NCBI GenBank assembly: GCA_947467625.1
Contig: CANIJN010000007.1
Span: 1-53,092, forward strand
Source of the DNA: Opitutia bacterium
GTDB lineage: Bacteria > Verrucomicrobiota > Verrucomicrobiia > Opitutales > Opitutaceae
Direction of reading: 5' to 3'
DNA: 53,092 nt
The translations under genes were made by a program, and so were the position numbers. Under the pieces are notes generated by a model, which saw nothing but the letters and a program-made list of their open reading frames with translations, searched no databases and was not told the DNA's origin. Position 1 is the first letter of the stretch, and the number at the start of each line of letters is the position of its first letter. Of the stretch, positions 1-53,092 are shown piece by piece.

Positions 1-16
1 ACTCCCGCCCCTCATC

Positions 17-50
17 AAACCGGACGGGCGGATTTCCCGCATCCGGCTTT
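17..50 (-). ncRNA. group II intron domain V (remnant intron)
   Basis: Read on the minus strand this 34-nt segment has the length and shape of group II intron domain V: an outer stem (GCCGG with CCGGT), a catalytic AGC start (aaAGCCGG), an upper stem and a GAAA tetraloop (GCGG-GAAA-TCCGC). It is followed by the gatgagggg run commonly seen after domain V. The stop codon of the maturase-like frame (59-61) lies 8 nt upstream, as in ORF-containing group II introns where the ORF in domain IV ends just before domain V. The 3' part of the intron (domain VI and the splice site) would lie beyond the left edge of the window. Domain V is a conserved, diagnostic structure; covariance scoring was not run. 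Confidence 0.72.
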
Positions 51-58
51 CCGAGAAC

Positions 59-265
59 CTACGTCGCAAAGCGATCGGCGCCACGCGCACGCCGAGGAAG
101 CGGCCAGCGTTGATCGTGTCCGAGCAGACGTTCGTCGGAGAAGAAACTGAACAGCCCATGCGTGCAGTCATCCTGCCGCCACAGCCACCGCCGCACACGG
201 TTTTTCAGCCAGACTTGCTGGCCGGCCAAACACGCGGGTGCTGTGTCCGTAGTGGTTGGTGTTGA
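59..265 (-). pseudogene. group II intron reverse transcriptase/maturase, C-terminal fragment
   Basis: About 60 residues before the stop codon at 59-61 read WLKNRVRRWLWRQ, then a central FSDERL and a WPLPRR segment. This resembles the C-terminal maturase end of bacterial group II intron proteins (a basic R-x-W-L-x-R helix, an F/Y-x-D-x-x-L patch, then a short G/L-x-x-LP patch). Only this tail can be recognised; upstream the frame loses similarity and no reverse transcriptase YADD core is present in the window. The position, 8 nt before domain V on the same strand, supports the call. It is most likely a 5'-truncated, dead intron copy. The exact 5' limit is uncertain. Confidence 0.5.
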
Positions 266-360
266 ACCAGCCGCGGTGCAGGCGAACGCGGTCTGGGGTT
301 GGGGTTTGGCGTGCAACGGCACTTCGCCCTCGCGCTCTTCTGTGCGATTACGTCGTGTCA

Positions 361-495
361 CCCGAAATATCGCGCTTCAAAACAGCCTATGCGCCGCTCA
401 CCTGGCACCTCTCCGGCCGATGGGGGCCTGTCGATGGGGTGCTCAAGAACGTCCTGCGCGCCGCGGGGTTCTACCGCCTCGTTGGGTCGGAGTGA
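361..495 (+). pseudogene. unrecognised C-terminal coding fragment
   Basis: About 45 residues of one forward frame end in a natural-looking C-terminus (segments AYAPLTWHLSGRWGPVDGV and LRAAGFYRLVGSE, then a stop). Composition is that of a folded protein, not of a GC-rich shadow. No start or upstream domain is seen: the same frame further left runs into the antisense of the intron remnant, so this may be the tail of a gene cut by the intron insertion or deletion. I do not recognise the family. Confidence 0.25.
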
Positions 496-519
496 GATTT
501 CCGAAAAGAGGCGGCTGCG

Positions 520-2052
520 TTACTCCGTCACTTCTTCAGACTTCGGCTCCGGCAGGAATTGTGTGAGCACCGCGCCGACCAGCGCGTAGCCACCAGCCAC
601 GCACGCGCCCACGAGCGCCACGCGCGCCGGATCGGGATTGGCGGACGCCGAGAGCGTCAGCGTGAGCCACGCCGCCGCCGTGCCCAGCACGCGGCCGCCG
701 ATGTTCGCCGCGAAACTCTCGCCCGTGCCGCGCAAGTGCACGGGGAACACGAGCGGGATGTAGTTACCCCAAAAGCTGAACTGCGCGACCGTCAGCACAC
801 CCGCCACAAAGATGCCCGCCTTGATCATCCCCAGACTGTCCGCGTTGCCGAGCTGGCCCGAGATCCACCAAAAGAGCAGCGGCACAAAAATGAGCGATGG
901 AATCTGAAACACTCGGAAGAGCGTGCGGCGGCTCACGATCACCACCGCCAGCACGGCGAGAATGAAACGGCCGACCAAACCGCCAATCTCCTGATACAGC
1001 GAAACGCCCGCGACGGTTTGATCGCTGGCGTTGCCGGCCGCTTGACGCATTTCGCGCTGGGCGACGGGCTCCGGTTTTTTCGCGGCTTTCGCAGCGGCCA
1101 TCGCCGTCGCGCCACTTTCCTTGGCGATCGCTCGCACCGCCACGTGACCGGCTTCCGCCGGCGTGCCGATGCGCTGCGCACCGATAATCTGCGGGAGCTG
1201 TTGGATCGCACCAAACGCGATGCCGTAGCTCGCCGCGAAAATGAGCGTCGTGATGACGGTGGTCTTGCGCAGCTCCGGCGCGAAGAGCGCGGCGATGCTC
1301 GGCCGCTTGAGCGTGCCGGCCTCGCGTTTTTTCTGCCATGCCGGCGACTCCGGCAGAAACGGCCGGATCATAATCAACGGCAGCGCCGGAATGACCCCGG
1401 AGATCAGGGTGTAACGCCACGCCTCATGCCCACCCGCGATCGCCGGCAGATCCATCGCCCACTTCGCCGCGAGGATATTGGCTCCCGCTACGAGCAAGCC
1501 ACCGAGCGAAGAGCAGGCCTGCGTGTAGCCGAGCACTTTTTCGCGCTGGACCGGATTCGTGAAAATTTCCGCCAGCCACGCGACCGCCGCGACAAACTCC
1601 ACACACACGCCGATGAAAACGAGACACCGGAAAAAGAGCAGTTGCGGCAACGTGGTCGCAAAACCCGCCGCACACGCCGCAAACGCATACAACAAAATCG
1701 AAAACGTCAGCACGCGCCGCCGTCCGAGCAAATCGGTCAGATAGCCACCGAGCAGGCCAAACACCCCACCCGCGAGCGCAGGCACAAAAAACAGCGTGCG
1801 CGCCCAACTCACATACATTTCGCCTCCGGGCGACCACAGCGCCGCCGCCTTGGCGCGCTCCATCCCACCGGTCACGAGCGCTTCCACCAGCGGCGCACTG
1901 AGCGCAGCCATCGCCGGCTTAATGATCAGCGGCAGCATCAGCAGCTCGTAGATGTCGAACGCGAACCCAATGGCCGCGATAATACAGATCAGCCAGGCGG
2001 TGCGCGAAAGAGCCGGAGCACTTGCCGCAGCGGGGGAATTTCCGGAAGTCAT
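520..2052 (-). CDS. MFS transporter
   Basis: A 510-residue integral membrane protein of the major facilitator superfamily, probably a secondary transporter for a small organic solute such as a sugar or organic acid. Visible are an early hydrophobic segment (WLICIIAAIGFAFDIYE), a loop 2-3 MFS motif (GGYLTDLLGRRRVL) with the expected G-x-L-x-D-x-x-G-R-R pattern, a second-half arginine motif (MIRPFLPESPAWQ, the P-E-S-P motif of the sugar/metabolite group), and further hydrophobic stretches to the C-terminus. A long Ala/Lys-rich cytoplasmic insert (around residues 310-350) separates the two halves. The chosen ATG at 2052 places the first membrane segment soon after an Ala/Ser-rich start; an upstream in-frame start at 2130 would add 26 residues that come from a repeat region. 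It is transcribed divergently from the PQQ gene. The substrate cannot be told from the sequence. Confidence 0.85.
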   Translation of the reverse strand: MTSGNSPAAASAPALSRTAWLICIIAAIGFAFDIYELLMLPLIIKPAMAALSAPLVEALVTGGMERAKAAALWSPGGEMYVSWARTLFFVPALAGGVFGLLGGYLTDLLGRRRVLTFSILLYAFAACAAGFATTLPQLLFFRCLVFIGVCVEFVAAVAWLAEIFTNPVQREKVLGYTQACSSLGGLLVAGANILAAKWAMDLPAIAGGHEAWRYTLISGVIPALPLIMIRPFLPESPAWQKKREAGTLKRPSIAALFAPELRKTTVITTLIFAASYGIAFGAIQQLPQIIGAQRIGTPAEAGHVAVRAIAKESGATAMAAAKAAKKPEPVAQREMRQAAGNASDQTVAGVSLYQEIGGLVGRFILAVLAVVIVSRRTLFRVFQIPSLIFVPLLFWWISGQLGNADSLGMIKAGIFVAGVLTVAQFSFWGNYIPLVFPVHLRGTGESFAANIGGRVLGTAAAWLTLTLSASANPDPARVALVGACVAGGYALVGAVLTQFLPEPKSEEVTE

Positions 2053-2099
2053 AGTGAGGTGAAAGGTTGCCGCGAAAAGACGCACCACATCAAGCGGCG

Positions 2100-2160
2100 A
2101 TTCGACTTTTCGCTCTTTGATTTTTCTCAATTCACTTTTTCGCTCTTCGTAATTTCTCGG
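2100..2160. repeat. imperfect tandem repeat, about 30 nt x 2
   Basis: Two adjacent, imperfect copies of a roughly 30-nt unit (start attcgacttttcgctcttt at 2100, second copy attcactttttcgctcttc at 2130). They sit in the divergent intergenic region between the MFS and PQQ genes, close to where both promoters must be. The T-rich composition on the plus strand stands out from the GC-rich surroundings. Confidence 0.5.
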
Positions 2161-2261
2161 CTCCTTGACGCCGAGTCGGACCCGAGCAATTTCCGGCCGG
2201 TCAGTCCGTCAGCCCCCCTCGGTCCTCGCCCTCGCCGTTTTCCTTTCCTCGCGTTACTCGT

Positions 2262-3641
2262 ATGAAATCCGCTCTCCTCACCTCGGCACTCGTCTTCGCA
2301 TCGTTCGCGGTGCTGGCATCGCCCGCGTTCGCTGCCGGCACCACGTCTTGGCCCACGTGGCGCGGCCCGTCCGGTGCGGGCCTCGCCCCCGGTGCGGTTC
2401 CGCCCACCACGTGGAACGACACGCAAAACATCAAGTGGAAGGCCAAGGTACCCGGCCAGGGCTTCTCCACCCCGATCATCTGGCAGGACCGGATTTTCCT
2501 CCTGACTTCCATCGAATCCACGGAGGAGGTCGCCGCCGCCCCGACGCCCCCACCTCCTCCCCCTCCACCTCCCGGCGGCGAACAAAAGGGCAAAGGCGGG
2601 AAGCGTGGCGGCTTCGGCGGAGGGTCCAAACCGACCAAGGTTCACGCGTTCGTCGTCGTTGCTCTTGATCGCGCCTCGGGCGACGTCGTCTGGCAGAAAA
2701 CCGCCCGCCGCGAAGTCCCCCACGAGGGTCGTCACCCGACCAACAGTTATGCCTCCGCTTCGCCCCTCACCGACGGCGAGCGCCTCTACGTTTCGTTCGG
2801 CTCACGCGGCCTCTATTGCTACGATCTTCAGGGAAAACTGCTCTGGGAAAAAGACCTCGGCGATATGCAGACCCGCAACGGTTTTGGCGAAGGCTCCTCG
2901 CCCGCCTTGGCCGGCAATGTCCTCATCGTGCCGTGGGATCAGGAGGGCGGCGCGTCCTTCATCGTCGGCCTCGACAAAAAAACCGGAGCCGAAATCTGGC
3001 GCCAGGCTCGCGACGAGCGGAGCAGTTGGTCAACGCCCCTGATTGTCACGGTGGCCGGAAAACAGCAGGCGATTCTCCCCGGCACGAACCGCACCCGCAG
3101 CTATGCCGTCGCGACCGGCGAACTCATCTGGGAGGCCAGCGGGCTCGGCGCCAATGTCATCCCCATGCCGGTGACGGGCCACGGCTTGGTGTACGTAATG
3201 AGCGGGTTTCAAGGCTACTTCATCCAAGCGATCAAGCTGACGGCGCGCGGCGATGTCTCCGCCGGTCCCGACATCGTGTGGCAGCAGAAGAAGGGCACGC
3301 CTTACGTTGCGTCGCCGGTGCTCTCCGGTGAGCGGATTTTTGTGACCAAGGGCACCGAGTCCTATCTCTCCTGCCTGAACGCGCTCACCGGCGAATTCCA
3401 CTTCAGCGACCAGCAGCTCGAGGGCATGCGCGGCGGCATTTACGCCTCCCCCCTCGCCACCAACGGCCTCCTCTACGTCGTCGGCCGCGAGGGCCTCGTA
3501 CTCGTACTCAAGGACACAACGACGTTCGAAATCGTCGCCAAGAATCAGTTGAGCGATCGCTTCGATGCGTCTCCCGTGATGGTCGACAAAGAACTCTTTT
3601 TGCGCGGTCACGAGTTCCTCTACTGCATCGCCGAGGGCTGA
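2262..3641 (+). CDS. secreted PQQ-like beta-propeller repeat protein
   Basis: A 459-residue exported protein. It has an N-terminal signal peptide (MKSALLTSALVFASFAVLA, cleavage likely near PAFA-A) and starts the mature part with WPTWRGPSGAG, the opening typical of PQQ-like/WD40-type propeller proteins of Planctomycetes and Verrucomicrobia. Repeated blades carry the A-x-D-x-x-x-G-x-x-x-W pattern, for example VALDRASGDVVW, GLDKKTGAEIWR and YAVATGELIWEA. No dehydrogenase active-site motif was seen, so a structural or binding role (outer membrane assembly BamB-like, or substrate binding in the periplasm) is as likely as an enzyme. A low-complexity Pro-then-Gly/Lys insert (residues about 90-125) interrupts the first blades. 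It is followed by a strong hairpin terminator. Confidence 0.8.
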   Translation: MKSALLTSALVFASFAVLASPAFAAGTTSWPTWRGPSGAGLAPGAVPPTTWNDTQNIKWKAKVPGQGFSTPIIWQDRIFLLTSIESTEEVAAAPTPPPPPPPPPGGEQKGKGGKRGGFGGGSKPTKVHAFVVVALDRASGDVVWQKTARREVPHEGRHPTNSYASASPLTDGERLYVSFGSRGLYCYDLQGKLLWEKDLGDMQTRNGFGEGSSPALAGNVLIVPWDQEGGASFIVGLDKKTGAEIWRQARDERSSWSTPLIVTVAGKQQAILPGTNRTRSYAVATGELIWEASGLGANVIPMPVTGHGLVYVMSGFQGYFIQAIKLTARGDVSAGPDIVWQQKKGTPYVASPVLSGERIFVTKGTESYLSCLNALTGEFHFSDQQLEGMRGGIYASPLATNGLLYVVGREGLVLVLKDTTTFEIVAKNQLSDRFDASPVMVDKELFLRGHEFLYCIAEG

Positions 3642-3652
3642 GCGGTCGCACC

Positions 3653-3680
3653 AGTCCGGCGACACGCCTGTCGCCGGACT
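3653..3680 (+). terminator. rho-independent-like terminator after the PQQ gene
   Basis: A perfect 12-bp stem (agtccggcgaca with tgtcgccggact) and a 4-nt loop, followed by gatttt. It begins 12 nt after the stop codon of the PQQ gene. The T-run is short, so termination may be partial. Confidence 0.65.
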
Positions 3681-3721
3681 GATTTTAAGTTCCTTCACGA
3701 TGAGAGGAAGGACGGCCTTTT

Positions 3722-3768
3722 GTAGGAGCCTGCTTGCGGGCGATTCAGGACGTAACAATCGCCTACCA
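3722..3768. repeat. REP-like element
   Basis: The segment gtaggagcctgcttgcggg followed by cgatt is nearly the same as the one at 10741-10763. It resembles the pseudomonad-type REP consensus (GTGGGAGC-x-x-GCTTGC-x-GGCGAT). A short inverted arm (cgatt ... aatcg) follows within 20 nt. It lies in the non-coding gap between two convergent genes, the usual REP location. Confidence 0.6.
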
Positions 3769-3809
3769 GCACCGCCAACCGCGAACTGCGCCAAAAAAAC
3801 GGCGACCGC

Positions 3810-5189
3810 TCAAAACTCGCGCTTCGTGATCAACCCCGGCTGCGGAATCGGATAACGTCCGTTGGCATCCGGTTGCAACGGTGCCGGCGAAGACGCCGTC
3901 AGGGTATCGAGCCCGGGCGCGAATTCATGGTCGCAGTTCAGCATCTCATCATACGTGACCGTGCGCCCGGTGTGCGCCGCCATGCGGCCCATCGACGTCA
4001 CGAGGCTCGCTTCCACCCCACGCTTCACCTCGTTGTAGGGCCGGTCGGCGCGGATCGCCGCCACGAGATCATCCCACTCGACTTGGTAGGGATTGGGCTC
4101 GGGCTGAGGGAAGGCCCAGAGCACATTCTCCGCCGCAAGGTTGTGTCCCTTGTAAATCCGCGCCTTCGACGGGATGTGGCCCTTCTCCGACACCACCGCG
4201 AGGCCCTTCGTGCCGTGCGCCCAACTGGAGTGTTCCGCTTGCGCTCCCGTCTGGCACCGGCCTTCCAGGAAAAGCTTCGCGCCATCGCCAAACGTATATT
4301 CCACCGAGTAGGCGTCGAAATTTTGATCGATGCTGTCGCCGCGATAGTGACGCCCGCCGTTGGCTTGCGCCTTCACCGGCCACGCGCCCTTCATCCACGA
4401 ACATTCGTCGATATTGTGAATGTAGAAATCGCTGAACGCCCCGCCGCTCGCCCACATAAAACTGTGGAATCGCTCAATCTGATACATCAGGTGGGTCTGG
4501 TTGGCCGGCTTCGGCGGCGACGCAAAGAAGCCGATCGGCCCGTGCAACCGGTAGGCGCGCATCATCAGTAAATCGCCGATCTGCCCTTGCTGGATACGAT
4601 CGGCCAACTCACCGCGGGCCTTGCAATGGCGGCACATCAGACCCACGCCGACTTTGAGGTTCTTCCGCGACGCTTCCTCGCCGAGGAGCAACATGCGCTT
4701 GCTCGTGGGCCCGTCGACCGTGACAGGTTTTTCCATGAACACGTGCAACCCTTTCGCAATCGCGTAGCCAAAATGCACCCACCGAAATGCCGGCGGCGTC
4801 GCGAGGATCACGACATCACCCGGCTTCAGGACATCCATCGCCGCCTTGTAGGAATCCAGGCCGATGAACCGCCGGTCTTCCGGCACGTCAATCAGGCTCG
4901 GTTGCGCGGCGAACTGTTTCGTCAAGCGCCCGTGCGCCGCCGCGAGGCGCGGATCGAACACATCCGCCATCGCGACAAGTTTGATGGGCCCGCTCTTAGT
5001 CGAGAGCGCCTGGCCGGCCGCTCCCGTGCCGCGACCGCCGCAGCCGACGAGCGCCACTCGAATCAGATCGCTGCCGGCCGCGTGCACGTAGGGTAACGTC
5101 ACCCCCGCGAGGGCGGACACCGTCGCCAAGCGACCCGTGTGTTTCAGGAATTCACGGCGGGACACCGCATCGGGGATTTGGGTATTCAT
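3810..5189 (-). CDS. Gfo/Idh/MocA family oxidoreductase with Tat signal
   Basis: A 459-residue NAD(P)-dependent oxidoreductase of the Gfo/Idh/MocA family, probably acting on a sugar or polyol in the periplasm. The start at 5189 puts a twin-arginine signal (VSRREFLKHTGRLATVSAL) at residues 9-27, as in glucose-fructose oxidoreductase-like proteins. The Rossmann fold begins with VALVGCGGRGTGAAG, and the family's active-site motif is MEKPVTVDG (lysine of E-K-P). A second half with a long alpha/beta domain contains FYIHNIDECSWMKG, matching the D-x-x-x-W region of secreted family members. It runs convergently with the PQQ gene and is followed upstream on the same strand by a second family member. 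The substrate cannot be told. An alternative upstream start at 5243 would put 18 residues ahead of the Tat signal and is less likely. Confidence 0.85.
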   Translation of the reverse strand: MNTQIPDAVSRREFLKHTGRLATVSALAGVTLPYVHAAGSDLIRVALVGCGGRGTGAAGQALSTKSGPIKLVAMADVFDPRLAAAHGRLTKQFAAQPSLIDVPEDRRFIGLDSYKAAMDVLKPGDVVILATPPAFRWVHFGYAIAKGLHVFMEKPVTVDGPTSKRMLLLGEEASRKNLKVGVGLMCRHCKARGELADRIQQGQIGDLLMMRAYRLHGPIGFFASPPKPANQTHLMYQIERFHSFMWASGGAFSDFYIHNIDECSWMKGAWPVKAQANGGRHYRGDSIDQNFDAYSVEYTFGDGAKLFLEGRCQTGAQAEHSSWAHGTKGLAVVSEKGHIPSKARIYKGHNLAAENVLWAFPQPEPNPYQVEWDDLVAAIRADRPYNEVKRGVEASLVTSMGRMAAHTGRTVTYDEMLNCDHEFAPGLDTLTASSPAPLQPDANGRYPIPQPGLITKREF

Positions 5190-5368
5190 TGAAGGATCAC
5201 TTTCGTTGGGGTTGGAAAAATCGCATCCGCAGCACTTCGTCACGTCCTCGGCTCACGCGCGAAGAAATCAGGGCATTCACGATCCGCCAAGTCCACCCGT
5301 CATCGTGGCTGGCGTCAATGAGCGGCTGGTGCTTCTGGTCGCTGCCCAGCCGCTCTCATCGCTCAGGC

Positions 5369-6532
5369 TCAACGCCCGAATGACTTCGTGAAATCTTCCG
5401 TCACGTTTTGCGTGACTTTCTTTTCATGCCGCGACTCCGCGATGAGCTGGTTGAGCTTCGCCTCCCACGCCGCGCTGTCCATCGGCAGCTCGACCGACTG
5501 GTTGATGAGCGACGAATAAAGCAGCACGTTGGCGAGTTCGACCGAGCCCATGCCCTCCGCGCCGGGCGCGATCAACGGCGTGCCATCCAAGATCGAGTCC
5601 ACGAAGTTCTGCATGAGAATCCCATGCGGGTTGTTCGCGCTGTCGACCGGGATGTCGATGTTCCACACCTCGGGTTTCGCGAAGCCGCTTTTCGATGCCT
5701 TGCTAAACGCGATCATGTCGGAGTCGTTGCGCGTAAAGGAAACCTTATTGTTTTCGAGGACGATTTTTCCGCGCGTACCACTGATCTCGAAACGATTCGT
5801 ACCCGGTGCCTCGCCGGTCGATGAAATGAACACGCCCGTCGCCTTGTTCGCCCACTCGAGGTAGGTCGTGATATTATCCTCGACCTCGATGTTGTGAAAC
5901 CGCCCGAGCTGGCAGAAGCCGCGCACGCGCGCCGGCATGCCGCAGAGCCACTGGAGCATGTCGAGCTGGTGCAGGCACTGATTGAGGAGCACGCCGCCAC
6001 CCTCGCCCTTCCACGTCGCCCGCCAACCCCCGCTTGCGTAGTAGGCCTCGGTGCGGAACCAATCCGTAATGATCCAGTTGATACGTACAATCTCGCCAAG
6101 TTCGCCGTCTTGGATGAGCTTACGAATCTTCTGATAGCGTGGCTCGACCCGCATCTGAAACATCCCTCCAAACACCTGCTTCGGGTGCGCCTGCGCCGTC
6201 GCGATCAAGCGCTCGGCATCCGCCTTGTGCGCCGAGATCGGCTTTTCCACCATAATGTGCAACCCCGCCTGCAAGGCCTCGATCCCGATCGTCGTGTGCA
6301 GAAAGTGCGGCGTGGCGATCACGATGGCGTCGATCTCCCCCGAGCGAATCATCTCCGAGCAGCTCGCAAACGTCTTGAGCCCGGGCCGGCCTTCGAAGGG
6401 TTTCAACCCGGGAGCAAAGGCATCGCTGACTGCCGTGAGCGTGCAGCGGGAGATTTTATTTTCGAGCAGGTATCCCGTATGGAATTTGCCGATGTTGCCG
6501 AGACCAACGATGCCGAGACGAACGTTTTTCAT
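5369..6532 (-). CDS. Gfo/Idh/MocA family oxidoreductase, cytoplasmic
   Basis: A 387-residue NAD(P)-dependent dehydrogenase of the Gfo/Idh/MocA family. The chosen ATG at 6532 starts directly with the nucleotide-binding strand (MKNVRLGIVGLGNIGKFH). The catalytic E-K-P motif is MVEKPISAHKADAERLI, followed by GGMFQMRVEPRYQKIR and the conserved domain with GGGVLLNQCLHQLDMLQWL, where the histidine pair (H-x-x-D) usually sits close to substrate. No signal peptide is present, so it differs from its Tat-bearing neighbour downstream. The two may act on the same sugar on opposite sides of the membrane, or on successive steps; this is inference. The 123-nt... gap to the HtrA gene is a divergent promoter region of about 210 nt. 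Confidence 0.85.
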   Translation of the reverse strand: MKNVRLGIVGLGNIGKFHTGYLLENKISRCTLTAVSDAFAPGLKPFEGRPGLKTFASCSEMIRSGEIDAIVIATPHFLHTTIGIEALQAGLHIMVEKPISAHKADAERLIATAQAHPKQVFGGMFQMRVEPRYQKIRKLIQDGELGEIVRINWIITDWFRTEAYYASGGWRATWKGEGGGVLLNQCLHQLDMLQWLCGMPARVRGFCQLGRFHNIEVEDNITTYLEWANKATGVFISSTGEAPGTNRFEISGTRGKIVLENNKVSFTRNDSDMIAFSKASKSGFAKPEVWNIDIPVDSANNPHGILMQNFVDSILDGTPLIAPGAEGMGSVELANVLLYSSLINQSVELPMDSAAWEAKLNQLIAESRHEKKVTQNVTEDFTKSFGR

Positions 6533-6743
6533 AGAGGGTGAGGCGCGGAGTGTCGTCGCGGGAAAAAAGCGGCGGCAACTTTTTTCCGTTAAATTCTCGA
6601 CCGGACGCGCGCCCCGGTCGGTCCCCACTCCGCCGAACAACCTTACATTTCTGTAATGTCCCGGAAAGGCCTAGGAGAAAACCCCGTGCTATCTTGCCTC
6701 CACGTTCAGCCCAATCCTTCCACCCATCAAAACCCATCCAACC

Positions 6744-8309
6744 ATGAATCAGCCAAAATTCGTCCTCGTTCCCGTCACCCGCCGTCCCGCCAAACCCGGG
6801 CTCGCCACAGTCGCCACCCTCGGCGCTTTGGCGCTCGCCGGCGCCCTCTTCGCCGCCGCCGGCACCGGCTCGGATAAATCCTCCATCGATCTCAAACGCG
6901 ATGCCACCCCCGTCGCCCGCGGACCACTCGAAGCCGCCAGCTTTTCCACGATCGTCAAGCGCGTCGCTCCCAGCGTCGTTAAAATCACGACCGAGACCAA
7001 AGCCAAACGCGTCGCCGCCAATGCCGCCAATCTCCCTCCCGGTTTCGATCATCCCGCGTTTCGCCAATTCTTCGGTAATCGCCCACCCGACATGCAGACT
7101 CAGCCGCAAAACGGCCTCGGCTCCGGCGTGATCGTCAGCGCCGATGGCTATGTCGTGACCAACAACCACGTCGTCGACGGCGCCGACCTCGTCACGGTTG
7201 CCCTCACCGACGGCCGCGAGTTCACCGCCAAAGTCGTCGGCCGCGATCCGCAGACCGACCTCGCCGTCGTGAAAATCGACGCGGAAGACCTCCCCGCCGT
7301 CACCTTCGCCGACAGCGCAAAATCTGAAGTCGGCGACCGCGTCCTCGCCATCGGCAATCCTTTCGGTATCGGCGAAACTGTGACCAGCGGGATCGTCAGC
7401 GCCAAGGGCCGCAACATCGGCATCCTCGCCGAGGTCGAGGGCTACGAAGACTTCATCCAAACCGACGCCGCCATCAATCCCGGCAACTCCGGTGGCGCCC
7501 TCGTCGATATCAACGGCCGCCTCCTCGGGATCAACACCGCCATCCTCAGCCGCAGCGGTGGCTTCCAAGGCGTGGGCCTCGCCGTCCCCGCCAACCTCGT
7601 CAGCCACGTCGCCGACAGTCTCGTCAAAACCGGTAAGGTCACCCGCGGCTACCTCGGCGTTAATCTCAACACCCTCACGCCGGCCCTCGCCGAAGCCTTC
7701 AATGTAAAGGACAACAAGGGCGCGCTCGTGGCCGCCACCATCCCCGACGGTCCCGCCGCCAAAGCCGGCCTCAAAGACGGCGACGTGATCACCGGCCTCA
7801 ACGGCCAGCCCGTCACCGACCCTAATAATCTTAAGAACCAGGTCAGCTCCTTCGCCCCCGGCACCACGGTCAATCTCGACGTCCTCCGCGCAGGCAAGAC
7901 CACCCAGATCGCCGTCACGACCGCTGAAAAACCCGGCGCCAAGCGCATCGGCAAGGGTGGCCTCGACTCCCTCTCGAAGCAGAATCGCAGCGACGACGAG
8001 GGCGTGCTCAACGGGGTGGCCGTCGAGGACCTCGATCGCGCCGGCCGCCGCGACATGAATGTCCCGGCCAAACTCAAGGGCGCGCTGATCACCCAGGTCG
8101 CACCCAACTCCGCCTCGGCCCGTGCCGGCCTCAAACCCGGCGACATCATCCTCGAAATCAACCGCGAGCCTGTCACCAACGCGAAAGACGCCGTGGAGCT
8201 CAGTACCAAAACCGAGAGCAAGAAGACGCTCCTGAAGCTTTGGTCCCGCGGCAACACCCTCTTCGTCGTCGTCGACGAAACCGGCACCGACAAAGACAGC
8301 CAGCAGTAA
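6744..8309 (+). CDS. HtrA/DegP-type periplasmic serine protease
   Basis: A 521-residue Do-like trypsin-fold protease with chaperone function for misfolded envelope proteins. There is an N-terminal membrane/signal segment (about residues 19-40). The protease domain holds the catalytic triad His142 (TNNHVV), Asp172 (TDLAVV) and Ser249 (NPGNSGG), with the conserved FGIGETVTSGIVSAKGR region between them. Two PDZ domains follow, around residues 295-395 (TRGYLGVNLNTL, GPAAKAGLKDGDVI) and 430-515 (ALITQVAPNSASARAGLKPG). The layout and length match DegP/DegQ. It ends just before a good terminator, and the next genes encode a two-component system, which suggests a linked envelope-stress response. Confidence 0.93.
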   Translation: MNQPKFVLVPVTRRPAKPGLATVATLGALALAGALFAAAGTGSDKSSIDLKRDATPVARGPLEAASFSTIVKRVAPSVVKITTETKAKRVAANAANLPPGFDHPAFRQFFGNRPPDMQTQPQNGLGSGVIVSADGYVVTNNHVVDGADLVTVALTDGREFTAKVVGRDPQTDLAVVKIDAEDLPAVTFADSAKSEVGDRVLAIGNPFGIGETVTSGIVSAKGRNIGILAEVEGYEDFIQTDAAINPGNSGGALVDINGRLLGINTAILSRSGGFQGVGLAVPANLVSHVADSLVKTGKVTRGYLGVNLNTLTPALAEAFNVKDNKGALVAATIPDGPAAKAGLKDGDVITGLNGQPVTDPNNLKNQVSSFAPGTTVNLDVLRAGKTTQIAVTTAEKPGAKRIGKGGLDSLSKQNRSDDEGVLNGVAVEDLDRAGRRDMNVPAKLKGALITQVAPNSASARAGLKPGDIILEINREPVTNAKDAVELSTKTESKKTLLKLWSRGNTLFVVVDETGTDKDSQQ

Positions 8310-8371
8310 ACGCTTCCCGTGGGGCCGCCGCTCGTCGGGCGGTCGCTGCGAACACGTCAGTCCTCAATCCG

Positions 8372-8414
8372 GCATCGGTCTTCTTTACTAAAGACCGGTG
8401 CCGGTTTTCTTTTC
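8372..8414 (+). terminator. rho-independent terminator after htrA-like gene
   Basis: An 11-bp stem (gcatcggtctt with aagaccggtgc, one G-T pair), an 8-nt loop and a T-rich tail (ttttctttt). It separates the protease gene from the downstream response regulator, so the latter must have its own promoter or be read through at low level. Confidence 0.75.
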
Positions 8415-8460
8415 CACCCTTTCCAACCGGCCCGAGTCCGCCACCATCCACTCCTTCATT

Positions 8461-9132
8461 ATGCGCATTCTCGTCGTCGAAGATGATTCCAAAATCGCCT
8501 CCTTCGTCGTGCGTGGCCTCAAGCAATCCGGTTACGCAGCCGACCACGCGCCCGATGGCGAGACCGGCTTGGCCCTCGCCGATTCCACCGACTACGACGC
8601 CATGATCGTCGACGTGATGCTGCCCCAACTCGACGGTATTAGTCTCGTCAAACGCCTCCGCGCCGCCCGCCGCGTCACCCCCGTCCTCTTCCTCAGCGCC
8701 AAGAGTTCCGTCGATGATCGCATCCGCGGCCTCCAAGCTGGCGGCGACGATTACCTGACGAAGCCGTTCGCGTTCTCCGAGCTTCTGGCCCGCGTCCACG
8801 CCCTCATCCGCCGCGCTTCACAGTCGCCCGAAGCCACCCGCCTCGCCTGCGGTGACGTTACCCTCGACCTCGTCACGCGCGAAGTCACTCGCGCCGGCAA
8901 GGCCGTCGATTTGCAACCCCGCGAATTTACGCTCCTCGCCTTCCTACTCCGCCACGCCGGCCGCCCCGTGAGCAAGACGATGATTCTCGAACACGTGTGG
9001 GACTATAGCTTCGATCCACAAACCAACGTCGTCGACGTCGTCATCTCCCGTCTCCGCGCCAAGATCGACCCCGACCACACGCGCCTCGAAACCGTACGCG
9101 GTGTCGGCTACGTCCTCCGTCCCCATGTCTGA
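8461..9132 (+). CDS. OmpR/PhoB-family response regulator
   Basis: A 223-residue two-component transcription factor. The start at 8461 begins directly with the receiver domain (MRILVVEDDSKIASFVV). The phospho-acceptor is Asp51 (MIVDVMLPQLDG), with the acidic pocket E7/D8/D9, and the conserved lysine Lys101 (YLTKPFAF). The C-terminal winged helix (about residues 125-220) carries LQPREFTLLAFLLRHAGRPV and RLRAKIDPD, the DNA-recognition helix and wing typical of OmpR-like regulators. It overlaps the sensor kinase gene by 8 nt (ATGTCTGA), so the two are translationally coupled. The target genes are not known; the HtrA gene just upstream is an obvious candidate. Confidence 0.93.
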   Translation: MRILVVEDDSKIASFVVRGLKQSGYAADHAPDGETGLALADSTDYDAMIVDVMLPQLDGISLVKRLRAARRVTPVLFLSAKSSVDDRIRGLQAGGDDYLTKPFAFSELLARVHALIRRASQSPEATRLACGDVTLDLVTREVTRAGKAVDLQPREFTLLAFLLRHAGRPVSKTMILEHVWDYSFDPQTNVVDVVISRLRAKIDPDHTRLETVRGVGYVLRPHV

Positions 9133-10669
9133 GCTTCACCCATTGGCCGAGGGCACGAAGTCCGATCCCGATCGGCTCCCAGCCGTCAGCGGTCCGCACT
9201 CAACGTCAACGCCTCCGCGGGCGGCGCTCAGCCCTAACCGCTCCGCACTCAACTTTCTGCCCCGCCTGCGCGAGTCCCTCGCGCTGCGCCTCGCCGCACA
9301 ATACGCCCTCATCTTCGCGCTCAGCAGCGGAGTCCTCTTCGGCGTACTCTACTGGACACTCGCCGAATCGCTCGACGCCCGCGAGCTCGCCGGCCTCGAG
9401 CGCCAGGTGCGCTCCCTCGCTGATGCCTTCACGCGCGGCGCTCCCGTCGACGTAATCGCCCGCGTGAAAAACAACCCGTCACCCGAAATGAGTGCGTCGT
9501 TCGTACGCCTTATCACGCCTGACAGCTCCACCTTTTTCCAAAAACTCCCCGACGACTGGATCGAGACGCAGATCAAATCGATTCCCTTCGGACCCTTCAC
9601 CGTCAACCAAGAGGTCCGCACCGAACGCATCCCCCAATCCGCCCTCCGCGATTACTCCATCGCCACCTACCAATGGCCCACGGGCTGGCAGCTCCAAGTC
9701 GGCCGCATCCTCGATAGCCGCGCCGTGCTCCTCGCCCCGTTGAAACGCGCCTTCGCCCTCGTCGGCGCCGGCGCACTCGTCCTCTCCTTTGCCACCGGCA
9801 TCGTCCTCGCTTGGCGCGCCACTCGCCCGCTCCGCGCCGTCGCCGCCACCGCTCGCCGCATACTGGAAACCGGCGACCTTGCCGCTCGCGTCCCTTCGTC
9901 CGGCAGTCGCGGCGAGCTGGCCACCCTCGTTACGCAACTCAATACCCTCCTCGAGAAGAACGCCGTGCACGTGCGCGTCCTCCGCGAGACCCTCGACAAC
10001 CTCGCGCACGATCTCCGCACTCCGCTCACTCGCCTCCGCGGCACCGCCGAACTCGCCCTGCAGGACGCCGGCGATCCCGCCGAAGCCCGCGCCGCGCTGG
10101 CCGATTGCGTCAACGAATCCGACCGCGTCCTCCACCTGCTCGAAGTCCTCCTTGATATCTCCGCCGCCGAAGCCGGCGTGTTGAAACTCAACCGTGACCA
10201 CCTCGACATCCGCACCCTCGTCGAGCGTGCCGCCGACCTCTACCGCGAAGTCGCCGAGGAAAAAGACATCACCATCATCGTCGAGCAACCCTTCCCTGCC
10301 GAGTGCCAAGCCGACGCGATCCGCCTCGGCCAAGCGATCAATAACCTCGTCGACAACGCCCTCAAATACACGCCCGCCGGCGGGACCGTCACCCTCACCA
10401 CCATGATCGAACGGGGCCCGGGCGTCGCGCCCGCGAGTCCCCGCGACCACCTCATCATCACAGTCGCCGACACCGGACCCGGCGTGCCCGTCGCCGAGCG
10501 GGCCGCGATCTGGCGCCGCCTCTATCGGGGCGATAGCAGCCGCTCCCAACGCGGCCTCGGCCTCGGTCTCAGTCTCGTGAAAGCCATCGTCGAGTCCCAC
10601 GGCGGCACCGTGGCCATCACCGACGCCCCTCGCGCCGGCGCGCGTTTCACCCTGCGCCTCCCGGTTTAG
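9125..10669 (+). CDS. sensor histidine kinase with HAMP domain
   Basis: A 514-residue membrane kinase paired with the preceding regulator. Two membrane segments (about residues 55-80 and 205-230) flank a periplasmic sensor domain of about 120 residues. A HAMP region follows (ATRPLRAVAATARRI), then a HisKA helix with the phospho-acceptor His295 (DNLAHDLRTPLTRLRG). The ATP-binding domain shows the N box INNLVDNALKYTPAGG, the G1 box VADTGPGV and the G2 box RGLGLGLSLVKAIV, all intact. The chosen ATG at 9125 overlaps the regulator stop; an upstream in-frame start at 9101 would overlap it more. The signal sensed cannot be told from the sequence. Confidence 0.92.
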   Translation: MSELHPLAEGTKSDPDRLPAVSGPHSTSTPPRAALSPNRSALNFLPRLRESLALRLAAQYALIFALSSGVLFGVLYWTLAESLDARELAGLERQVRSLADAFTRGAPVDVIARVKNNPSPEMSASFVRLITPDSSTFFQKLPDDWIETQIKSIPFGPFTVNQEVRTERIPQSALRDYSIATYQWPTGWQLQVGRILDSRAVLLAPLKRAFALVGAGALVLSFATGIVLAWRATRPLRAVAATARRILETGDLAARVPSSGSRGELATLVTQLNTLLEKNAVHVRVLRETLDNLAHDLRTPLTRLRGTAELALQDAGDPAEARAALADCVNESDRVLHLLEVLLDISAAEAGVLKLNRDHLDIRTLVERAADLYREVAEEKDITIIVEQPFPAECQADAIRLGQAINNLVDNALKYTPAGGTVTLTTMIERGPGVAPASPRDHLIITVADTGPGVPVAERAAIWRRLYRGDSSRSQRGLGLGLSLVKAIVESHGGTVAITDAPRAGARFTLRLPV

Positions 10670-11020
10670 AAAGACCTCGCTCCACGTTGAGCCGGGTCGC
10701 TGCAGTGCCGGGCGGTCGCTTGCCGACGCGCCGCTGCGTTGCAGGAGCCTGCTTGCGGGCGATCGATAGCGCGACCGACCGCAGTCGCAACGTGCAGGCC
10801 GACCGAGGGCGGTCACGCTCCCACAAAATCGCCGGCAAGCAGGTTCCCACCACCAAGCCGGTTAAGCTTATCTTGAATGCAACCTGGACTGAGCTCGCGA
10901 ATGAGCTCGCGAGCGGAAACACGAGCGTGAGCGCCGCCGCGAGCACCTCGCGTGCGCCACGGCCAGCGCAGCTAAGGCGCGAGGTTGCGTACACCGCACC
11001 GGTTGCGATGCGACGGGGAT
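10670..11020. other. non-coding gap with REP-like pair
   Basis: About 350 nt between the sensor kinase and the convergent deacetylase gene. Its left two thirds hold the REP-like inverted pair; the right part has the direct repeat gagctcgcg (10892 and 10904). No convincing gene is seen, and no clean terminator for either convergent gene other than what the repeats may provide. Confidence 0.5.
10741..10851. repeat. REP-like inverted pair (REPIN-like)
   Basis: Two REP-like units face each other: gcaggagcctgcttgcgggc (10741-) and its inverted, slightly diverged partner gccggcaagcaggttcccac (10831-10850). An extra half-unit (gctcccac, 10817-) lies just before the right arm. About 65 nt separates the arms. 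The left unit is nearly the same as that at 3722. Paired REPs of this kind are called REPINs and are usually moved by a RAYT (TnpA-REP) transposase encoded elsewhere; none is in this window. Confidence 0.65.
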
Positions 11021-11905
11021 CTACTTGGGCAACCGAGTCGCGGGCGCGGGCGCCGAGGTGGGCGTGGCGGACTTGCGCCGCTCCATGATCTCGAGGGGAT
11101 TCGCGGGCAGGGATTTTTCGTCCACGTAGCGGGCGAGGTCGCGCATCGCGATCACGGTGAACCCTTCGGCGTGGAGCCACGCCATATACTCTTCGAAGCG
11201 CTCGCGCGGGGTGTTGACCCAAGGATGTTCGCCGTCGGGGACCCCGTGAAATTGCAGCACCGCGATGCGGCCGTCGCGCGCGAACGCGACGGCGCGTTGG
11301 AGATTTTCCAGCGACCACGTCGGGCGGGCGTCACCAGTCGTGGGAATGAGCAGCGGGTGATCGGCGCCGGGTTCATAGGCGACGCCACCACCGACGGCGT
11401 AGGGCACCTCGGGCTCCCCACCGCGACGGGCGAAACGGATACCCGCTTGTTGTAACACCGGGAGGGCGGCGAGATGAAACTTATTGCCGGGCCACGCGAA
11501 ACTCACGGGCGTCGGGATCCCCTGCTCGCGACAGCGCGCGGCGATCACCGCAAGCTGCTCCGCGAGCCGTGGCACGGTTTTCTCGGTGATGCCGAGGTGG
11601 TCGCGGGTGTGGTTGCCGATCTCGAAGCCGTCGCGGTGCAGTTCGGCGATCTGTCCCCACGTGAGATAATCTTTTTTGTTCGTGGGAAACGTGAAGCCCT
11701 CCGTGATGAAAAACGTGGCGCCGAAGCCGTAGCGTTTCAGCACGGGCCGGGCGACGGCGTAGTGCGAGGCGGAGGAGTCATCGAAGGTGAGGACGACGAG
11801 TTTGTCGGGCACCGCAGGTGCGGCCGACATGACCGAACGGAAAAACATGAACAGACTGATGGCGGCAACGAGCGTTGCGAGAGGGCGTCGGGCGGGGTGA
11901 AGCAT
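11021..11905 (-). CDS. polysaccharide deacetylase (NodB/CE4 fold)
   Basis: A 294-residue secreted or membrane-anchored carbohydrate esterase 4-type enzyme that removes N- or O-acetyl groups from a glycan such as peptidoglycan or an exopolysaccharide. The start at 11905 gives a signal or anchor segment (about residues 8-28). NodB motif 1 is LTFDDS (Asp42/Asp43) and motif 2 is IGNHTRDH (His99 and His103, metal ligands). Motif 3 is FAWPGN, in place of the commoner R-x-P-x-G. A conserved late segment reads VLQFHGV. An upstream in-frame start at 12226 would add about 107 residues without homology-like features and overlap the divergent gene, so it was not used. It is divergent from the DUF1080 gene. 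Confidence 0.85.
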   Translation of the reverse strand: MLHPARRPLATLVAAISLFMFFRSVMSAAPAVPDKLVVLTFDDSSASHYAVARPVLKRYGFGATFFITEGFTFPTNKKDYLTWGQIAELHRDGFEIGNHTRDHLGITEKTVPRLAEQLAVIAARCREQGIPTPVSFAWPGNKFHLAALPVLQQAGIRFARRGGEPEVPYAVGGGVAYEPGADHPLLIPTTGDARPTWSLENLQRAVAFARDGRIAVLQFHGVPDGEHPWVNTPRERFEEYMAWLHAEGFTVIAMRDLARYVDEKSLPANPLEIMERRKSATPTSAPAPATRLPK

Positions 11906-11996
11906 GGAGGGATGCTGGAAAGGCTGCGCGCAGGGAAACGGGCCGGGCCCCAAAGACAACGTTGAAGCCGACGAGCCGGTGCGCATCGTTGCGACC

Positions 11997-12668
11997 ATGA
12001 GCACTTCATTTCGTTTCCTAGCCGTGGCCTGCGTGGGCTTCGGCGCTGCGGTGAGCGCCTTCGCTGCCGAGGCGGCGGATGCCCATGCGGCGGAAAAATG
12101 GCGATCGTTGTTCGATGGCAAGACCCTGGCGGGTTGGATGCCCTCGGAATTCGAGTCTGGCGGTGCGGTGAAAGTGGAGAACCCGTTTCGCGGGGGGCCA
12201 GGGGCCATCGTGATCGCTGCGGGCACGACGTTGTCGGGGTTTACATGGACAAAGGGAGGCGAGCTGCCGCGCGAAAACTACGAGATCACGCTCGAGGCGA
12301 TGAAACTCACAGGGAACGATTTTTTCTGCGGCCTCACGTTTCCCGTCGGGAAATCGGCGTGCAGCCTAATCGTCGGCGGCTGGGGCGGGATGGTGATCGG
12401 GCTCTCGAACATCGACCACATCGACGCATCGGAGAACGAAACCACGCAGGGGCGGGAGTTCAAAGACGGACGTTGGTATCGTGTGCGCGTGCGCGTCTCC
12501 GGCGACAAGATCGAGGCCTGGATCGATGACGAAAACGTGATCGATGTCGAAATCAAGGGACGGGTCATTTCACTCCGGCCGGGAGACATCCAGCAATCGC
12601 TGCCGCTCGGCGTGGCGACCTACATGACGAGCGCGGCGGTGCGGGATATCCGGCTACGGCGCTTGTGA
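11997..12668 (+). CDS. secreted DUF1080 (3-keto-disaccharide hydrolase fold) protein
   Basis: A 223-residue exported protein with a signal peptide (residues about 1-24, ending AVSAFAAEA). The mature part opens with KWRSLFDGKTLAGWM, the hallmark start of the DUF1080 (3-keto-disaccharide hydrolase, concanavalin-like jelly-roll) family. Conserved later segments include ENYEITLEAMKLTGNDF and RVRVSGDKIEAWID. Family members are abundant in Planctomycetes and Verrucomicrobia, and some hydrolyse 3-keto sugars made by Gfo/Idh/MocA oxidoreductases. The two oxidoreductases earlier in this window would fit that role, but they are 5 kb away, so the link is inference. Confidence 0.85.
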   Translation: MSTSFRFLAVACVGFGAAVSAFAAEAADAHAAEKWRSLFDGKTLAGWMPSEFESGGAVKVENPFRGGPGAIVIAAGTTLSGFTWTKGGELPRENYEITLEAMKLTGNDFFCGLTFPVGKSACSLIVGGWGGMVIGLSNIDHIDASENETTQGREFKDGRWYRVRVRVSGDKIEAWIDDENVIDVEIKGRVISLRPGDIQQSLPLGVATYMTSAAVRDIRLRRL

Positions 12669-12759
12669 AGAGCGATCGGAAGAGGGGAGAATACCCGCCT
12701 ACTTTCCGTTTGCTGCGCTTGTAACGTTATTACTTCATTCGCGTCCTCTCTCCGTCCCC

Positions 12760-13452
12760 ATGCCGCCTGCTCGCCCACACCGCCGCTCACCTGCGTTTAC
12801 GCTCCTTGAGTTGCTCACAGTGATCGCGGTCGTGGCCTTGCTCGCGACGATCAGCCTCGGGGTCATCAGCAGCACGAAACAACGGGCGAATATCGCGCGG
12901 TCCAAAGCCGAACTCGCCCTGCTCGTCGAAGCTCTCGAAGGATTTAAGCGCCACTATGGTGACTACCCGCAGACTGGCCCATCGGCTCTGAATTCCCAAC
13001 GCGTTACCGGCACGATCGGGGCCGCCACCGCCCAAGCAGTGCTGTTCAATTCTCTCATGGGGGTTTACGGGCCGAGGGGCGCTAGCGGTGGTCGCCTCAA
13101 CGGGCCCCGGTTGGTGGATATTCAGAAATTCAAACTAGAGGTCGAACCGACAACCGCCCAGCTTACCAATTTCGGGGTTCCGAGTGGCTCACCCCCAGCC
13201 AAGAACCTGTTCAACAGCGCCTTTCTCGACCCCTGGGGTAATCGTTACCTTTATTTTTATCGCGCCGCCACCGTCCCCGGACGCCCCCCTGCGCCGTGGA
13301 GCGCGCCTTCCTTCATACTTTATTCGACCGGGCCTACCGGCGGGGACCTCAGCAAAAACAAACCCATTCCCAACGCGCTTGGCATTTTTTCGGGAACCAC
13401 CCAGACCACTGGCGATAACGCCGACAACATCTACGCCGACAAACTCCCATGA
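12760..13452 (+). CDS. type II secretion pseudopilin (GspG-like), first cassette gene
   Basis: A 230-residue protein with a class III (prepilin-type) N-terminus: a short basic leader, then A-FTLLELLTVIAVVALLATI, where F+1 and E+5 are the expected residues. The cleavage-site residue is Ala instead of the usual Gly. The helix is followed by a GspG-like region (FKRHYGDYPQTGPSALN) and a conserved FLDPWGNRYLYFY segment, which in GspG binds calcium and packs against the helix. It is exported through the inner membrane and processed by a prepilin peptidase, absent from this window. It overlaps the next gene by 4 nt (ATGA). This is the first gene of a seven-gene operon. Confidence 0.85.
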   Translation: MPPARPHRRSPAFTLLELLTVIAVVALLATISLGVISSTKQRANIARSKAELALLVEALEGFKRHYGDYPQTGPSALNSQRVTGTIGAATAQAVLFNSLMGVYGPRGASGGRLNGPRLVDIQKFKLEVEPTTAQLTNFGVPSGSPPAKNLFNSAFLDPWGNRYLYFYRAATVPGRPPAPWSAPSFILYSTGPTGGDLSKNKPIPNALGIFSGTTQTTGDNADNIYADKLP

Positions 13453-14177
13453 GCCTCCTTCGCCGCAGTTCTCAGCCGTTCCGCGCCACGCTTGGCTTCA
13501 CCTTGATCGAACTCCTCGCCGTGATCGCGGTCCTTGGCATTCTGGCGTCCATTCTGATCCCGACCATCGGTGGCGCGCGCGTGGCGGCGAACAAAGCGAA
13601 AACACGCACGCAATTCAGCCAGTGGGCCACGGCCTTCGAGGCCTTCAAGCAGGAATACGGCAACTATCCGCAGTTCGCCACCAACGGTCCCCAGAAACTC
13701 GTCAACCCTCCCGGCACCGCGACCCAGACCACGGGTAACCATCTCTTTCATGATTTACTCGCCGGCACCCGGCGCGACGGTTCGGCGCTCACCGGGGCCT
13801 TGACCGGAAACCCTTTGCCCGCGATCGCCCAAAATCCCCGCCGCATCCGTTTCGTCAGCTTCACCGATGCCGACTTCGTACTCGCCGCCGACGTTACCGC
13901 TGGTCGCAACACCAATGCGCAGCTCAATTATGTCCGTGACGCATTTAACAATACGTCCATCGCGGTCATCACCGACAGCAATCTGGACGGTGTGATCAAC
14001 GCGCGGGACACGGCCGGTGGTTATCCCGGCGTCGTAGTTTCCGGTGGCACCGCGACCATCCGGCCAACGACCGTGGTAACAACGGCCCAGACCGGCGGTA
14101 TCCACGCCGGCGTGATTTTTTACTGCGCCCCTCCCGGGGCCGTGACGGAAAATGACCTGATCATGAGTTGGAAATGA
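13449..14177 (+). CDS. pseudopilin, second cassette gene
   Basis: A 242-residue pseudopilin. The leader ends in G-FTLIELLAVIAVLGILAS, a canonical prepilin peptidase site with Gly before Phe and Glu at +5. The globular part has FEAFKQEYGNYPQFATNGP, similar to the GspG-like region of the preceding protein, so the two probably come from a duplication. The gene starts inside the previous stop (ATGA) and ends with ATGA overlapping the third gene. The function of these cassettes is not established; type II-like secretion, pilus assembly or surface attachment are the usual suggestions. Confidence 0.82.
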   Translation: MSLLRRSSQPFRATLGFTLIELLAVIAVLGILASILIPTIGGARVAANKAKTRTQFSQWATAFEAFKQEYGNYPQFATNGPQKLVNPPGTATQTTGNHLFHDLLAGTRRDGSALTGALTGNPLPAIAQNPRRIRFVSFTDADFVLAADVTAGRNTNAQLNYVRDAFNNTSIAVITDSNLDGVINARDTAGGYPGVVVSGGTATIRPTTVVTTAQTGGIHAGVIFYCAPPGAVTENDLIMSWK

Positions 14178-14896
14178 AGCCGACTCCGCCTGTGCTCGCC
14201 CCTCGCCCCTCAAGTCGCCGCCTCGGACCGCCGCTCTGTACGCGCCGTCGCGGCTTCACCCTGATCGAAGTCATGGCCGTAGTCGGCCTCATCGTGATTC
14301 TCGTGGGGGGCTCCAGTTTTGCGCTGCGAGATAACGCCGGCAGTTCTCTGACGAGCGCGCAGAATACGCTCGCCGCTCTCGTCGGCCAAGCCCGAGCCCA
14401 AGCGGCCGTCAATCAAACTGAGGCCCGACTCCTGATTTACGCCGTGCGGGCGCCGGCCGGTGATGTCGAAAAATATCTGCGCCTCCTCCAAGTCTTCGTC
14501 GCCAGCCCGCAAGGCTCCACCACGTGGGTTCCCGTCGGTAGCCCCGTGTATCTGCCCCGCGGAGTGTTTCTCGTGCCAACGCCCACGACCGGACTCCTCG
14601 CTTCGGGTGTCGTTTGGCCGACCAATCCCGCGCCCATTTCGACTCTCGGCACGGCGGCAAATCCAAACCAGCCGGTTGGCACCGCCTTCAACGGTGCTGG
14701 CACGGTTTTTTTCCTCCAATTCAATCCGGATGGATCGCTCAGCCCCGCCGCCAATCCGTATATCAAACTTGCGCTCACGACCGGTGGATTCGCGGCAAAC
14801 AATCTTCCGGCCTTCAACAACGCCAATGCCGTGCGCGGCCTACTCATCCGCCCCAGCGGCGCCGTCTCCTTCGTCAACGACGCAAGTGGTTTTTGA
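14174..14896 (+). CDS. pseudopilin, GspH-like (Verru_Chthon cassette protein D type)
   Basis: A 240-residue pseudopilin with leader RRRGFTLIEVMAVVGLIVIL, Gly-Phe cleavage site and Glu+5. The short hydrophobic helix is followed by SSLTSAQNTLAALVGQARAQA, the start of a GspH-like fold, and a mostly beta-rich remainder. The start at 14174 overlaps the previous stop in ATGA form; a TTG at 14168 is also in frame. I assign it to the Verru_Chthon cassette D-type family from its position and length; a profile search would be needed to confirm this. Confidence 0.78.
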   Translation: MKPTPPVLAPRPSSRRLGPPLCTRRRGFTLIEVMAVVGLIVILVGGSSFALRDNAGSSLTSAQNTLAALVGQARAQAAVNQTEARLLIYAVRAPAGDVEKYLRLLQVFVASPQGSTTWVPVGSPVYLPRGVFLVPTPTTGLLASGVVWPTNPAPISTLGTAANPNQPVGTAFNGAGTVFFLQFNPDGSLSPAANPYIKLALTTGGFAANNLPAFNNANAVRGLLIRPSGAVSFVNDASGF

Positions 14897-15663
14897 TGAT
14901 GAATACCGCACATCCCCATCGTAGGGCCAGCGCTCGCCGCCGTGCCGCCCCGCTGAATCTCGCCATTGGTCAGGGCTCGTGCTCTGGAATCTCGGCGCTC
15001 AACGCGCCACTGCCGCACCGCGTCACCCGCGCCTTCAGCCTCATCGAGGTCGTCGCTGCCGTCGGTATTTTTTCCATCGGGATGGTCGCGGTGATCGGCC
15101 TGTTTGCTCCAGTAGCCAAGTCGGTCGGAAACCTCGCTGATGCCGAGGCGGCCACCAACGTCGCCGCGCTGCTCGCCGCCCGGCTCCAGGGTCAGCCGAT
15201 TTCTTTTGTTGGCACCCTGATGAAAGTCTCCAACGGCCCCAACCGCCACCAACTCACGGATACGGACAATAACCCCAACTCGCCAACCGCTGATCCACGG
15301 GCCGATTTGCAACTGCTGTTCGCGAGTCGCGACGGTTCGAAGATTGCGGGCTATGACAATCCCGCAGTCTGGGGTGCGACGGATACCGAAAAGTTTTTCG
15401 AGATTGCCCTGATTCGCAACGAAACGCTCTCGCCCGCGACTCCGGCCGCCGATCCCTCCTCACCCGATTTGCCCGTCAACCCGGACGACACGGCGGCCTT
15501 CATCGCTTACACCGCCCGCATTCGTTGGCCGGCGTTTGTCCCCGACGCGACGCCCACCAACCCCAAGCGCGCGTTGCCCGCCGGCTTCAATCCGAGCGGA
15601 GCGGTGCGCTACGACAACAGCCAGAAGCAGGTGTTCTTTTTCTCCGGCGTAGTCACCCGTTGA
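14896..15663 (+). CDS. pseudopilin, GspI/PilV-like (Verru_Chthon cassette protein B type)
   Basis: A 255-residue protein with an unusually long leader (about 45 residues) before the class III site A-FSLIEVVAAVGIFSIGMVA. The cleavage residue is Ala instead of Gly, and serine replaces the usual threonine at +2. Glu+5 is kept. The extended charged leader resembles GspI/PilV-type minor pilins. The start overlaps the previous stop by one base (TGATG); a second ATG follows at 14899. The rest is soluble and Asn/Pro-rich. Position suggests the B-type cassette protein. Confidence 0.75.
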   Translation: MMNTAHPHRRASARRRAAPLNLAIGQGSCSGISALNAPLPHRVTRAFSLIEVVAAVGIFSIGMVAVIGLFAPVAKSVGNLADAEAATNVAALLAARLQGQPISFVGTLMKVSNGPNRHQLTDTDNNPNSPTADPRADLQLLFASRDGSKIAGYDNPAVWGATDTEKFFEIALIRNETLSPATPAADPSSPDLPVNPDDTAAFIAYTARIRWPAFVPDATPTNPKRALPAGFNPSGAVRYDNSQKQVFFFSGVVTR

Positions 15664-15667
15664 TCTG

Positions 15668-16783
15668 ATGCGCACTGTCTCTCAGCTCTGGTCCTCGCCC
15701 AAGCTCCGTCGGAGCGGCGGAGGATTCACGCTCATGGAGCTCATGGTCGCGGCCGTGATCACCGCTGTCATCGTCGGGTTCATCGTCGCGATTGTGAGTA
15801 AAGTATCCGGCTTTTGGACACGCACCTCCGGCAAACTCTCGGCCGGAGCTCAGGCCCGCCACGTCCTTGACCAACTCACCCTCGATCTGTCCTCCGCGGC
15901 CTACCGCGACGATGGCAACGTCTGGATGGCGGTCGATGTCCTCAACAATTCCAACGGCGGTGCCACCAATCTTTGGCAAATCGCCGCAGCGAACGCCAAA
16001 CCGGTCGGTGGCGTTTCGCTCGCGATGAATGCGTCCACCCTCGCCACCGCGCGGTTCGGCACCGCTGGCGTTTGGCTCCGTTGCTTCACGACGAAACGCG
16101 GCAGTAATGCGACCACCGACGCGACTACACTCTCCGCGCCCGTCGCGGTCGGCTACCAAATCATCCGTCGGCTTAGCTCTCCGACGGCCATCGGCACCGG
16201 AGCGACCAAGACCGCCTATCTCTTCCATCGTTCCGAAGCCCGTCCCGCGACTGCGAACGGTCGCCCGGGGGTGCTCGAATCGGGCTACAACCTTACCTCG
16301 GCCGCCTACACCACGAGCACCGCCACCACGAACAATGGTGCCACCACGGGAGATCCGCGCTCCATCCAAGTTCCGGGCTCACGCACCAATTTCGCGTCGG
16401 TGATCGCTGACAACGTCGTTGATTTCGGGGTGCGCTGTTATGTGCGCGACGCTGCCCAGCCGACCGGGCTGCGGCTCGTGTTTCCGGCGACCAATGAAAA
16501 CGGCACCGCCAGCAACGTCGCCACGGCACGGCTCCGTGCGCAGCTCCCGCCGGGTACGCCCGCGACTTCGGCGAACTACAACTTCGTCTTCCCCGACGTC
16601 GTCGATGTCATGGTCCGCGTGCTCACCGACGAAGGCGCGCGGCTCATCAGCACCTTTGAGCAGCCCAACTCGCCGCTGACACTTCCTGCCGGTATGAATG
16701 CCCAGACGTATTGGTGGCAACTCGCCACGGCCAATTCGGAGGTTTTCACCCGCCGTATCGTGCTTAACGCGAAACCACTCTAA
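15668..16783 (+). CDS. pseudopilin, GspJ/PilW-like (Verru_Chthon cassette protein C type)
   Basis: A 371-residue pseudopilin with the site GG-FTLMELMVAAVITAVIVGF (Phe+1, Glu+5) after an 18-residue basic leader, followed by FWTRTSGKLSAGAQARHVLD, a helix typical of GspJ-like minor pseudopilins, and a long beta-rich C-terminal domain. It is the largest of the pilin-type proteins here. It starts 4 nt after the previous stop and lies 5 nt before the next gene, consistent with one transcript. Confidence 0.78.
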   Translation: MRTVSQLWSSPKLRRSGGGFTLMELMVAAVITAVIVGFIVAIVSKVSGFWTRTSGKLSAGAQARHVLDQLTLDLSSAAYRDDGNVWMAVDVLNNSNGGATNLWQIAAANAKPVGGVSLAMNASTLATARFGTAGVWLRCFTTKRGSNATTDATTLSAPVAVGYQIIRRLSSPTAIGTGATKTAYLFHRSEARPATANGRPGVLESGYNLTSAAYTTSTATTNNGATTGDPRSIQVPGSRTNFASVIADNVVDFGVRCYVRDAAQPTGLRLVFPATNENGTASNVATARLRAQLPPGTPATSANYNFVFPDVVDVMVRVLTDEGARLISTFEQPNSPLTLPAGMNAQTYWWQLATANSEVFTRRIVLNAKPL

Positions 16784-16788
16784 CCGTC

Positions 16789-19700
16789 TTGGCCTCCCCA
16801 CGCACAAAGCACCTCGTCCGTTTCGAACGCCGTCCCCGCGCCGGCTTCGCACTGCTCATCACGATCACGCTGCTCGCGTTTTTGGTGATCTTGCTGGTTG
16901 GCCTCGCGACCTACACGCGCGTAGAGACCGCCGTCGCCAGCAACACCCAGCGCCAGGCCCAGGCCCGCCAAAACGCCCTCCTCGCCCTGAACGTCGCGTT
17001 GGCCCAGCTCCAAAAACACGCCGGCCCCGACACCCGCGTGACGGCGACCGGTCAAGGGATCGGCGGTGCCTCTGCGAAAAATCTCACGGGCGTGTGGGAC
17101 GCCACGGGCACGGGGCCAACGGCGTTGACCTGGCTCGTCAGTGGCAGTGAAGCGACGGGCATCACACCGGACGCCGTGCTTGCCGCCGCGCCCACCCCAG
17201 CGACCACCGCGACGACAGATCAGGAGTTTCTGGTCCGCGAAAAGACGGTATCCAACTCGGCCGACTACGTAAAGGTCGCCAAACAAAATCTCCTGTCGGT
17301 CGGGGTTCCCGGTCAGACGGGCGCAGTGCGGATCGGGCGCTACGCGTGGTGGATCGGCGATCAGGGCGTCAAGGCCCCCGTCGCCGTGCCCGACGCGAGT
17401 GACACCGTGACGTACGCTCCCTTCGACTCAGCGGACCTTCGCTCGCGTATCCGCCAGCAAATCACGCTCGGCGCCGGTGCCGCCGACGCTGCGGGCGCGC
17501 CCGTCTTCGAGCCGCGCGACGTGAACAATGCGGCTCTGGTCGCGAATCAAAAAATCGCCAGCACGACGCAAATCGCGTTTCTCAAGAATGCCTCCAATAC
17601 CGTGGTCGGCCTCGCCAACGTGCAGCGAAATTTCATTAACTGGTCGCCCGGTAATTTTGCGGTCCTCGCCAACACCAAGACCGGCGGCCTGCGCGAGGAT
17701 CTTTCGCTCGCACCGGCTACCCTAGGAGACGCCTTTGCCGCGTGGGCCAATTATCCGGCCTACATGGAGAGCTTTGGTCCTGCGGTGGTTCCACCCTCAG
17801 ACGATGCGGGTAGCACACCGACGGCGGTCCCAGTTGCACCCGCAATCTCGCCCGCCTATGGCAGTGATCCCCTGCGCAGGCGCTACCGGCTAACGCCGCC
17901 TTATATTTCTGCGGGCGTGGTGCATAGCGTGGCGCCCGTGATGAGTTTTTTTGGCCTGAGCTTCAGCGTGCGGGAGAATGCCGATGACGCCCCAAAAATG
18001 GAGGTTGCCGTGCGTTGTGTCGTTACGCTGTGGAATCCTTACTCCAGCGCCTTGGTTCCTGAGGACCTCCGCGTGGAAATTTCGGGCTTGCCGGAAATCC
18101 AAGTCGAGGATTCCGCCGGTGGCGATCATCCCGTGAACCTTCAAGAGACGTTGGCGGGCGTCGACGCGCCACTCCGCTTTTATCTGCCGTGGACGTCTGC
18201 CGCGCCGGCCATCGATCAGCACTCATGGTTACCGGGCCGCGTTTACAGTTGGGCCGCCACGGAGAATTTCAGCGAACCTCCCGAGGGAAACCCGATGGTC
18301 TTTCACTTTCCTGATGCCACTCCGCCCGGTGCCGGCCAGGGCTTAGTTCGCCCAACCACCGTGCATCACCACCTGAATCCCGTTGGGACCACCGACCCCG
18401 TTAAACGATTTTGCCGGTCGCTGGCGCCCGCGACCATTCGTATCCGTGTGGTGCGAGTGCGCGATGGAAGCGAACTCGGAACCTACAGCCTAAACGTCGA
18501 TCAGTTTGGCCCGACCACTCCATTGAACATCGGCTACAAATACGTTGATTTCGCGATCGTGCGCCGCCTCCCCGAGACCGATGAACTGGCGGCGGGATCA
18601 GCGGAAAAGTGGCTGACTGCGCCCGGTCGCGATCCGCGCCACCCGGCCTTTCCCTCCATTGGATTCATCGGTGGTCCCAATGGCGTAGATCCAGCCCTCT
18701 ATGGTGGCGCCAATATCACGGGCTTCGTGGTCCGCAGCTCGGATCGTTTGTTGGATCGGGCTACGAATGGGTATTCCTACAATGAGGACGTTCCCGTCTT
18801 TGAGCTACCCCGGGCACCCATTTTGTCCGTGGGTCAATTGCAGCACGTGCACCTAGCAGACGCCCGCCCGTTTGCGGTGGGTAATCCGTGGTCCAGCGGG
18901 GCCGAGATCAACGGGATCCCGGCTCCCGATATTTTCGATCGCTTCTTTTTTTCCGGGCTGAGCGACGGAGTGACGCCGACCACGACCACGTCTGGCGATC
19001 TGATCTTGCCGAACCCGCTGCTCAAACCCTTGCGGAAGTCGGATGCGACCCGTGTAACGATCGAGGATGTGCGAGCGCTGATGTCGCCTGCGACCGGGAC
19101 CGACGCCGATGGAAACGTCGTTCCGGGCCTCCCGGCATCCGCGTATTCGTCAAAATATTTTCTGCAGGGCGCTGCGTTTAATCTGAATTCGAAGAACGCG
19201 ACCGCATGGACGGCCGTTCTGCGGGGCGTGCGGTTTCCGGCGCCACAGTCCTTCGGGTACCTCAACGCCTCCGCCGACACCGGCACGGCAGATGACGCCG
19301 ATCAATCGACCGTGCAATCGACGGAGGCGCAGTTTTTCCGATTCTCTCAGTCGGCGCAGGAGACGTACTCATCGGAGGCAGGCCTCGCGGATTCGGCAGC
19401 CGATTCGGCGTCGCCGTCCTTGGCCAATACCCACCTCTTCCGTCGAGGCATGCGCACCCTGACGGCAGCCCAGATCGTCTCTTTTTCAGCCAAGATCGTT
19501 GAACTGATGACCATGAAGCACGCAGCCGAAGGGCCGTTCCGTTCGCTCGCAGAATTTCTTGCGCCGTCGGCGTTGTTTTCGGGAGCCGATGCCGACGGCA
19601 ATGCGCTCGCGCCTCGCAGCCTGCTGGAGGCCGCGATTACCGACACAGAGCTCAATGCCGAGATCGCTGAGTTCAGTTCGCAGTGGCTCACGCAAGCGGA

Positions 19701-19977
19701 CGTGATGACCGCGCTCGCTCCCGTGCTCTTTCCCCGCTCCGACACCTTTGTGATCCGTGCCTTTGGCGAGGCCGTCAATCCCGTGACCAATGGCACGGAG
19801 GGCAAGGCGTGGTGCGAAGCGATCGTGCAGCGCGTCCCAGAATACTTTGATCCAGCCGTTGCGTCCGGCGACGCTCCGGAAGTGGCTCCCGGGGCACTCG
19901 TCAGTCTCCTGAATCAAACCAACGGTCGTCGCTTCAAGATCATCTCTTTCCGATGGCTCACGCGATCCGACATTTGA
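16789..19977 (+). CDS. large PilX/GspK-like cassette protein (Verru_Chthon cassette protein A type)
   Basis: A 1062-residue protein that starts at a TTG 5 nt after the previous gene. The N-terminus is basic (residues 1-21), then GFALLITITLLAFLVILLV is one membrane helix, followed by a R-V-E-T region similar to PilX/GspK. The remainder is a very large exported domain without recognisable catalytic motifs; there are several Thr/Ala/Asp-rich stretches. GspK is the largest pseudopilin and caps the tip in type II systems. Here the protein is much longer than any GspK, so the surface role may differ. Verru_Chthon cassette A proteins are described as this long. The Glu+5 rule of true pseudopilins does not hold, also as in GspK. 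Confidence 0.75.
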   Translation: MASPRTKHLVRFERRPRAGFALLITITLLAFLVILLVGLATYTRVETAVASNTQRQAQARQNALLALNVALAQLQKHAGPDTRVTATGQGIGGASAKNLTGVWDATGTGPTALTWLVSGSEATGITPDAVLAAAPTPATTATTDQEFLVREKTVSNSADYVKVAKQNLLSVGVPGQTGAVRIGRYAWWIGDQGVKAPVAVPDASDTVTYAPFDSADLRSRIRQQITLGAGAADAAGAPVFEPRDVNNAALVANQKIASTTQIAFLKNASNTVVGLANVQRNFINWSPGNFAVLANTKTGGLREDLSLAPATLGDAFAAWANYPAYMESFGPAVVPPSDDAGSTPTAVPVAPAISPAYGSDPLRRRYRLTPPYISAGVVHSVAPVMSFFGLSFSVRENADDAPKMEVAVRCVVTLWNPYSSALVPEDLRVEISGLPEIQVEDSAGGDHPVNLQETLAGVDAPLRFYLPWTSAAPAIDQHSWLPGRVYSWAATENFSEPPEGNPMVFHFPDATPPGAGQGLVRPTTVHHHLNPVGTTDPVKRFCRSLAPATIRIRVVRVRDGSELGTYSLNVDQFGPTTPLNIGYKYVDFAIVRRLPETDELAAGSAEKWLTAPGRDPRHPAFPSIGFIGGPNGVDPALYGGANITGFVVRSSDRLLDRATNGYSYNEDVPVFELPRAPILSVGQLQHVHLADARPFAVGNPWSSGAEINGIPAPDIFDRFFFSGLSDGVTPTTTTSGDLILPNPLLKPLRKSDATRVTIEDVRALMSPATGTDADGNVVPGLPASAYSSKYFLQGAAFNLNSKNATAWTAVLRGVRFPAPQSFGYLNASADTGTADDADQSTVQSTEAQFFRFSQSAQETYSSEAGLADSAADSASPSLANTHLFRRGMRTLTAAQIVSFSAKIVELMTMKHAAEGPFRSLAEFLAPSALFSGADADGNALAPRSLLEAAITDTELNAEIAEFSSQWLTQADVMTALAPVLFPRSDTFVIRAFGEAVNPVTNGTEGKAWCEAIVQRVPEYFDPAVASGDAPEVAPGALVSLLNQTNGRRFKIISFRWLTRSDI

Positions 19978-20750
19978 TTGGTGGCGTTCTGTCCAAGATA
20001 GCGCGGCGCTTAAGTCCGCGTCAGGAAAACGACGGTCGCGGGCAAAAGCACCGCGCTACGTTCAAACGGTTGCGCGCCTCAGTAGTCGCCGCGTTCGCGC
20101 CCTTCGCTTTCTCAGGCGCAGTCAACGCCCAAGCGCCGCGCCCGGGAGAGCTGGCGGGCCGGTTCACCGTCTTCGCGGCGCGACCAATCACGGATATTTC
20201 CTTCACGCCGCGCGCCGCCGCACCGAAGCAGCAACTCATTTTCTACCCGACGGCGCGATCACCCCGCTACGTTTATCGCAGTGCCATGCCGCTGCGTTTT
20301 TACGACGAGACGACCGGCAGCGTCGTGGCAGAGGCGGTCATCCCGCTGGAAATGAAGGACGCGCTGTTGCTGTTCTCACCGATCGAACCGGCTACCGTGA
20401 GTGGATTGCGCTACCGAATCGCCGTGCTCGACGAGACGGGGCTTCGCAGCGGCCCCCGTGGACTGACCATGATCAATCTGAGCGGACTCGCGCTTACCGG
20501 AACGGTCGGCAAAGAAACGGTCGCGCTCGAGGCTGGCCTGAATCCCACCATCGCGGTCGCGTCGGCGACGAAGGTTGTCCTGCGCACATCCGCCAACGGC
20601 CGTTCACTCCAGTCTTACGCGGATACGGTGCTGCTGAAAAAAGATGAACGGGCGCTCTTGCTCATTTTCCCGCCCTTCTACAAAGGCTCATGTGAGGTCC
20701 AAACGAGATTGCTCGTCGAGGGAACAGCGCCGTCGACCGCCCAAAAATAA
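19953..20750 (+). CDS. small exported protein at end of pseudopilin cassette, unknown function
   Basis: A 265-residue protein I cannot assign to a family. A signal-like hydrophobic segment (SVVAAFAPFAFSGAVNA, about residues 43-60) follows a long basic leader, so the true start may be an internal Met or the leader may be processed later. The mature region is beta-rich, with no repeats or enzyme motifs. The gene overlaps the preceding one by 25 nt in another frame, so it belongs to the same operon. It is followed by the hairpin at 20755-20780. It could be a periplasmic or outer-membrane partner of the pseudopilin system. Confidence 0.6.
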   Translation: MAHAIRHLIGGVLSKIARRLSPRQENDGRGQKHRATFKRLRASVVAAFAPFAFSGAVNAQAPRPGELAGRFTVFAARPITDISFTPRAAAPKQQLIFYPTARSPRYVYRSAMPLRFYDETTGSVVAEAVIPLEMKDALLLFSPIEPATVSGLRYRIAVLDETGLRSGPRGLTMINLSGLALTGTVGKETVALEAGLNPTIAVASATKVVLRTSANGRSLQSYADTVLLKKDERALLLIFPPFYKGSCEVQTRLLVEGTAPSTAQK

Positions 20751-20754
20751 AAAT

Positions 20755-20780
20755 CGCCGCATGATTTTTATCATGCGGCG
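20755..20780 (-). terminator. terminator for tRNA-Met (also downstream of cassette)
   Basis: Perfect 11-bp stem (cgccgcatgat with atcatgcggcg) and a 4-nt loop. On the minus strand it is followed by a T-rich run (atttttattttt), so it is a good rho-independent terminator for the tRNA-Met gene. On the plus strand the T-run is missing and an A-run precedes it, so it may also slow transcription leaving the pseudopilin cassette. Confidence 0.72.
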
Positions 20781-20785
20781 AAATT

Positions 20786-20860
<75 letters not shown>

Positions 20861-20898
20861 ATTTCACTTGTATAGCGTTACTTGCAAACACTTGTGAA
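20861..20898 (-). promoter_or_regulatory. candidate sigma-70-type promoter of tRNA-Met
   Basis: On the minus strand TTCACA (20898-20893) and TATACA (20874-20869) are separated by 18 nt and end about 8 nt before the tRNA 5' base. Match to TTGACA and TATAAT is 5/6 and 4/6. Start of transcription would fall close to position 20861-20862, leaving almost no leader to remove. Confidence 0.5.
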
Positions 20899-21232
20899 AA
20901 AATTCATTAAGTCGTTTCCTACAGCAAGGGCTCTAAAATGAGCACCCAAAGGAAGACGCAACATAAGGGAAAGAACCTCTCGCGCACTGACGACTCCGCG
21001 AACAACTGGACGGAGTTTACTACGGGCGGTTCATTTTGCACGGCAAGCAAAAATGTTTCCGCGCGAAACAGAGGGGGTGAATAATCTGCGCCTCGAAGAT
21101 TTTCGCCGATTCCGATCTCATTTATTTTTCGGGTGGGGCACACCCTCGAAATGAATGTCCCTCGGAAGCAACGGCGAAAGCGGACTGGTTCCGCCGTTTA
21201 GCTTCCGCGGCAGGTCGAGGGGTTGGGAGGCT
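20861..21232. other. intergenic region with long imperfect hairpin
   Basis: About 370 nt between tRNA-Met and the end of accC. It holds the tRNA-Met promoter on its left and an imperfect hairpin at 21163-21207 (arms cggaagc + aacggcg with cgccgtt + gcttccg, a 2-nt bulge and 15-nt loop) which lies downstream of accC on the minus strand. No T-run follows it, so it is not a clear terminator. No convincing gene. Confidence 0.4.
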
Positions 21233-22597
21233 TCAGGAAAACAGATCCGTCGGCGTCCGGCTCATAAAGTCTTCCATGTAGGCCGTGGTCGCCTTGCCCT
21301 CGATGAACGTGGGATCGGCCATGATCGCACGATGGAGGGGAATCGTCGTCTTGATGCCGCGGACTAGATATTCGCTAAGCGCGCGATACATCCGCTCCAA
21401 CGCGACTTTGCGGGTCGGCCCAAAACTGATCAACTTACCAATCATGGAATCGTAATAGGGCGGAATCGTGTAGCCGCTGTAGGCATGTGAATCGACCCGC
21501 ACCCCGTGACCGCCGGGCGCATAGTACAAACCAATCGTACCGGGAGAGGGGGCAAAGTTACGGGCCGGGTCCTCGGCGTTGATGCGACACTCGATCGCGT
21601 GCTTATCGATTTTGATATCGCCTTGGTCGAAATCGAGCTTCTCGCCATTGGCGATGCGGATTTGCTGCTTAATGAGGTCGATACCCGTGACTTCCTCGGT
21701 CACAGGATGTTCGACCTGAATCCGAGTGTTCATCTCAATAAAGTAATAGTTTCCCTTCGCATCGACGAGGAACTCGATGGTGCCAGCATTCTCGTATTCC
21801 GCAGCCTCCGCCGCTTTGAGGGCATGCTTACCCATCTTCTTGCGCAGATCAGCGGTCAGGAACGGGGAGGGAGACTCCTCAATCAGTTTTTGGTGCCGAC
21901 GCTGCACAGAACAGTCACGTTCCCCAAGGTGAACAATCTTACCGTGGCTATCGCCAAGGATCTGGAACTCGATATGGCGCGGTTTTTCGATGTAGCGCTC
22001 AATGTAGACACTGCCGTTACCAAAGGCCTTCTCGGCTTCGCCCCGGGCGACGTGGTATTCCTTGGCGAAGGATATGTCGTTGTGAGCGATCCGCATGCCG
22101 CGCCCGCCACCACCCGCGACCGCTTTGATGATCACAGGATAGCCAACCTTACGGGCAACCTTCACGGCTTCGGCCTCATTCTCGACCGGACCGTCGGAGC
22201 CAGGGACAATGGGCACACCCGCCTTTCGAACCGTGTCTTTCGCGACGGCCTTATCCCCCATCATTTTGATGGATTTTGATTTCGGACCAATGAACTTGAT
22301 ATTGCAGGACTCGCATTGCTCGGCGAACTTGGCGTTTTCCGACAGAAAACCGTAGCCGGGGTGAATGGCGTCCACGTCGCCGATTTCCGCGGCGCTGATA
22401 ATGCGGTCAGCCCGCAAGTAGCTGTCCGCGCTCTTCGGCCCGCCGATGCAGATGGCTTCGTCAGCGAGTTGGACGTGCAGCGACTGTACGTCCGCTTCGG
22501 AGTAAACAGCCAAGGTCTTGATGCCCAACTCGCGACAGGCGCGGACAATGCGAAGGGCGATTTCACCGCGGTTGGCGATGAGGATTTTTTGAATCAT
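21233..22597 (-). CDS. accC: acetyl-CoA carboxylase, biotin carboxylase subunit AccC
   Basis: A 454-residue ATP-grasp enzyme, close in length to the E. coli subunit (449). It carboxylates the biotin on AccB using bicarbonate and ATP, the first half-reaction of malonyl-CoA synthesis for fatty acids. The N-terminus reads [20 protein letters not shown], as in all biotin carboxylases; the ATP-grasp glycine loop is AGGGGRGMR; the metal and ribose region includes [18 protein letters not shown]. The start at 22597 begins with this conserved N-terminus; a TTG at 22624 would add 9 residues and is unlikely. It follows accB by 88 nt on the same strand. accA and accD are not in the window, as is usual for many bacteria. 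Confidence 0.97.
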
Positions 22598-22685
22598 GTC
22601 GGTAAACGAAAAGAGCCCCGCCAAAACTACCGAGCGCTAGGCGCAAACGGTATCGGCTTGGCGGAGGGCTGGTTTTTGGAGGGGA

Positions 22686-23180
22686 TTAACCCTGTCTGAT
22701 CTTGAAGAGCCGCTGACCGTATTCGACGGGCTGCCCATTCTCTACCAACACCTCAAGGATGGTTCCTTTGGCTTCGGCCTGAATCTCATTCATAATTTTC
22801 ATGGCCTCGATAATGCAAACGAGCGAACTTTCAGTGACTTTGGTGCCCGTGTCCGAAAAAGGCTTACTTTCAGGTGAAGCTGCACGGTAGAAGGTTCCAA
22901 CCATCGGTGACTTAATAAAGGCGATGCCCGCCTCCTCCTGCGAGGGATTAGAACCACCCGCCGTGGGGACTGCATTCTGGGCGGCCGACGGCAATGGCAT
23001 CGGCGGGTTGATACCCGACTCCAAGAACGGGGAACTCGAACCACGGCCGGTTGAAACGATCGGGAGGCCATTGGCGCCACGCCGAATCTTGAGCTTGAAT
23101 CCCTCTTCCTCGACCGCGAACTCGGTCAATTCCGAGCGCTTCATAAGGTCGATGATTTGTTTGATTTGTTTTAGGTCCAA
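22686..23180 (-). CDS. accB: acetyl-CoA carboxylase biotin carboxyl carrier protein AccB
   Basis: A 164-residue carrier of the biotin swinging arm. The N-terminal helical part (MDLKQIKQIIDLMKRSELTE) is typical of BCCPs, then an Ala/Pro/Ser linker, then the biotinyl domain with the lysine motif IIEAMKIMNEI (E-A-M-K-M/I) around residues 119-129 and the tail QPVEYGQRLFKIRQG. The first codon is TTG (revcomp of caa at 23178-23180); no ATG nearby fits the conserved N-terminus, so an unusual start codon is supported. Upstream lies an AT-rich region with a perfect palindrome, the likely promoter of the accB-accC pair. Confidence 0.95.
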   Translation of the reverse strand: MDLKQIKQIIDLMKRSELTEFAVEEEGFKLKIRRGANGLPIVSTGRGSSSPFLESGINPPMPLPSAAQNAVPTAGGSNPSQEEAGIAFIKSPMVGTFYRAASPESKPFSDTGTKVTESSLVCIIEAMKIMNEIQAEAKGTILEVLVENGQPVEYGQRLFKIRQG

Positions 23181-23297
23181 AAGAAGCCTTGGTTGAGTTT
23201 ACGGGCAGCTGCAGCCGTTAGTTGGTGTCGAAGGCAGGTCGTTCAAAAGAAAAAGCTCGATCCACGCAATCTCTGATTTTCTCCACAGAACAGTAAA

Positions 23298-23324
23298 TTT
23301 CAGTATTTCGAAGAAATACTGAAA
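23298..23324. promoter_or_regulatory. 12-bp perfect palindrome, candidate operator of accBC
   Basis: Two arms tttcagtatttc and gaaatactgaaa, perfectly inverted, with 3 nt between. It lies about 120 nt before accB and 4 nt downstream, on the minus strand, of a TTGACA box (23333-23328). No repressor-binding protein was identified. Confidence 0.5.
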
Positions 23325-23377
23325 TAATGTCAAAAAACGCCATTTTTTACATTAAAATAGCCTATTTTTCGCCTTAA

Positions 23378-23629
23378 TTATCGATTTTTATGAACCGCTA
23401 AAACCCCATCTTTTGAAAAAACAATCGCTACATTCGCGTAAAAATCCTGCGGAGCGATGCACGAAAAGCTGACGTGTTGAGTTCCCTCCCAAAGCAATGG
23501 TATCGACTCCTCGATCAGGGAGAACCCTTCTTTTCTCAACCCGATCTCCTGCCGCGTTGGATTCGTTCTCGGGTTGCCGGTGGATAAAACCAAACACAAG
23601 GGCTCGGCCGTGTTGAACGGAGACGCCAC
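23378..23629 (-). CDS. possible small protein, unknown
   Basis: An 83-residue frame with a GTG start, between the rpoC terminator and accB on the same strand. Residue use looks like a soluble protein (for example LRKEGFSLIEESIPLLWEG and DFYANVAIVFSKDG), not like a GC-rich shadow. I do not recognise it, no ribosome binding site is obvious, and the 5' limit is uncertain. It may be a real short gene, or a chance frame in a lower-GC intergenic region. Confidence 0.3.
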   Translation of the reverse strand: MASPFNTAEPLCLVLSTGNPRTNPTRQEIGLRKEGFSLIEESIPLLWEGTQHVSFSCIAPQDFYANVAIVFSKDGVLAVHKNR

Positions 23630-23639
23630 CAGATGGTCA

Positions 23640-23670
23640 TAAAAAAACCCCGGACCAACTCGGTCCGGGG
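23640..23670 (-). terminator. rho-independent terminator of rpoC
   Basis: On the minus strand a perfect 9-bp stem (ccccggacc with ggtccgggg), 5-nt loop, followed by a run of seven to eight T residues. It starts 17 nt after the rpoC stop codon and closes the superoperon that begins at tRNA-Thr. Confidence 0.88.
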
Positions 23671-23686
23671 CTGAGATTATCTAAGC

Positions 23687-26600
23687 TTAGCTTGCCGTGG
23701 CTTCGACCACCGTGGGCTCCTCGGGGAGCTCGGCGCCGAACGGCAACGAGATCTTAAGCTGCTTGTAGATCGGCAGGCCCGTGCCTGCCGGAATCAAGTG
23801 ACCCATAATCACGTTTTCCTTGAAGCCGCGCAGGAGGTCGACCTTACCCAGAGTCGACGCGTCGGTGAGGACGCGAGTCGTCTCTTGGAAGGAAGCGGCG
23901 GAAATGAAGCTCTCGGTCTCGAGCGACGCCTTGGTGATCCCTAGGAGGATCGGCTCGGCCTCGGCGGGTTTGCCGCCCGCCTCTTCGATGCGACGATTTT
24001 CCGCGAGGAAATTGGCGCGATCGACCTGCTCACCCCAGAAGTTCTCGGTATCGCCCGGATCGGTGATCCGAACTTTTCGGAGCATCTGACGAATGATGAT
24101 CTCAATGTGCTTGTCGTTAATCGTCACGCCTTGGAGACGATAGACTTCTTGCACCTGCGAAATCAGGAAGTCGTAGAGCGCTGATGGCCCAAGAATCTCG
24201 AGGATCTCGTGCGGGTCGGCGGCACCTTCAGTAAGGTGCTGGCCTTTGTGCACGACGTCACCGGGTTGCACAATGATGTGCCGGCCGGTGGCGATGAGAT
24301 GCTCTTCTTCCTGCTGGGTCTCCTCGTTCTTGACTACGAGCTTGCGCTTGCCACGGACGGTACCCTCGAAACCGACGATACCGTCGATCCGGGACATTTC
24401 GGCGGCTTCCTTCGGACGACGGGCTTCAAAGAGCTCGGCGACACGAGGAAGACCACCGGTGATGTCCTTGGTCTTGGACGCTTGACGCGGGGTCTTCGCG
24501 AGCAAGGCACCAGGCGCGATCGTGTCGCCTTCCTGCACGGCGATCTGGGCGCCGACCGGAATCGAGTAGGCCGCGAGCGGCTTGTTCTTTGCGTCGCGGA
24601 TTTCGACCTGCGGATTGAGATCCTCTTTATGCTCGATGACGACCGTGGCGATGCGGCCCGACGCTTCGTCGAGTTCGCGCTTCACAGTGACGCCCGGGAT
24701 CATGTCCTTGAAGTGCAGCGTGCCACCCTTCTCGGAGAGAACTGGAATGTTATACGGATCCCATTGGGCGAGAACGGCGCCCTTTTCGATCTTCGCGCCG
24801 TCGCCGACGTGAAGGAAGGAACCGACCACGATGTTGTAGTTTTCGACTTCCTTGTCCTCGGAATCGAGGATTTGGATCGTACCGGTCTTATTGAGCACAA
24901 TAGCCGCGCCATCGGCCGTTTCGACCAGACGCAGACCTTTGTATTTTACTGTACCACTGGCCTTGACGCGAATTTCAGGAGTCTTGAAACCGCCGGAAGC
25001 AACGCCACCGATGTGGAACGTACGCATCGTGAGCTGCGTGCCGGGTTCACCGATCGACTGGGCCGCGATGATGCCGACGGAGTCACCGATCTTCGCGACT
25101 TTGTTGGTCGCGGGGTTGATGCCGTAGGACTTCGCGTCGATGCCTCCCTTGGTCGCGGATGTGAGGGGAGACATGACCTTGATGCGGTCGATGCCGAGCT
25201 CGTCGATCTTGGACGCCATGTCCTCAGTGATGATTTCACCGGAGCCGACGAGCAGCTCGGAAGGATTAATCGGGTTATAAACGTCGTCGCTCGAGAAGCG
25301 GCCGATGATGCGCTCTTTGAGGCCGACGATTTCATCGTCACCTTCGAAGATTGCCTTCTTCCACACGCCGTCGCGGGCACCGCAGTCGTCTTCCGCAATG
25401 ATGACGTCCATCGCCACGTCGCAAAGTTTGCGGGTGAGATAGCCGGCATCAGCGGTCTTGAGCGCGGTGTCAGCGAGGCCCTTGCGGGCGCCGTGGGTCG
25501 AGATGAAGTATTCGAGCACCGTGAGGCCCTCGCGGAACGAGGACAAAATGGGACGCTCAATGATTTCGCCGGAGGGCTTGGCCATGAGTCCGCGGGTGCC
25601 GCACAGCTGACGGATCTGCTGCTTGTTACCGCGGGCACCGGACTCCATCATGATGTAAACAGGATTTACCTCGGGCTTGCCATCGTTGTTCTCAAGTTTG
25701 GCGAACACGGCCTTGGCGATCTTGTCGGTCGCACCGGTCCAAACGTCGACCACCTTGTTGTAGCGCTCACCATCGGTGATGATGCCCTTGTTGAATTGGG
25801 CTTCGACTTCGGTGATTTTCTTCCGGGAGTCGGCGACGATGTCCTTCTTGGAATCAGGGATGATCATGTCATCGATACCGATTGAGATACCGGCGTGCAT
25901 CGCGGTGTGGAAACCCAGCTCCTTGAGCTTGTCGAGGGTCTCAACCGTGATGTGGTTACCGGAAATCTTGTAGGTATTGAGGATCAGGTCACCGAGCTTG
26001 CTCTTAGGAACGGGGAAGTTCACGAAACCGAGACCGGTAGGCCAGATCTGGTTGAAGATCACGCGACCGACGGTGGTGCGGATGGTCTTGCGCTTCGTGT
26101 CTCCATAGACCGTCTCGCGCGTGTAATCGGGATTCGGAACCTCGACCCAATCGTGCATCTTCAGAGCGCCATCAGCTTTGGCGTACAGCACCTCCTGCAG
26201 ACCACTAAGAAGAGGAACGCGAACGCCCTTGGCCGGCTTCGTGCGGGGCTCGATGGTAAGGTAGTAAGCACCGAGGACGATATCTTGGGACGGCGTCAGG
26301 ATCGGCTTGCCGGAGGACGGCGAGAAGATGTTCGACGTCGCCATCATGAGAAGTTTACACTCCATGATCGCTTCGAGGGACAACGGGACGTGCACGGCCA
26401 TCTGGTCACCGTCGAAGTCCGCGTTGTAGGCGGTGCAGACGAGCGGGTGAATGCGGATGGCTTCCCCCTCGATGAGGATCGGCTCGAAAGCTTGGATCGA
26501 CAAACGGTGAAGCGTGGGCGCGCGATTGAGGAGGATCGGGTGACCCTTGGTGACTTCCTCTAGGATGTCCCAAACTTCCGGAGACTTCTTCTCGATCATC

Positions 26601-27826
26601 TTGCGGGCACCGCGGACGGTGTGCACGAAGCCGAGTTCTTTGAGGCGGCGGATGATGAACGGCTCGAACAAGACGAGCGCCATTTTCTTAGGGAGACCGC
26701 ACTGGTTGAGCTTGAGCTCAGGACCGATGACGATGACCGAACGGCCAGAGTAATCGACGCGCTTGCCGAGCAAGTTTTGGCGGAAACGACCCTGCTTGCC
26801 CTTGAGCATGTCCGAGAGGGACTTCAGGGGACGGTTGCCGGCGCCAGTGACAGGACGGCCGTGACGGCCGTTATCGAAGAGCGCGTCGACTGCTTCCTGC
26901 AACATACGCTTTTCGTTGTGAATGATGACGTCGGGCGTCTTCAGCTGCATCAGGTTCCGCAAACGATTATTGCGGTTGATGACGCGGCGATAGAGATCGT
27001 TGAGATCGGAGGTCGCGAAACGTCCGCCCTCGAGGGGAACGAGCGGGCGCAAGTCCGGCGGGATCACGGGCAACACTTCAAGCACCATCCACTCCGGACG
27101 GCTCTTCGAATGGATGAAGCCTTGGATGACCTTGAGCCGCTTGGAGAGCTTCTTCTTGATCTGCTTGGACTTCGTCGCACGCATCTGCTCCTGCAGTTCG
27201 GCAACGGTGGCCTCCATGTCGGTCTTCGCGAGCGCATCGCGGACCGCTTCAGCACCCATCTTGGCTACGAACGAGTCATCACCGTATTCGGCGAGGGCCT
27301 GACGATATTCGGTATCGGTCAGGAGTTGCTTCATCTCGAGCGGGGTCTTGCCCGGATCGATGACCATAAAGTTCTCGTAGTAAATGACGCGCTCGAGCGA
27401 ACGAGCGGTCATATCCAGCAAGAGACCGAGCCGGCTCGGCATGCTCTTCAGAAACCAGATGTGGGAAACCGGGACTGCGAGCTCGATGTGCCCCATGCGC
27501 TCGCGGCGGACGCGGGCGATCGTGACCTCGACGCCGCAGCGGTCGCAGACGACGTCCTTGTATTTGATGCGCTTGTACTTTCCGCACGCGCACTCGTAGT
27601 CACGCACGGGCCCAAAGATCTTTTGGCAGAAAAGACCGCCTGGCTCGGGCTTAAAGGTGCGGTAGTTGATCGTCTCGGGATTCTTAACCTCACCCTTGGA
27701 CCATTTGCGAATGGTCTCGGGGGAAGCGACGGTGATGGAGACGCAATCGAATGCGTTCTCCTCGATACCGAGTGCGGAACGAACGTCGTCGCGGGAAGAG
27801 GCGGCTGTATCAGCGGGTTGAATCAT
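23687..27826 (-). CDS. rpoC: DNA-directed RNA polymerase subunit beta'
   Basis: The 1379-residue catalytic beta' subunit of RNA polymerase (E. coli 1407). The N-terminal zinc ribbon has [20 protein letters not shown], four cysteines in the expected C-x-C and C-x-x-C spacing. The absolutely conserved catalytic loop is [12 protein letters not shown] with the magnesium-binding aspartates at about 470, 472 and 474. The trigger loop region ([16 protein letters not shown]) and the C-terminal [20 protein letters not shown] are present. The start at 27826 fits the conserved N-terminus. It lies 54 nt after rpoB on the same strand and is followed by a strong terminator. Confidence 0.98.
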
Positions 27827-27880
27827 GGTGATGTCTCCCTAAGCAAAATGTCGTGAGAAGGTGAAAAACGCTGCGCCGGT

Positions 27881-30800
27881 TTAGGAACCGTAGCTGATGG
27901 CGTCGCGTTTCTGGAGTTTGATATCCAGCCCGAGGGACTGGATTTCCTTGATGAGGACGTTGAACGACTCCGGAGTGCCGGCGACGAGCGTGTTGTCTCC
28001 CTTGACGAGGGACTCGTAGATCTTGGTGCGGCCCTGCACATCGTCAGATTTGACGGTGAGTAATTCCTGCAACGTGTGCGCAGCGCCGTAGGCCTCGAGA
28101 GCCCACACTTCCATTTCGCCGAAGCGCTGGCCGCCGTATTGGGCTTTGCCACCCAACGGTTGCTGCGTGACGAGCGAGTAAGGACCGACCGCGCGGGCGT
28201 GGATCTTGTGGGACACAAGATGGTTCAGCTTCATCATGTAGATGTAGCCGACCACGACCTCCTGATCAATTTTCTCACCGGTGCGTCCATCGAAGAGCGT
28301 GCTCTTGCCCGAGGTGGGCAGCTTCGCTTCTTTGAGGTATTCGCGGATTTTCTTTTCGGGAATTCCGTCGAACACGGGCGTCGCAATCTTGAGTCCGAGC
28401 TTCTTACAAGCCCAACCCAAGTGCGTCTCGAGCACCTGTCCGATGTTCATGCGGGAAGGCACGCCCAAGGGGTTAAGGCAGATTTCGATCGGAGTGCCGT
28501 CGGGGAGGAAGGGCATATCTTCCTCGGGAACGATCTTGGCGACCACACCCTTGTTACCGTGACGACCGGCCATTTTGTCACCGACCTCGAGTTTTTGCTT
28601 CGTGGCGATGTAAACCTTGACCTGCTTGATCGCACCATCGGCCGAGCCTTCGCCCGCCTCGATGGAACCGATCTTGCGCTCACGATCAGTCTCCAGCTCA
28701 TCGAACTTCGTCTGGTAGCCACCGATGATCTCCATGATCTTGATGCGAACCGGGGAAGGATCGATCTGGACGTGCTTGGAGACGGCCGCGAGCTTGCGCA
28801 GGAGGGTCTTAGTAATTTTGCGGTTGGCCGGGATGATGATTTCCGCCGTCGCGCCGTTGATGACGTCGAGCGGGATTTTCTCACCCAAGAGGATATTCGA
28901 AAGGGCCTCGGTGAGGCCTTCGCGAAGTTTGTCCATCTGCGTCTTATACTCTTCTTGGATCTGCTTCACCTGACGACGACGATCAGAGGGAGAAAGCTTC
29001 TCCTCCTGATTGTCGATGCGCGAGGAGACCTTCACGTCCATGATAATACCGGTCACGCCGGACGGAACGATGAGCGACGTGTCCTTTACGTCTGCGGCCT
29101 TCTCACCGAAGATAGCGCGGAGGAGTTTTTCCTCGGGCGCGAGCTCGGTTTCAGACTTGGGCGTGATCTTGCCGACGAGAATATCGCCGGGCTTCACTTC
29201 CGCGCCGACGCGAATGACGCCGTTGTGGTCGAGATTCTTGAGCGCCTCCTCGCCGACATTCGGGATATCGCGGGTGATTTCCTCAGGCCCGAGCTTGGTG
29301 TCGCGCGCGGTAACCTCAAATTCTTGGATATGGATCGAGGTGAAGATGTCTTCGCGGAGGCACTTCTCCGAAATGAGAATCGCGTCTTCGAAGTTGTAGC
29401 CGTTCCAAGGCATGAACGCGACGAGCACGTTGCGCCCGAGAGCCATCTCGCCCTTGTCAGTCGAAGGACCGTCAGCGATGATTTGTCCCGCTTTGATCTT
29501 CTGGCCCAACTTGACGATGGGTTTTTGATTAAAGCAAGTGCCCGCATTCGAGCGCATGAATTTCCGCAATTCGTATACTTGGACGCCATTCTTGGCGTCG
29601 GTCTTGATGTTGCGCGGCAGATCACCGTCACGAGTCACGACGATTTGCTTGGCATCGACGGACGCAACGATACCGGCCTCATCCGCGACCACTACGATTT
29701 TGGAGTCACGAGCGACCCGCTCTTCAATACCGGTGCCCACGAAGGGCGCCTCGGCTTGGAGGAGGGGCACGCCTTGGCGTTGCATGTTAGCTCCCATCAG
29801 CGCGCGATTCGCATCGTCGTGCTCAAGGAAAGGAATCATGCCCGCAGCGATCGAAATCACCTGCTTGGGCGAGACGTCCATGTAGTTGACGTCAGCGGCG
29901 GGTACCTCGAGGAACTCGCCGTCTTTACGGACGGTGACCTTGCCCACAAAATGCCCCTTGTCGTCGAGCTCGGAGTTAGCCTGCGCGATGACCTTGGCCT
30001 CCTCTTGGTCGGCGGTGAGGTAGTCAATCTTGTCGGTTACGCGGCCGTCCTTCGCGAGACGGTAAGGCGTCTCGATGAAGCCAAACTCATTAACGCGGGC
30101 GTAGGTCGAGAGGGAATTGATGAGACCGATGTTGGGACCCTCGGGCGTCTCAATCGGGCAGATGCGACCGTAATGCGATGGATGAACGTCGCGAACTTCA
30201 AAACCGGCACGTTCGCGATTGAGACCGCCCGGCCCGAGTGCGGAAAGTCGACGCTTGTGCGTGACCTCGGCGAGAGGGTTGATCTGATCCATGAACTGGG
30301 AGAGCTGGGAACGCGCGAAGAAATCGCGGATGACGGTCGTCAGCGCCTTCGGGTTGATCAACTTCTGCGGGGTGATCGAGTCAACGCTCTGGTCATACAT
30401 CGTCATACGCTCACGCACAAGACGCTCGGTGCGGCTGAGTCCGACTCGGCATTGATTGGCGAGCAACTCGCCGACGGTGCGGACGCGACGGGAACCTAGG
30501 TGGTCGATGTCATCGACGACGCCCACGCCGCGCTTCAAGCGAACGAGATATTTCGTCGCGGCGACGATGTCGCCGGACTCCAAGATGCGCTGCTCAAGCT
30601 CGATCTTCAGACCGAGCTTTTGGTTGACCTTGTAGCGACCAACGCGGCCGAGATCGTAACGCTTCGGATCAAAGAAGAGACGCTTTAGCAAGGCCTTCGC
30701 GTTCGCGGTAGTCGGCGGCTCGCCGGGACGAAGGCGTTTGTAGATTTCCTTGAGGGCTTCTTCTTCGTTGCGGGTCGGATCTTTTTTCAGTGCACGGATG

Positions 30801-31660
30801 AGGGCTCCTTCGTCCACGGAAGTATCAATCACGCGCAACGTCGTGATGTCGTGTTTCTCGAACGTACGCACGATCGCCTTCGTGAGGGGCTCGAACGCGC
30901 GAGCGAGCACGACGCCCTTCTGGGCATCGATGGCGTCTTCTACAAGGACGAGCGTGGAAACGTTTTCGAGATCGAGGGCCTTAGAGACCTTCAGATCCTT
31001 GATGTCGTAAAAAAGATTCAACAGATCTATGTCCGAGCTATAACCGATAGCGCGGAGGAGCGTCGTGATGAGGAACTTGCGACGGCGACGGCGGCGATCG
31101 AGATAAACGTAAAGCAAATCGTTATTGTCGAACTGAACTTCGAGCCACGTTCCGCGGTCGGGAATGATGCGGAAAGAATGGAGCGGTTTACCGTTCGGAT
31201 GCGGCGTAACTTCGAACGCGATACCCGGAGAACGGTGGAGCTGCGAAACCACTACGCGCTCGGCACCGTTAATGATAAAGGATCCACGCTCGGTCACCAT
31301 GGGGATTTCGCCCATGTAAATATCCTCGTCCTTGATGAAGTCTTCTTCGCGCAAGCGGAGCTTCACGTAGAGCGGCACAGAATAAGTAATCCCCTCGCGG
31401 AGGCACTCCAACTCGTTACTCTTGGCGTCACCAAGATTATATGAAACGTACTCGAGCGTAAGGCGCTCGTCGTAGCTGAGAATCGGAAACACCTCACGGA
31501 AAACGGCCTCAAGGCCCTGCGGCTTGCGCTGCTTTTCGGGAATGCCCTTTTGCAGAAAGTCCAAGTAGGACGTAATCTGAATCTCGATGAGGTTCGGCGG
31601 CTGGATGACTTCGCGGAGCTTGCCGAAGTTAATGCGTTCAGAGTGGGTGCGGTCGGCCAT
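27881..31660 (-). CDS. rpoB: DNA-directed RNA polymerase subunit beta
   Basis: The 1259-residue beta subunit (E. coli 1342). Highly conserved stretches are the rifampicin region ([20 protein letters not shown] then [20 protein letters not shown]), [15 protein letters not shown], the NTP-entry region [39 protein letters not shown] and the C-terminal [21 protein letters not shown]. The rifampicin region reads SQFMDQINP with the sensitive-type residues in view. It follows rplL by 180 nt, a gap with an attenuator-type hairpin, and precedes rpoC. Confidence 0.98.
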
Positions 31661-31760
31661 GGGAGTTCCCGGTGAGAGTTAGAAGGCTGAAAGGGACGGA
31701 GCGGCTTGCTGAGGGCGAGACGCTGGAGACAAACGAATGAACGGAAAGGAAAACAGCAAA

Positions 31761-31790
31761 GGACAGGCCATGCGGGCGCACGGCCTGTCC
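31761..31790 (-). terminator. attenuator-like hairpin between rplL and rpoB
   Basis: On the minus strand a 9-bp stem (ggacaggcc with ggcctgtcc, 12-nt loop) followed by an interrupted T-rich stretch (tttgctgttttcc). The position matches the known partial terminator or RNase III site between rplL and rpoB in other bacteria, where it lowers rpoBC expression relative to the ribosomal proteins. Confidence 0.6.
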
Positions 31791-31840
31791 CGTAATAAAC
31801 GGAAGATGTGCGAGTGAAATCGCCAAGCTTCGCGGTAGAC

Positions 31841-32224
31841 TTACTTGAGCTCGACTTGGGCGCCGGCGGCCTCGAGCTTCTTCTTGATTTCCTCGGCCTC
31901 AGCCTTGGGAGCGTTCTCCTTGACGGGCTTCGGTGCTGCTTCGACGAGATCCTTGGCTTCCTTGAGGCCCAAGCCAGTGATGGCACGGACTTCCTTGATG
32001 ACGCCGATCTTGTTCGCGCCTGCGGCTTTCAGGATAACGGAGAACTCGGTCTGAGCCTCAGCCGCAGGAGCGGCAGCGGCAGCGCCACCGGCAGCAGCCG
32101 GAGCGGCGGCAGCGGCGGCAGATACGCCCCACTTGCCTTCGAGATCTTTGACGAGGCTTGCGAGATCGAGAATGGTCTGCGCGGACAGCCAATCGATAAC
32201 TTGGTCTTTGGTAATGTTGCTCAT
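31841..32224 (-). CDS. rplL: 50S ribosomal protein L7/L12
   Basis: A 127-residue stalk protein. The N-terminal dimerisation helices ([20 protein letters not shown]) are followed by a long Ala-rich hinge and the C-terminal factor-binding domain ([40 protein letters not shown]). It recruits translation GTPases such as EF-Tu and EF-G. It follows rplJ by 135 nt and precedes rpoB. Longer by a few residues than the E. coli protein (121) owing to the hinge. Confidence 0.97.
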
Positions 32225-32359
32225 GTTGACTTTTCCTTGGGCCGACTAGCGGTTTCGAAGAGTGAAACGCGTTTAAGAGACGTATCCCCTAGCCTGCCAC
32301 AATGGATATTGAGATCCCGGCTCACGCCGGGAAAATGGATGGGATTGATTGATGCGGGC

Positions 32360-32857
32360 TTAGGCGGCCGGAGCAGCGGGCTGCTCCTTCTTGACCTTGG
32401 CGTCGAGGAGGCGGACGAAGGACGCCGCGTTCTGCGTGAACAGACCAAGCAGTTGCGAACGCAGTGCCTCGAACGAGGGTAGGTCGGCGATCTTGGCGAG
32501 GTCGGCAGCGCTAACGAGCTTCTTGTCGATCACGCCGATCTTCACTTCCAGCTTCTGCTTTTCCCCGAAATACTTCTTCAGGATTTTCGCGACTCCAGCG
32601 GAGTTATTCCCACCCACGATGACGGCAGTTGGTCCCGTCAACGCGCTCTCGAAATCGGGTAGACCCATGGTCTTGGCCGCAACGCGGAGAGAGCTGTTTT
32701 TAACAACGTGGAACTCGGCCTTTTCGGCCTCGAGTCGCTTGCGCAAATCGGCGGCGTCGGCGACGGTCACCTTAGAGAAATTGGTGAGGATGACGTAGTC
32801 GGACTTCTTGAGATGGGTCTCGACCTCTTTGATCAGGTAATTTTTTTCGGCTCTCAT
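32360..32857 (-). CDS. rplJ: 50S ribosomal protein L10
   Basis: A 165-residue stalk base protein that carries L7/L12 dimers on its C-terminal helix. The N-terminal domain shows the typical YVILTNFSKVTVADAADLRK and NSSLRVAAKTMGLP; the C-terminus is helical with FVRLLDAKVKKEQPAAP. It starts only 14 nt after rplA, leaving no room for the usual L10-leader RNA structure. The SD-like AAAGGA just before lies 10 nt ahead of the ATG. Confidence 0.97.
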   Translation of the reverse strand: MRAEKNYLIKEVETHLKKSDYVILTNFSKVTVADAADLRKRLEAEKAEFHVVKNSSLRVAAKTMGLPDFESALTGPTAVIVGGNNSAGVAKILKKYFGEKQKLEVKIGVIDKKLVSAADLAKIADLPSFEALRSQLLGLFTQNAASFVRLLDAKVKKEQPAAPAA

Positions 32858-32871
32858 GGTCGTGAATCCTT

Positions 32872-33570
32872 TTAGTATTTGCTGAACTCAGTGGACGAGA
32901 TGCGAATGCCGGGGCTCATGCTGGATGAGAGGGCGATCGTCTTGATAAATTGCCCACCCTTGAAAGAGGCTGGCTTGGCTTTACCCACGGCTTCCAAAAC
33001 GACCTGCGCGTTTTCAAGGATCTGCGCGGTCGTAAAAGAGCGCTTGCCAACCCCGATGCCGATGTTGGCGGATTTGTCCATTTTGAACTCCACGCGTCCG
33101 GCCTTGACGGCCTTAATACCGGCTGGAATATCGTCTGTCACCGTACCCGACTTCGGATTGGGCATGAGGCCCTTAGGGCCGAGAACACGAGCGAGCGTGC
33201 GGACTTGCTTCATCGCTTCGGTCGTCGCGATCGCGACGTCGAAATCGAGCCAGCCCTCGTTGATTTTCTGCATCATGTCGGCGAGACCGGCATGGTCGGC
33301 GCCAGCAGCGAGCGCCTTCGCTGTGTCGTCGGTGAAGACCAACACGCGTACCTTTTTACCAGAACCATTCGGGAGCGGTGTGGTACCGCGCACGTTCTGG
33401 TCGCCTGACGTCGCATCGACGCCGAGACGAAAGGAAAACTCGACGGTCTCGTCGAATTTAGCCTTCGGGAATTTGGCAAGGATTTCGATCGCTTCTTTAA
33501 GCGGATAATCCTTAGTGAGATCAGCGACTTTTACGGCGCTGTTGTAGCGTTTACTATGGGCTTTAGGCAT
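32872..33570 (-). CDS. rplA: 50S ribosomal protein L1
   Basis: A 232-residue protein that binds 23S rRNA near the E site and, in many bacteria, represses its own mRNA. Conserved segments are KFDETVEFSFRLGVDATSGDQ, ARVLGPKGLMPNPKSGTVTDD and the C-terminal SMSPGIRISS. It follows rplK by 69 nt in the same orientation. Confidence 0.97.
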   Translation of the reverse strand: MPKAHSKRYNSAVKVADLTKDYPLKEAIEILAKFPKAKFDETVEFSFRLGVDATSGDQNVRGTTPLPNGSGKKVRVLVFTDDTAKALAAGADHAGLADMMQKINEGWLDFDVAIATTEAMKQVRTLARVLGPKGLMPNPKSGTVTDDIPAGIKAVKAGRVEFKMDKSANIGIGVGKRSFTTAQILENAQVVLEAVGKAKPASFKGGQFIKTIALSSSMSPGIRISSTEFSKY

Positions 33571-33639
33571 GTTGACTCCTTGCGGTTCTAACGTCCGTGA
33601 GGACTCCCGCGGCGAGTGTTATTTTAGTGCGGACAAAAA

Positions 33640-34065
33640 TTAACCGACGACTTCGATACCCATATTGCGGGCGGTTCCGGCGATGATCTTAATACCGGCG
33701 GCCTCATCCTTGGCATTCATGTCGGCCTTCTTCAGCTTCCAGATTTCAGCGAGCTGCTTGGTCGTGACCTTACCAACCTTGTCTTGGTTGGGCTTGGCCG
33801 AACCGCTGGCAATATTTGCTGCTTTCTTCAGGAGGACGCTCGCCGGGGGCGACTTGAGAATGAAAGTGAAGCTCTTGTCAGTAAACACCGTGATGACCAC
33901 CGGCAAGATCATCCCGTTTTGGTCCTTAGTGCGGGCGTTAAAGTCCTTACAGAACGCCATGATGTTGACGCCTTGCGCGCCCAGGGCGGGACCGACCGGG
34001 GGCGCGGGATTCGCGGCGCCGGCGGGCAATTGGAGGCGGATGTAACCTTGGATCTTCTTGGCCAT
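33640..34065 (-). CDS. rplK: 50S ribosomal protein L11
   Basis: A 141-residue protein, the size of E. coli L11 (142). It binds the GTPase-associated centre of 23S rRNA with L10. The N-terminal proline-rich switch ([19 protein letters not shown]) and the C-terminal RNA-binding helices ([11 protein letters not shown]) are intact. It follows nusG by 68 nt. Confidence 0.97.
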
Positions 34066-34133
34066 GTGAGTAAGGGTGACGGATGTTTAGTGAGAGAGGA
34101 TGCGGAGGGCGGCAGACACGCAGATACGTGGCG

Positions 34134-34712
34134 TCACTCAGTGAGGCGTTGCACCTGCCAATATTCGAGCTCGACCGGGGTAAATCGGCCGAAAATAGAC
34201 ACAGAGACCTTCAGCTTACCACGGTCTGGATCGATCTCGTCGATCCGGCCGGTGAGTGAAGCAAACGCACCGTCGGTAATTTTGACTTCTTCACCAACGA
34301 GGTACTGGACCTTCGGAACTTCCTTACCGTTGGCAGCCTCGATGCGAGAACGAATTTCATCGATTTCGGACTGACGAAGAGCAGCCGGGCGATCACCGCC
34401 CACGAAACCGATCACGCCAGCGACTTCCTTTACAAAATACCACGGTTTATTGATAACCTTCTGGTCCTCGCCATAGAGGCACATTTGAATAAAGACGTAG
34501 CCCGGGTAAAGTTTGCGAACTTTGGTGGATTTTTTACCGTTCTTGACCTCCGAAACGACTTCAGTCGGAAGGAGAACTTCGAAAATAGAATCTTCGAGTT
34601 CCTCGGCCTTTTTAAATTTCTCGATATAATGCTTCACCTTGTTCTCCTGGCCGGAAAGCGTGTGAAGGGCGAACCACTGAGCGCTGGCGGGCGCGGTCGT
34701 TTGAGTGGGCAT
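34134..34712 (-). CDS. nusG: transcription antitermination/pausing factor NusG
   Basis: A 192-residue factor that binds RNA polymerase and couples it to Rho or the ribosome. The NGN domain starts with WFALHTLSGQENKVKHYIE and includes KLYPGYVFIQMCLYGE; the C-terminal KOW domain is EVKITDGAFASLTGRIDEI. It lies 18 nt after secE in the usual order. Confidence 0.96.
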   Translation of the reverse strand: MPTQTTAPASAQWFALHTLSGQENKVKHYIEKFKKAEELEDSIFEVLLPTEVVSEVKNGKKSTKVRKLYPGYVFIQMCLYGEDQKVINKPWYFVKEVAGVIGFVGGDRPAALRQSEIDEIRSRIEAANGKEVPKVQYLVGEEVKITDGAFASLTGRIDEIDPDRGKLKVSVSIFGRFTPVELEYWQVQRLTE

Positions 34713-34730
34713 GGGAGAACAGGACCGAGG

Positions 34731-34934
34731 TTAGCTGACCCAATCCGTGAAAAGGATCACGACTTGAGTGAGCGAAAAATCGCTGATAGCGGTAAAAACG
34801 CCGAGGATAACCGCGGCGAAAACAACCACGATGGTGGAGTCACGCAATTCTATGCGGGAGGGCCAGGTAGCTTTTTGAAGCTCACCGACCATTTCTCCGA
34901 GGAAGATGCGGGTGCTGCGAAACGGATTTTTCAT
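34731..34934 (-). CDS. secE: preprotein translocase subunit SecE
   Basis: A 67-residue one-helix form of SecE, the essential clamp of the SecYEG channel. An amphipathic part (LGEMVGELQKATWPSR, with the conserved W-P) is followed by one membrane helix (TIVVVFAAVILGVFTAI). It starts 10 nt after tRNA-Trp with no ribosome binding site visible between, and precedes nusG by 18 nt. The short form is usual in non-enteric bacteria. Confidence 0.93.
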   Translation of the reverse strand: MKNPFRSTRIFLGEMVGELQKATWPSRIELRDSTIVVVFAAVILGVFTAISDFSLTQVVILFTDWVS

Positions 34935-34944
34935 GAACGAAATT

Positions 34945-35020
34945 TGGCAGGCGCGGAGGGAATCGAACCCCCAACCAACGGTTTTGGAGACCGCTACTCT
35001 ACCAATTGAGCTACACGCCT
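34945..35020 (-). tRNA. tRNA-Trp (CCA)
   Basis: 76-nt gene with encoded CCA. Acceptor AGGCGTG with CGCGCCT (one wobble region), anticodon loop TCTCCAAAA with anticodon CCA, T-arm GGGGTTCGATTCCC. It lies between tuf and secE, its common place in many bacteria, and is likely cut from the same transcript. Confidence 0.95.
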
Positions 35021-35045
35021 GTAATGGGCTTACTTAGACGACGCA

Positions 35046-35072
35046 GCCGAGGCCCCAGTTTGAGGCCTCGGC
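35046..35072 (-). terminator. hairpin between tuf and tRNA-Trp
   Basis: A 9-bp perfect stem (gccgaggcc with ggcctcggc) and a 9-nt loop, 31 nt after the tuf stop codon. On the minus strand no T-run follows, so it is more likely a transcript-processing or mRNA-stabilising hairpin or a weak terminator than a strong stop. Confidence 0.4.
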
Positions 35073-35102
35073 GGTGTCGAGTTTAGAGGGTTGAGCGACA
35101 GC

Positions 35103-36293
35103 TTACTCGATGATCTCGGAGACGCGACCGGCACCGATCGTGCGGCCACCTTCACGAATAGCGAATTTCTGGGTCTTCTCCATGGCGATCGGAACAATGA
35201 GGTCGATCTCCACGGCGATGTTGTCACCAGGCATGATCATCTCGACGCCCTTGGGCAGATTAACGATACCGGTTACATCGGTGGTGCGGAAGTAGAACTG
35301 AGGGCGGTAGCCGTTGAAGAAAGGCGTGTGGCGGCCTCCTTCATCCTTCGAGAGAACGTAGATTTCGGCCTTGGCCTTCTTATGCGGCAAAATGCTCTTC
35401 GGCGCAGCAAGCACTTGGCCACGTTGGATGCCGTCCTTGTCGATACCGCGGAGCAAAATACCGACGTTGTCACCGGCTTGGCCGCTATCGAGCAGCTTGC
35501 GGAACATTTCGATACCCGTGACCACGGAGACCACCGTGTCTTTCAACCCGACGATCTCGACGGCCTCGTTGACCTTAACGATACCACGCTCGATACGGCC
35601 GGTCGCGACGGTCCCGCGGCCAGTGATCGAGAAAACGTCTTCGACCGACATCAGGAAGGGCTTGTCCATCTCGCGAACCGGTTCTGCGATCTCGTTATCG
35701 ATGGCATCCATGAGTTCACCGATAGCTTTTTCTCCTTCAGGGGTTCCTTCAAGAGCTGCAGTAGCAGAGCCACGGACGATCTTGGCGTTCTTGCCGTCAA
35801 ATTGATACTTGGTGAGAAGATCGCGGATCTCTTCCTCCACGAGTTCGAGCAAATCAGGGTCATCGATCAGGTCGACTTTGTTCAAAAAGACAACCAGTTT
35901 TGGCACGCCGACTTGGCGGGCAAGCAAAACGTGCTCTTTGGTCTGGGGCATTGGACCGTCAGCTGCGGAAACGACCAAAATAGCGCCGTCCATTTGGGCA
36001 GCACCGGTGATCATATTTTTGACGAAGTCGGCGTGGCCGGGGCAGTCCACATGCGCGTAGTGACGCTTAGCGGTCTCATATTCGACGTGCGCAACGGCAA
36101 TCGTCACCGTCTTGGTAGCATCACGGACAGTTCCGCCTTTTGCGATATCCGAATAGGCCTTGACCTCGGCCAAGCCCTTACGGGCTTGCACCGCCAAGAT
36201 CGAGGCGGTCGTGGTCGTCTTGCCATGGTCAATGTGGCCAATCGTGCCGACGTTGACGTGTGGTTTGGTGCGTTCGAATGAGGCTTTAGCCAT
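35103..36293 (-). CDS. tuf: translation elongation factor Tu
   Basis: The 396-residue GTPase that delivers aminoacyl-tRNA to the ribosome. G1 is [13 protein letters not shown]2 has [16 protein letters not shown]3 is [13 protein letters not shown]4 is NKVDLIDD and G5 GSATAALEG. Domains 2 and 3 contain [13 protein letters not shown] and [18 protein letters not shown]. It opens the superoperon together with the tRNA-Thr gene just upstream. G1 has Ile instead of the common Val before D-H-G-K, a conservative change. Confidence 0.98.
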
Positions 36294-36396
36294 GTGCTTG
36301 TGAGACGTTGGAGACGTTAATACTTATGGTGTGGATGATGAAAGATGACTTCATGTTTAGCGTCGAGAAGCCTGGGCGACGTTGGTAATTTGGCAC

Positions 36397-36472
36397 TGGA
36401 GCCCAGAACGGGATTCGAACCCGTGACCTCGTCCTTACCAAGGACGTGCTCTGCCAACTGAGCTATCTGGGC
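36397..36472 (-). tRNA. tRNA-Thr (GGT)
   Basis: 76-nt gene with encoded CCA. Acceptor GCCCAGA with TCTGGGC, anticodon loop CTTGGTAAG with anticodon GGT, T-arm ACGGGTTCGAATCCCGT. It lies 103 nt upstream of tuf on the same strand, the usual tRNA-Thr/tuf arrangement. Confidence 0.95.
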
Positions 36473-36509
36473 AGACTAAGGGAGTGCCAAAAAACGAAAA
36501 GAGCGTGGG

Positions 36510-36538
36510 AACTTGCAACCCTGATTTCGCACCGTCAA
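36510..36538 (-). promoter_or_regulatory. candidate promoter of the tRNA-Thr/tuf superoperon
   Basis: On the minus strand TTGACG (36538-36533) and CAAGTT (36515-36510), 17 nt apart, about 38 nt before the tRNA-Thr 5' end. The -35 matches 5/6; the -10 keeps only A2 and T6. It is the best match in the gap of 95 nt upstream of the tRNA. Confidence 0.35.
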
Positions 36539-36567
36539 CAGCAAATTCCAACATTTCTCCGAAATCT

Positions 36568-37284
36568 CTATGGTCCGACGTAAATCCGATAAAAACCGGG
36601 CCCAATGCGCGAACCGAATCGCAGTGTCCGAATTAAATAATTTGAAAAAAAACTATCCACTTCTTCGAGACCTGAACGGCTCGTTACAACGAGTGGTCCG
36701 ATCAGTCCCGATACATCCACCGCAGCCATAAATTCGACCGGCTGCCATGGGCCCGACACCGGCGGAAGCTCAAGAATGGCCTGCGCCAGAACCGAACGAC
36801 CACTGGCGGCTGCCACGATCTCCAAGAATCCGCCCCGGAGAGGCGGGATCGGCACGGGTTGATCCGTCCGACCTAAGCCACTCAGCGCCGACACCGATGT
36901 TTCGACCACCACGGCCTCAGCCGCGCCGGTCGGTATGGCGATTGGCGCAGGCAAGCCCAGTTTGAGCTCATTTTCCGCGAAACTGTGCCTCGGTGTGTCG
37001 TAACCCTGAAACATCCCCCCGGCCTCGCGGCGCGGGAGTTCACGCTGAGTCGCGTTCCACCGCGTCGGTAGGAACAGCGCCGTCGGGTCCAGCAAAATCG
37101 ACTCTTCGGTCACCACCTGGTCTTTGTCATTGACCAACGTCACGCTGCGCTTGACGCCGGACTTTTCAGCCGGACGACGCACTGCCGGGGGTTCGCGAAA
37201 CAACATCAACACCGCACCAGCGACGACCGCGGTCCCCCCAAACGCGATCGCCCAACGCTTCTGAGTCGCTCTTGGCGTGGCCAT
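36568..37284 (-). CDS. TonB-like energy transducer
   Basis: A 238-residue single-pass membrane protein. One hydrophobic segment near the N-terminus (WAIAFGGTAVVAGAVLMLF, residues 11-29) anchors it; the rest is periplasmic, with a Pro-rich middle and a compact C-terminal domain ending SNYLIRTLRFGSRIGPGFYR, a TonB C-terminal-like pattern. The place directly after ExbB and ExbD on the same strand (4 nt gap to ExbD) supports a TonB role, passing proton-motive force energy to outer-membrane receptors. No TonB-dependent receptor is in the window. The C-terminal match is weak, so the call rests partly on context. Confidence 0.6.
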   Translation of the reverse strand: MATPRATQKRWAIAFGGTAVVAGAVLMLFREPPAVRRPAEKSGVKRSVTLVNDKDQVVTEESILLDPTALFLPTRWNATQRELPRREAGGMFQGYDTPRHSFAENELKLGLPAPIAIPTGAAEAVVVETSVSALSGLGRTDQPVPIPPLRGGFLEIVAAASGRSVLAQAILELPPVSGPWQPVEFMAAVDVSGLIGPLVVTSRSGLEEVDSFFSNYLIRTLRFGSRIGPGFYRIYVGP

Positions 37285-37288
37285 CAGA

Positions 37289-37741
37289 TTAACGGCCGCC
37301 TACCGACGGTGTCGTGGGATCTTGCGCCCCCATTTGCACATGCACGAAACCCGCAGCGTGGGCCGCGCTGGCAATCTCCGTGAAATCGGCTGCGGGCACG
37401 CCAGCCCCGATGAGGACCAACAACGAAGCTTGCTTGGTTTTTTTCGCTTCGCGCTCCAACCACCCACGCAGTTGCTTCGTGTTGATCGCACCTTCGCCCG
37501 TAGCGAAGATGAGATCCGACCGCACCACGCTGATGCGATGGGTCGTGATTGCTGCTCCAGCCAACGCGCCCGGCATGGTCGGCAGTCGGAACGTGATCCC
37601 CAGTCCGGGCGCGAGCACAAATTTAGACCCAAACAACGAAAAAAATAACACAATCAATCCGCCGTTGATGTAGAACAGCCAATCGAAGCTCCGCGGTTCA
37701 GGACGTAATCGAGACGCGAGTTCGAGCGGACGTGTGATCAT
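37289..37741 (-). CDS. biopolymer transport protein ExbD-like
   Basis: A 150-residue protein with one N-terminal membrane segment (WLFYINGGLIVLFFSLFGS), then a periplasmic ExbD/TolR-like domain with GEGAINTKQLRGWLERE and LLVLIGAGVPAADFTEI. In ExbD the membrane helix carries an essential Asp; none is seen here, where the position holds Asn/Gly instead, a departure worth checking. The gene starts inside the ExbB stop (TCAT, a 4-nt overlap), so it is coupled to it. Confidence 0.72.
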   Translation of the reverse strand: MITRPLELASRLRPEPRSFDWLFYINGGLIVLFFSLFGSKFVLAPGLGITFRLPTMPGALAGAAITTHRISVVRSDLIFATGEGAINTKQLRGWLEREAKKTKQASLLVLIGAGVPAADFTEIASAAHAAGFVHVQMGAQDPTTPSVGGR

Positions 37742-38403
37742 TGGCCCACCCCCGGCGTGCCCACTTCACCGGACTTCACCACGCGATACTCGGTTAGCAG
37801 GAATTTCATGATCTCGTTGCCTGACCACTCGACATCTCGCACGACGGCGCGGACTCGGCCGCTCAAAAAATGGTGGGCCAAATGCGCCGGAATCGCGAGC
37901 ATCAGACTGCCCGCTGCCGCGAGCAGCGCCTGCCACATCCCCGCTGAAAGCGCCCCGGCGGTCGCATAGTTCCCACCTTGCTCGAACGCCAAAAACGTCG
38001 TGACCATCCCGAGCATGGTGCCCAACAGACCCACCAACGGCGCAACCTGCGCAATCGCGGCAATCGAGCCTAACCTGCGCTCCAAGGCCGGAAGTTCAAT
38101 CACCGCCGCCTCTTGCACGTGAAAACGCATGGATTCAGCGCTGTCATCCGAGTGTAGCAACGCCGCCTTCACGACCGCAGCGACCGGCCCCGGCGTCTCT
38201 TCGCATACCGTGAGGGCCTCGACGAGACGGCGCTTCGCGAGGATATTCTTGATACCATCGATGAACGCCTTCGCCTTGATCTGCCCTCGGTGGAGATAAA
38301 GCGTTCGCTCGATGCCGAGCAGGAGCGCGAACCCGCCGAGCATCAGCAGCACCCACATCATCGGACCACCCTTGGCAAACAGACTTGGATCAAGAACAGA
38401 CAT
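37738..38403 (-). CDS. exbB: MotA/TolQ/ExbB proton channel family protein
   Basis: A 221-residue inner-membrane protein, the proton-channel partner of ExbD. Three membrane segments are seen (MMWVLLMLGGFALLLGIE; APLVGLLGTMLGMVTTFLAF; MWQALLAAAGSLMLAIPAHL), the last two with the conserved GLLGT-x-x-GM pattern. It energises TonB. It lies 59 nt downstream of the TPR gene and overlaps exbD by 4 nt. Confidence 0.88.
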   Translation of the reverse strand: MSVLDPSLFAKGGPMMWVLLMLGGFALLLGIERTLYLHRGQIKAKAFIDGIKNILAKRRLVEALTVCEETPGPVAAVVKAALLHSDDSAESMRFHVQEAAVIELPALERRLGSIAAIAQVAPLVGLLGTMLGMVTTFLAFEQGGNYATAGALSAGMWQALLAAAGSLMLAIPAHLAHHFLSGRVRAVVRDVEWSGNEIMKFLLTEYRVVKSGEVGTPGVGQ

Positions 38404-38462
38404 CGTAAAGTGAAGTTAGAGGGGGTTCATCGCTTAGGGTAAATCCGAAATCCTGCGGACGC

Positions 38463-41153
38463 TCACGGCTTGGCTTCCGGCACCCCGAACCGCGCCAGCT
38501 TCGACTTGGCCAGCGTCTCACCCCAGCCTAATTTTGATTTCAACAGCAACAGCCATGCTTCCTTGGCTTCCTCGAGCCGCTCTTGCTGCTCAAAGACCTC
38601 GCCTAAACGATAGAGTGTCCGCGCCATCCAGTAACGCCCTTTTGCCTGAAGCTCAGTCGCGCGTTTTCCATCCACGAGAAATGTATCCACAACGTCCTGC
38701 CACCAGACTTCCAGTGCCTTGGCCCGGTTCTCCCGGCGAACCCAAAGTTCTCCGAGATTGTAACCCGCCTCCACCCGCACATCCACAGGCGCGTCCACGC
38801 GATCGCGCAGGTGCTCGAACAACGTCCGCGCGCTATTAAAATGCGACGCATCACCCGACGACTGGGCATTGTGGCAGGCCGCCAACGCCAACTGCGCCAA
38901 AATTAAATTTTCCTGCGACGCGGGCTTGTTCAGCAAGTCTTCGTAGGCACGCTGCGCCGCCGGCAGATCGTTCAGGTTGCGCAACAAATCTCCCTGCTTC
39001 AGCCGCGCCGAGAAGACCAAGTCGCTCTGCGGATATTTTCTCACGAGATCTTCGATGAGTCGATTCGCCTCCTTGTAATTGGCGTCCTGGCCGCGGCGCT
39101 CCGCTTGCAACGCCGCTTGGTAAAGCGCGTAGGGCGCGAGTTCATTCTGAGGAAAATCATCCGCCAGCCGCGTCAGTAGCTTTTGGGCGTCGACGGTTTT
39201 TTCCTGCGCGGCCAAATGCCCAGCCTCGATCAAGTAGGACTGCACGGCCGCGTCCGACTTTTCAAACCGGGGATCTTCCCGCAGCTTCTTAAGCGTCTCC
39301 AGCGCCGCCGCCTCGCGGCCGAGAGCGAAGTTTGCCTCGGCCTTGGCCAAGGTGCCCGTGCTGGCAATTTCGTTGCGAAGTTTTTCGTCCAGCCCGGCGA
39401 GCAGTCCAGTCAGGTCGTCCGCCAGCTTCAGCGTACGCTCTGGTTCGCCGGCGTCCAACGCCAGCCGGGCCTGCAACCACGCCATCCGCGCGCGCAACTC
39501 CGCCGGCAATCCCGACCCCGTCTGCGCCGCGCCATCATCACGTTTTTCATCGAGCAATGCGTTCACTCGCGCATACGCCCGCTTGACGCCCGCCGCTCCC
39601 TGCACTTGCAACGCGCGGGCGAGGTTCCATTCCGCGCGCCAGCGGTTCTCCAAGTCAAATGCCGGATCACGTCCCAATTCGTCGAGCAACGGCTGCGCCG
39701 CATCCGTGGAGCCCGCCTTGATCTCCGATAATACCCGCTGAAACATCAAATCTCCGGCGCGCACGCCTTCCGGCCGCTCGCGCAACGCTGCTGCATAGGC
39801 GTCCGCCGCGTTTCGAAAATCACCGGCGTCACCCGCACTCCCCGCGCGAAACCAAGCCTCCGCCTCGAGCAATACCAACTCAGCGCGCGCCTGCGCTGCC
39901 CCCACCGCGCCGCCCGCCTGCGTCCCAGGCGCAAGTTCCAACCCCGCCTTCCGCGCGTTATCCGCCGCCGCGCGATAGCGCCGCTGTTCCCACGCCGACG
40001 CCGTCAACACCCCCAACGCGTGTACCCGAAACGGCGAACCCGGATACTCGTCCAAAAGCCGGCGGCCATCACGCTCTGCCGGTGCATAGTCCTTTTCTGC
40101 GAGGGCCACTTGCGCCCGAAACAACAACAAACTCTCCAGCACCGGATGTTTCGTCGGCGCATCAATCAGCCGGTTGAGTTCCGCCCGAAACACCCCTCGC
40201 TCCACCTGATCCTGCGAGGACCGCGCGAGCAATTGCAGCGCCACCCGCTGCCGCTCCGGGTCGCTCCCAGTTCCGATCAACTGGTTTAGCGCCAACCGCC
40301 CCACCCCGCCCGGTCCCTTGTCCCCAATGAGCCCCAGCACCAGACGGAACCGATCCGCTTGCGCACGCTCTTGCGGCAGGAGCGTCAGCATCACCTGCTG
40401 CAAAAAGCTCGTTGCCTCCGCCGTCCGGCCCGCCTGATGGAGATAGACCGCGAGGGTCTCGGCAAATCCGTAACCGACCGCTCTCCCTTTGTTGTTTTCG
40501 TAATTCTGCCGCGCCACTCGCTGCGCCGCCTCACTCGGATTGCCGACCCCGAGGCGCACCTGCTCGGCCGCCAGTTTAAACCGCGCCCGCGCCATTTCAT
40601 TCGTCGCGGCCTGTTCCGCCCGGACGTAGTAATCATTCGCTTTTGTCATGTCTTGGACGGGCGCCAAATCGAACAAGGCCCCCTGCAAGAACGACGCCCA
40701 CGCCCGGTCCGACGGCGACAATTCCTCCAGCTTCGTCGCCGCCAACTCCGCCCGCGCGACGTCCATTTTTCTCAACTGCATCGCCGCGAGCCCCGCGCGC
40801 AAATGCCACGCGGCCCCGCGCAAGCCCCCTCCTCCCCACAACACTTTTTCCGCTTCCGCCGGCTGTCCGTCATCGAGCAACACCGTGGCCAAAGCCAGGT
40901 TCAGCGCCGGGCGATCGGCTCCCGGCAACTCCAGCAACTGCCGGTAAATCCCGGCCGCCACCGAGGGGAAACCCAGCTCTTGCGCACGTTGCGCGGTGGC
41001 CAGCGTCACAGCGCTGGTCGCCGGCGAGACCGGAGTTCCCGCCGCCGAACCCGTCAGCGGTGCCCGTGCAGTGAGCGCGTCTTGCGCGCGCACCGCCACC
41101 AACAGCCCGAGGCAAGACGACACGAATAGAAGGATAAATTTCCTGAGTCTCAT
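38463..41153 (-). CDS. large exported tetratricopeptide-repeat protein
   Basis: An 896-residue protein with an N-terminal signal peptide (MRLRKFILLFVSSCLGLLVA, starting at 41153). The rest is a long array of degenerate TPR units, seen as repeated A-x-x-x-Y/A-x-x-A helix pairs and as patterns such as LARALQVQGAAGVKRAYARV and AQRAYEDLLNK. It is probably periplasmic or outer-membrane-facing and serves as a scaffold. Its place at the head of the exbB-exbD-tonB operon is common in Bacteroidetes and Verrucomicrobia and suggests that it helps the TonB complex or outer-membrane uptake. An upstream start at 41267 would add 38 residues without a signal and is rejected. Confidence 0.75.
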   Translation of the reverse strand: MRLRKFILLFVSSCLGLLVAVRAQDALTARAPLTGSAAGTPVSPATSAVTLATAQRAQELGFPSVAAGIYRQLLELPGADRPALNLALATVLLDDGQPAEAEKVLWGGGGLRGAAWHLRAGLAAMQLRKMDVARAELAATKLEELSPSDRAWASFLQGALFDLAPVQDMTKANDYYVRAEQAATNEMARARFKLAAEQVRLGVGNPSEAAQRVARQNYENNKGRAVGYGFAETLAVYLHQAGRTAEATSFLQQVMLTLLPQERAQADRFRLVLGLIGDKGPGGVGRLALNQLIGTGSDPERQRVALQLLARSSQDQVERGVFRAELNRLIDAPTKHPVLESLLLFRAQVALAEKDYAPAERDGRRLLDEYPGSPFRVHALGVLTASAWEQRRYRAAADNARKAGLELAPGTQAGGAVGAAQARAELVLLEAEAWFRAGSAGDAGDFRNAADAYAAALRERPEGVRAGDLMFQRVLSEIKAGSTDAAQPLLDELGRDPAFDLENRWRAEWNLARALQVQGAAGVKRAYARVNALLDEKRDDGAAQTGSGLPAELRARMAWLQARLALDAGEPERTLKLADDLTGLLAGLDEKLRNEIASTGTLAKAEANFALGREAAALETLKKLREDPRFEKSDAAVQSYLIEAGHLAAQEKTVDAQKLLTRLADDFPQNELAPYALYQAALQAERRGQDANYKEANRLIEDLVRKYPQSDLVFSARLKQGDLLRNLNDLPAAQRAYEDLLNKPASQENLILAQLALAACHNAQSSGDASHFNSARTLFEHLRDRVDAPVDVRVEAGYNLGELWVRRENRAKALEVWWQDVVDTFLVDGKRATELQAKGRYWMARTLYRLGEVFEQQERLEEAKEAWLLLLKSKLGWGETLAKSKLARFGVPEAKP

Positions 41154-41284
41154 GGATGGGCGCTGGTTCGCAGCCACGTTGGGTCGCACCGTGGAAACAA
41201 TCAACCGCCTTGTAACGAGTTCCGTCTCGCCCCTAAACGTTCCCCGCGCACAGTCCCCCGGTTTCAATCAATCCAATCGCTCCC

Positions 41285-41884
41285 ATGACCACCGCACTCA
41301 TTGCCCTCGGCGTCCTGCTTGCCATCGTTCTCGTGCTCGGCCTCTGGGTCGCCGGCATCTACAACAAACTCGTCGAACTCCGTAACCGTTTCAAAAACGC
41401 GTTCGCCCAAATCGACGTCCAACTGAAGCGTCGCTACGATCTCATCCCCAATCTCGTCGAGGTCGCCAAGGGCTACATGAAGCACGAGAGCAGCACACTC
41501 GAGGCCGTTATCAAAGCCCGCAATATCGCCCTCGCCGCGTCGCAGGGGGCCGCCGCCAATCCCGCGGACGCCAACGCCATGAAGGGCCTCATGTCCGCCG
41601 AGGCCGGGCTCGGCGGCGCTCTCAGCCGCCTCATGGTCGTCTCCGAACAGTATCCAGATCTCAAGGCCAACGCCAACATGCTCCAGCTCACCGAGGAGCT
41701 GACCTCGACGGAGAACAAAGTCTCCTTCGCCCGCCAAGCCTACAACGACAGCGTCCAGTTCTATAATACCGCTCGCGAAATTTTCCCGAACGTGATTTTC
41801 GCCGGCATGTTCGGCTTCCTCCCCGCCGAGCTCTTCAAGATCGACGACCCCTCCGAGCGCAACGCGCCGAAGGTGCAGTTTTAA
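41285..41884 (+). CDS. lemA: LemA family protein
   Basis: A 199-residue protein with one N-terminal membrane helix (ALIALGVLLAIVLVLGLWVAG) and then a four-helix bundle. Conserved segments are LVELRNRFKNAFAQIDVQLK and RYDLIPNLVEVAKGYMKHE, as in LemA proteins. The exact function is not settled; LemA proteins are often encoded beside a membrane M48 protease of the HtpX type, as here. It is divergent from the TPR operon. Confidence 0.92.
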   Translation: MTTALIALGVLLAIVLVLGLWVAGIYNKLVELRNRFKNAFAQIDVQLKRRYDLIPNLVEVAKGYMKHESSTLEAVIKARNIALAASQGAAANPADANAMKGLMSAEAGLGGALSRLMVVSEQYPDLKANANMLQLTEELTSTENKVSFARQAYNDSVQFYNTAREIFPNVIFAGMFGFLPAELFKIDDPSERNAPKVQF

Positions 41885-42218
41885 CCGAACAAAAATCCTC
41901 GAGGTCGGGCGCCGTGAAGCGTCTCTGCCCCGCGTTTAAACGCATGCTCGATGATAGGAAGCGCGAACGCTGCGGTTATCGTGATAGCGTGATTCCCAAC
42001 AGCCTTCAGTTCAGCCCGGCTGAGAAATCCAAACTCGATGCCGACTGAAGATTCCGGGACGATGAACACGCAAAGAAAAAAAACGCTCCGCTCGTTGGAC
42101 GGCCGGACGCCGATAGCGCCTCCTTACTCTCAGCTCCTCGTCTCCCGCTGCGGACACTCCCCCGCCTTAAGGTCTTCTTGCCTGCGCTTCGCGCCCGGAA
42201 TGTGACCCACTTCACCTG
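41885..42218. other. intergenic region without recognised gene
   Basis: About 334 nt between lemA and the M48 protease gene. No terminator or gene stands out. A 34-codon forward frame ending in a stop at about 42047 (MLDDRKRERCGYRDSVI at the start) reads like protein but is too short to support. Confidence 0.3.
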
Positions 42219-44210
42219 ATGGATTTCTTCGAAGCCCAAGCCCGCGCCAAAAAGAGCACTTCGCGTCTCGTCGCGCTCTTCGCACTCGCCGTCCTCGGGA
42301 CCGTGCTGGGCGGCTATGGCGCGGCCGTCTTCGCCCTTCGCCAGACTCACGACGACAACCCGCGCCGCTCGAGCCGCAGCGCTCAACGCTCGACCCTCAA
42401 CGCTCCACTCCCCAGCTGGTGGCAGCCCCAGCTCTTCCTCGGCGTCTCCTCCCTCACCCTCGCCGTCGTGGGCCTCGCCTCGCTCTATAAATGGAGCGAG
42501 TTCTCCGCCGGCGGCTCTGCCGTGGCTGAAAGCGTCGGCGGTCGCCGCGTCGATCCCCACACCACCGACACCATCGAACGCCGCCTCCTCAACGTCGTCG
42601 AAGAAATGGCCATCGCGTCTGGCGTCCCCGTGCCCGCCGTCTACATCATGGACGAGGAGCCCGCCATCAACGCATTCGCCGCCGGCCTCAACACCAGCGA
42701 CGCCGTCGTCGCCGTCACTCGCGGCACCCTCGAAAAACTCTCACGCGAAGAACTCCAGGGCGTCGTAGGCCACGAGTTCAGCCACATCCTCAATGGCGAC
42801 ATGCGCCTCAACATGCGCCTCACCGCGCTGGTATTCGGCATTCTGTTCCTCGGTCTCGCCGGCCGCGGCATCCTGTGGACCCTCCGCTTCCAAAGCCTCG
42901 GCGGCTCCCGCGACCGCGAGGGCAAGAATTCCGGCGGCATGCTCATCGCGATCGGGTTCGTCGGTCTCGCCCTCCTCATCCTCGGCTACGTGGGCTACTT
43001 CTTCGGCCGCCTCATTCAGGCCGCCGTGTCACGACAACGCGAATACCTCGCCGACGCCTCCGCCGTCCAATTCACGCGCAACCCCGGTGGCCTCAGCGGC
43101 GCATTGAAAAAAATCGGCGGCTTCACTCTTGGTTCCTCCATCCAGTCCAACCAGAGCGGTGCCATCGGCCACTTCTTTTTCGCCCAAGGCTTCCGCTCCC
43201 ACTTCGGCGGCCTCTGGGCCACCCACCCTCCCCTCGACGAACGCATCCGCGCCATCGATCCCCAATTCGACGGCCAGATGTCTGCCCCACCCGAAGTCGT
43301 CGACTTCGCCCGCGATTCTTTCGTCACCGCCGGCCTCGCCCCCGCGCAACCCTCGCGCACCTCCCACCTCGCCCACCCGCCCGCTACACCCGCCGCCGCC
43401 GCCATCGCCGCCGTCGGCACCCTCACATCCGACCAAATCTCCAACGCCCAACTCCTGCTCGACTCCACTCCGGCCCGCCTCCGCGCCGCCACCCAAACCC
43501 CCGCAGAAGCCCAAGTACTCCTCTACGGACTCCTCCTCGATGAGGATCCCGCGACGCGCGCCCGCCAACGCAGCCTCGTGGCGAGCCGCTCCGGGGGCGA
43601 CGCCCTGCGCACCCTCGACGAGCTCACACCGTCCTTGGCCGCGCTCGGCCTCGCGCACAAACTCCCACTCCTGCAGCTCGCGCTCCCCGCCCTTCGCCAG
43701 CTCCCGCCCACCGCCCTGGACCCATTCCTCGCTACCCTCGACGAACTCATCCACGTCGACGGCCGCGTGACCGCCTTTGAGTTCGCGTTGCAAAAACTTC
43801 TCATCCGCACGCTCGCCCTCGGCCGCACGCCCGGCGATGCCGTCGTGGAGATCTATTCCTTCAACGCCGTCGTCGACGAAATTTCCATCGTGCTTTCCGC
43901 GATGGCTCACACCTCCGACAACCATGCCGTTGCCGCCGCCGAGGCCTTCGCCAGCGGTGCCGCCCACATCACACTCATCGCCCACCAGCTCACGCTGCGT
44001 GACCCCATCGACTGCGACGTGGGCCCGCTCGACCCTGCCCTCGACACACTCGCCACCGCGAGCCTCGCCATCCGCCAACGTACGATTTTCGCCTGCGCTC
44101 ACATCGCCGGGGCCGATGGCCAAATCCTCATCGCCGAAGCCGAACTCCTCCGCGCCATCGCCGCGTCCCTCGACGTGCCGATGCCCCCTCTTATCATCGC
44201 CCCGAGGTAA
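42219..44210 (+). CDS. HtpX-like M48 membrane metalloprotease
   Basis: A 663-residue membrane protease. Two hydrophobic segments come early (residues about 20-45 and 65-90). The zinc site is H185-E-F-S-H189 (VVGHEFSHILNGDM), with the third ligand Glu275 in QREYLADASAVQF. Two more membrane segments lie between. Usual HtpX proteins have about 280-300 residues; here about 330 residues follow the protease domain, an Ala/Pro-rich linker and then helical segments (for example TALDPFLATLDELIHVDGRV and IAGADGQILIAEAELLRAI) that look like a TerB-type domain. HtpX cleaves damaged membrane proteins. The pairing with lemA is typical. Confidence 0.87.
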   Translation: MDFFEAQARAKKSTSRLVALFALAVLGTVLGGYGAAVFALRQTHDDNPRRSSRSAQRSTLNAPLPSWWQPQLFLGVSSLTLAVVGLASLYKWSEFSAGGSAVAESVGGRRVDPHTTDTIERRLLNVVEEMAIASGVPVPAVYIMDEEPAINAFAAGLNTSDAVVAVTRGTLEKLSREELQGVVGHEFSHILNGDMRLNMRLTALVFGILFLGLAGRGILWTLRFQSLGGSRDREGKNSGGMLIAIGFVGLALLILGYVGYFFGRLIQAAVSRQREYLADASAVQFTRNPGGLSGALKKIGGFTLGSSIQSNQSGAIGHFFFAQGFRSHFGGLWATHPPLDERIRAIDPQFDGQMSAPPEVVDFARDSFVTAGLAPAQPSRTSHLAHPPATPAAAAIAAVGTLTSDQISNAQLLLDSTPARLRAATQTPAEAQVLLYGLLLDEDPATRARQRSLVASRSGGDALRTLDELTPSLAALGLAHKLPLLQLALPALRQLPPTALDPFLATLDELIHVDGRVTAFEFALQKLLIRTLALGRTPGDAVVEIYSFNAVVDEISIVLSAMAHTSDNHAVAAAEAFASGAAHITLIAHQLTLRDPIDCDVGPLDPALDTLATASLAIRQRTIFACAHIAGADGQILIAEAELLRAIAASLDVPMPPLIIAPR

Positions 44211-44798
44211 TTCCGCGGCCTGCTTTACACGTCCTCTAGCTGACCGCTTAAAGCCGAGCGCGAGCACGACGGCCTCGCCGTAAACGCGCCCAACGTTTTC
44301 ACTCGACGGCACCTCCATAGTCCCCGCCAGAAGGTCTGGGCCCATTCTTCGTCACGCCCGAGTGGACCTACCAATCAAAAGACTCCGGCGAAGACCACCA
44401 TGCCTCCCTCGGCTACGCCCTCAGCCAAGACGGCTGCAGCGGCGCCCCTTTCGGCGTCGGCTGGCGTTCACCCAAACGCCGCTGGGAAGTCACCGTGCAA
44501 GCGACAATCTCTGCGACGAGCAATCCCTGATCGACGCCGGCAACACCCGAGGCTCCTGCGACATCCCCGACGTTTCGGCGTGCAAGCGACCGTGCGTGCG
44601 TAATCTCGGCAGCGATTTTTCCGCACGTCATTAAAATCAGAATACGAAACCACTTCGAACCGGTCATTCCTTTTCACCGTTGCCGTTGCCCGGTTAAACG
44701 CACCGTCGACCGCGTCGTGACGTCCAAGTCCGACCAGCGCCCGCGAGCGAACGACCGACATCGCCGGCCGAAAGCCCATCAGCCTGCCATCAGCAACC
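44211..44798. other. 588-nt region between convergent genes
   Basis: This gap separates the M48 protease gene from the convergent SDR gene. It contains the possible remnant at 44336-44530 and otherwise nothing that I can support. No clear terminator. Confidence 0.4.
44336..44530 (+). pseudogene. possible coding remnant
   Basis: A 65-codon open frame ends in a stop and reads as a natural C-terminus (WTYQSKDSGEDHHASLG, APFGVGWRSPKRRWEVTVQ). It has no good start codon or ribosome binding site and is flanked by stretches with no coding look. It may be the tail of a deleted gene. The family is not known. Confidence 0.25.
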
Positions 44799-45521
44799 CT
44801 AGAGATCACCCAGCTGCGGTCGCAGCACGATCTCTTCGACGACGGTATTTCGAGTCAGCCGATAAACATCCAAAAACGCCCGCGCCACATCCGCCGCCGG
44901 CATGATTCGCGCGGGCTTCACGCCGCTCGCGCTCCACGACGGCGACCACGTCGCGCCCGGGTGCACGCAACACACGCGCACCCCCTTGTCTTGGGTCTCC
45001 ACACGCAAAACTTTCGCCAGTCCAGTCACCCCAAACTTCGCCGCGCAATACGCCGCGCTGAGCGGATACGCCTCGAGCCCCGCGATCGAGCTCATGAAAA
45101 ACACGTCGCCGCTCTTTCGTTTCACCATCGCGGGCACGAACGCCCGCGTCACCAAAAACGCGCTCCGCAGATTCACCGCCACCATCCGGTCGAAATCAGC
45201 CACGCTGCTCTCCAGAAACGGCGCCATCGCAAAAGCCCCCGCATTATTGATCAACACGTCCACCGTCCCGAACCGCTTCGTCACCGCCGCGCTCAGCGTC
45301 GCGACCGCCGCTTCGTCGCTCACATCGCAACCGAAAACCGCCACTGCCGACGCCCCGCCGCTCGCCACTTTCCCGCACGCCCGCGCCACCGCCTGCAGCT
45401 TCGTTTCATTCCGCGCCACCAGCGCGAGCCGCACGCCACGCACTTCCTTCGCAAACACCTTGGCGATCGCCTCGCCAATTCCTTGCGACGCGCCGGTAAT
45501 CAGAACGACAGGTGTTTTCAT
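44799..45521 (-). CDS. short-chain dehydrogenase, sepiapterin reductase-like
   Basis: A 240-residue NAD(P)H-dependent reductase of the classical SDR family. The cofactor loop is TGASQGIG (residues 10-16), the NNAG motif is at 92-95, and the catalytic residues are Ser145, Tyr158 and Lys162. The C-terminal part (VRVCCVHPGATWSPSW and then VVEEIVLRPQLGDL) closely resembles what I recall of the Chlorobium tepidum sepiapterin reductase, which ends VVEEI-x-LRP-x-x-GD. It lies 39 nt after folE2 in one orientation with the pyruvoyl-tetrahydropterin synthase type gene, which fits a role in making tetrahydrobiopterin or a related pterin. A general 3-ketoacyl reductase remains possible. Confidence 0.78.
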   Translation of the reverse strand: MKTPVVLITGASQGIGEAIAKVFAKEVRGVRLALVARNETKLQAVARACGKVASGGASAVAVFGCDVSDEAAVATLSAAVTKRFGTVDVLINNAGAFAMAPFLESSVADFDRMVAVNLRSAFLVTRAFVPAMVKRKSGDVFFMSSIAGLEAYPLSAAYCAAKFGVTGLAKVLRVETQDKGVRVCCVHPGATWSPSWSASGVKPARIMPAADVARAFLDVYRLTRNTVVEEIVLRPQLGDL

Positions 45522-45560
45522 AAAGTTCTTCCGTGTGTCCGTGTGCCTGCTGCCGCGCCT

Positions 45561-46535
45561 TCAGCACACCAACGACCCAAACTCCATGAAGTCGGCCGTC
45601 ATCCCGCCGTTCACGCCTTTCACAATCACACTCACCGCATCGTGAGAGTGCAGCGACTCGAGGTGCGAGCACGCCACCTGAAAATCGGCGATGCGTTTGT
45701 CGCCCGCCAATTCGCGGTAAAGCAGCCGGGCCGCGTCCTCGACGAATTTGATATTGGCGCCGTTCAGCTCGGCGAACGCCTGCTCGTCTTCGCGTTTTAC
45801 CATCACCTGCGTCTCCGTCTTGAGCGCATTCGCGCAGTGTCGCTGCAAATCCTCGATCGTCACACTGCGACCGGCCGCGAGCTCCACGCGCACGCGCGCC
45901 TTGGAACGTTGGGCATGCGGCGTGGCATAAACGCCGCGCGTCTGCCGCGCGTGCTCCGCCAGCTCCGCGCTGCACGGACACGTGGACGAGTAGACAAAAT
46001 CAAACTCGATCACGCGGCGGAATTTCCCGTCGCCATCCATCGTGGCCTCGAATGCGACGCGATAGTACTGCCAGCCCACCAATCCGCTCCGCAGGCTGGG
46101 TTGCAGCATCGGATAGGAAAAAGCCAAACGGATGCGCGCGTTGAACGAATCGATCTTGCGTTGATACTTCAGCAACAACTTCCGCAGCACTTCGAACGTG
46201 AAGACCTCGTCCTCATGTTCATAAAACGAACGCATGATGCGCCCCATATTGATTCCCTTCAGGCCCGCCTGCAGCGACACCGTGCCCGTCACGCTCGTCT
46301 CCAGCGTGTGGAGTTTTCCGTTCGCCGTGCAGAATTTCAGCGGCAGTCGGAAATTCGCGCAGCCCACCTGCTGGATCGGCACGCGCGCGCCTTCCGCCGC
46401 ATTCACCGCCTCCATCATGTCGGGCAACGTGGCACGATAAGCCGCATCGGATTTAAACGTCGCGTCGTGGCGGCGGTTCACGAGCGGCGGCACACCGCCA
46501 GCGGTCTCGTGCAGATACATCGGTTTCTTCTTCAT
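45561..46535 (-). CDS. folE2: GTP cyclohydrolase I, type IB (FolE2)
   Basis: A 324-residue FolE2 enzyme that converts GTP to 7,8-dihydroneopterin triphosphate, the first step of folate and pterin synthesis. The T-fold is unlike that of FolE. Features in line with the family are the cysteine motif [18 protein letters not shown], the [12 protein letters not shown] segment and the histidine-rich [13 protein letters not shown] near the C-terminus, the metal-site region. The ATG at 46535 is chosen since it begins [15 protein letters not shown]; an upstream start at 46685 runs into the preceding gene. It lies 80 nt after the pterin synthase gene. Confidence 0.94.
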
Positions 46536-46615
46536 GTCGTTTTTCGTGGGAGCAAACGGCCCGCCGGTTGGTGACGATAACAACCGCGCGTGGCCAAGTT
46601 TAGCGGCTAAAAATC

Positions 46616-47113
46616 TTAGGCGGGGCGAGCCTCCGGGCCGAAAAATTCGGCGAAGTTCCGGGGCGTCTCGTACAGGCGCACGCAATGCAATTTCCCGGCC
46701 TTAATGTGCGGTTCGATTTCGTGCCAAAACGCGATCACGAGGTTTTCCGTCGACGGAATCACGTCCCGGAGAAAATCGACGTCCGTATTCAGATTCCGAT
46801 GGTCGCACTTGTCGACTACGGCCACGTGCAAAATCCGCTTCAACTCACCCAAATCCACGATGTAGCCGGTCACCGGATCGGGCTGTCCGCGCAGGGTCAC
46901 CTCGAGCACATAGTTATGTCCGTGCCAGTGCGGGTTGGTGCACAGGCCATATTGCCGCGTATTCCACGCTTGGCTCTTGGTCGGATTGTGCAGCCGGTGC
47001 GCCGAGTTGAAATGGACTTGCCGCGTGATGAACACGGTGCCGCTCAATGCGCGCGGTGCCTTCGCACGCGGAGAGCGTGCGGAGCGTTTTAGATTGGCGG
47101 ATTTTGACGGCAT
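46616..47113 (-). CDS. 6-pyruvoyl-tetrahydropterin synthase / QueD family
   Basis: A 165-residue T-fold protein acting on dihydroneopterin triphosphate. Zinc ligands are His39 (FNSAHRLH), His64 and His66 ([11 protein letters not shown]); the catalytic cysteine is Cys58. The Asp104-His105 pair (DHRNL) and the Glu149 near the end are kept. The order C-x-N-P-x-x-H-G-H-N-Y and the segment PSTENLV match the eukaryotic pyruvoyl-tetrahydropterin synthase better than E. coli QueD, where the motif is C-x-x-x-H-G-H-S and N-P-T-S-E. The start at 47113 gives a basic 25-residue lead; the longer frame to 47320 would run over the divergent gene. First gene of a three-gene operon with folE2 and the SDR. Confidence 0.82.
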
Positions 47114-47270
47114 GCAGGGCCAACCAGTAGCACAATAGTCTCCTCCGTCAATCGCCGTGGTCGTTCGGCGCGGGCTCGTGCGGTGGTTATGGGGTTGAGC
47201 CGCCTTTCCGATTGAATCAACCGGCGGGCCGCTTCTGACTCCGACTTTCGTTTCCGCCCCCGCGCCTCCT

Positions 47271-48119
47271 ATGCCTATCCGCAAAGCCCTCGTCACCGCC
47301 GCCAACCCCCGCCAGCGCACGCTCCCGCTCCAAACGCTGATTGATCAACGCGGCGAGACGAAATCCGCCCTGGAGATCGTCCTCGAGGAGGCCGCCGGTG
47401 CCGGCATCGAGGAATTCTGCGTCATCGTCTGTCCCGGTGACGAAACCGCCTACGCCGAGGCCTGCGGCGCCCTCCGCTCACGGGTGCGTTTCATCGCCCA
47501 ACCCACCGCGCGCGGCTACGGCCACGCCATCCTCTGCGGCCGCGACTTCGTGGGCGACCAACCGTTCCTTCACCTCGTCGGCGATCACCTCCACGTGGCC
47601 CACGGCACCACCAGTTGCGCCCGCCAACTCATCGCGGTCGCCAACACCGAAAACGCCTCCGTGTCCGCCGTGCAGCCCACGCGCGAGAGCCAACTCACCT
47701 CCTACGGTGCCATCGGTGGAAAACTCATCGGCGGCGCCCGCCCGCTCTACCAAATCGACACCGTCTTGGAGAAGCCGACGCCCACCGTCGCCGAACAACA
47801 CCTCATCGTCCCCGGTTTGCGCGCGGGATTCTACCTCTGCTTCTTCGGCCTCCACGTGCTCGGCCCCGACCTGTTCGCGATCCTCGACGAACACCACGCC
47901 GCTGCCCCCGACCAACCGCTCGGTCTCTCGCCAGCGCTCCACACGCTGGCCGCACGCCATCGTTATCTAGCATTTTCCATCGCCGGCCGCCGCTACGACA
48001 TCGGCGCACCCTATGGCCTGCTCCTCGCCCAGCTCGCCCTGTCGCTCTCCGGTCGCGATCGCGACCGAGTCCTCACCCAGCTCGTCGAACTCCTCGCCGT
48101 TCGCACCGACGAGTCCTGA
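47271..48119 (+). CDS. GalU-like nucleotidyltransferase with degraded signature
   Basis: A 282-residue protein with the overall arrangement of UTP-glucose-1-phosphate uridylyltransferase (GalU). The region VIVCPGDETAYAEA and ARGYGHAILCGRDFVGD fits GalU, and HLVGDHLHV fits the G-D-D metal region with His for the second Asp. The N-terminal nucleotide-binding motif is not the usual G-x-G-T-R-x-x-P-x-x-K: the aligned segment is AANPRQRTLPLQTLID, where the glycines are lost and the activating lysine is not clear. It may be an inactive or regulatory relative, or use another substrate. It reads in the same direction as, and 150 nt before, the kinase-pyrophosphorylase fusion. Confidence 0.7.
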   Translation: MPIRKALVTAANPRQRTLPLQTLIDQRGETKSALEIVLEEAAGAGIEEFCVIVCPGDETAYAEACGALRSRVRFIAQPTARGYGHAILCGRDFVGDQPFLHLVGDHLHVAHGTTSCARQLIAVANTENASVSAVQPTRESQLTSYGAIGGKLIGGARPLYQIDTVLEKPTPTVAEQHLIVPGLRAGFYLCFFGLHVLGPDLFAILDEHHAAAPDQPLGLSPALHTLAARHRYLAFSIAGRRYDIGAPYGLLLAQLALSLSGRDRDRVLTQLVELLAVRTDES

Positions 48120-48125
48120 ACTTCA

Positions 48126-48262
48126 TTTTTTCATCACGGATTTCGCGGATAAACACGGCTCAATTCAATCCACCAAGTGATGCCTGCATCGACGAGGATT
48201 GAATTCCTTTCTGTCTTCCCTGCCCTTCCGTGAACTCCGTGGTTAAACACTCCGTGCCTTCT
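48126..48262. repeat. intergenic repeat-like segment with CCGTG / ATTGAAT arms
   Basis: The gap between the GalU-like and fusion genes holds cacggatttcgcggataaac, then tcaattcaatcc and its inverted partner ggattgaattcc, then ccttccgtgaactccgtgg. These arms give it the look of a dispersed palindromic element. A related short text, ttccgtgtgtccgtgtgcct, occurs at about 45528. The in-frame GTG at 48230 lies inside the repeat and is thus doubtful as a start. Confidence 0.4.
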
Positions 48263-48271
48263 TTTCCGCCC

Positions 48272-51200
48272 ATGTCCTCGCCGCCACTCCGCGTCACCGA
48301 CCTCATCGCATCCGCCGATGCCGCGACGCGCGACACCGCCATCGACGCATGGTGCGCGGGCCGTTCCGTCGCCGAACTCCTCGCCGATTGCACCGAGCTC
48401 GACGCCTATCGACGCCGCGAAACGAACCTTTACCAGCGCGTCCGCGCACTGTTTTTCTTCACCGCCATCCACCGCTACCACCTCCCCGCGCGCGCCGATC
48501 TCCCGCGCCTCGGCCGCGTGCCCTATGCGGGTTTCCGACACCTGCTCGAACGCCGTTTCGAAGAGGCCATCACCGTCTTCTCCACCGCCCAATCCGCCCA
48601 CGGCCCGAGCGAAACCCTCTCCAGCGCCCTCGCCGCCGCGTACCACGCCCTCGCGTTTCAAACCCTCGCCGACCAAGTCCGCCGCACCGTCCGCTCCACC
48701 CGCGGCAACGCGTGGATGTTCCGCCTCGGCCACCCGCTCGACCAACCTCTGCGCGTCCGCCCCGAACTGATCGCGCGCGACGCCTCGGCCCCCGACGCAC
48801 CCTACCCGCTCTTGTGCGAGCGTACCCCCGTGCGGATGGATCTCACCCACTGCGGATGGTCCGATATTTTTTTCCTCGGCATGGATTTCCCGGAGGGCGC
48901 GCGCGTCCTCAACATCTCCGTCGACCTCGGCTTGCACGGCCGCGACGCCGCACCGCGTCCACCCGTCGAGGCGTTCTTCCGCGTCATCGACGAACCCGTT
49001 ATCCGCCTCGCCAGCGTTGACCTTGAAGCCACCGCCACGCTCACCACCCTCGACGACGTCTTTGATTTCGGCCGCGACTACCTTGGGCTGTTGAAAGCCG
49101 CCGTCATTGCCGCCGGCCTCGTCCCGCCCGGCATTGAACGTTCCGGCGCCAGCCTCGCCGAACTCCTCGCCACAATATTTGGCGCCGGTCGCGGTTTCGA
49201 ACTCGTCAGCAGCGTCAACCGCATCCCGAAGGGCTCCCGCCTCGCCGTTTCCACTAACCTCCTCGGCGCCCTCATCGGCGTCTGCATGCGCGCCACCGGC
49301 CAGATCCGTGCGCTCGCTGGCCCGAGCGACGAAACGGAACGTCGCATCGTCGCCGCCCGCGCCATTCTCGGCGAGTGGCTCGGCGGCTCCGGCGGCGGGT
49401 GGCAAGACTCCGGCGGACTCTGGCCCGGGATCAAACTCATCGAAGGCGCGCCCGCCGTGTACGGCGATCCCGAATACGGCATCAGCCGCGGTCGTCTCCT
49501 CCCGCGCCACACCCTCCTCGGCGTTGACCGCATCTCCGCGGCCGCCCGCCAAAAACTCTCGGACTCCCTCGTGCTCGTCCACGGCGGCATGGCCCAAAAC
49601 GTCGGTCCTATCCTCGAGATGGCCACCGAGAAATACCTCCTCCGCTGCGCACCCGAACTCACCGCGCGCCGCCGCGCCGTCGCCACGCTTGACGAGATCC
49701 TCGCCCTCCTGTCCGCGGGCGACATCCGCGGCCTCGGGCGCGCGCTCACCGAAAATTTCTTCGGGCCCCTCCAGACGATGATTCCGTGGGTGAGCAACCA
49801 CTACACCGAGCAACTTATCGCCCGCACCCGCGAGGCGTTCGGCGAGGATTTCTGGGGTTTCTGGATGCTCGGCGGCATGTCCGGCGGCGGCATGGGTTTT
49901 ATTTTCGCGCCGCATCGGCGCGTCGAGGCCCAGACCCGCCTGCTCGCAATCATGCTCGCCACGAAACACGAGCTCCAGGCCTCGCTCCCGTTCGCGATGG
50001 ATCCCGTCGTCTACGATTTCGCCATCAACGAACACGGCTCCGTCGCGGCGCTGCTCTCCGGCACCGACGCCCTCCTGCCCGTCGAGTTCTATCAACTCAC
50101 AGTCCCCGCTTACCTCCGCCGCGAAGCCCGCGACCTCACCGCCCGCGAACGCACCGACCTCGGCCAATTCACCCGCGCCGCCCGGACCGCACCCGCGTTC
50201 ACCGCGGCCCTCCCCTCCTTGCTCGACCGCCTGCTGCCCACGTCCACCGAAGCCGCGCGCGCGAACCACACCCTCGCCGCCCTGCTCGCGCAAAACGGCT
50301 TCGACCGCAAGCAACACGAGCACATCCGCGCCGATCTCCGCGCCGGCCGCATCGGCCTCGCGATGAACCGCCTCGCCCCGTCCACGCGCATCGACGACGT
50401 CGCCACCGCCGATCTCTTCAACCTGATTACGACCGACGGGAAGAGCCCGCGCGCGCACGATGGTTTGAAATCCGCCGGCGAAGCCTCCCTCGCTCGCGGC
50501 GAATGCGCTGTCATCACCTACGCCGCTGGCGTCGGCTCGCGTTGGACGCAAGGCGCCGGCGTCGTCAAGGCCCTCCACCCGTTCGCCAGGTTCGCCGGCC
50601 AACACCGCAGCTTCGCCGACGTCCACCTCGCCAAATCCCGCCACACCGCTGCGCTTTATGGGGCTGGCGTCCCTCACGTGTTCACCACGAGTCACCTCAC
50701 GCACGCGCCCATCGAGCACTCCCTCCGCACCCATTTTTCGTCAGCCCTCGACCACACCGTTTTCCTTTCCCCCGGCCGCTCCATCGGCCTCCGCCTCATT
50801 CCCGCCGTCCGCGACCTACTCTTCGCGTGGGAGGAAACCGCCCAACAAAAACTCGACGAACAAAAAGAGAAAATGCGCGACAGCGTCCGCACCGCGCTCA
50901 CCCATTGGGCGCGCACCGCCGGCGAGGGCACCGACTACACGGACAATCTTCCCGGCCAATGCCTGCATCCCGTCGGTCACTGGTTCGAAATTCCGAACCT
51001 CCTGAAAAACGGCACGCTCGCCCGCCTCCTCGCCGCCCGCCCGCAGCTCCGCACGCTCCTCGTCCATAATATTGATACGCTGGGCGCTACCCTCGATCCC
51101 ACGCTCGTTGGCTGGTTCCAAGCCTCGGGCGCCACCCTCGGCTGGGAAGTCATCCCCCGTCGGATCGAAGACCACGGCGGCGGCCTCGCCCGCGTCGACG

Positions 51201-51625
51201 GCCGCATACGCCTCATCGAAGGCCTCGCCCTCCCGCGCGAGTCCGACGAATTCAATCTTACCTACTACAACACGAACTCCTGCTGGATCGACATCGATCG
51301 CCTGCTCACCCTCTTCGGACTCACGCGCGCCGAACTCGCCGACTCCGTCCGCACCACTGCCGCCGTCCGCACCATGGCTGCCCGCGTCCCCACCTACGTT
51401 ACGCTCAAGGACGTCAAGAAACGCTGGGGCCACGGCCAGGAGGACGTCTATCCCGTTGCCCAATTCGAGAAACTTTGGGGCGACATGACCGGCCTCGCCG
51501 AGTGCGCCAACGTCTTCGCCGCCGTCCCCCGCGCCCGCGGCCAACAACTCAAAGACCAGGCCCAGCTCGACAGCTGGGCCCGCGACGGCTCCGCCGCCGG
51601 CATCGCCGCCCTCTGCCAGTGGTAG
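48272..51625 (+). CDS. bifunctional GHMP sugar kinase / UDP-sugar pyrophosphorylase
   Basis: A 1117-residue protein with two joined activities. Residues about 180-550 are a GHMP kinase fold: motif 1 TPVRMDLTHCGWSD (185-198), motif 2 NRIPKGSRLAVSTN (316-329), GGGWQDSGGLWPGIKLIEG (374-) as in FKP-type sugar kinases, and motif 3 LGGMSGGGMGF (533-543). Residues about 700-1117 are a UDPGP-type nucleotidyltransferase: YAAGVGSRWTQGAGVVKAL (750-768) with a basic residue after the glycine loop, then HRSFADVHLAKSR and later VHNIDTLGATLDP. It would phosphorylate a free sugar at C1 and make the UDP-sugar (or other NDP-sugar). The first 180 residues are helical and unassigned. The start at 48272 is used as the GTG at 48230 lies in repeat-like DNA. 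Confidence 0.82.
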   Translation: MSSPPLRVTDLIASADAATRDTAIDAWCAGRSVAELLADCTELDAYRRRETNLYQRVRALFFFTAIHRYHLPARADLPRLGRVPYAGFRHLLERRFEEAITVFSTAQSAHGPSETLSSALAAAYHALAFQTLADQVRRTVRSTRGNAWMFRLGHPLDQPLRVRPELIARDASAPDAPYPLLCERTPVRMDLTHCGWSDIFFLGMDFPEGARVLNISVDLGLHGRDAAPRPPVEAFFRVIDEPVIRLASVDLEATATLTTLDDVFDFGRDYLGLLKAAVIAAGLVPPGIERSGASLAELLATIFGAGRGFELVSSVNRIPKGSRLAVSTNLLGALIGVCMRATGQIRALAGPSDETERRIVAARAILGEWLGGSGGGWQDSGGLWPGIKLIEGAPAVYGDPEYGISRGRLLPRHTLLGVDRISAAARQKLSDSLVLVHGGMAQNVGPILEMATEKYLLRCAPELTARRRAVATLDEILALLSAGDIRGLGRALTENFFGPLQTMIPWVSNHYTEQLIARTREAFGEDFWGFWMLGGMSGGGMGFIFAPHRRVEAQTRLLAIMLATKHELQASLPFAMDPVVYDFAINEHGSVAALLSGTDALLPVEFYQLTVPAYLRREARDLTARERTDLGQFTRAARTAPAFTAALPSLLDRLLPTSTEAARANHTLAALLAQNGFDRKQHEHIRADLRAGRIGLAMNRLAPSTRIDDVATADLFNLITTDGKSPRAHDGLKSAGEASLARGECAVITYAAGVGSRWTQGAGVVKALHPFARFAGQHRSFADVHLAKSRHTAALYGAGVPHVFTTSHLTHAPIEHSLRTHFSSALDHTVFLSPGRSIGLRLIPAVRDLLFAWEETAQQKLDEQKEKMRDSVRTALTHWARTAGEGTDYTDNLPGQCLHPVGHWFEIPNLLKNGTLARLLAARPQLRTLLVHNIDTLGATLDPTLVGWFQASGATLGWEVIPRRIEDHGGGLARVDGRIRLIEGLALPRESDEFNLTYYNTNSCWIDIDRLLTLFGLTRAELADSVRTTAAVRTMAARVPTYVTLKDVKKRWGHGQEDVYPVAQFEKLWGDMTGLAECANVFAAVPRARGQQLKDQAQLDSWARDGSAAGIAALCQW

Positions 51626-51699
51626 GGACGCCGCTGCGAGCCGGCCGCCACTCGCGTCTACCTTCGGAATCCCGGCCGGCTCGGAGAGCCGTCCCTACC
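51621..51699. repeat. 79-nt composite palindrome over the stop of the fusion gene
   Basis: Outer arms ggtagggacg (51621-51630) and cgtccctacc (51690-51699) and inner arms gagccggccg (51638-51647) and cggccggctc (51673-51682) are perfect inverted repeats; the 7-nt spacers between are partly complementary. The TAG stop codon at 51623-51625 is part of the left arm. It could serve as a terminator or be a small palindromic mobile element. Confidence 0.6.
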
Positions 51700-51767
51700 C
51701 CCGCGACATGTGCGCGCTTGGCCGTTGCGACGTTTTAGTTTGGCCCTACCGCCCCGCGCCCCCTCCC

Positions 51768-51797
51768 TTCACGTTCACCTTCACCTTCACTTTCACT
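51768..51797 (+). repeat. hexanucleotide repeat TTCACN x5
   Basis: Five tandem hexamers (ttcacg, ttcacc, ttcacc, ttcact, ttcact) end 7 nt before the ATG of the metallo-beta-lactamase gene, and occupy the place where a Shine-Dalgarno site would be. No purine-rich SD is seen. Confidence 0.55.
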
Positions 51798-51804
51798 CGC
51801 ACCC

Positions 51805-52611
51805 ATGCCCATGCGTTTCCGCATCCTCGGTTCCGGTAGCTCGGGCAACGCCGCGTTGCTCATCAGCGAGGGCGCGCGCGTCCTCGTCGACGCCGGCTTC
51901 TCCGCGAAAAAACTCTCCGCCCTCCTCCTCGACGCCGGCGAATCCCTCGCGCAAATCGACGCCATCTTTCTCACCCACGAACATAACGACCACGCCGCCG
52001 GTATCGACGGCCTGAAAAAGCACCCGCACATTCAGGTCTTCGCCAATCCCGCCACCAGCCGCGCCGTCCAATCCAAACTCGACGCCGCCCACCGCCCCGC
52101 TTGGCAGCTCTTCGAAACCGGCTCACGCTTCCGCTACCGTGACCTCGAGGTCACCACCTTCGCCGTCCCGCACGACGCCCAGGAACCCGTCGGCTTCCGT
52201 TTCACGACCGGCTACGCCGACGACTTGCTTTCCCCGCGCCGTTCTCTCGCCTACGTCACCGACCTTGGCCACGCCCCGCAAAACGTCCGCGAACAACTCC
52301 GCGAGTGCGACGTCGTCATCGTCGAGTCCAACCACTGCTCCGACTTGCTCGCCGCCGACACCAACCGCCCTTGGTCGCTCAAGCAGCGCATCTCCGGTCG
52401 CCATGGCCACCTCTCCAACGAGGCCACGCGCGAGCTCCTTGCCGCCATCGCGAGCCCCCGCTGGCGCCGTGTCTGCCTCACGCACCTCTCGCGCGACTGC
52501 AATTCTCCCGCCGCCGTCGAACAGGCTCTCGCCGGCGTCCGCGCCACCCTCGCCGCCTGCGAATTCTCCATCGTCGCCCCCGGCGAAGGCACGCCGTTCT
52601 ACGAAGTCTAG
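51805..52611 (+). CDS. MBL-fold metallohydrolase (YycJ/WalJ-like)
   Basis: A 268-residue metallo-beta-lactamase-fold protein. The N-terminus MRFRILGSGSSGNAALLI is typical of the YycJ/WalJ-type hydrolases, and the metal site THEHNDHAAGI gives H58, H60, D62 and H63. Further metal ligands are likely in VTDLGHAP and in the C-terminal LTHLSRDCN. Related proteins act as 5'-exonucleases on DNA or RNA repair or processing. The start is 51805; an ATG at 51811 is also possible. It starts after a five-copy hexamer repeat. Confidence 0.88.
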   Translation: MPMRFRILGSGSSGNAALLISEGARVLVDAGFSAKKLSALLLDAGESLAQIDAIFLTHEHNDHAAGIDGLKKHPHIQVFANPATSRAVQSKLDAAHRPAWQLFETGSRFRYRDLEVTTFAVPHDAQEPVGFRFTTGYADDLLSPRRSLAYVTDLGHAPQNVREQLRECDVVIVESNHCSDLLAADTNRPWSLKQRISGRHGHLSNEATRELLAAIASPRWRRVCLTHLSRDCNSPAAVEQALAGVRATLAACEFSIVAPGEGTPFYEV

Positions 52612-52699
52612 GACCTCTGATTTACAGACGCCTCGATGCGGAGAGCGGCTTTCCGATGCTCATCGCTCAACCCGTAGCGCTCAGTGGAATGCTTGCGCG

Positions 52700-53092
52700 T
52701 CAATGCCCAGATCCCTTGCGCAAATTCCGCTGCCCAGCCATGCTAAACATCAGCACCGCCCCGACCACCGCCCACGGCACCATAAAATAAAAAAAGTAAG
52801 TGTAGCCGGTCTTATCCAGCAGCCGCCCCAGAATCTGCATCGCAAAGCCCGCGCCGAGGTATTGAAACGAATTGATACACCCCGAGGCAAACGCCGCCGC
52901 CTTCCGCCCACCGATGTCCATCGCCGCCGCCGGCCCGAGCAGTGAGTGCGTGGAGTTCGCCGTGAACGCCACCATGACAAACGCCACCGCGATGGCCGTC
53001 GCCCCGCTCACTCGTGACGCGATCAAAATCGTGACGATCTCGATACAATAAATCCACGCAGCCACCGGCGCACGCCGCCCGCCAAACAGGTG
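52700..53092 (-). CDS. MFS transporter, OPA type, 3' part (runs off the window)
   Basis: The last 130 residues of a larger membrane protein, continuing past the right edge. The first residues in view (FGGRRAPVAAWIYCIEI) are the central loop and helix following the D-x-x-FGGRRAPVA region of the GlpT/UhpT/OPA-type transporters. Further helices follow with STHSLLGPAAAMDIGGRKAA, in which the conserved GP-x-A-x-D region of the OPA group is seen. The protein ends with a basic tail (AGQRNLRKGSGH). Substrate is likely an organophosphate or sugar phosphate, but this part does not show it. Confidence 0.75.
   Translation of the reverse strand, partial: HLFGGRRAPVAAWIYCIEIVTILIASRVSGATAIAVAFVMVAFTANSTHSLLGPAAAMDIGGRKAAAFASGCINSFQYLGAGFAMQILGRLLDKTGYTYFFYFMVPWAVVGAVLMFSMAGQRNLRKGSGH

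Follow-up and report, generated by a model that had tools for sequence, protein, structure and literature searches.

The window analysed here, a stretch of DNA of 53,092 nucleotides, is contig C7 of an Opitutaceae genome (G000; 5.59 Mb in 362 contigs, 96% complete), and carries three genes on its minus strand in the order PTPS - FolE2 - SDR, with spacings of 80 and 39 nt. The first (P0001; 46616..47113, 165 aa) is predicted to encode a 6-pyruvoyltetrahydropterin synthase (PTPS) of the PTPS-II type, as judged from a match to the PTPS family PF01242 (E-value 7.1e-33), an alignment with rat PTPS, a sequence motif and a structural model. The second (P0002; 45561..46535, 324 aa) is a predicted GTP cyclohydrolase I of the FolE2 type, which matches the GCHY-1/FolE2 family PF02649 (5.3e-68), passes the NCBIfam FolE2 equivalog model with 287.5 bits against a cut-off of 215, and is the sole full-length GTP cyclohydrolase I found in this genome. 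The third (P0003; 44799..45521, 240 aa) would encode a sepiapterin-reductase-like short-chain dehydrogenase (SDR) that matches adh_short PF00106 (1.2e-53) and has the Chlorobium tepidum enzyme 2bd0 as its closest solved structure by sequence and fold. An earlier note on this DNA had described three same-strand genes with these gaps, and the open reading frames have the positions, strand and order that it gave, with Pfam and NCBIfam agreeing on the families. Upstream lies a 157-nt divergent intergenic region (47114..47270), to which we assign a putative operon promoter from its position; a riboswitch upstream of the operon was rejected, since an Rfam scan of 40000-53092 gave no match at gathering threshold. 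At a distance of 157 nt from the operon, on the plus strand, follow two divergent sugar-nucleotide genes, P0004 (47271-48119) and P0005 (48230-51625).

The operon is real and conserved. We searched 57 genomes (G000 and relatives), 28 of which have a P0001-like synthase and 29 of which do not, counting as a carrier one genome, G005, whose synthase is split between two contigs. The 27 carriers besides G000 contributed 30 loci; FolE2 adjoins PTPS-II at every one of them, with the SDR next in line at 23, so that the arrangement is not due to chance. Among the seven loci without the SDR, three are second copies (L069, L074, L095) and two (L089 and L095) have a contig end no more than 1.7 kb away. 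A genome scan yielded at least 581 stretches that encode a relative of P0001, and in the best 80 of these, here called the named loci, FolE2 is present at 73 and the SDR at 65, with less than 2.4 kb of sequence left at 8 of the 15 that have no SDR. The named loci overlap with the set of relatives, in that some records belong to both (L108 is that of G001); L108, from the isolate Opitutus sp. GAS368, encodes a synthase 99% identical to P0001. In five named loci labelled Rhodothermaceae, Bacteroidetes or Salinivenus (L179, L181, L182, L183, L185), FolE2 is absent and FolE1, a member of the second GTP cyclohydrolase I family, lies between PTPS and SDR (tested with family models at L179, L181 and L185, and read by eye at L182 and L183), and at L180 the SDR comes directly after the synthase, without FolE2. 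That FolE1 takes the place of FolE2 between the two genes speaks more strongly than anything else for a pathway from GTP to tetrahydrobiopterin (BH4), a cofactor known chiefly from animals, even if the synthases of L181 and L183 have lost the catalytic Cys, which speaks against equal activity at those two loci.

The motif of P0001, CTNPHWHGH, bears out the C-x-N-P-x-x-H-G-H pattern that had been pointed out in the synthase. Read as C-x5-HGH, it is the hallmark described for PTPS-II, the subfamily that serves BH4 synthesis, whereas QueD has the signature C-x3-HGH, absent from P0001 with its x5 spacing, and PTPS-III has ExxHGH (PMC5041015). In a phmmer search of PDB chains P0001 scored 118 bits against rat PTPS, 111 against the human and 97 against the C. 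elegans enzyme, with Pseudomonas 2oba at 40.9 bits and E. coli QueD (4ntk) at about 34.5 bits. A gap-free alignment with rat PTPS has 51 identical residues out of 131, and H39/H64/H66, C58, D104, H105 and E149 of P0001 align with the metal and catalytic set of the rat enzyme, where we take the first three His residues to bind zinc and the Cys, the Asp-His pair and the Glu to be catalytic. C58 and the HGH are invariant across a 25-row synthase alignment, and C-x5-HGH is retained in 37 of 40 aligned synthases, the exceptions in the catalytic Cys column being Ser in L177 and Asp in L181 and L183, both from the FolE1-containing group. The AlphaFold2 model of P0001 (pLDDT 90.5), in which confidence is low to moderate over an N-terminal tail of about 20 residues (block means 52 and 71), matches human PTPS (3i2b) with Z 20.9, the rat enzyme with 20.7, that of C. 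elegans with 19.9 and QueD with 17.8.

A 54-row tree places the operon synthases with animal PTPS on one side and 11 QueD-type rows on the other with support of 94/91, but this drops to 70/68 on omission of three long rows, so that taken by itself the phylogeny does not decide the matter. The branch of E. coli QueD is very long with and without these rows. The NCBIfam QueD equivalog does not discriminate, since P0001 (61.7 bits, cut-off 89.25) falls below its cut-off together with the QueD-type rows L062 (58.5) and L059 (80). Overall, motif, alignment and fold argue for P0001 as a 6-pyruvoyltetrahydropterin synthase of the PTPS-II type.

For P0003, the likeness to the Chlorobium sepiapterin reductase that had been suggested in the earlier note for the C-terminus is seen in both sequence and predicted structure. 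Of 649 PDB sequence matches the best is 2bd0, with 137 bits against 119 for the next, in an alignment that reaches the last residue of P0003; likewise, the model of P0003 (pLDDT 95.3) finds 2bd0 as its best fold match, at Z 35.7 against 33.2 for the next. Across the 63 operon SDRs, P0003 among them, S145, Y158, K162 and W196 are invariant, and the C-terminal Gly-Asp is nearly so (Gly in 63/63, Asp in 61/63). In the Chlorobium enzyme, Trp196 and Phe99 reportedly sandwich the pterin, and the product is said to have the threo configuration. The column aligned to Phe99 is mostly Gly, Pro, Met or Ala among the 63 operon SDRs (Met in P0003), and two columns before it stands Phe in 61/63 and Tyr in the other two. 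A small SDR tree, whose E. coli FolM branch far exceeds all others in length, does not settle the placement of the Chlorobium reductase relative to FabG and others, and was for this reason dropped as proof of a sepiapterin reductase.

Taken together, the three genes probably form one transcription unit that would make tetrahydrobiopterin or its L-threo isomer. The reactions, which we infer along with co-transcription, product stereochemistry and use as a redox cofactor, would run from GTP to dihydroneopterin triphosphate (FolE2), then, with removal of the triphosphate by the zinc-dependent PTPS-II, to 6-pyruvoyltetrahydropterin, whose side-chain carbonyls the SDR would reduce with NADPH to give a redox cofactor for a consumer enzyme. 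L-threo stereochemistry is suggested because the SDR resembles the enzyme of Chlorobium, an organism that contains L-threo-BH4, as reported for C. tepidum (PMC5683033). The proposed sequence of a GTP cyclohydrolase, a PTPS and a sepiapterin-reductase-like enzyme is supported by gene families, by the PTPS-II motif and by an SDR nearest to 2bd0; what the idea of a full pterin pathway lacks is the textbook consumer, since the predicted three-step set stands in a genome in which no aromatic amino acid hydroxylase was found.

Searches for this hydroxylase (PF00351) gave no match in G000 (96% complete) or its 8 congeners. Across the 57 genomes it occurs in two, both carriers (2/28 vs 0/29 non-carriers, p 0.24, not significant), and by way of the named loci it was found in 11 of 40 carrier genomes, among them four of the five with a Rhodothermaceae or Bacteroidetes label; the two sets overlap (at least in G017 and G025), and the counts are not summed. 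G000 does encode a pterin-4a-carbinolamine dehydratase (PCD; C118:4257-4526, PF01329 1.5e-32), which matches in full the motif that we take to be that of PCD. This gene is present in 23 of 28 carriers, whereas all 9 family members that have no synthase gene lack it (Fisher p 1.6e-5; counted by genus, 16/20 vs 0/9). It also occurs in 8 of 20 members of the order outside the family that have no synthase gene, so the link between the two is not universal. That PCD is kept without a textbook consumer in G000 points to an undiscovered tetrahydropterin-dependent reaction, the simplest reading being a tetrahydropterin-dependent oxygenase or another redox use not yet known. Three genes beside PCD, read as putative uppS, cdsA and dxr, have matches at 19, 18 and 17 of 20 loci, respectively; with the same three genes beside it at most of these loci, the PCD neighbourhood is uninformative on the substrate of the consumer.

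In two congeners, G001 and G006, a second PTPS-II + FolE2 pair lies near a photolyase-related protein (PF04244), together with a different type of SDR, DUF2071, fasciclin and an FAD amine oxidase, as identified by a family search with four G001 proteins and the G006 oxidase. Both genes of this pair are open in G006, the second FolE2 of G001 stops at codon 275 of 325, and that of G035 (L095) is split. Contig C72 of G000 holds the same photolyase-related cluster with no PTPS-II match and with FolE2 reduced to residues 212-324, its last third, a loss of the pair that might also be an assembly error. The folM-folE-folX operon of Pseudomonas mendocina is reported to be light-induced together with photolyase genes (PMC9758184) and, with second copies beside a photolyase-related gene, this makes a light-related role for the pterin worth considering. 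In cyanobacteria, BH4-type pterins have been linked to UV-A phototaxis and perhaps to cryptochrome (PMC3546692).

Several other products of the operon have to be weighed against biopterin. That the genes serve folate synthesis, the synthase acting as a PTPS-III in place of FolB, is extremely improbable: GTP cyclohydrolase I is indeed the first step of folate synthesis (PMC5041015) and FolB was not found in G000, but FolK was likewise not found, neither of the two being detected in any of the 9 genus genomes (G000-G008) or in 19 of the 28 carriers, and the P0001 motif differs from ExxHGH. A folate role was rejected on these grounds as an unlikely purpose of the operon, and FolE2, as the sole full-length GTP cyclohydrolase I in a genome in which FolB and FolK were not found, probably serves pterin and/or queuosine synthesis. 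The pathway might instead yield another reduced pterin, of neopterin or monapterin type or changed at another side-chain position, with the SDR reducing a different carbonyl or the dihydropterin ring; the substrate range of an SDR is hard to infer from sequence, the SDR tree leaves room for this, and Pseudomonas has an operon of the folM-folE-folX kind (PMC9758184). We consider this quite unlikely, given that the synthase is PTPS-II-like, that no FolX was found between the operon genes, that FolM is so long a branch in the SDR tree, and that Trp196 and the C-terminal motif are common to the operon SDRs and the Chlorobium enzyme.

Queuosine requires a closer comparison. The earlier note had held that a synthase grouping firmly with QueD, in a genome with queC/queE and no pterin-dependent enzyme, would speak against a pterin pathway; queC and queE are in fact present and the hydroxylase was not found, while the synthase does not group with QueD (94/91, but 70/68 without the three long rows). 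The two genes lie side by side elsewhere in G000, at contig C47 (QueC passes its NCBIfam cut-off; for QueE the best matches are five QueE models, whose cut-offs it does not reach), alongside two TGT (tgt) matches in the genome, and P0001 is the only PF01242/COG0720 protein found, the extra queD copy that had been asked about being absent from the matches. Strong queC is present in 27 of the 28 carriers, the exception being G030 (86% complete). In 14 of these 27 all COG0720 proteins are of the PTPS-II type (G001 and G035 having two copies), and 10 of the 14 have queE beside queC; of the other four, G003 and G009 have a contig that ends at or soon after queC, and G015 and G028 show no adjacent queE. 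Non-carriers with strong queC number 16, of which 15 have another COG0720 protein (none in G049, 82% complete), and none is found in 13 of 13 non-carriers that lack strong queC. This pattern, which the single-contig genome G028 shows as well, suggests that PTPS-II supplies the QueD step where QueD is missing and, with queC, queE and tgt but no separate QueD in G000, P0001 may also feed queuosine. E. coli QueD turns 6-pyruvoyltetrahydropterin into 6-carboxytetrahydropterin, which makes a double role chemically plausible. That the synthase is the organism's QueD and nothing else, with FolE2 as its supplier, an SDR of other function and no biopterin made, is by contrast unlikely, even though the single PF01242 protein of G000 and the distribution of COG0720 proteins in carriers and non-carriers just described would fit it. 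P0001 has the motif of BH4 enzymes and not that of QueD; 13 of the 27 queC carriers hold an additional, non-PTPS-II COG0720 protein; G030 carries the synthase without strong queC; the SDR is closest to a sepiapterin reductase and keeps its place in the operon where the cyclohydrolase has been exchanged; and the association with PCD would be left unexplained. Queuosine alone leaves the reductase, and the 13 genomes that keep both synthase types, without explanation.

Biopterin synthesis is thus favoured by the gene families, their linkage, the catalytic residues, the exchange of FolE1 and FolE2, the failure to find FolB and FolK, and the co-occurrence with PCD, and the operon most probably makes tetrahydrobiopterin in Opitutaceae, by what would be a FolE2-based variant of the known pathway. 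More tentatively, it is possible that a single PTPS-II splits dihydroneopterin triphosphate between BH4, by way of the linked reductase, and 6-carboxytetrahydropterin for queuosine, replacing QueD in 14 of the 57 genomes, and that the biopterin serves an undiscovered tetrahydropterin-dependent enzyme and is recycled by PCD in cells such as those of G000, in which neither hydroxylase nor folate synthesis was found. With queC and queE but no separate QueD found, G000 offers a clean test case for whether a BH4-type PTPS can feed queuosine. The pathway may well be commoner than thought: a 2026 review describes biopterin as rare in bacteria (PMC13259868) and a 2016 survey gives only about 50 COG0720 proteins as predicted for BH4 synthesis (PMC5041015), set against the at least 581 stretches encoding a P0001 relative, the best 80 of which were examined. 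Among the matches listed in a literature search, no title or abstract opening dealt with biopterin synthesis in Verrucomicrobiota, which is no proof of absence.

The two divergent genes had been suggested to supply a sugar for a glycosylated pterin, a modification for which a pteridine glycosyltransferase is known from Chlorobium (PMC5683033). The genes themselves do exist, P0004 as a nucleotidyltransferase resembling GalU (88.8 bits, where the cut-off is 326.8) and P0005 as a fucokinase-like kinase stretch joined to a UDPGP domain. The idea was nevertheless rejected, since searches of Pfam, NCBIfam and PDB sequences matched neither protein to a glycosyltransferase family, and since the linkage is loose: the P0004 gene is found in divergent orientation beside the synthase gene at 10 of 27 relatives' loci and at 21 of the 74 named loci with room upstream (from the best 80 of at least 581).

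Compared with known systems, P0001 is like mammalian PTPS (rat 1b66/1gtq, human 3i2b) in its metal and catalytic residues, in sequence (51/131) and in fold (Z 20.7/20.9), and differs from it in being bacterial and operon-encoded and in its extra N-terminal tail of ~20 residues. With QueD/PTPS-I (E. coli 4ntk) it shares superfamily and fold (Z 17.8), but not the C-x3-HGH signature, and it scores 34.5 bits there against 118 for rat PTPS. In P. mendocina the folM-folE-folX pterin operon belongs to a photolyase regulon, and the second PTPS-FolE2 copy of the two congeners sits in a photolyase-related cluster; the enzymes FolX and FolM, however, differ from PTPS and the SDR, and the window copy lies outside the photolyase-related cluster. 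The BH4 pathway of Chlorobium tepidum and cyanobacteria shares with the Opitutaceae operon the three predicted activities, GTP cyclohydrolase I, PTPS and sepiapterin reductase, whereas the Opitutaceae form has FolE2 instead of FolE1, and the two genes divergent from the window operon matched no glycosyltransferase family.

Two of the eight congeners carry a second pair of genes for PTPS-II, the tetrahydrobiopterin-type synthase, and FolE2, embedded in a cluster that encodes a photolyase-related protein (PF04244), an SDR, a DUF2071 protein, a fasciclin and an FAD-oxidoreductase. At one of these loci (L074, G006) both genes of the pair are open (8329-9865), and at the other (L069, G001) the FolE2 gene is interrupted (6966-7940). 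The window's genome, G000, retains the photolyase-related cluster on contig C72 (L210, positions 1-16000), where FolE2 survives as a C-terminal remnant (about 4413-4757) and no PTPS-II match is left. Searches of the nine genomes of the genus (G000-G008) gave neither FolB nor FolK, so de novo folate synthesis is probably absent from these genomes, despite the retention of FolE2. Within the family, pterin-4a-carbinolamine dehydratase tracks PTPS-II; G000 encodes this enzyme (L219, contig C118, 4248-4541), although no aromatic amino acid hydroxylase was found there.

Divergent to the operon, a GalU-like nucleotidyltransferase gene and a 1131-aa fucokinase-like/UDPGP fusion lie side by side on the + strand (window 47271-51625), an arrangement conserved in part of the family; judged by eye, the N-terminal glycine-rich motif of the GalU-like protein appears altered.

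Among PTPS-II relatives, the catalytic Cys column holds Ser in the synthase of L177 (6001-6414) and Asp in those of L181 and L183 (both 6001-6402), and these three nevertheless keep the remaining active site and a linked reductase. A second QueD-like type, with the motif KHxGxCRFPHGHS, is distinct from the QueD type adjoining queC in other genomes and is carried by G024 (L059), G022 (L061), G011 (L098), G017 (L100), G014 (L101), G006 (L102), G012 (L103) and G031 (L104). In G024 and G022, both of which have queC, no PF01242 protein other than this type was found.

In the PTPS tree, animal PTPS does not stand next to bacterial PTPS-II as a whole but is placed within the Rhodothermaceae/Bacteroidetes-labelled synthases (96/97), a grouping that did not resolve once the three long rows were removed; this placement is possibly a hint as to the origin of the eukaryotic gene.
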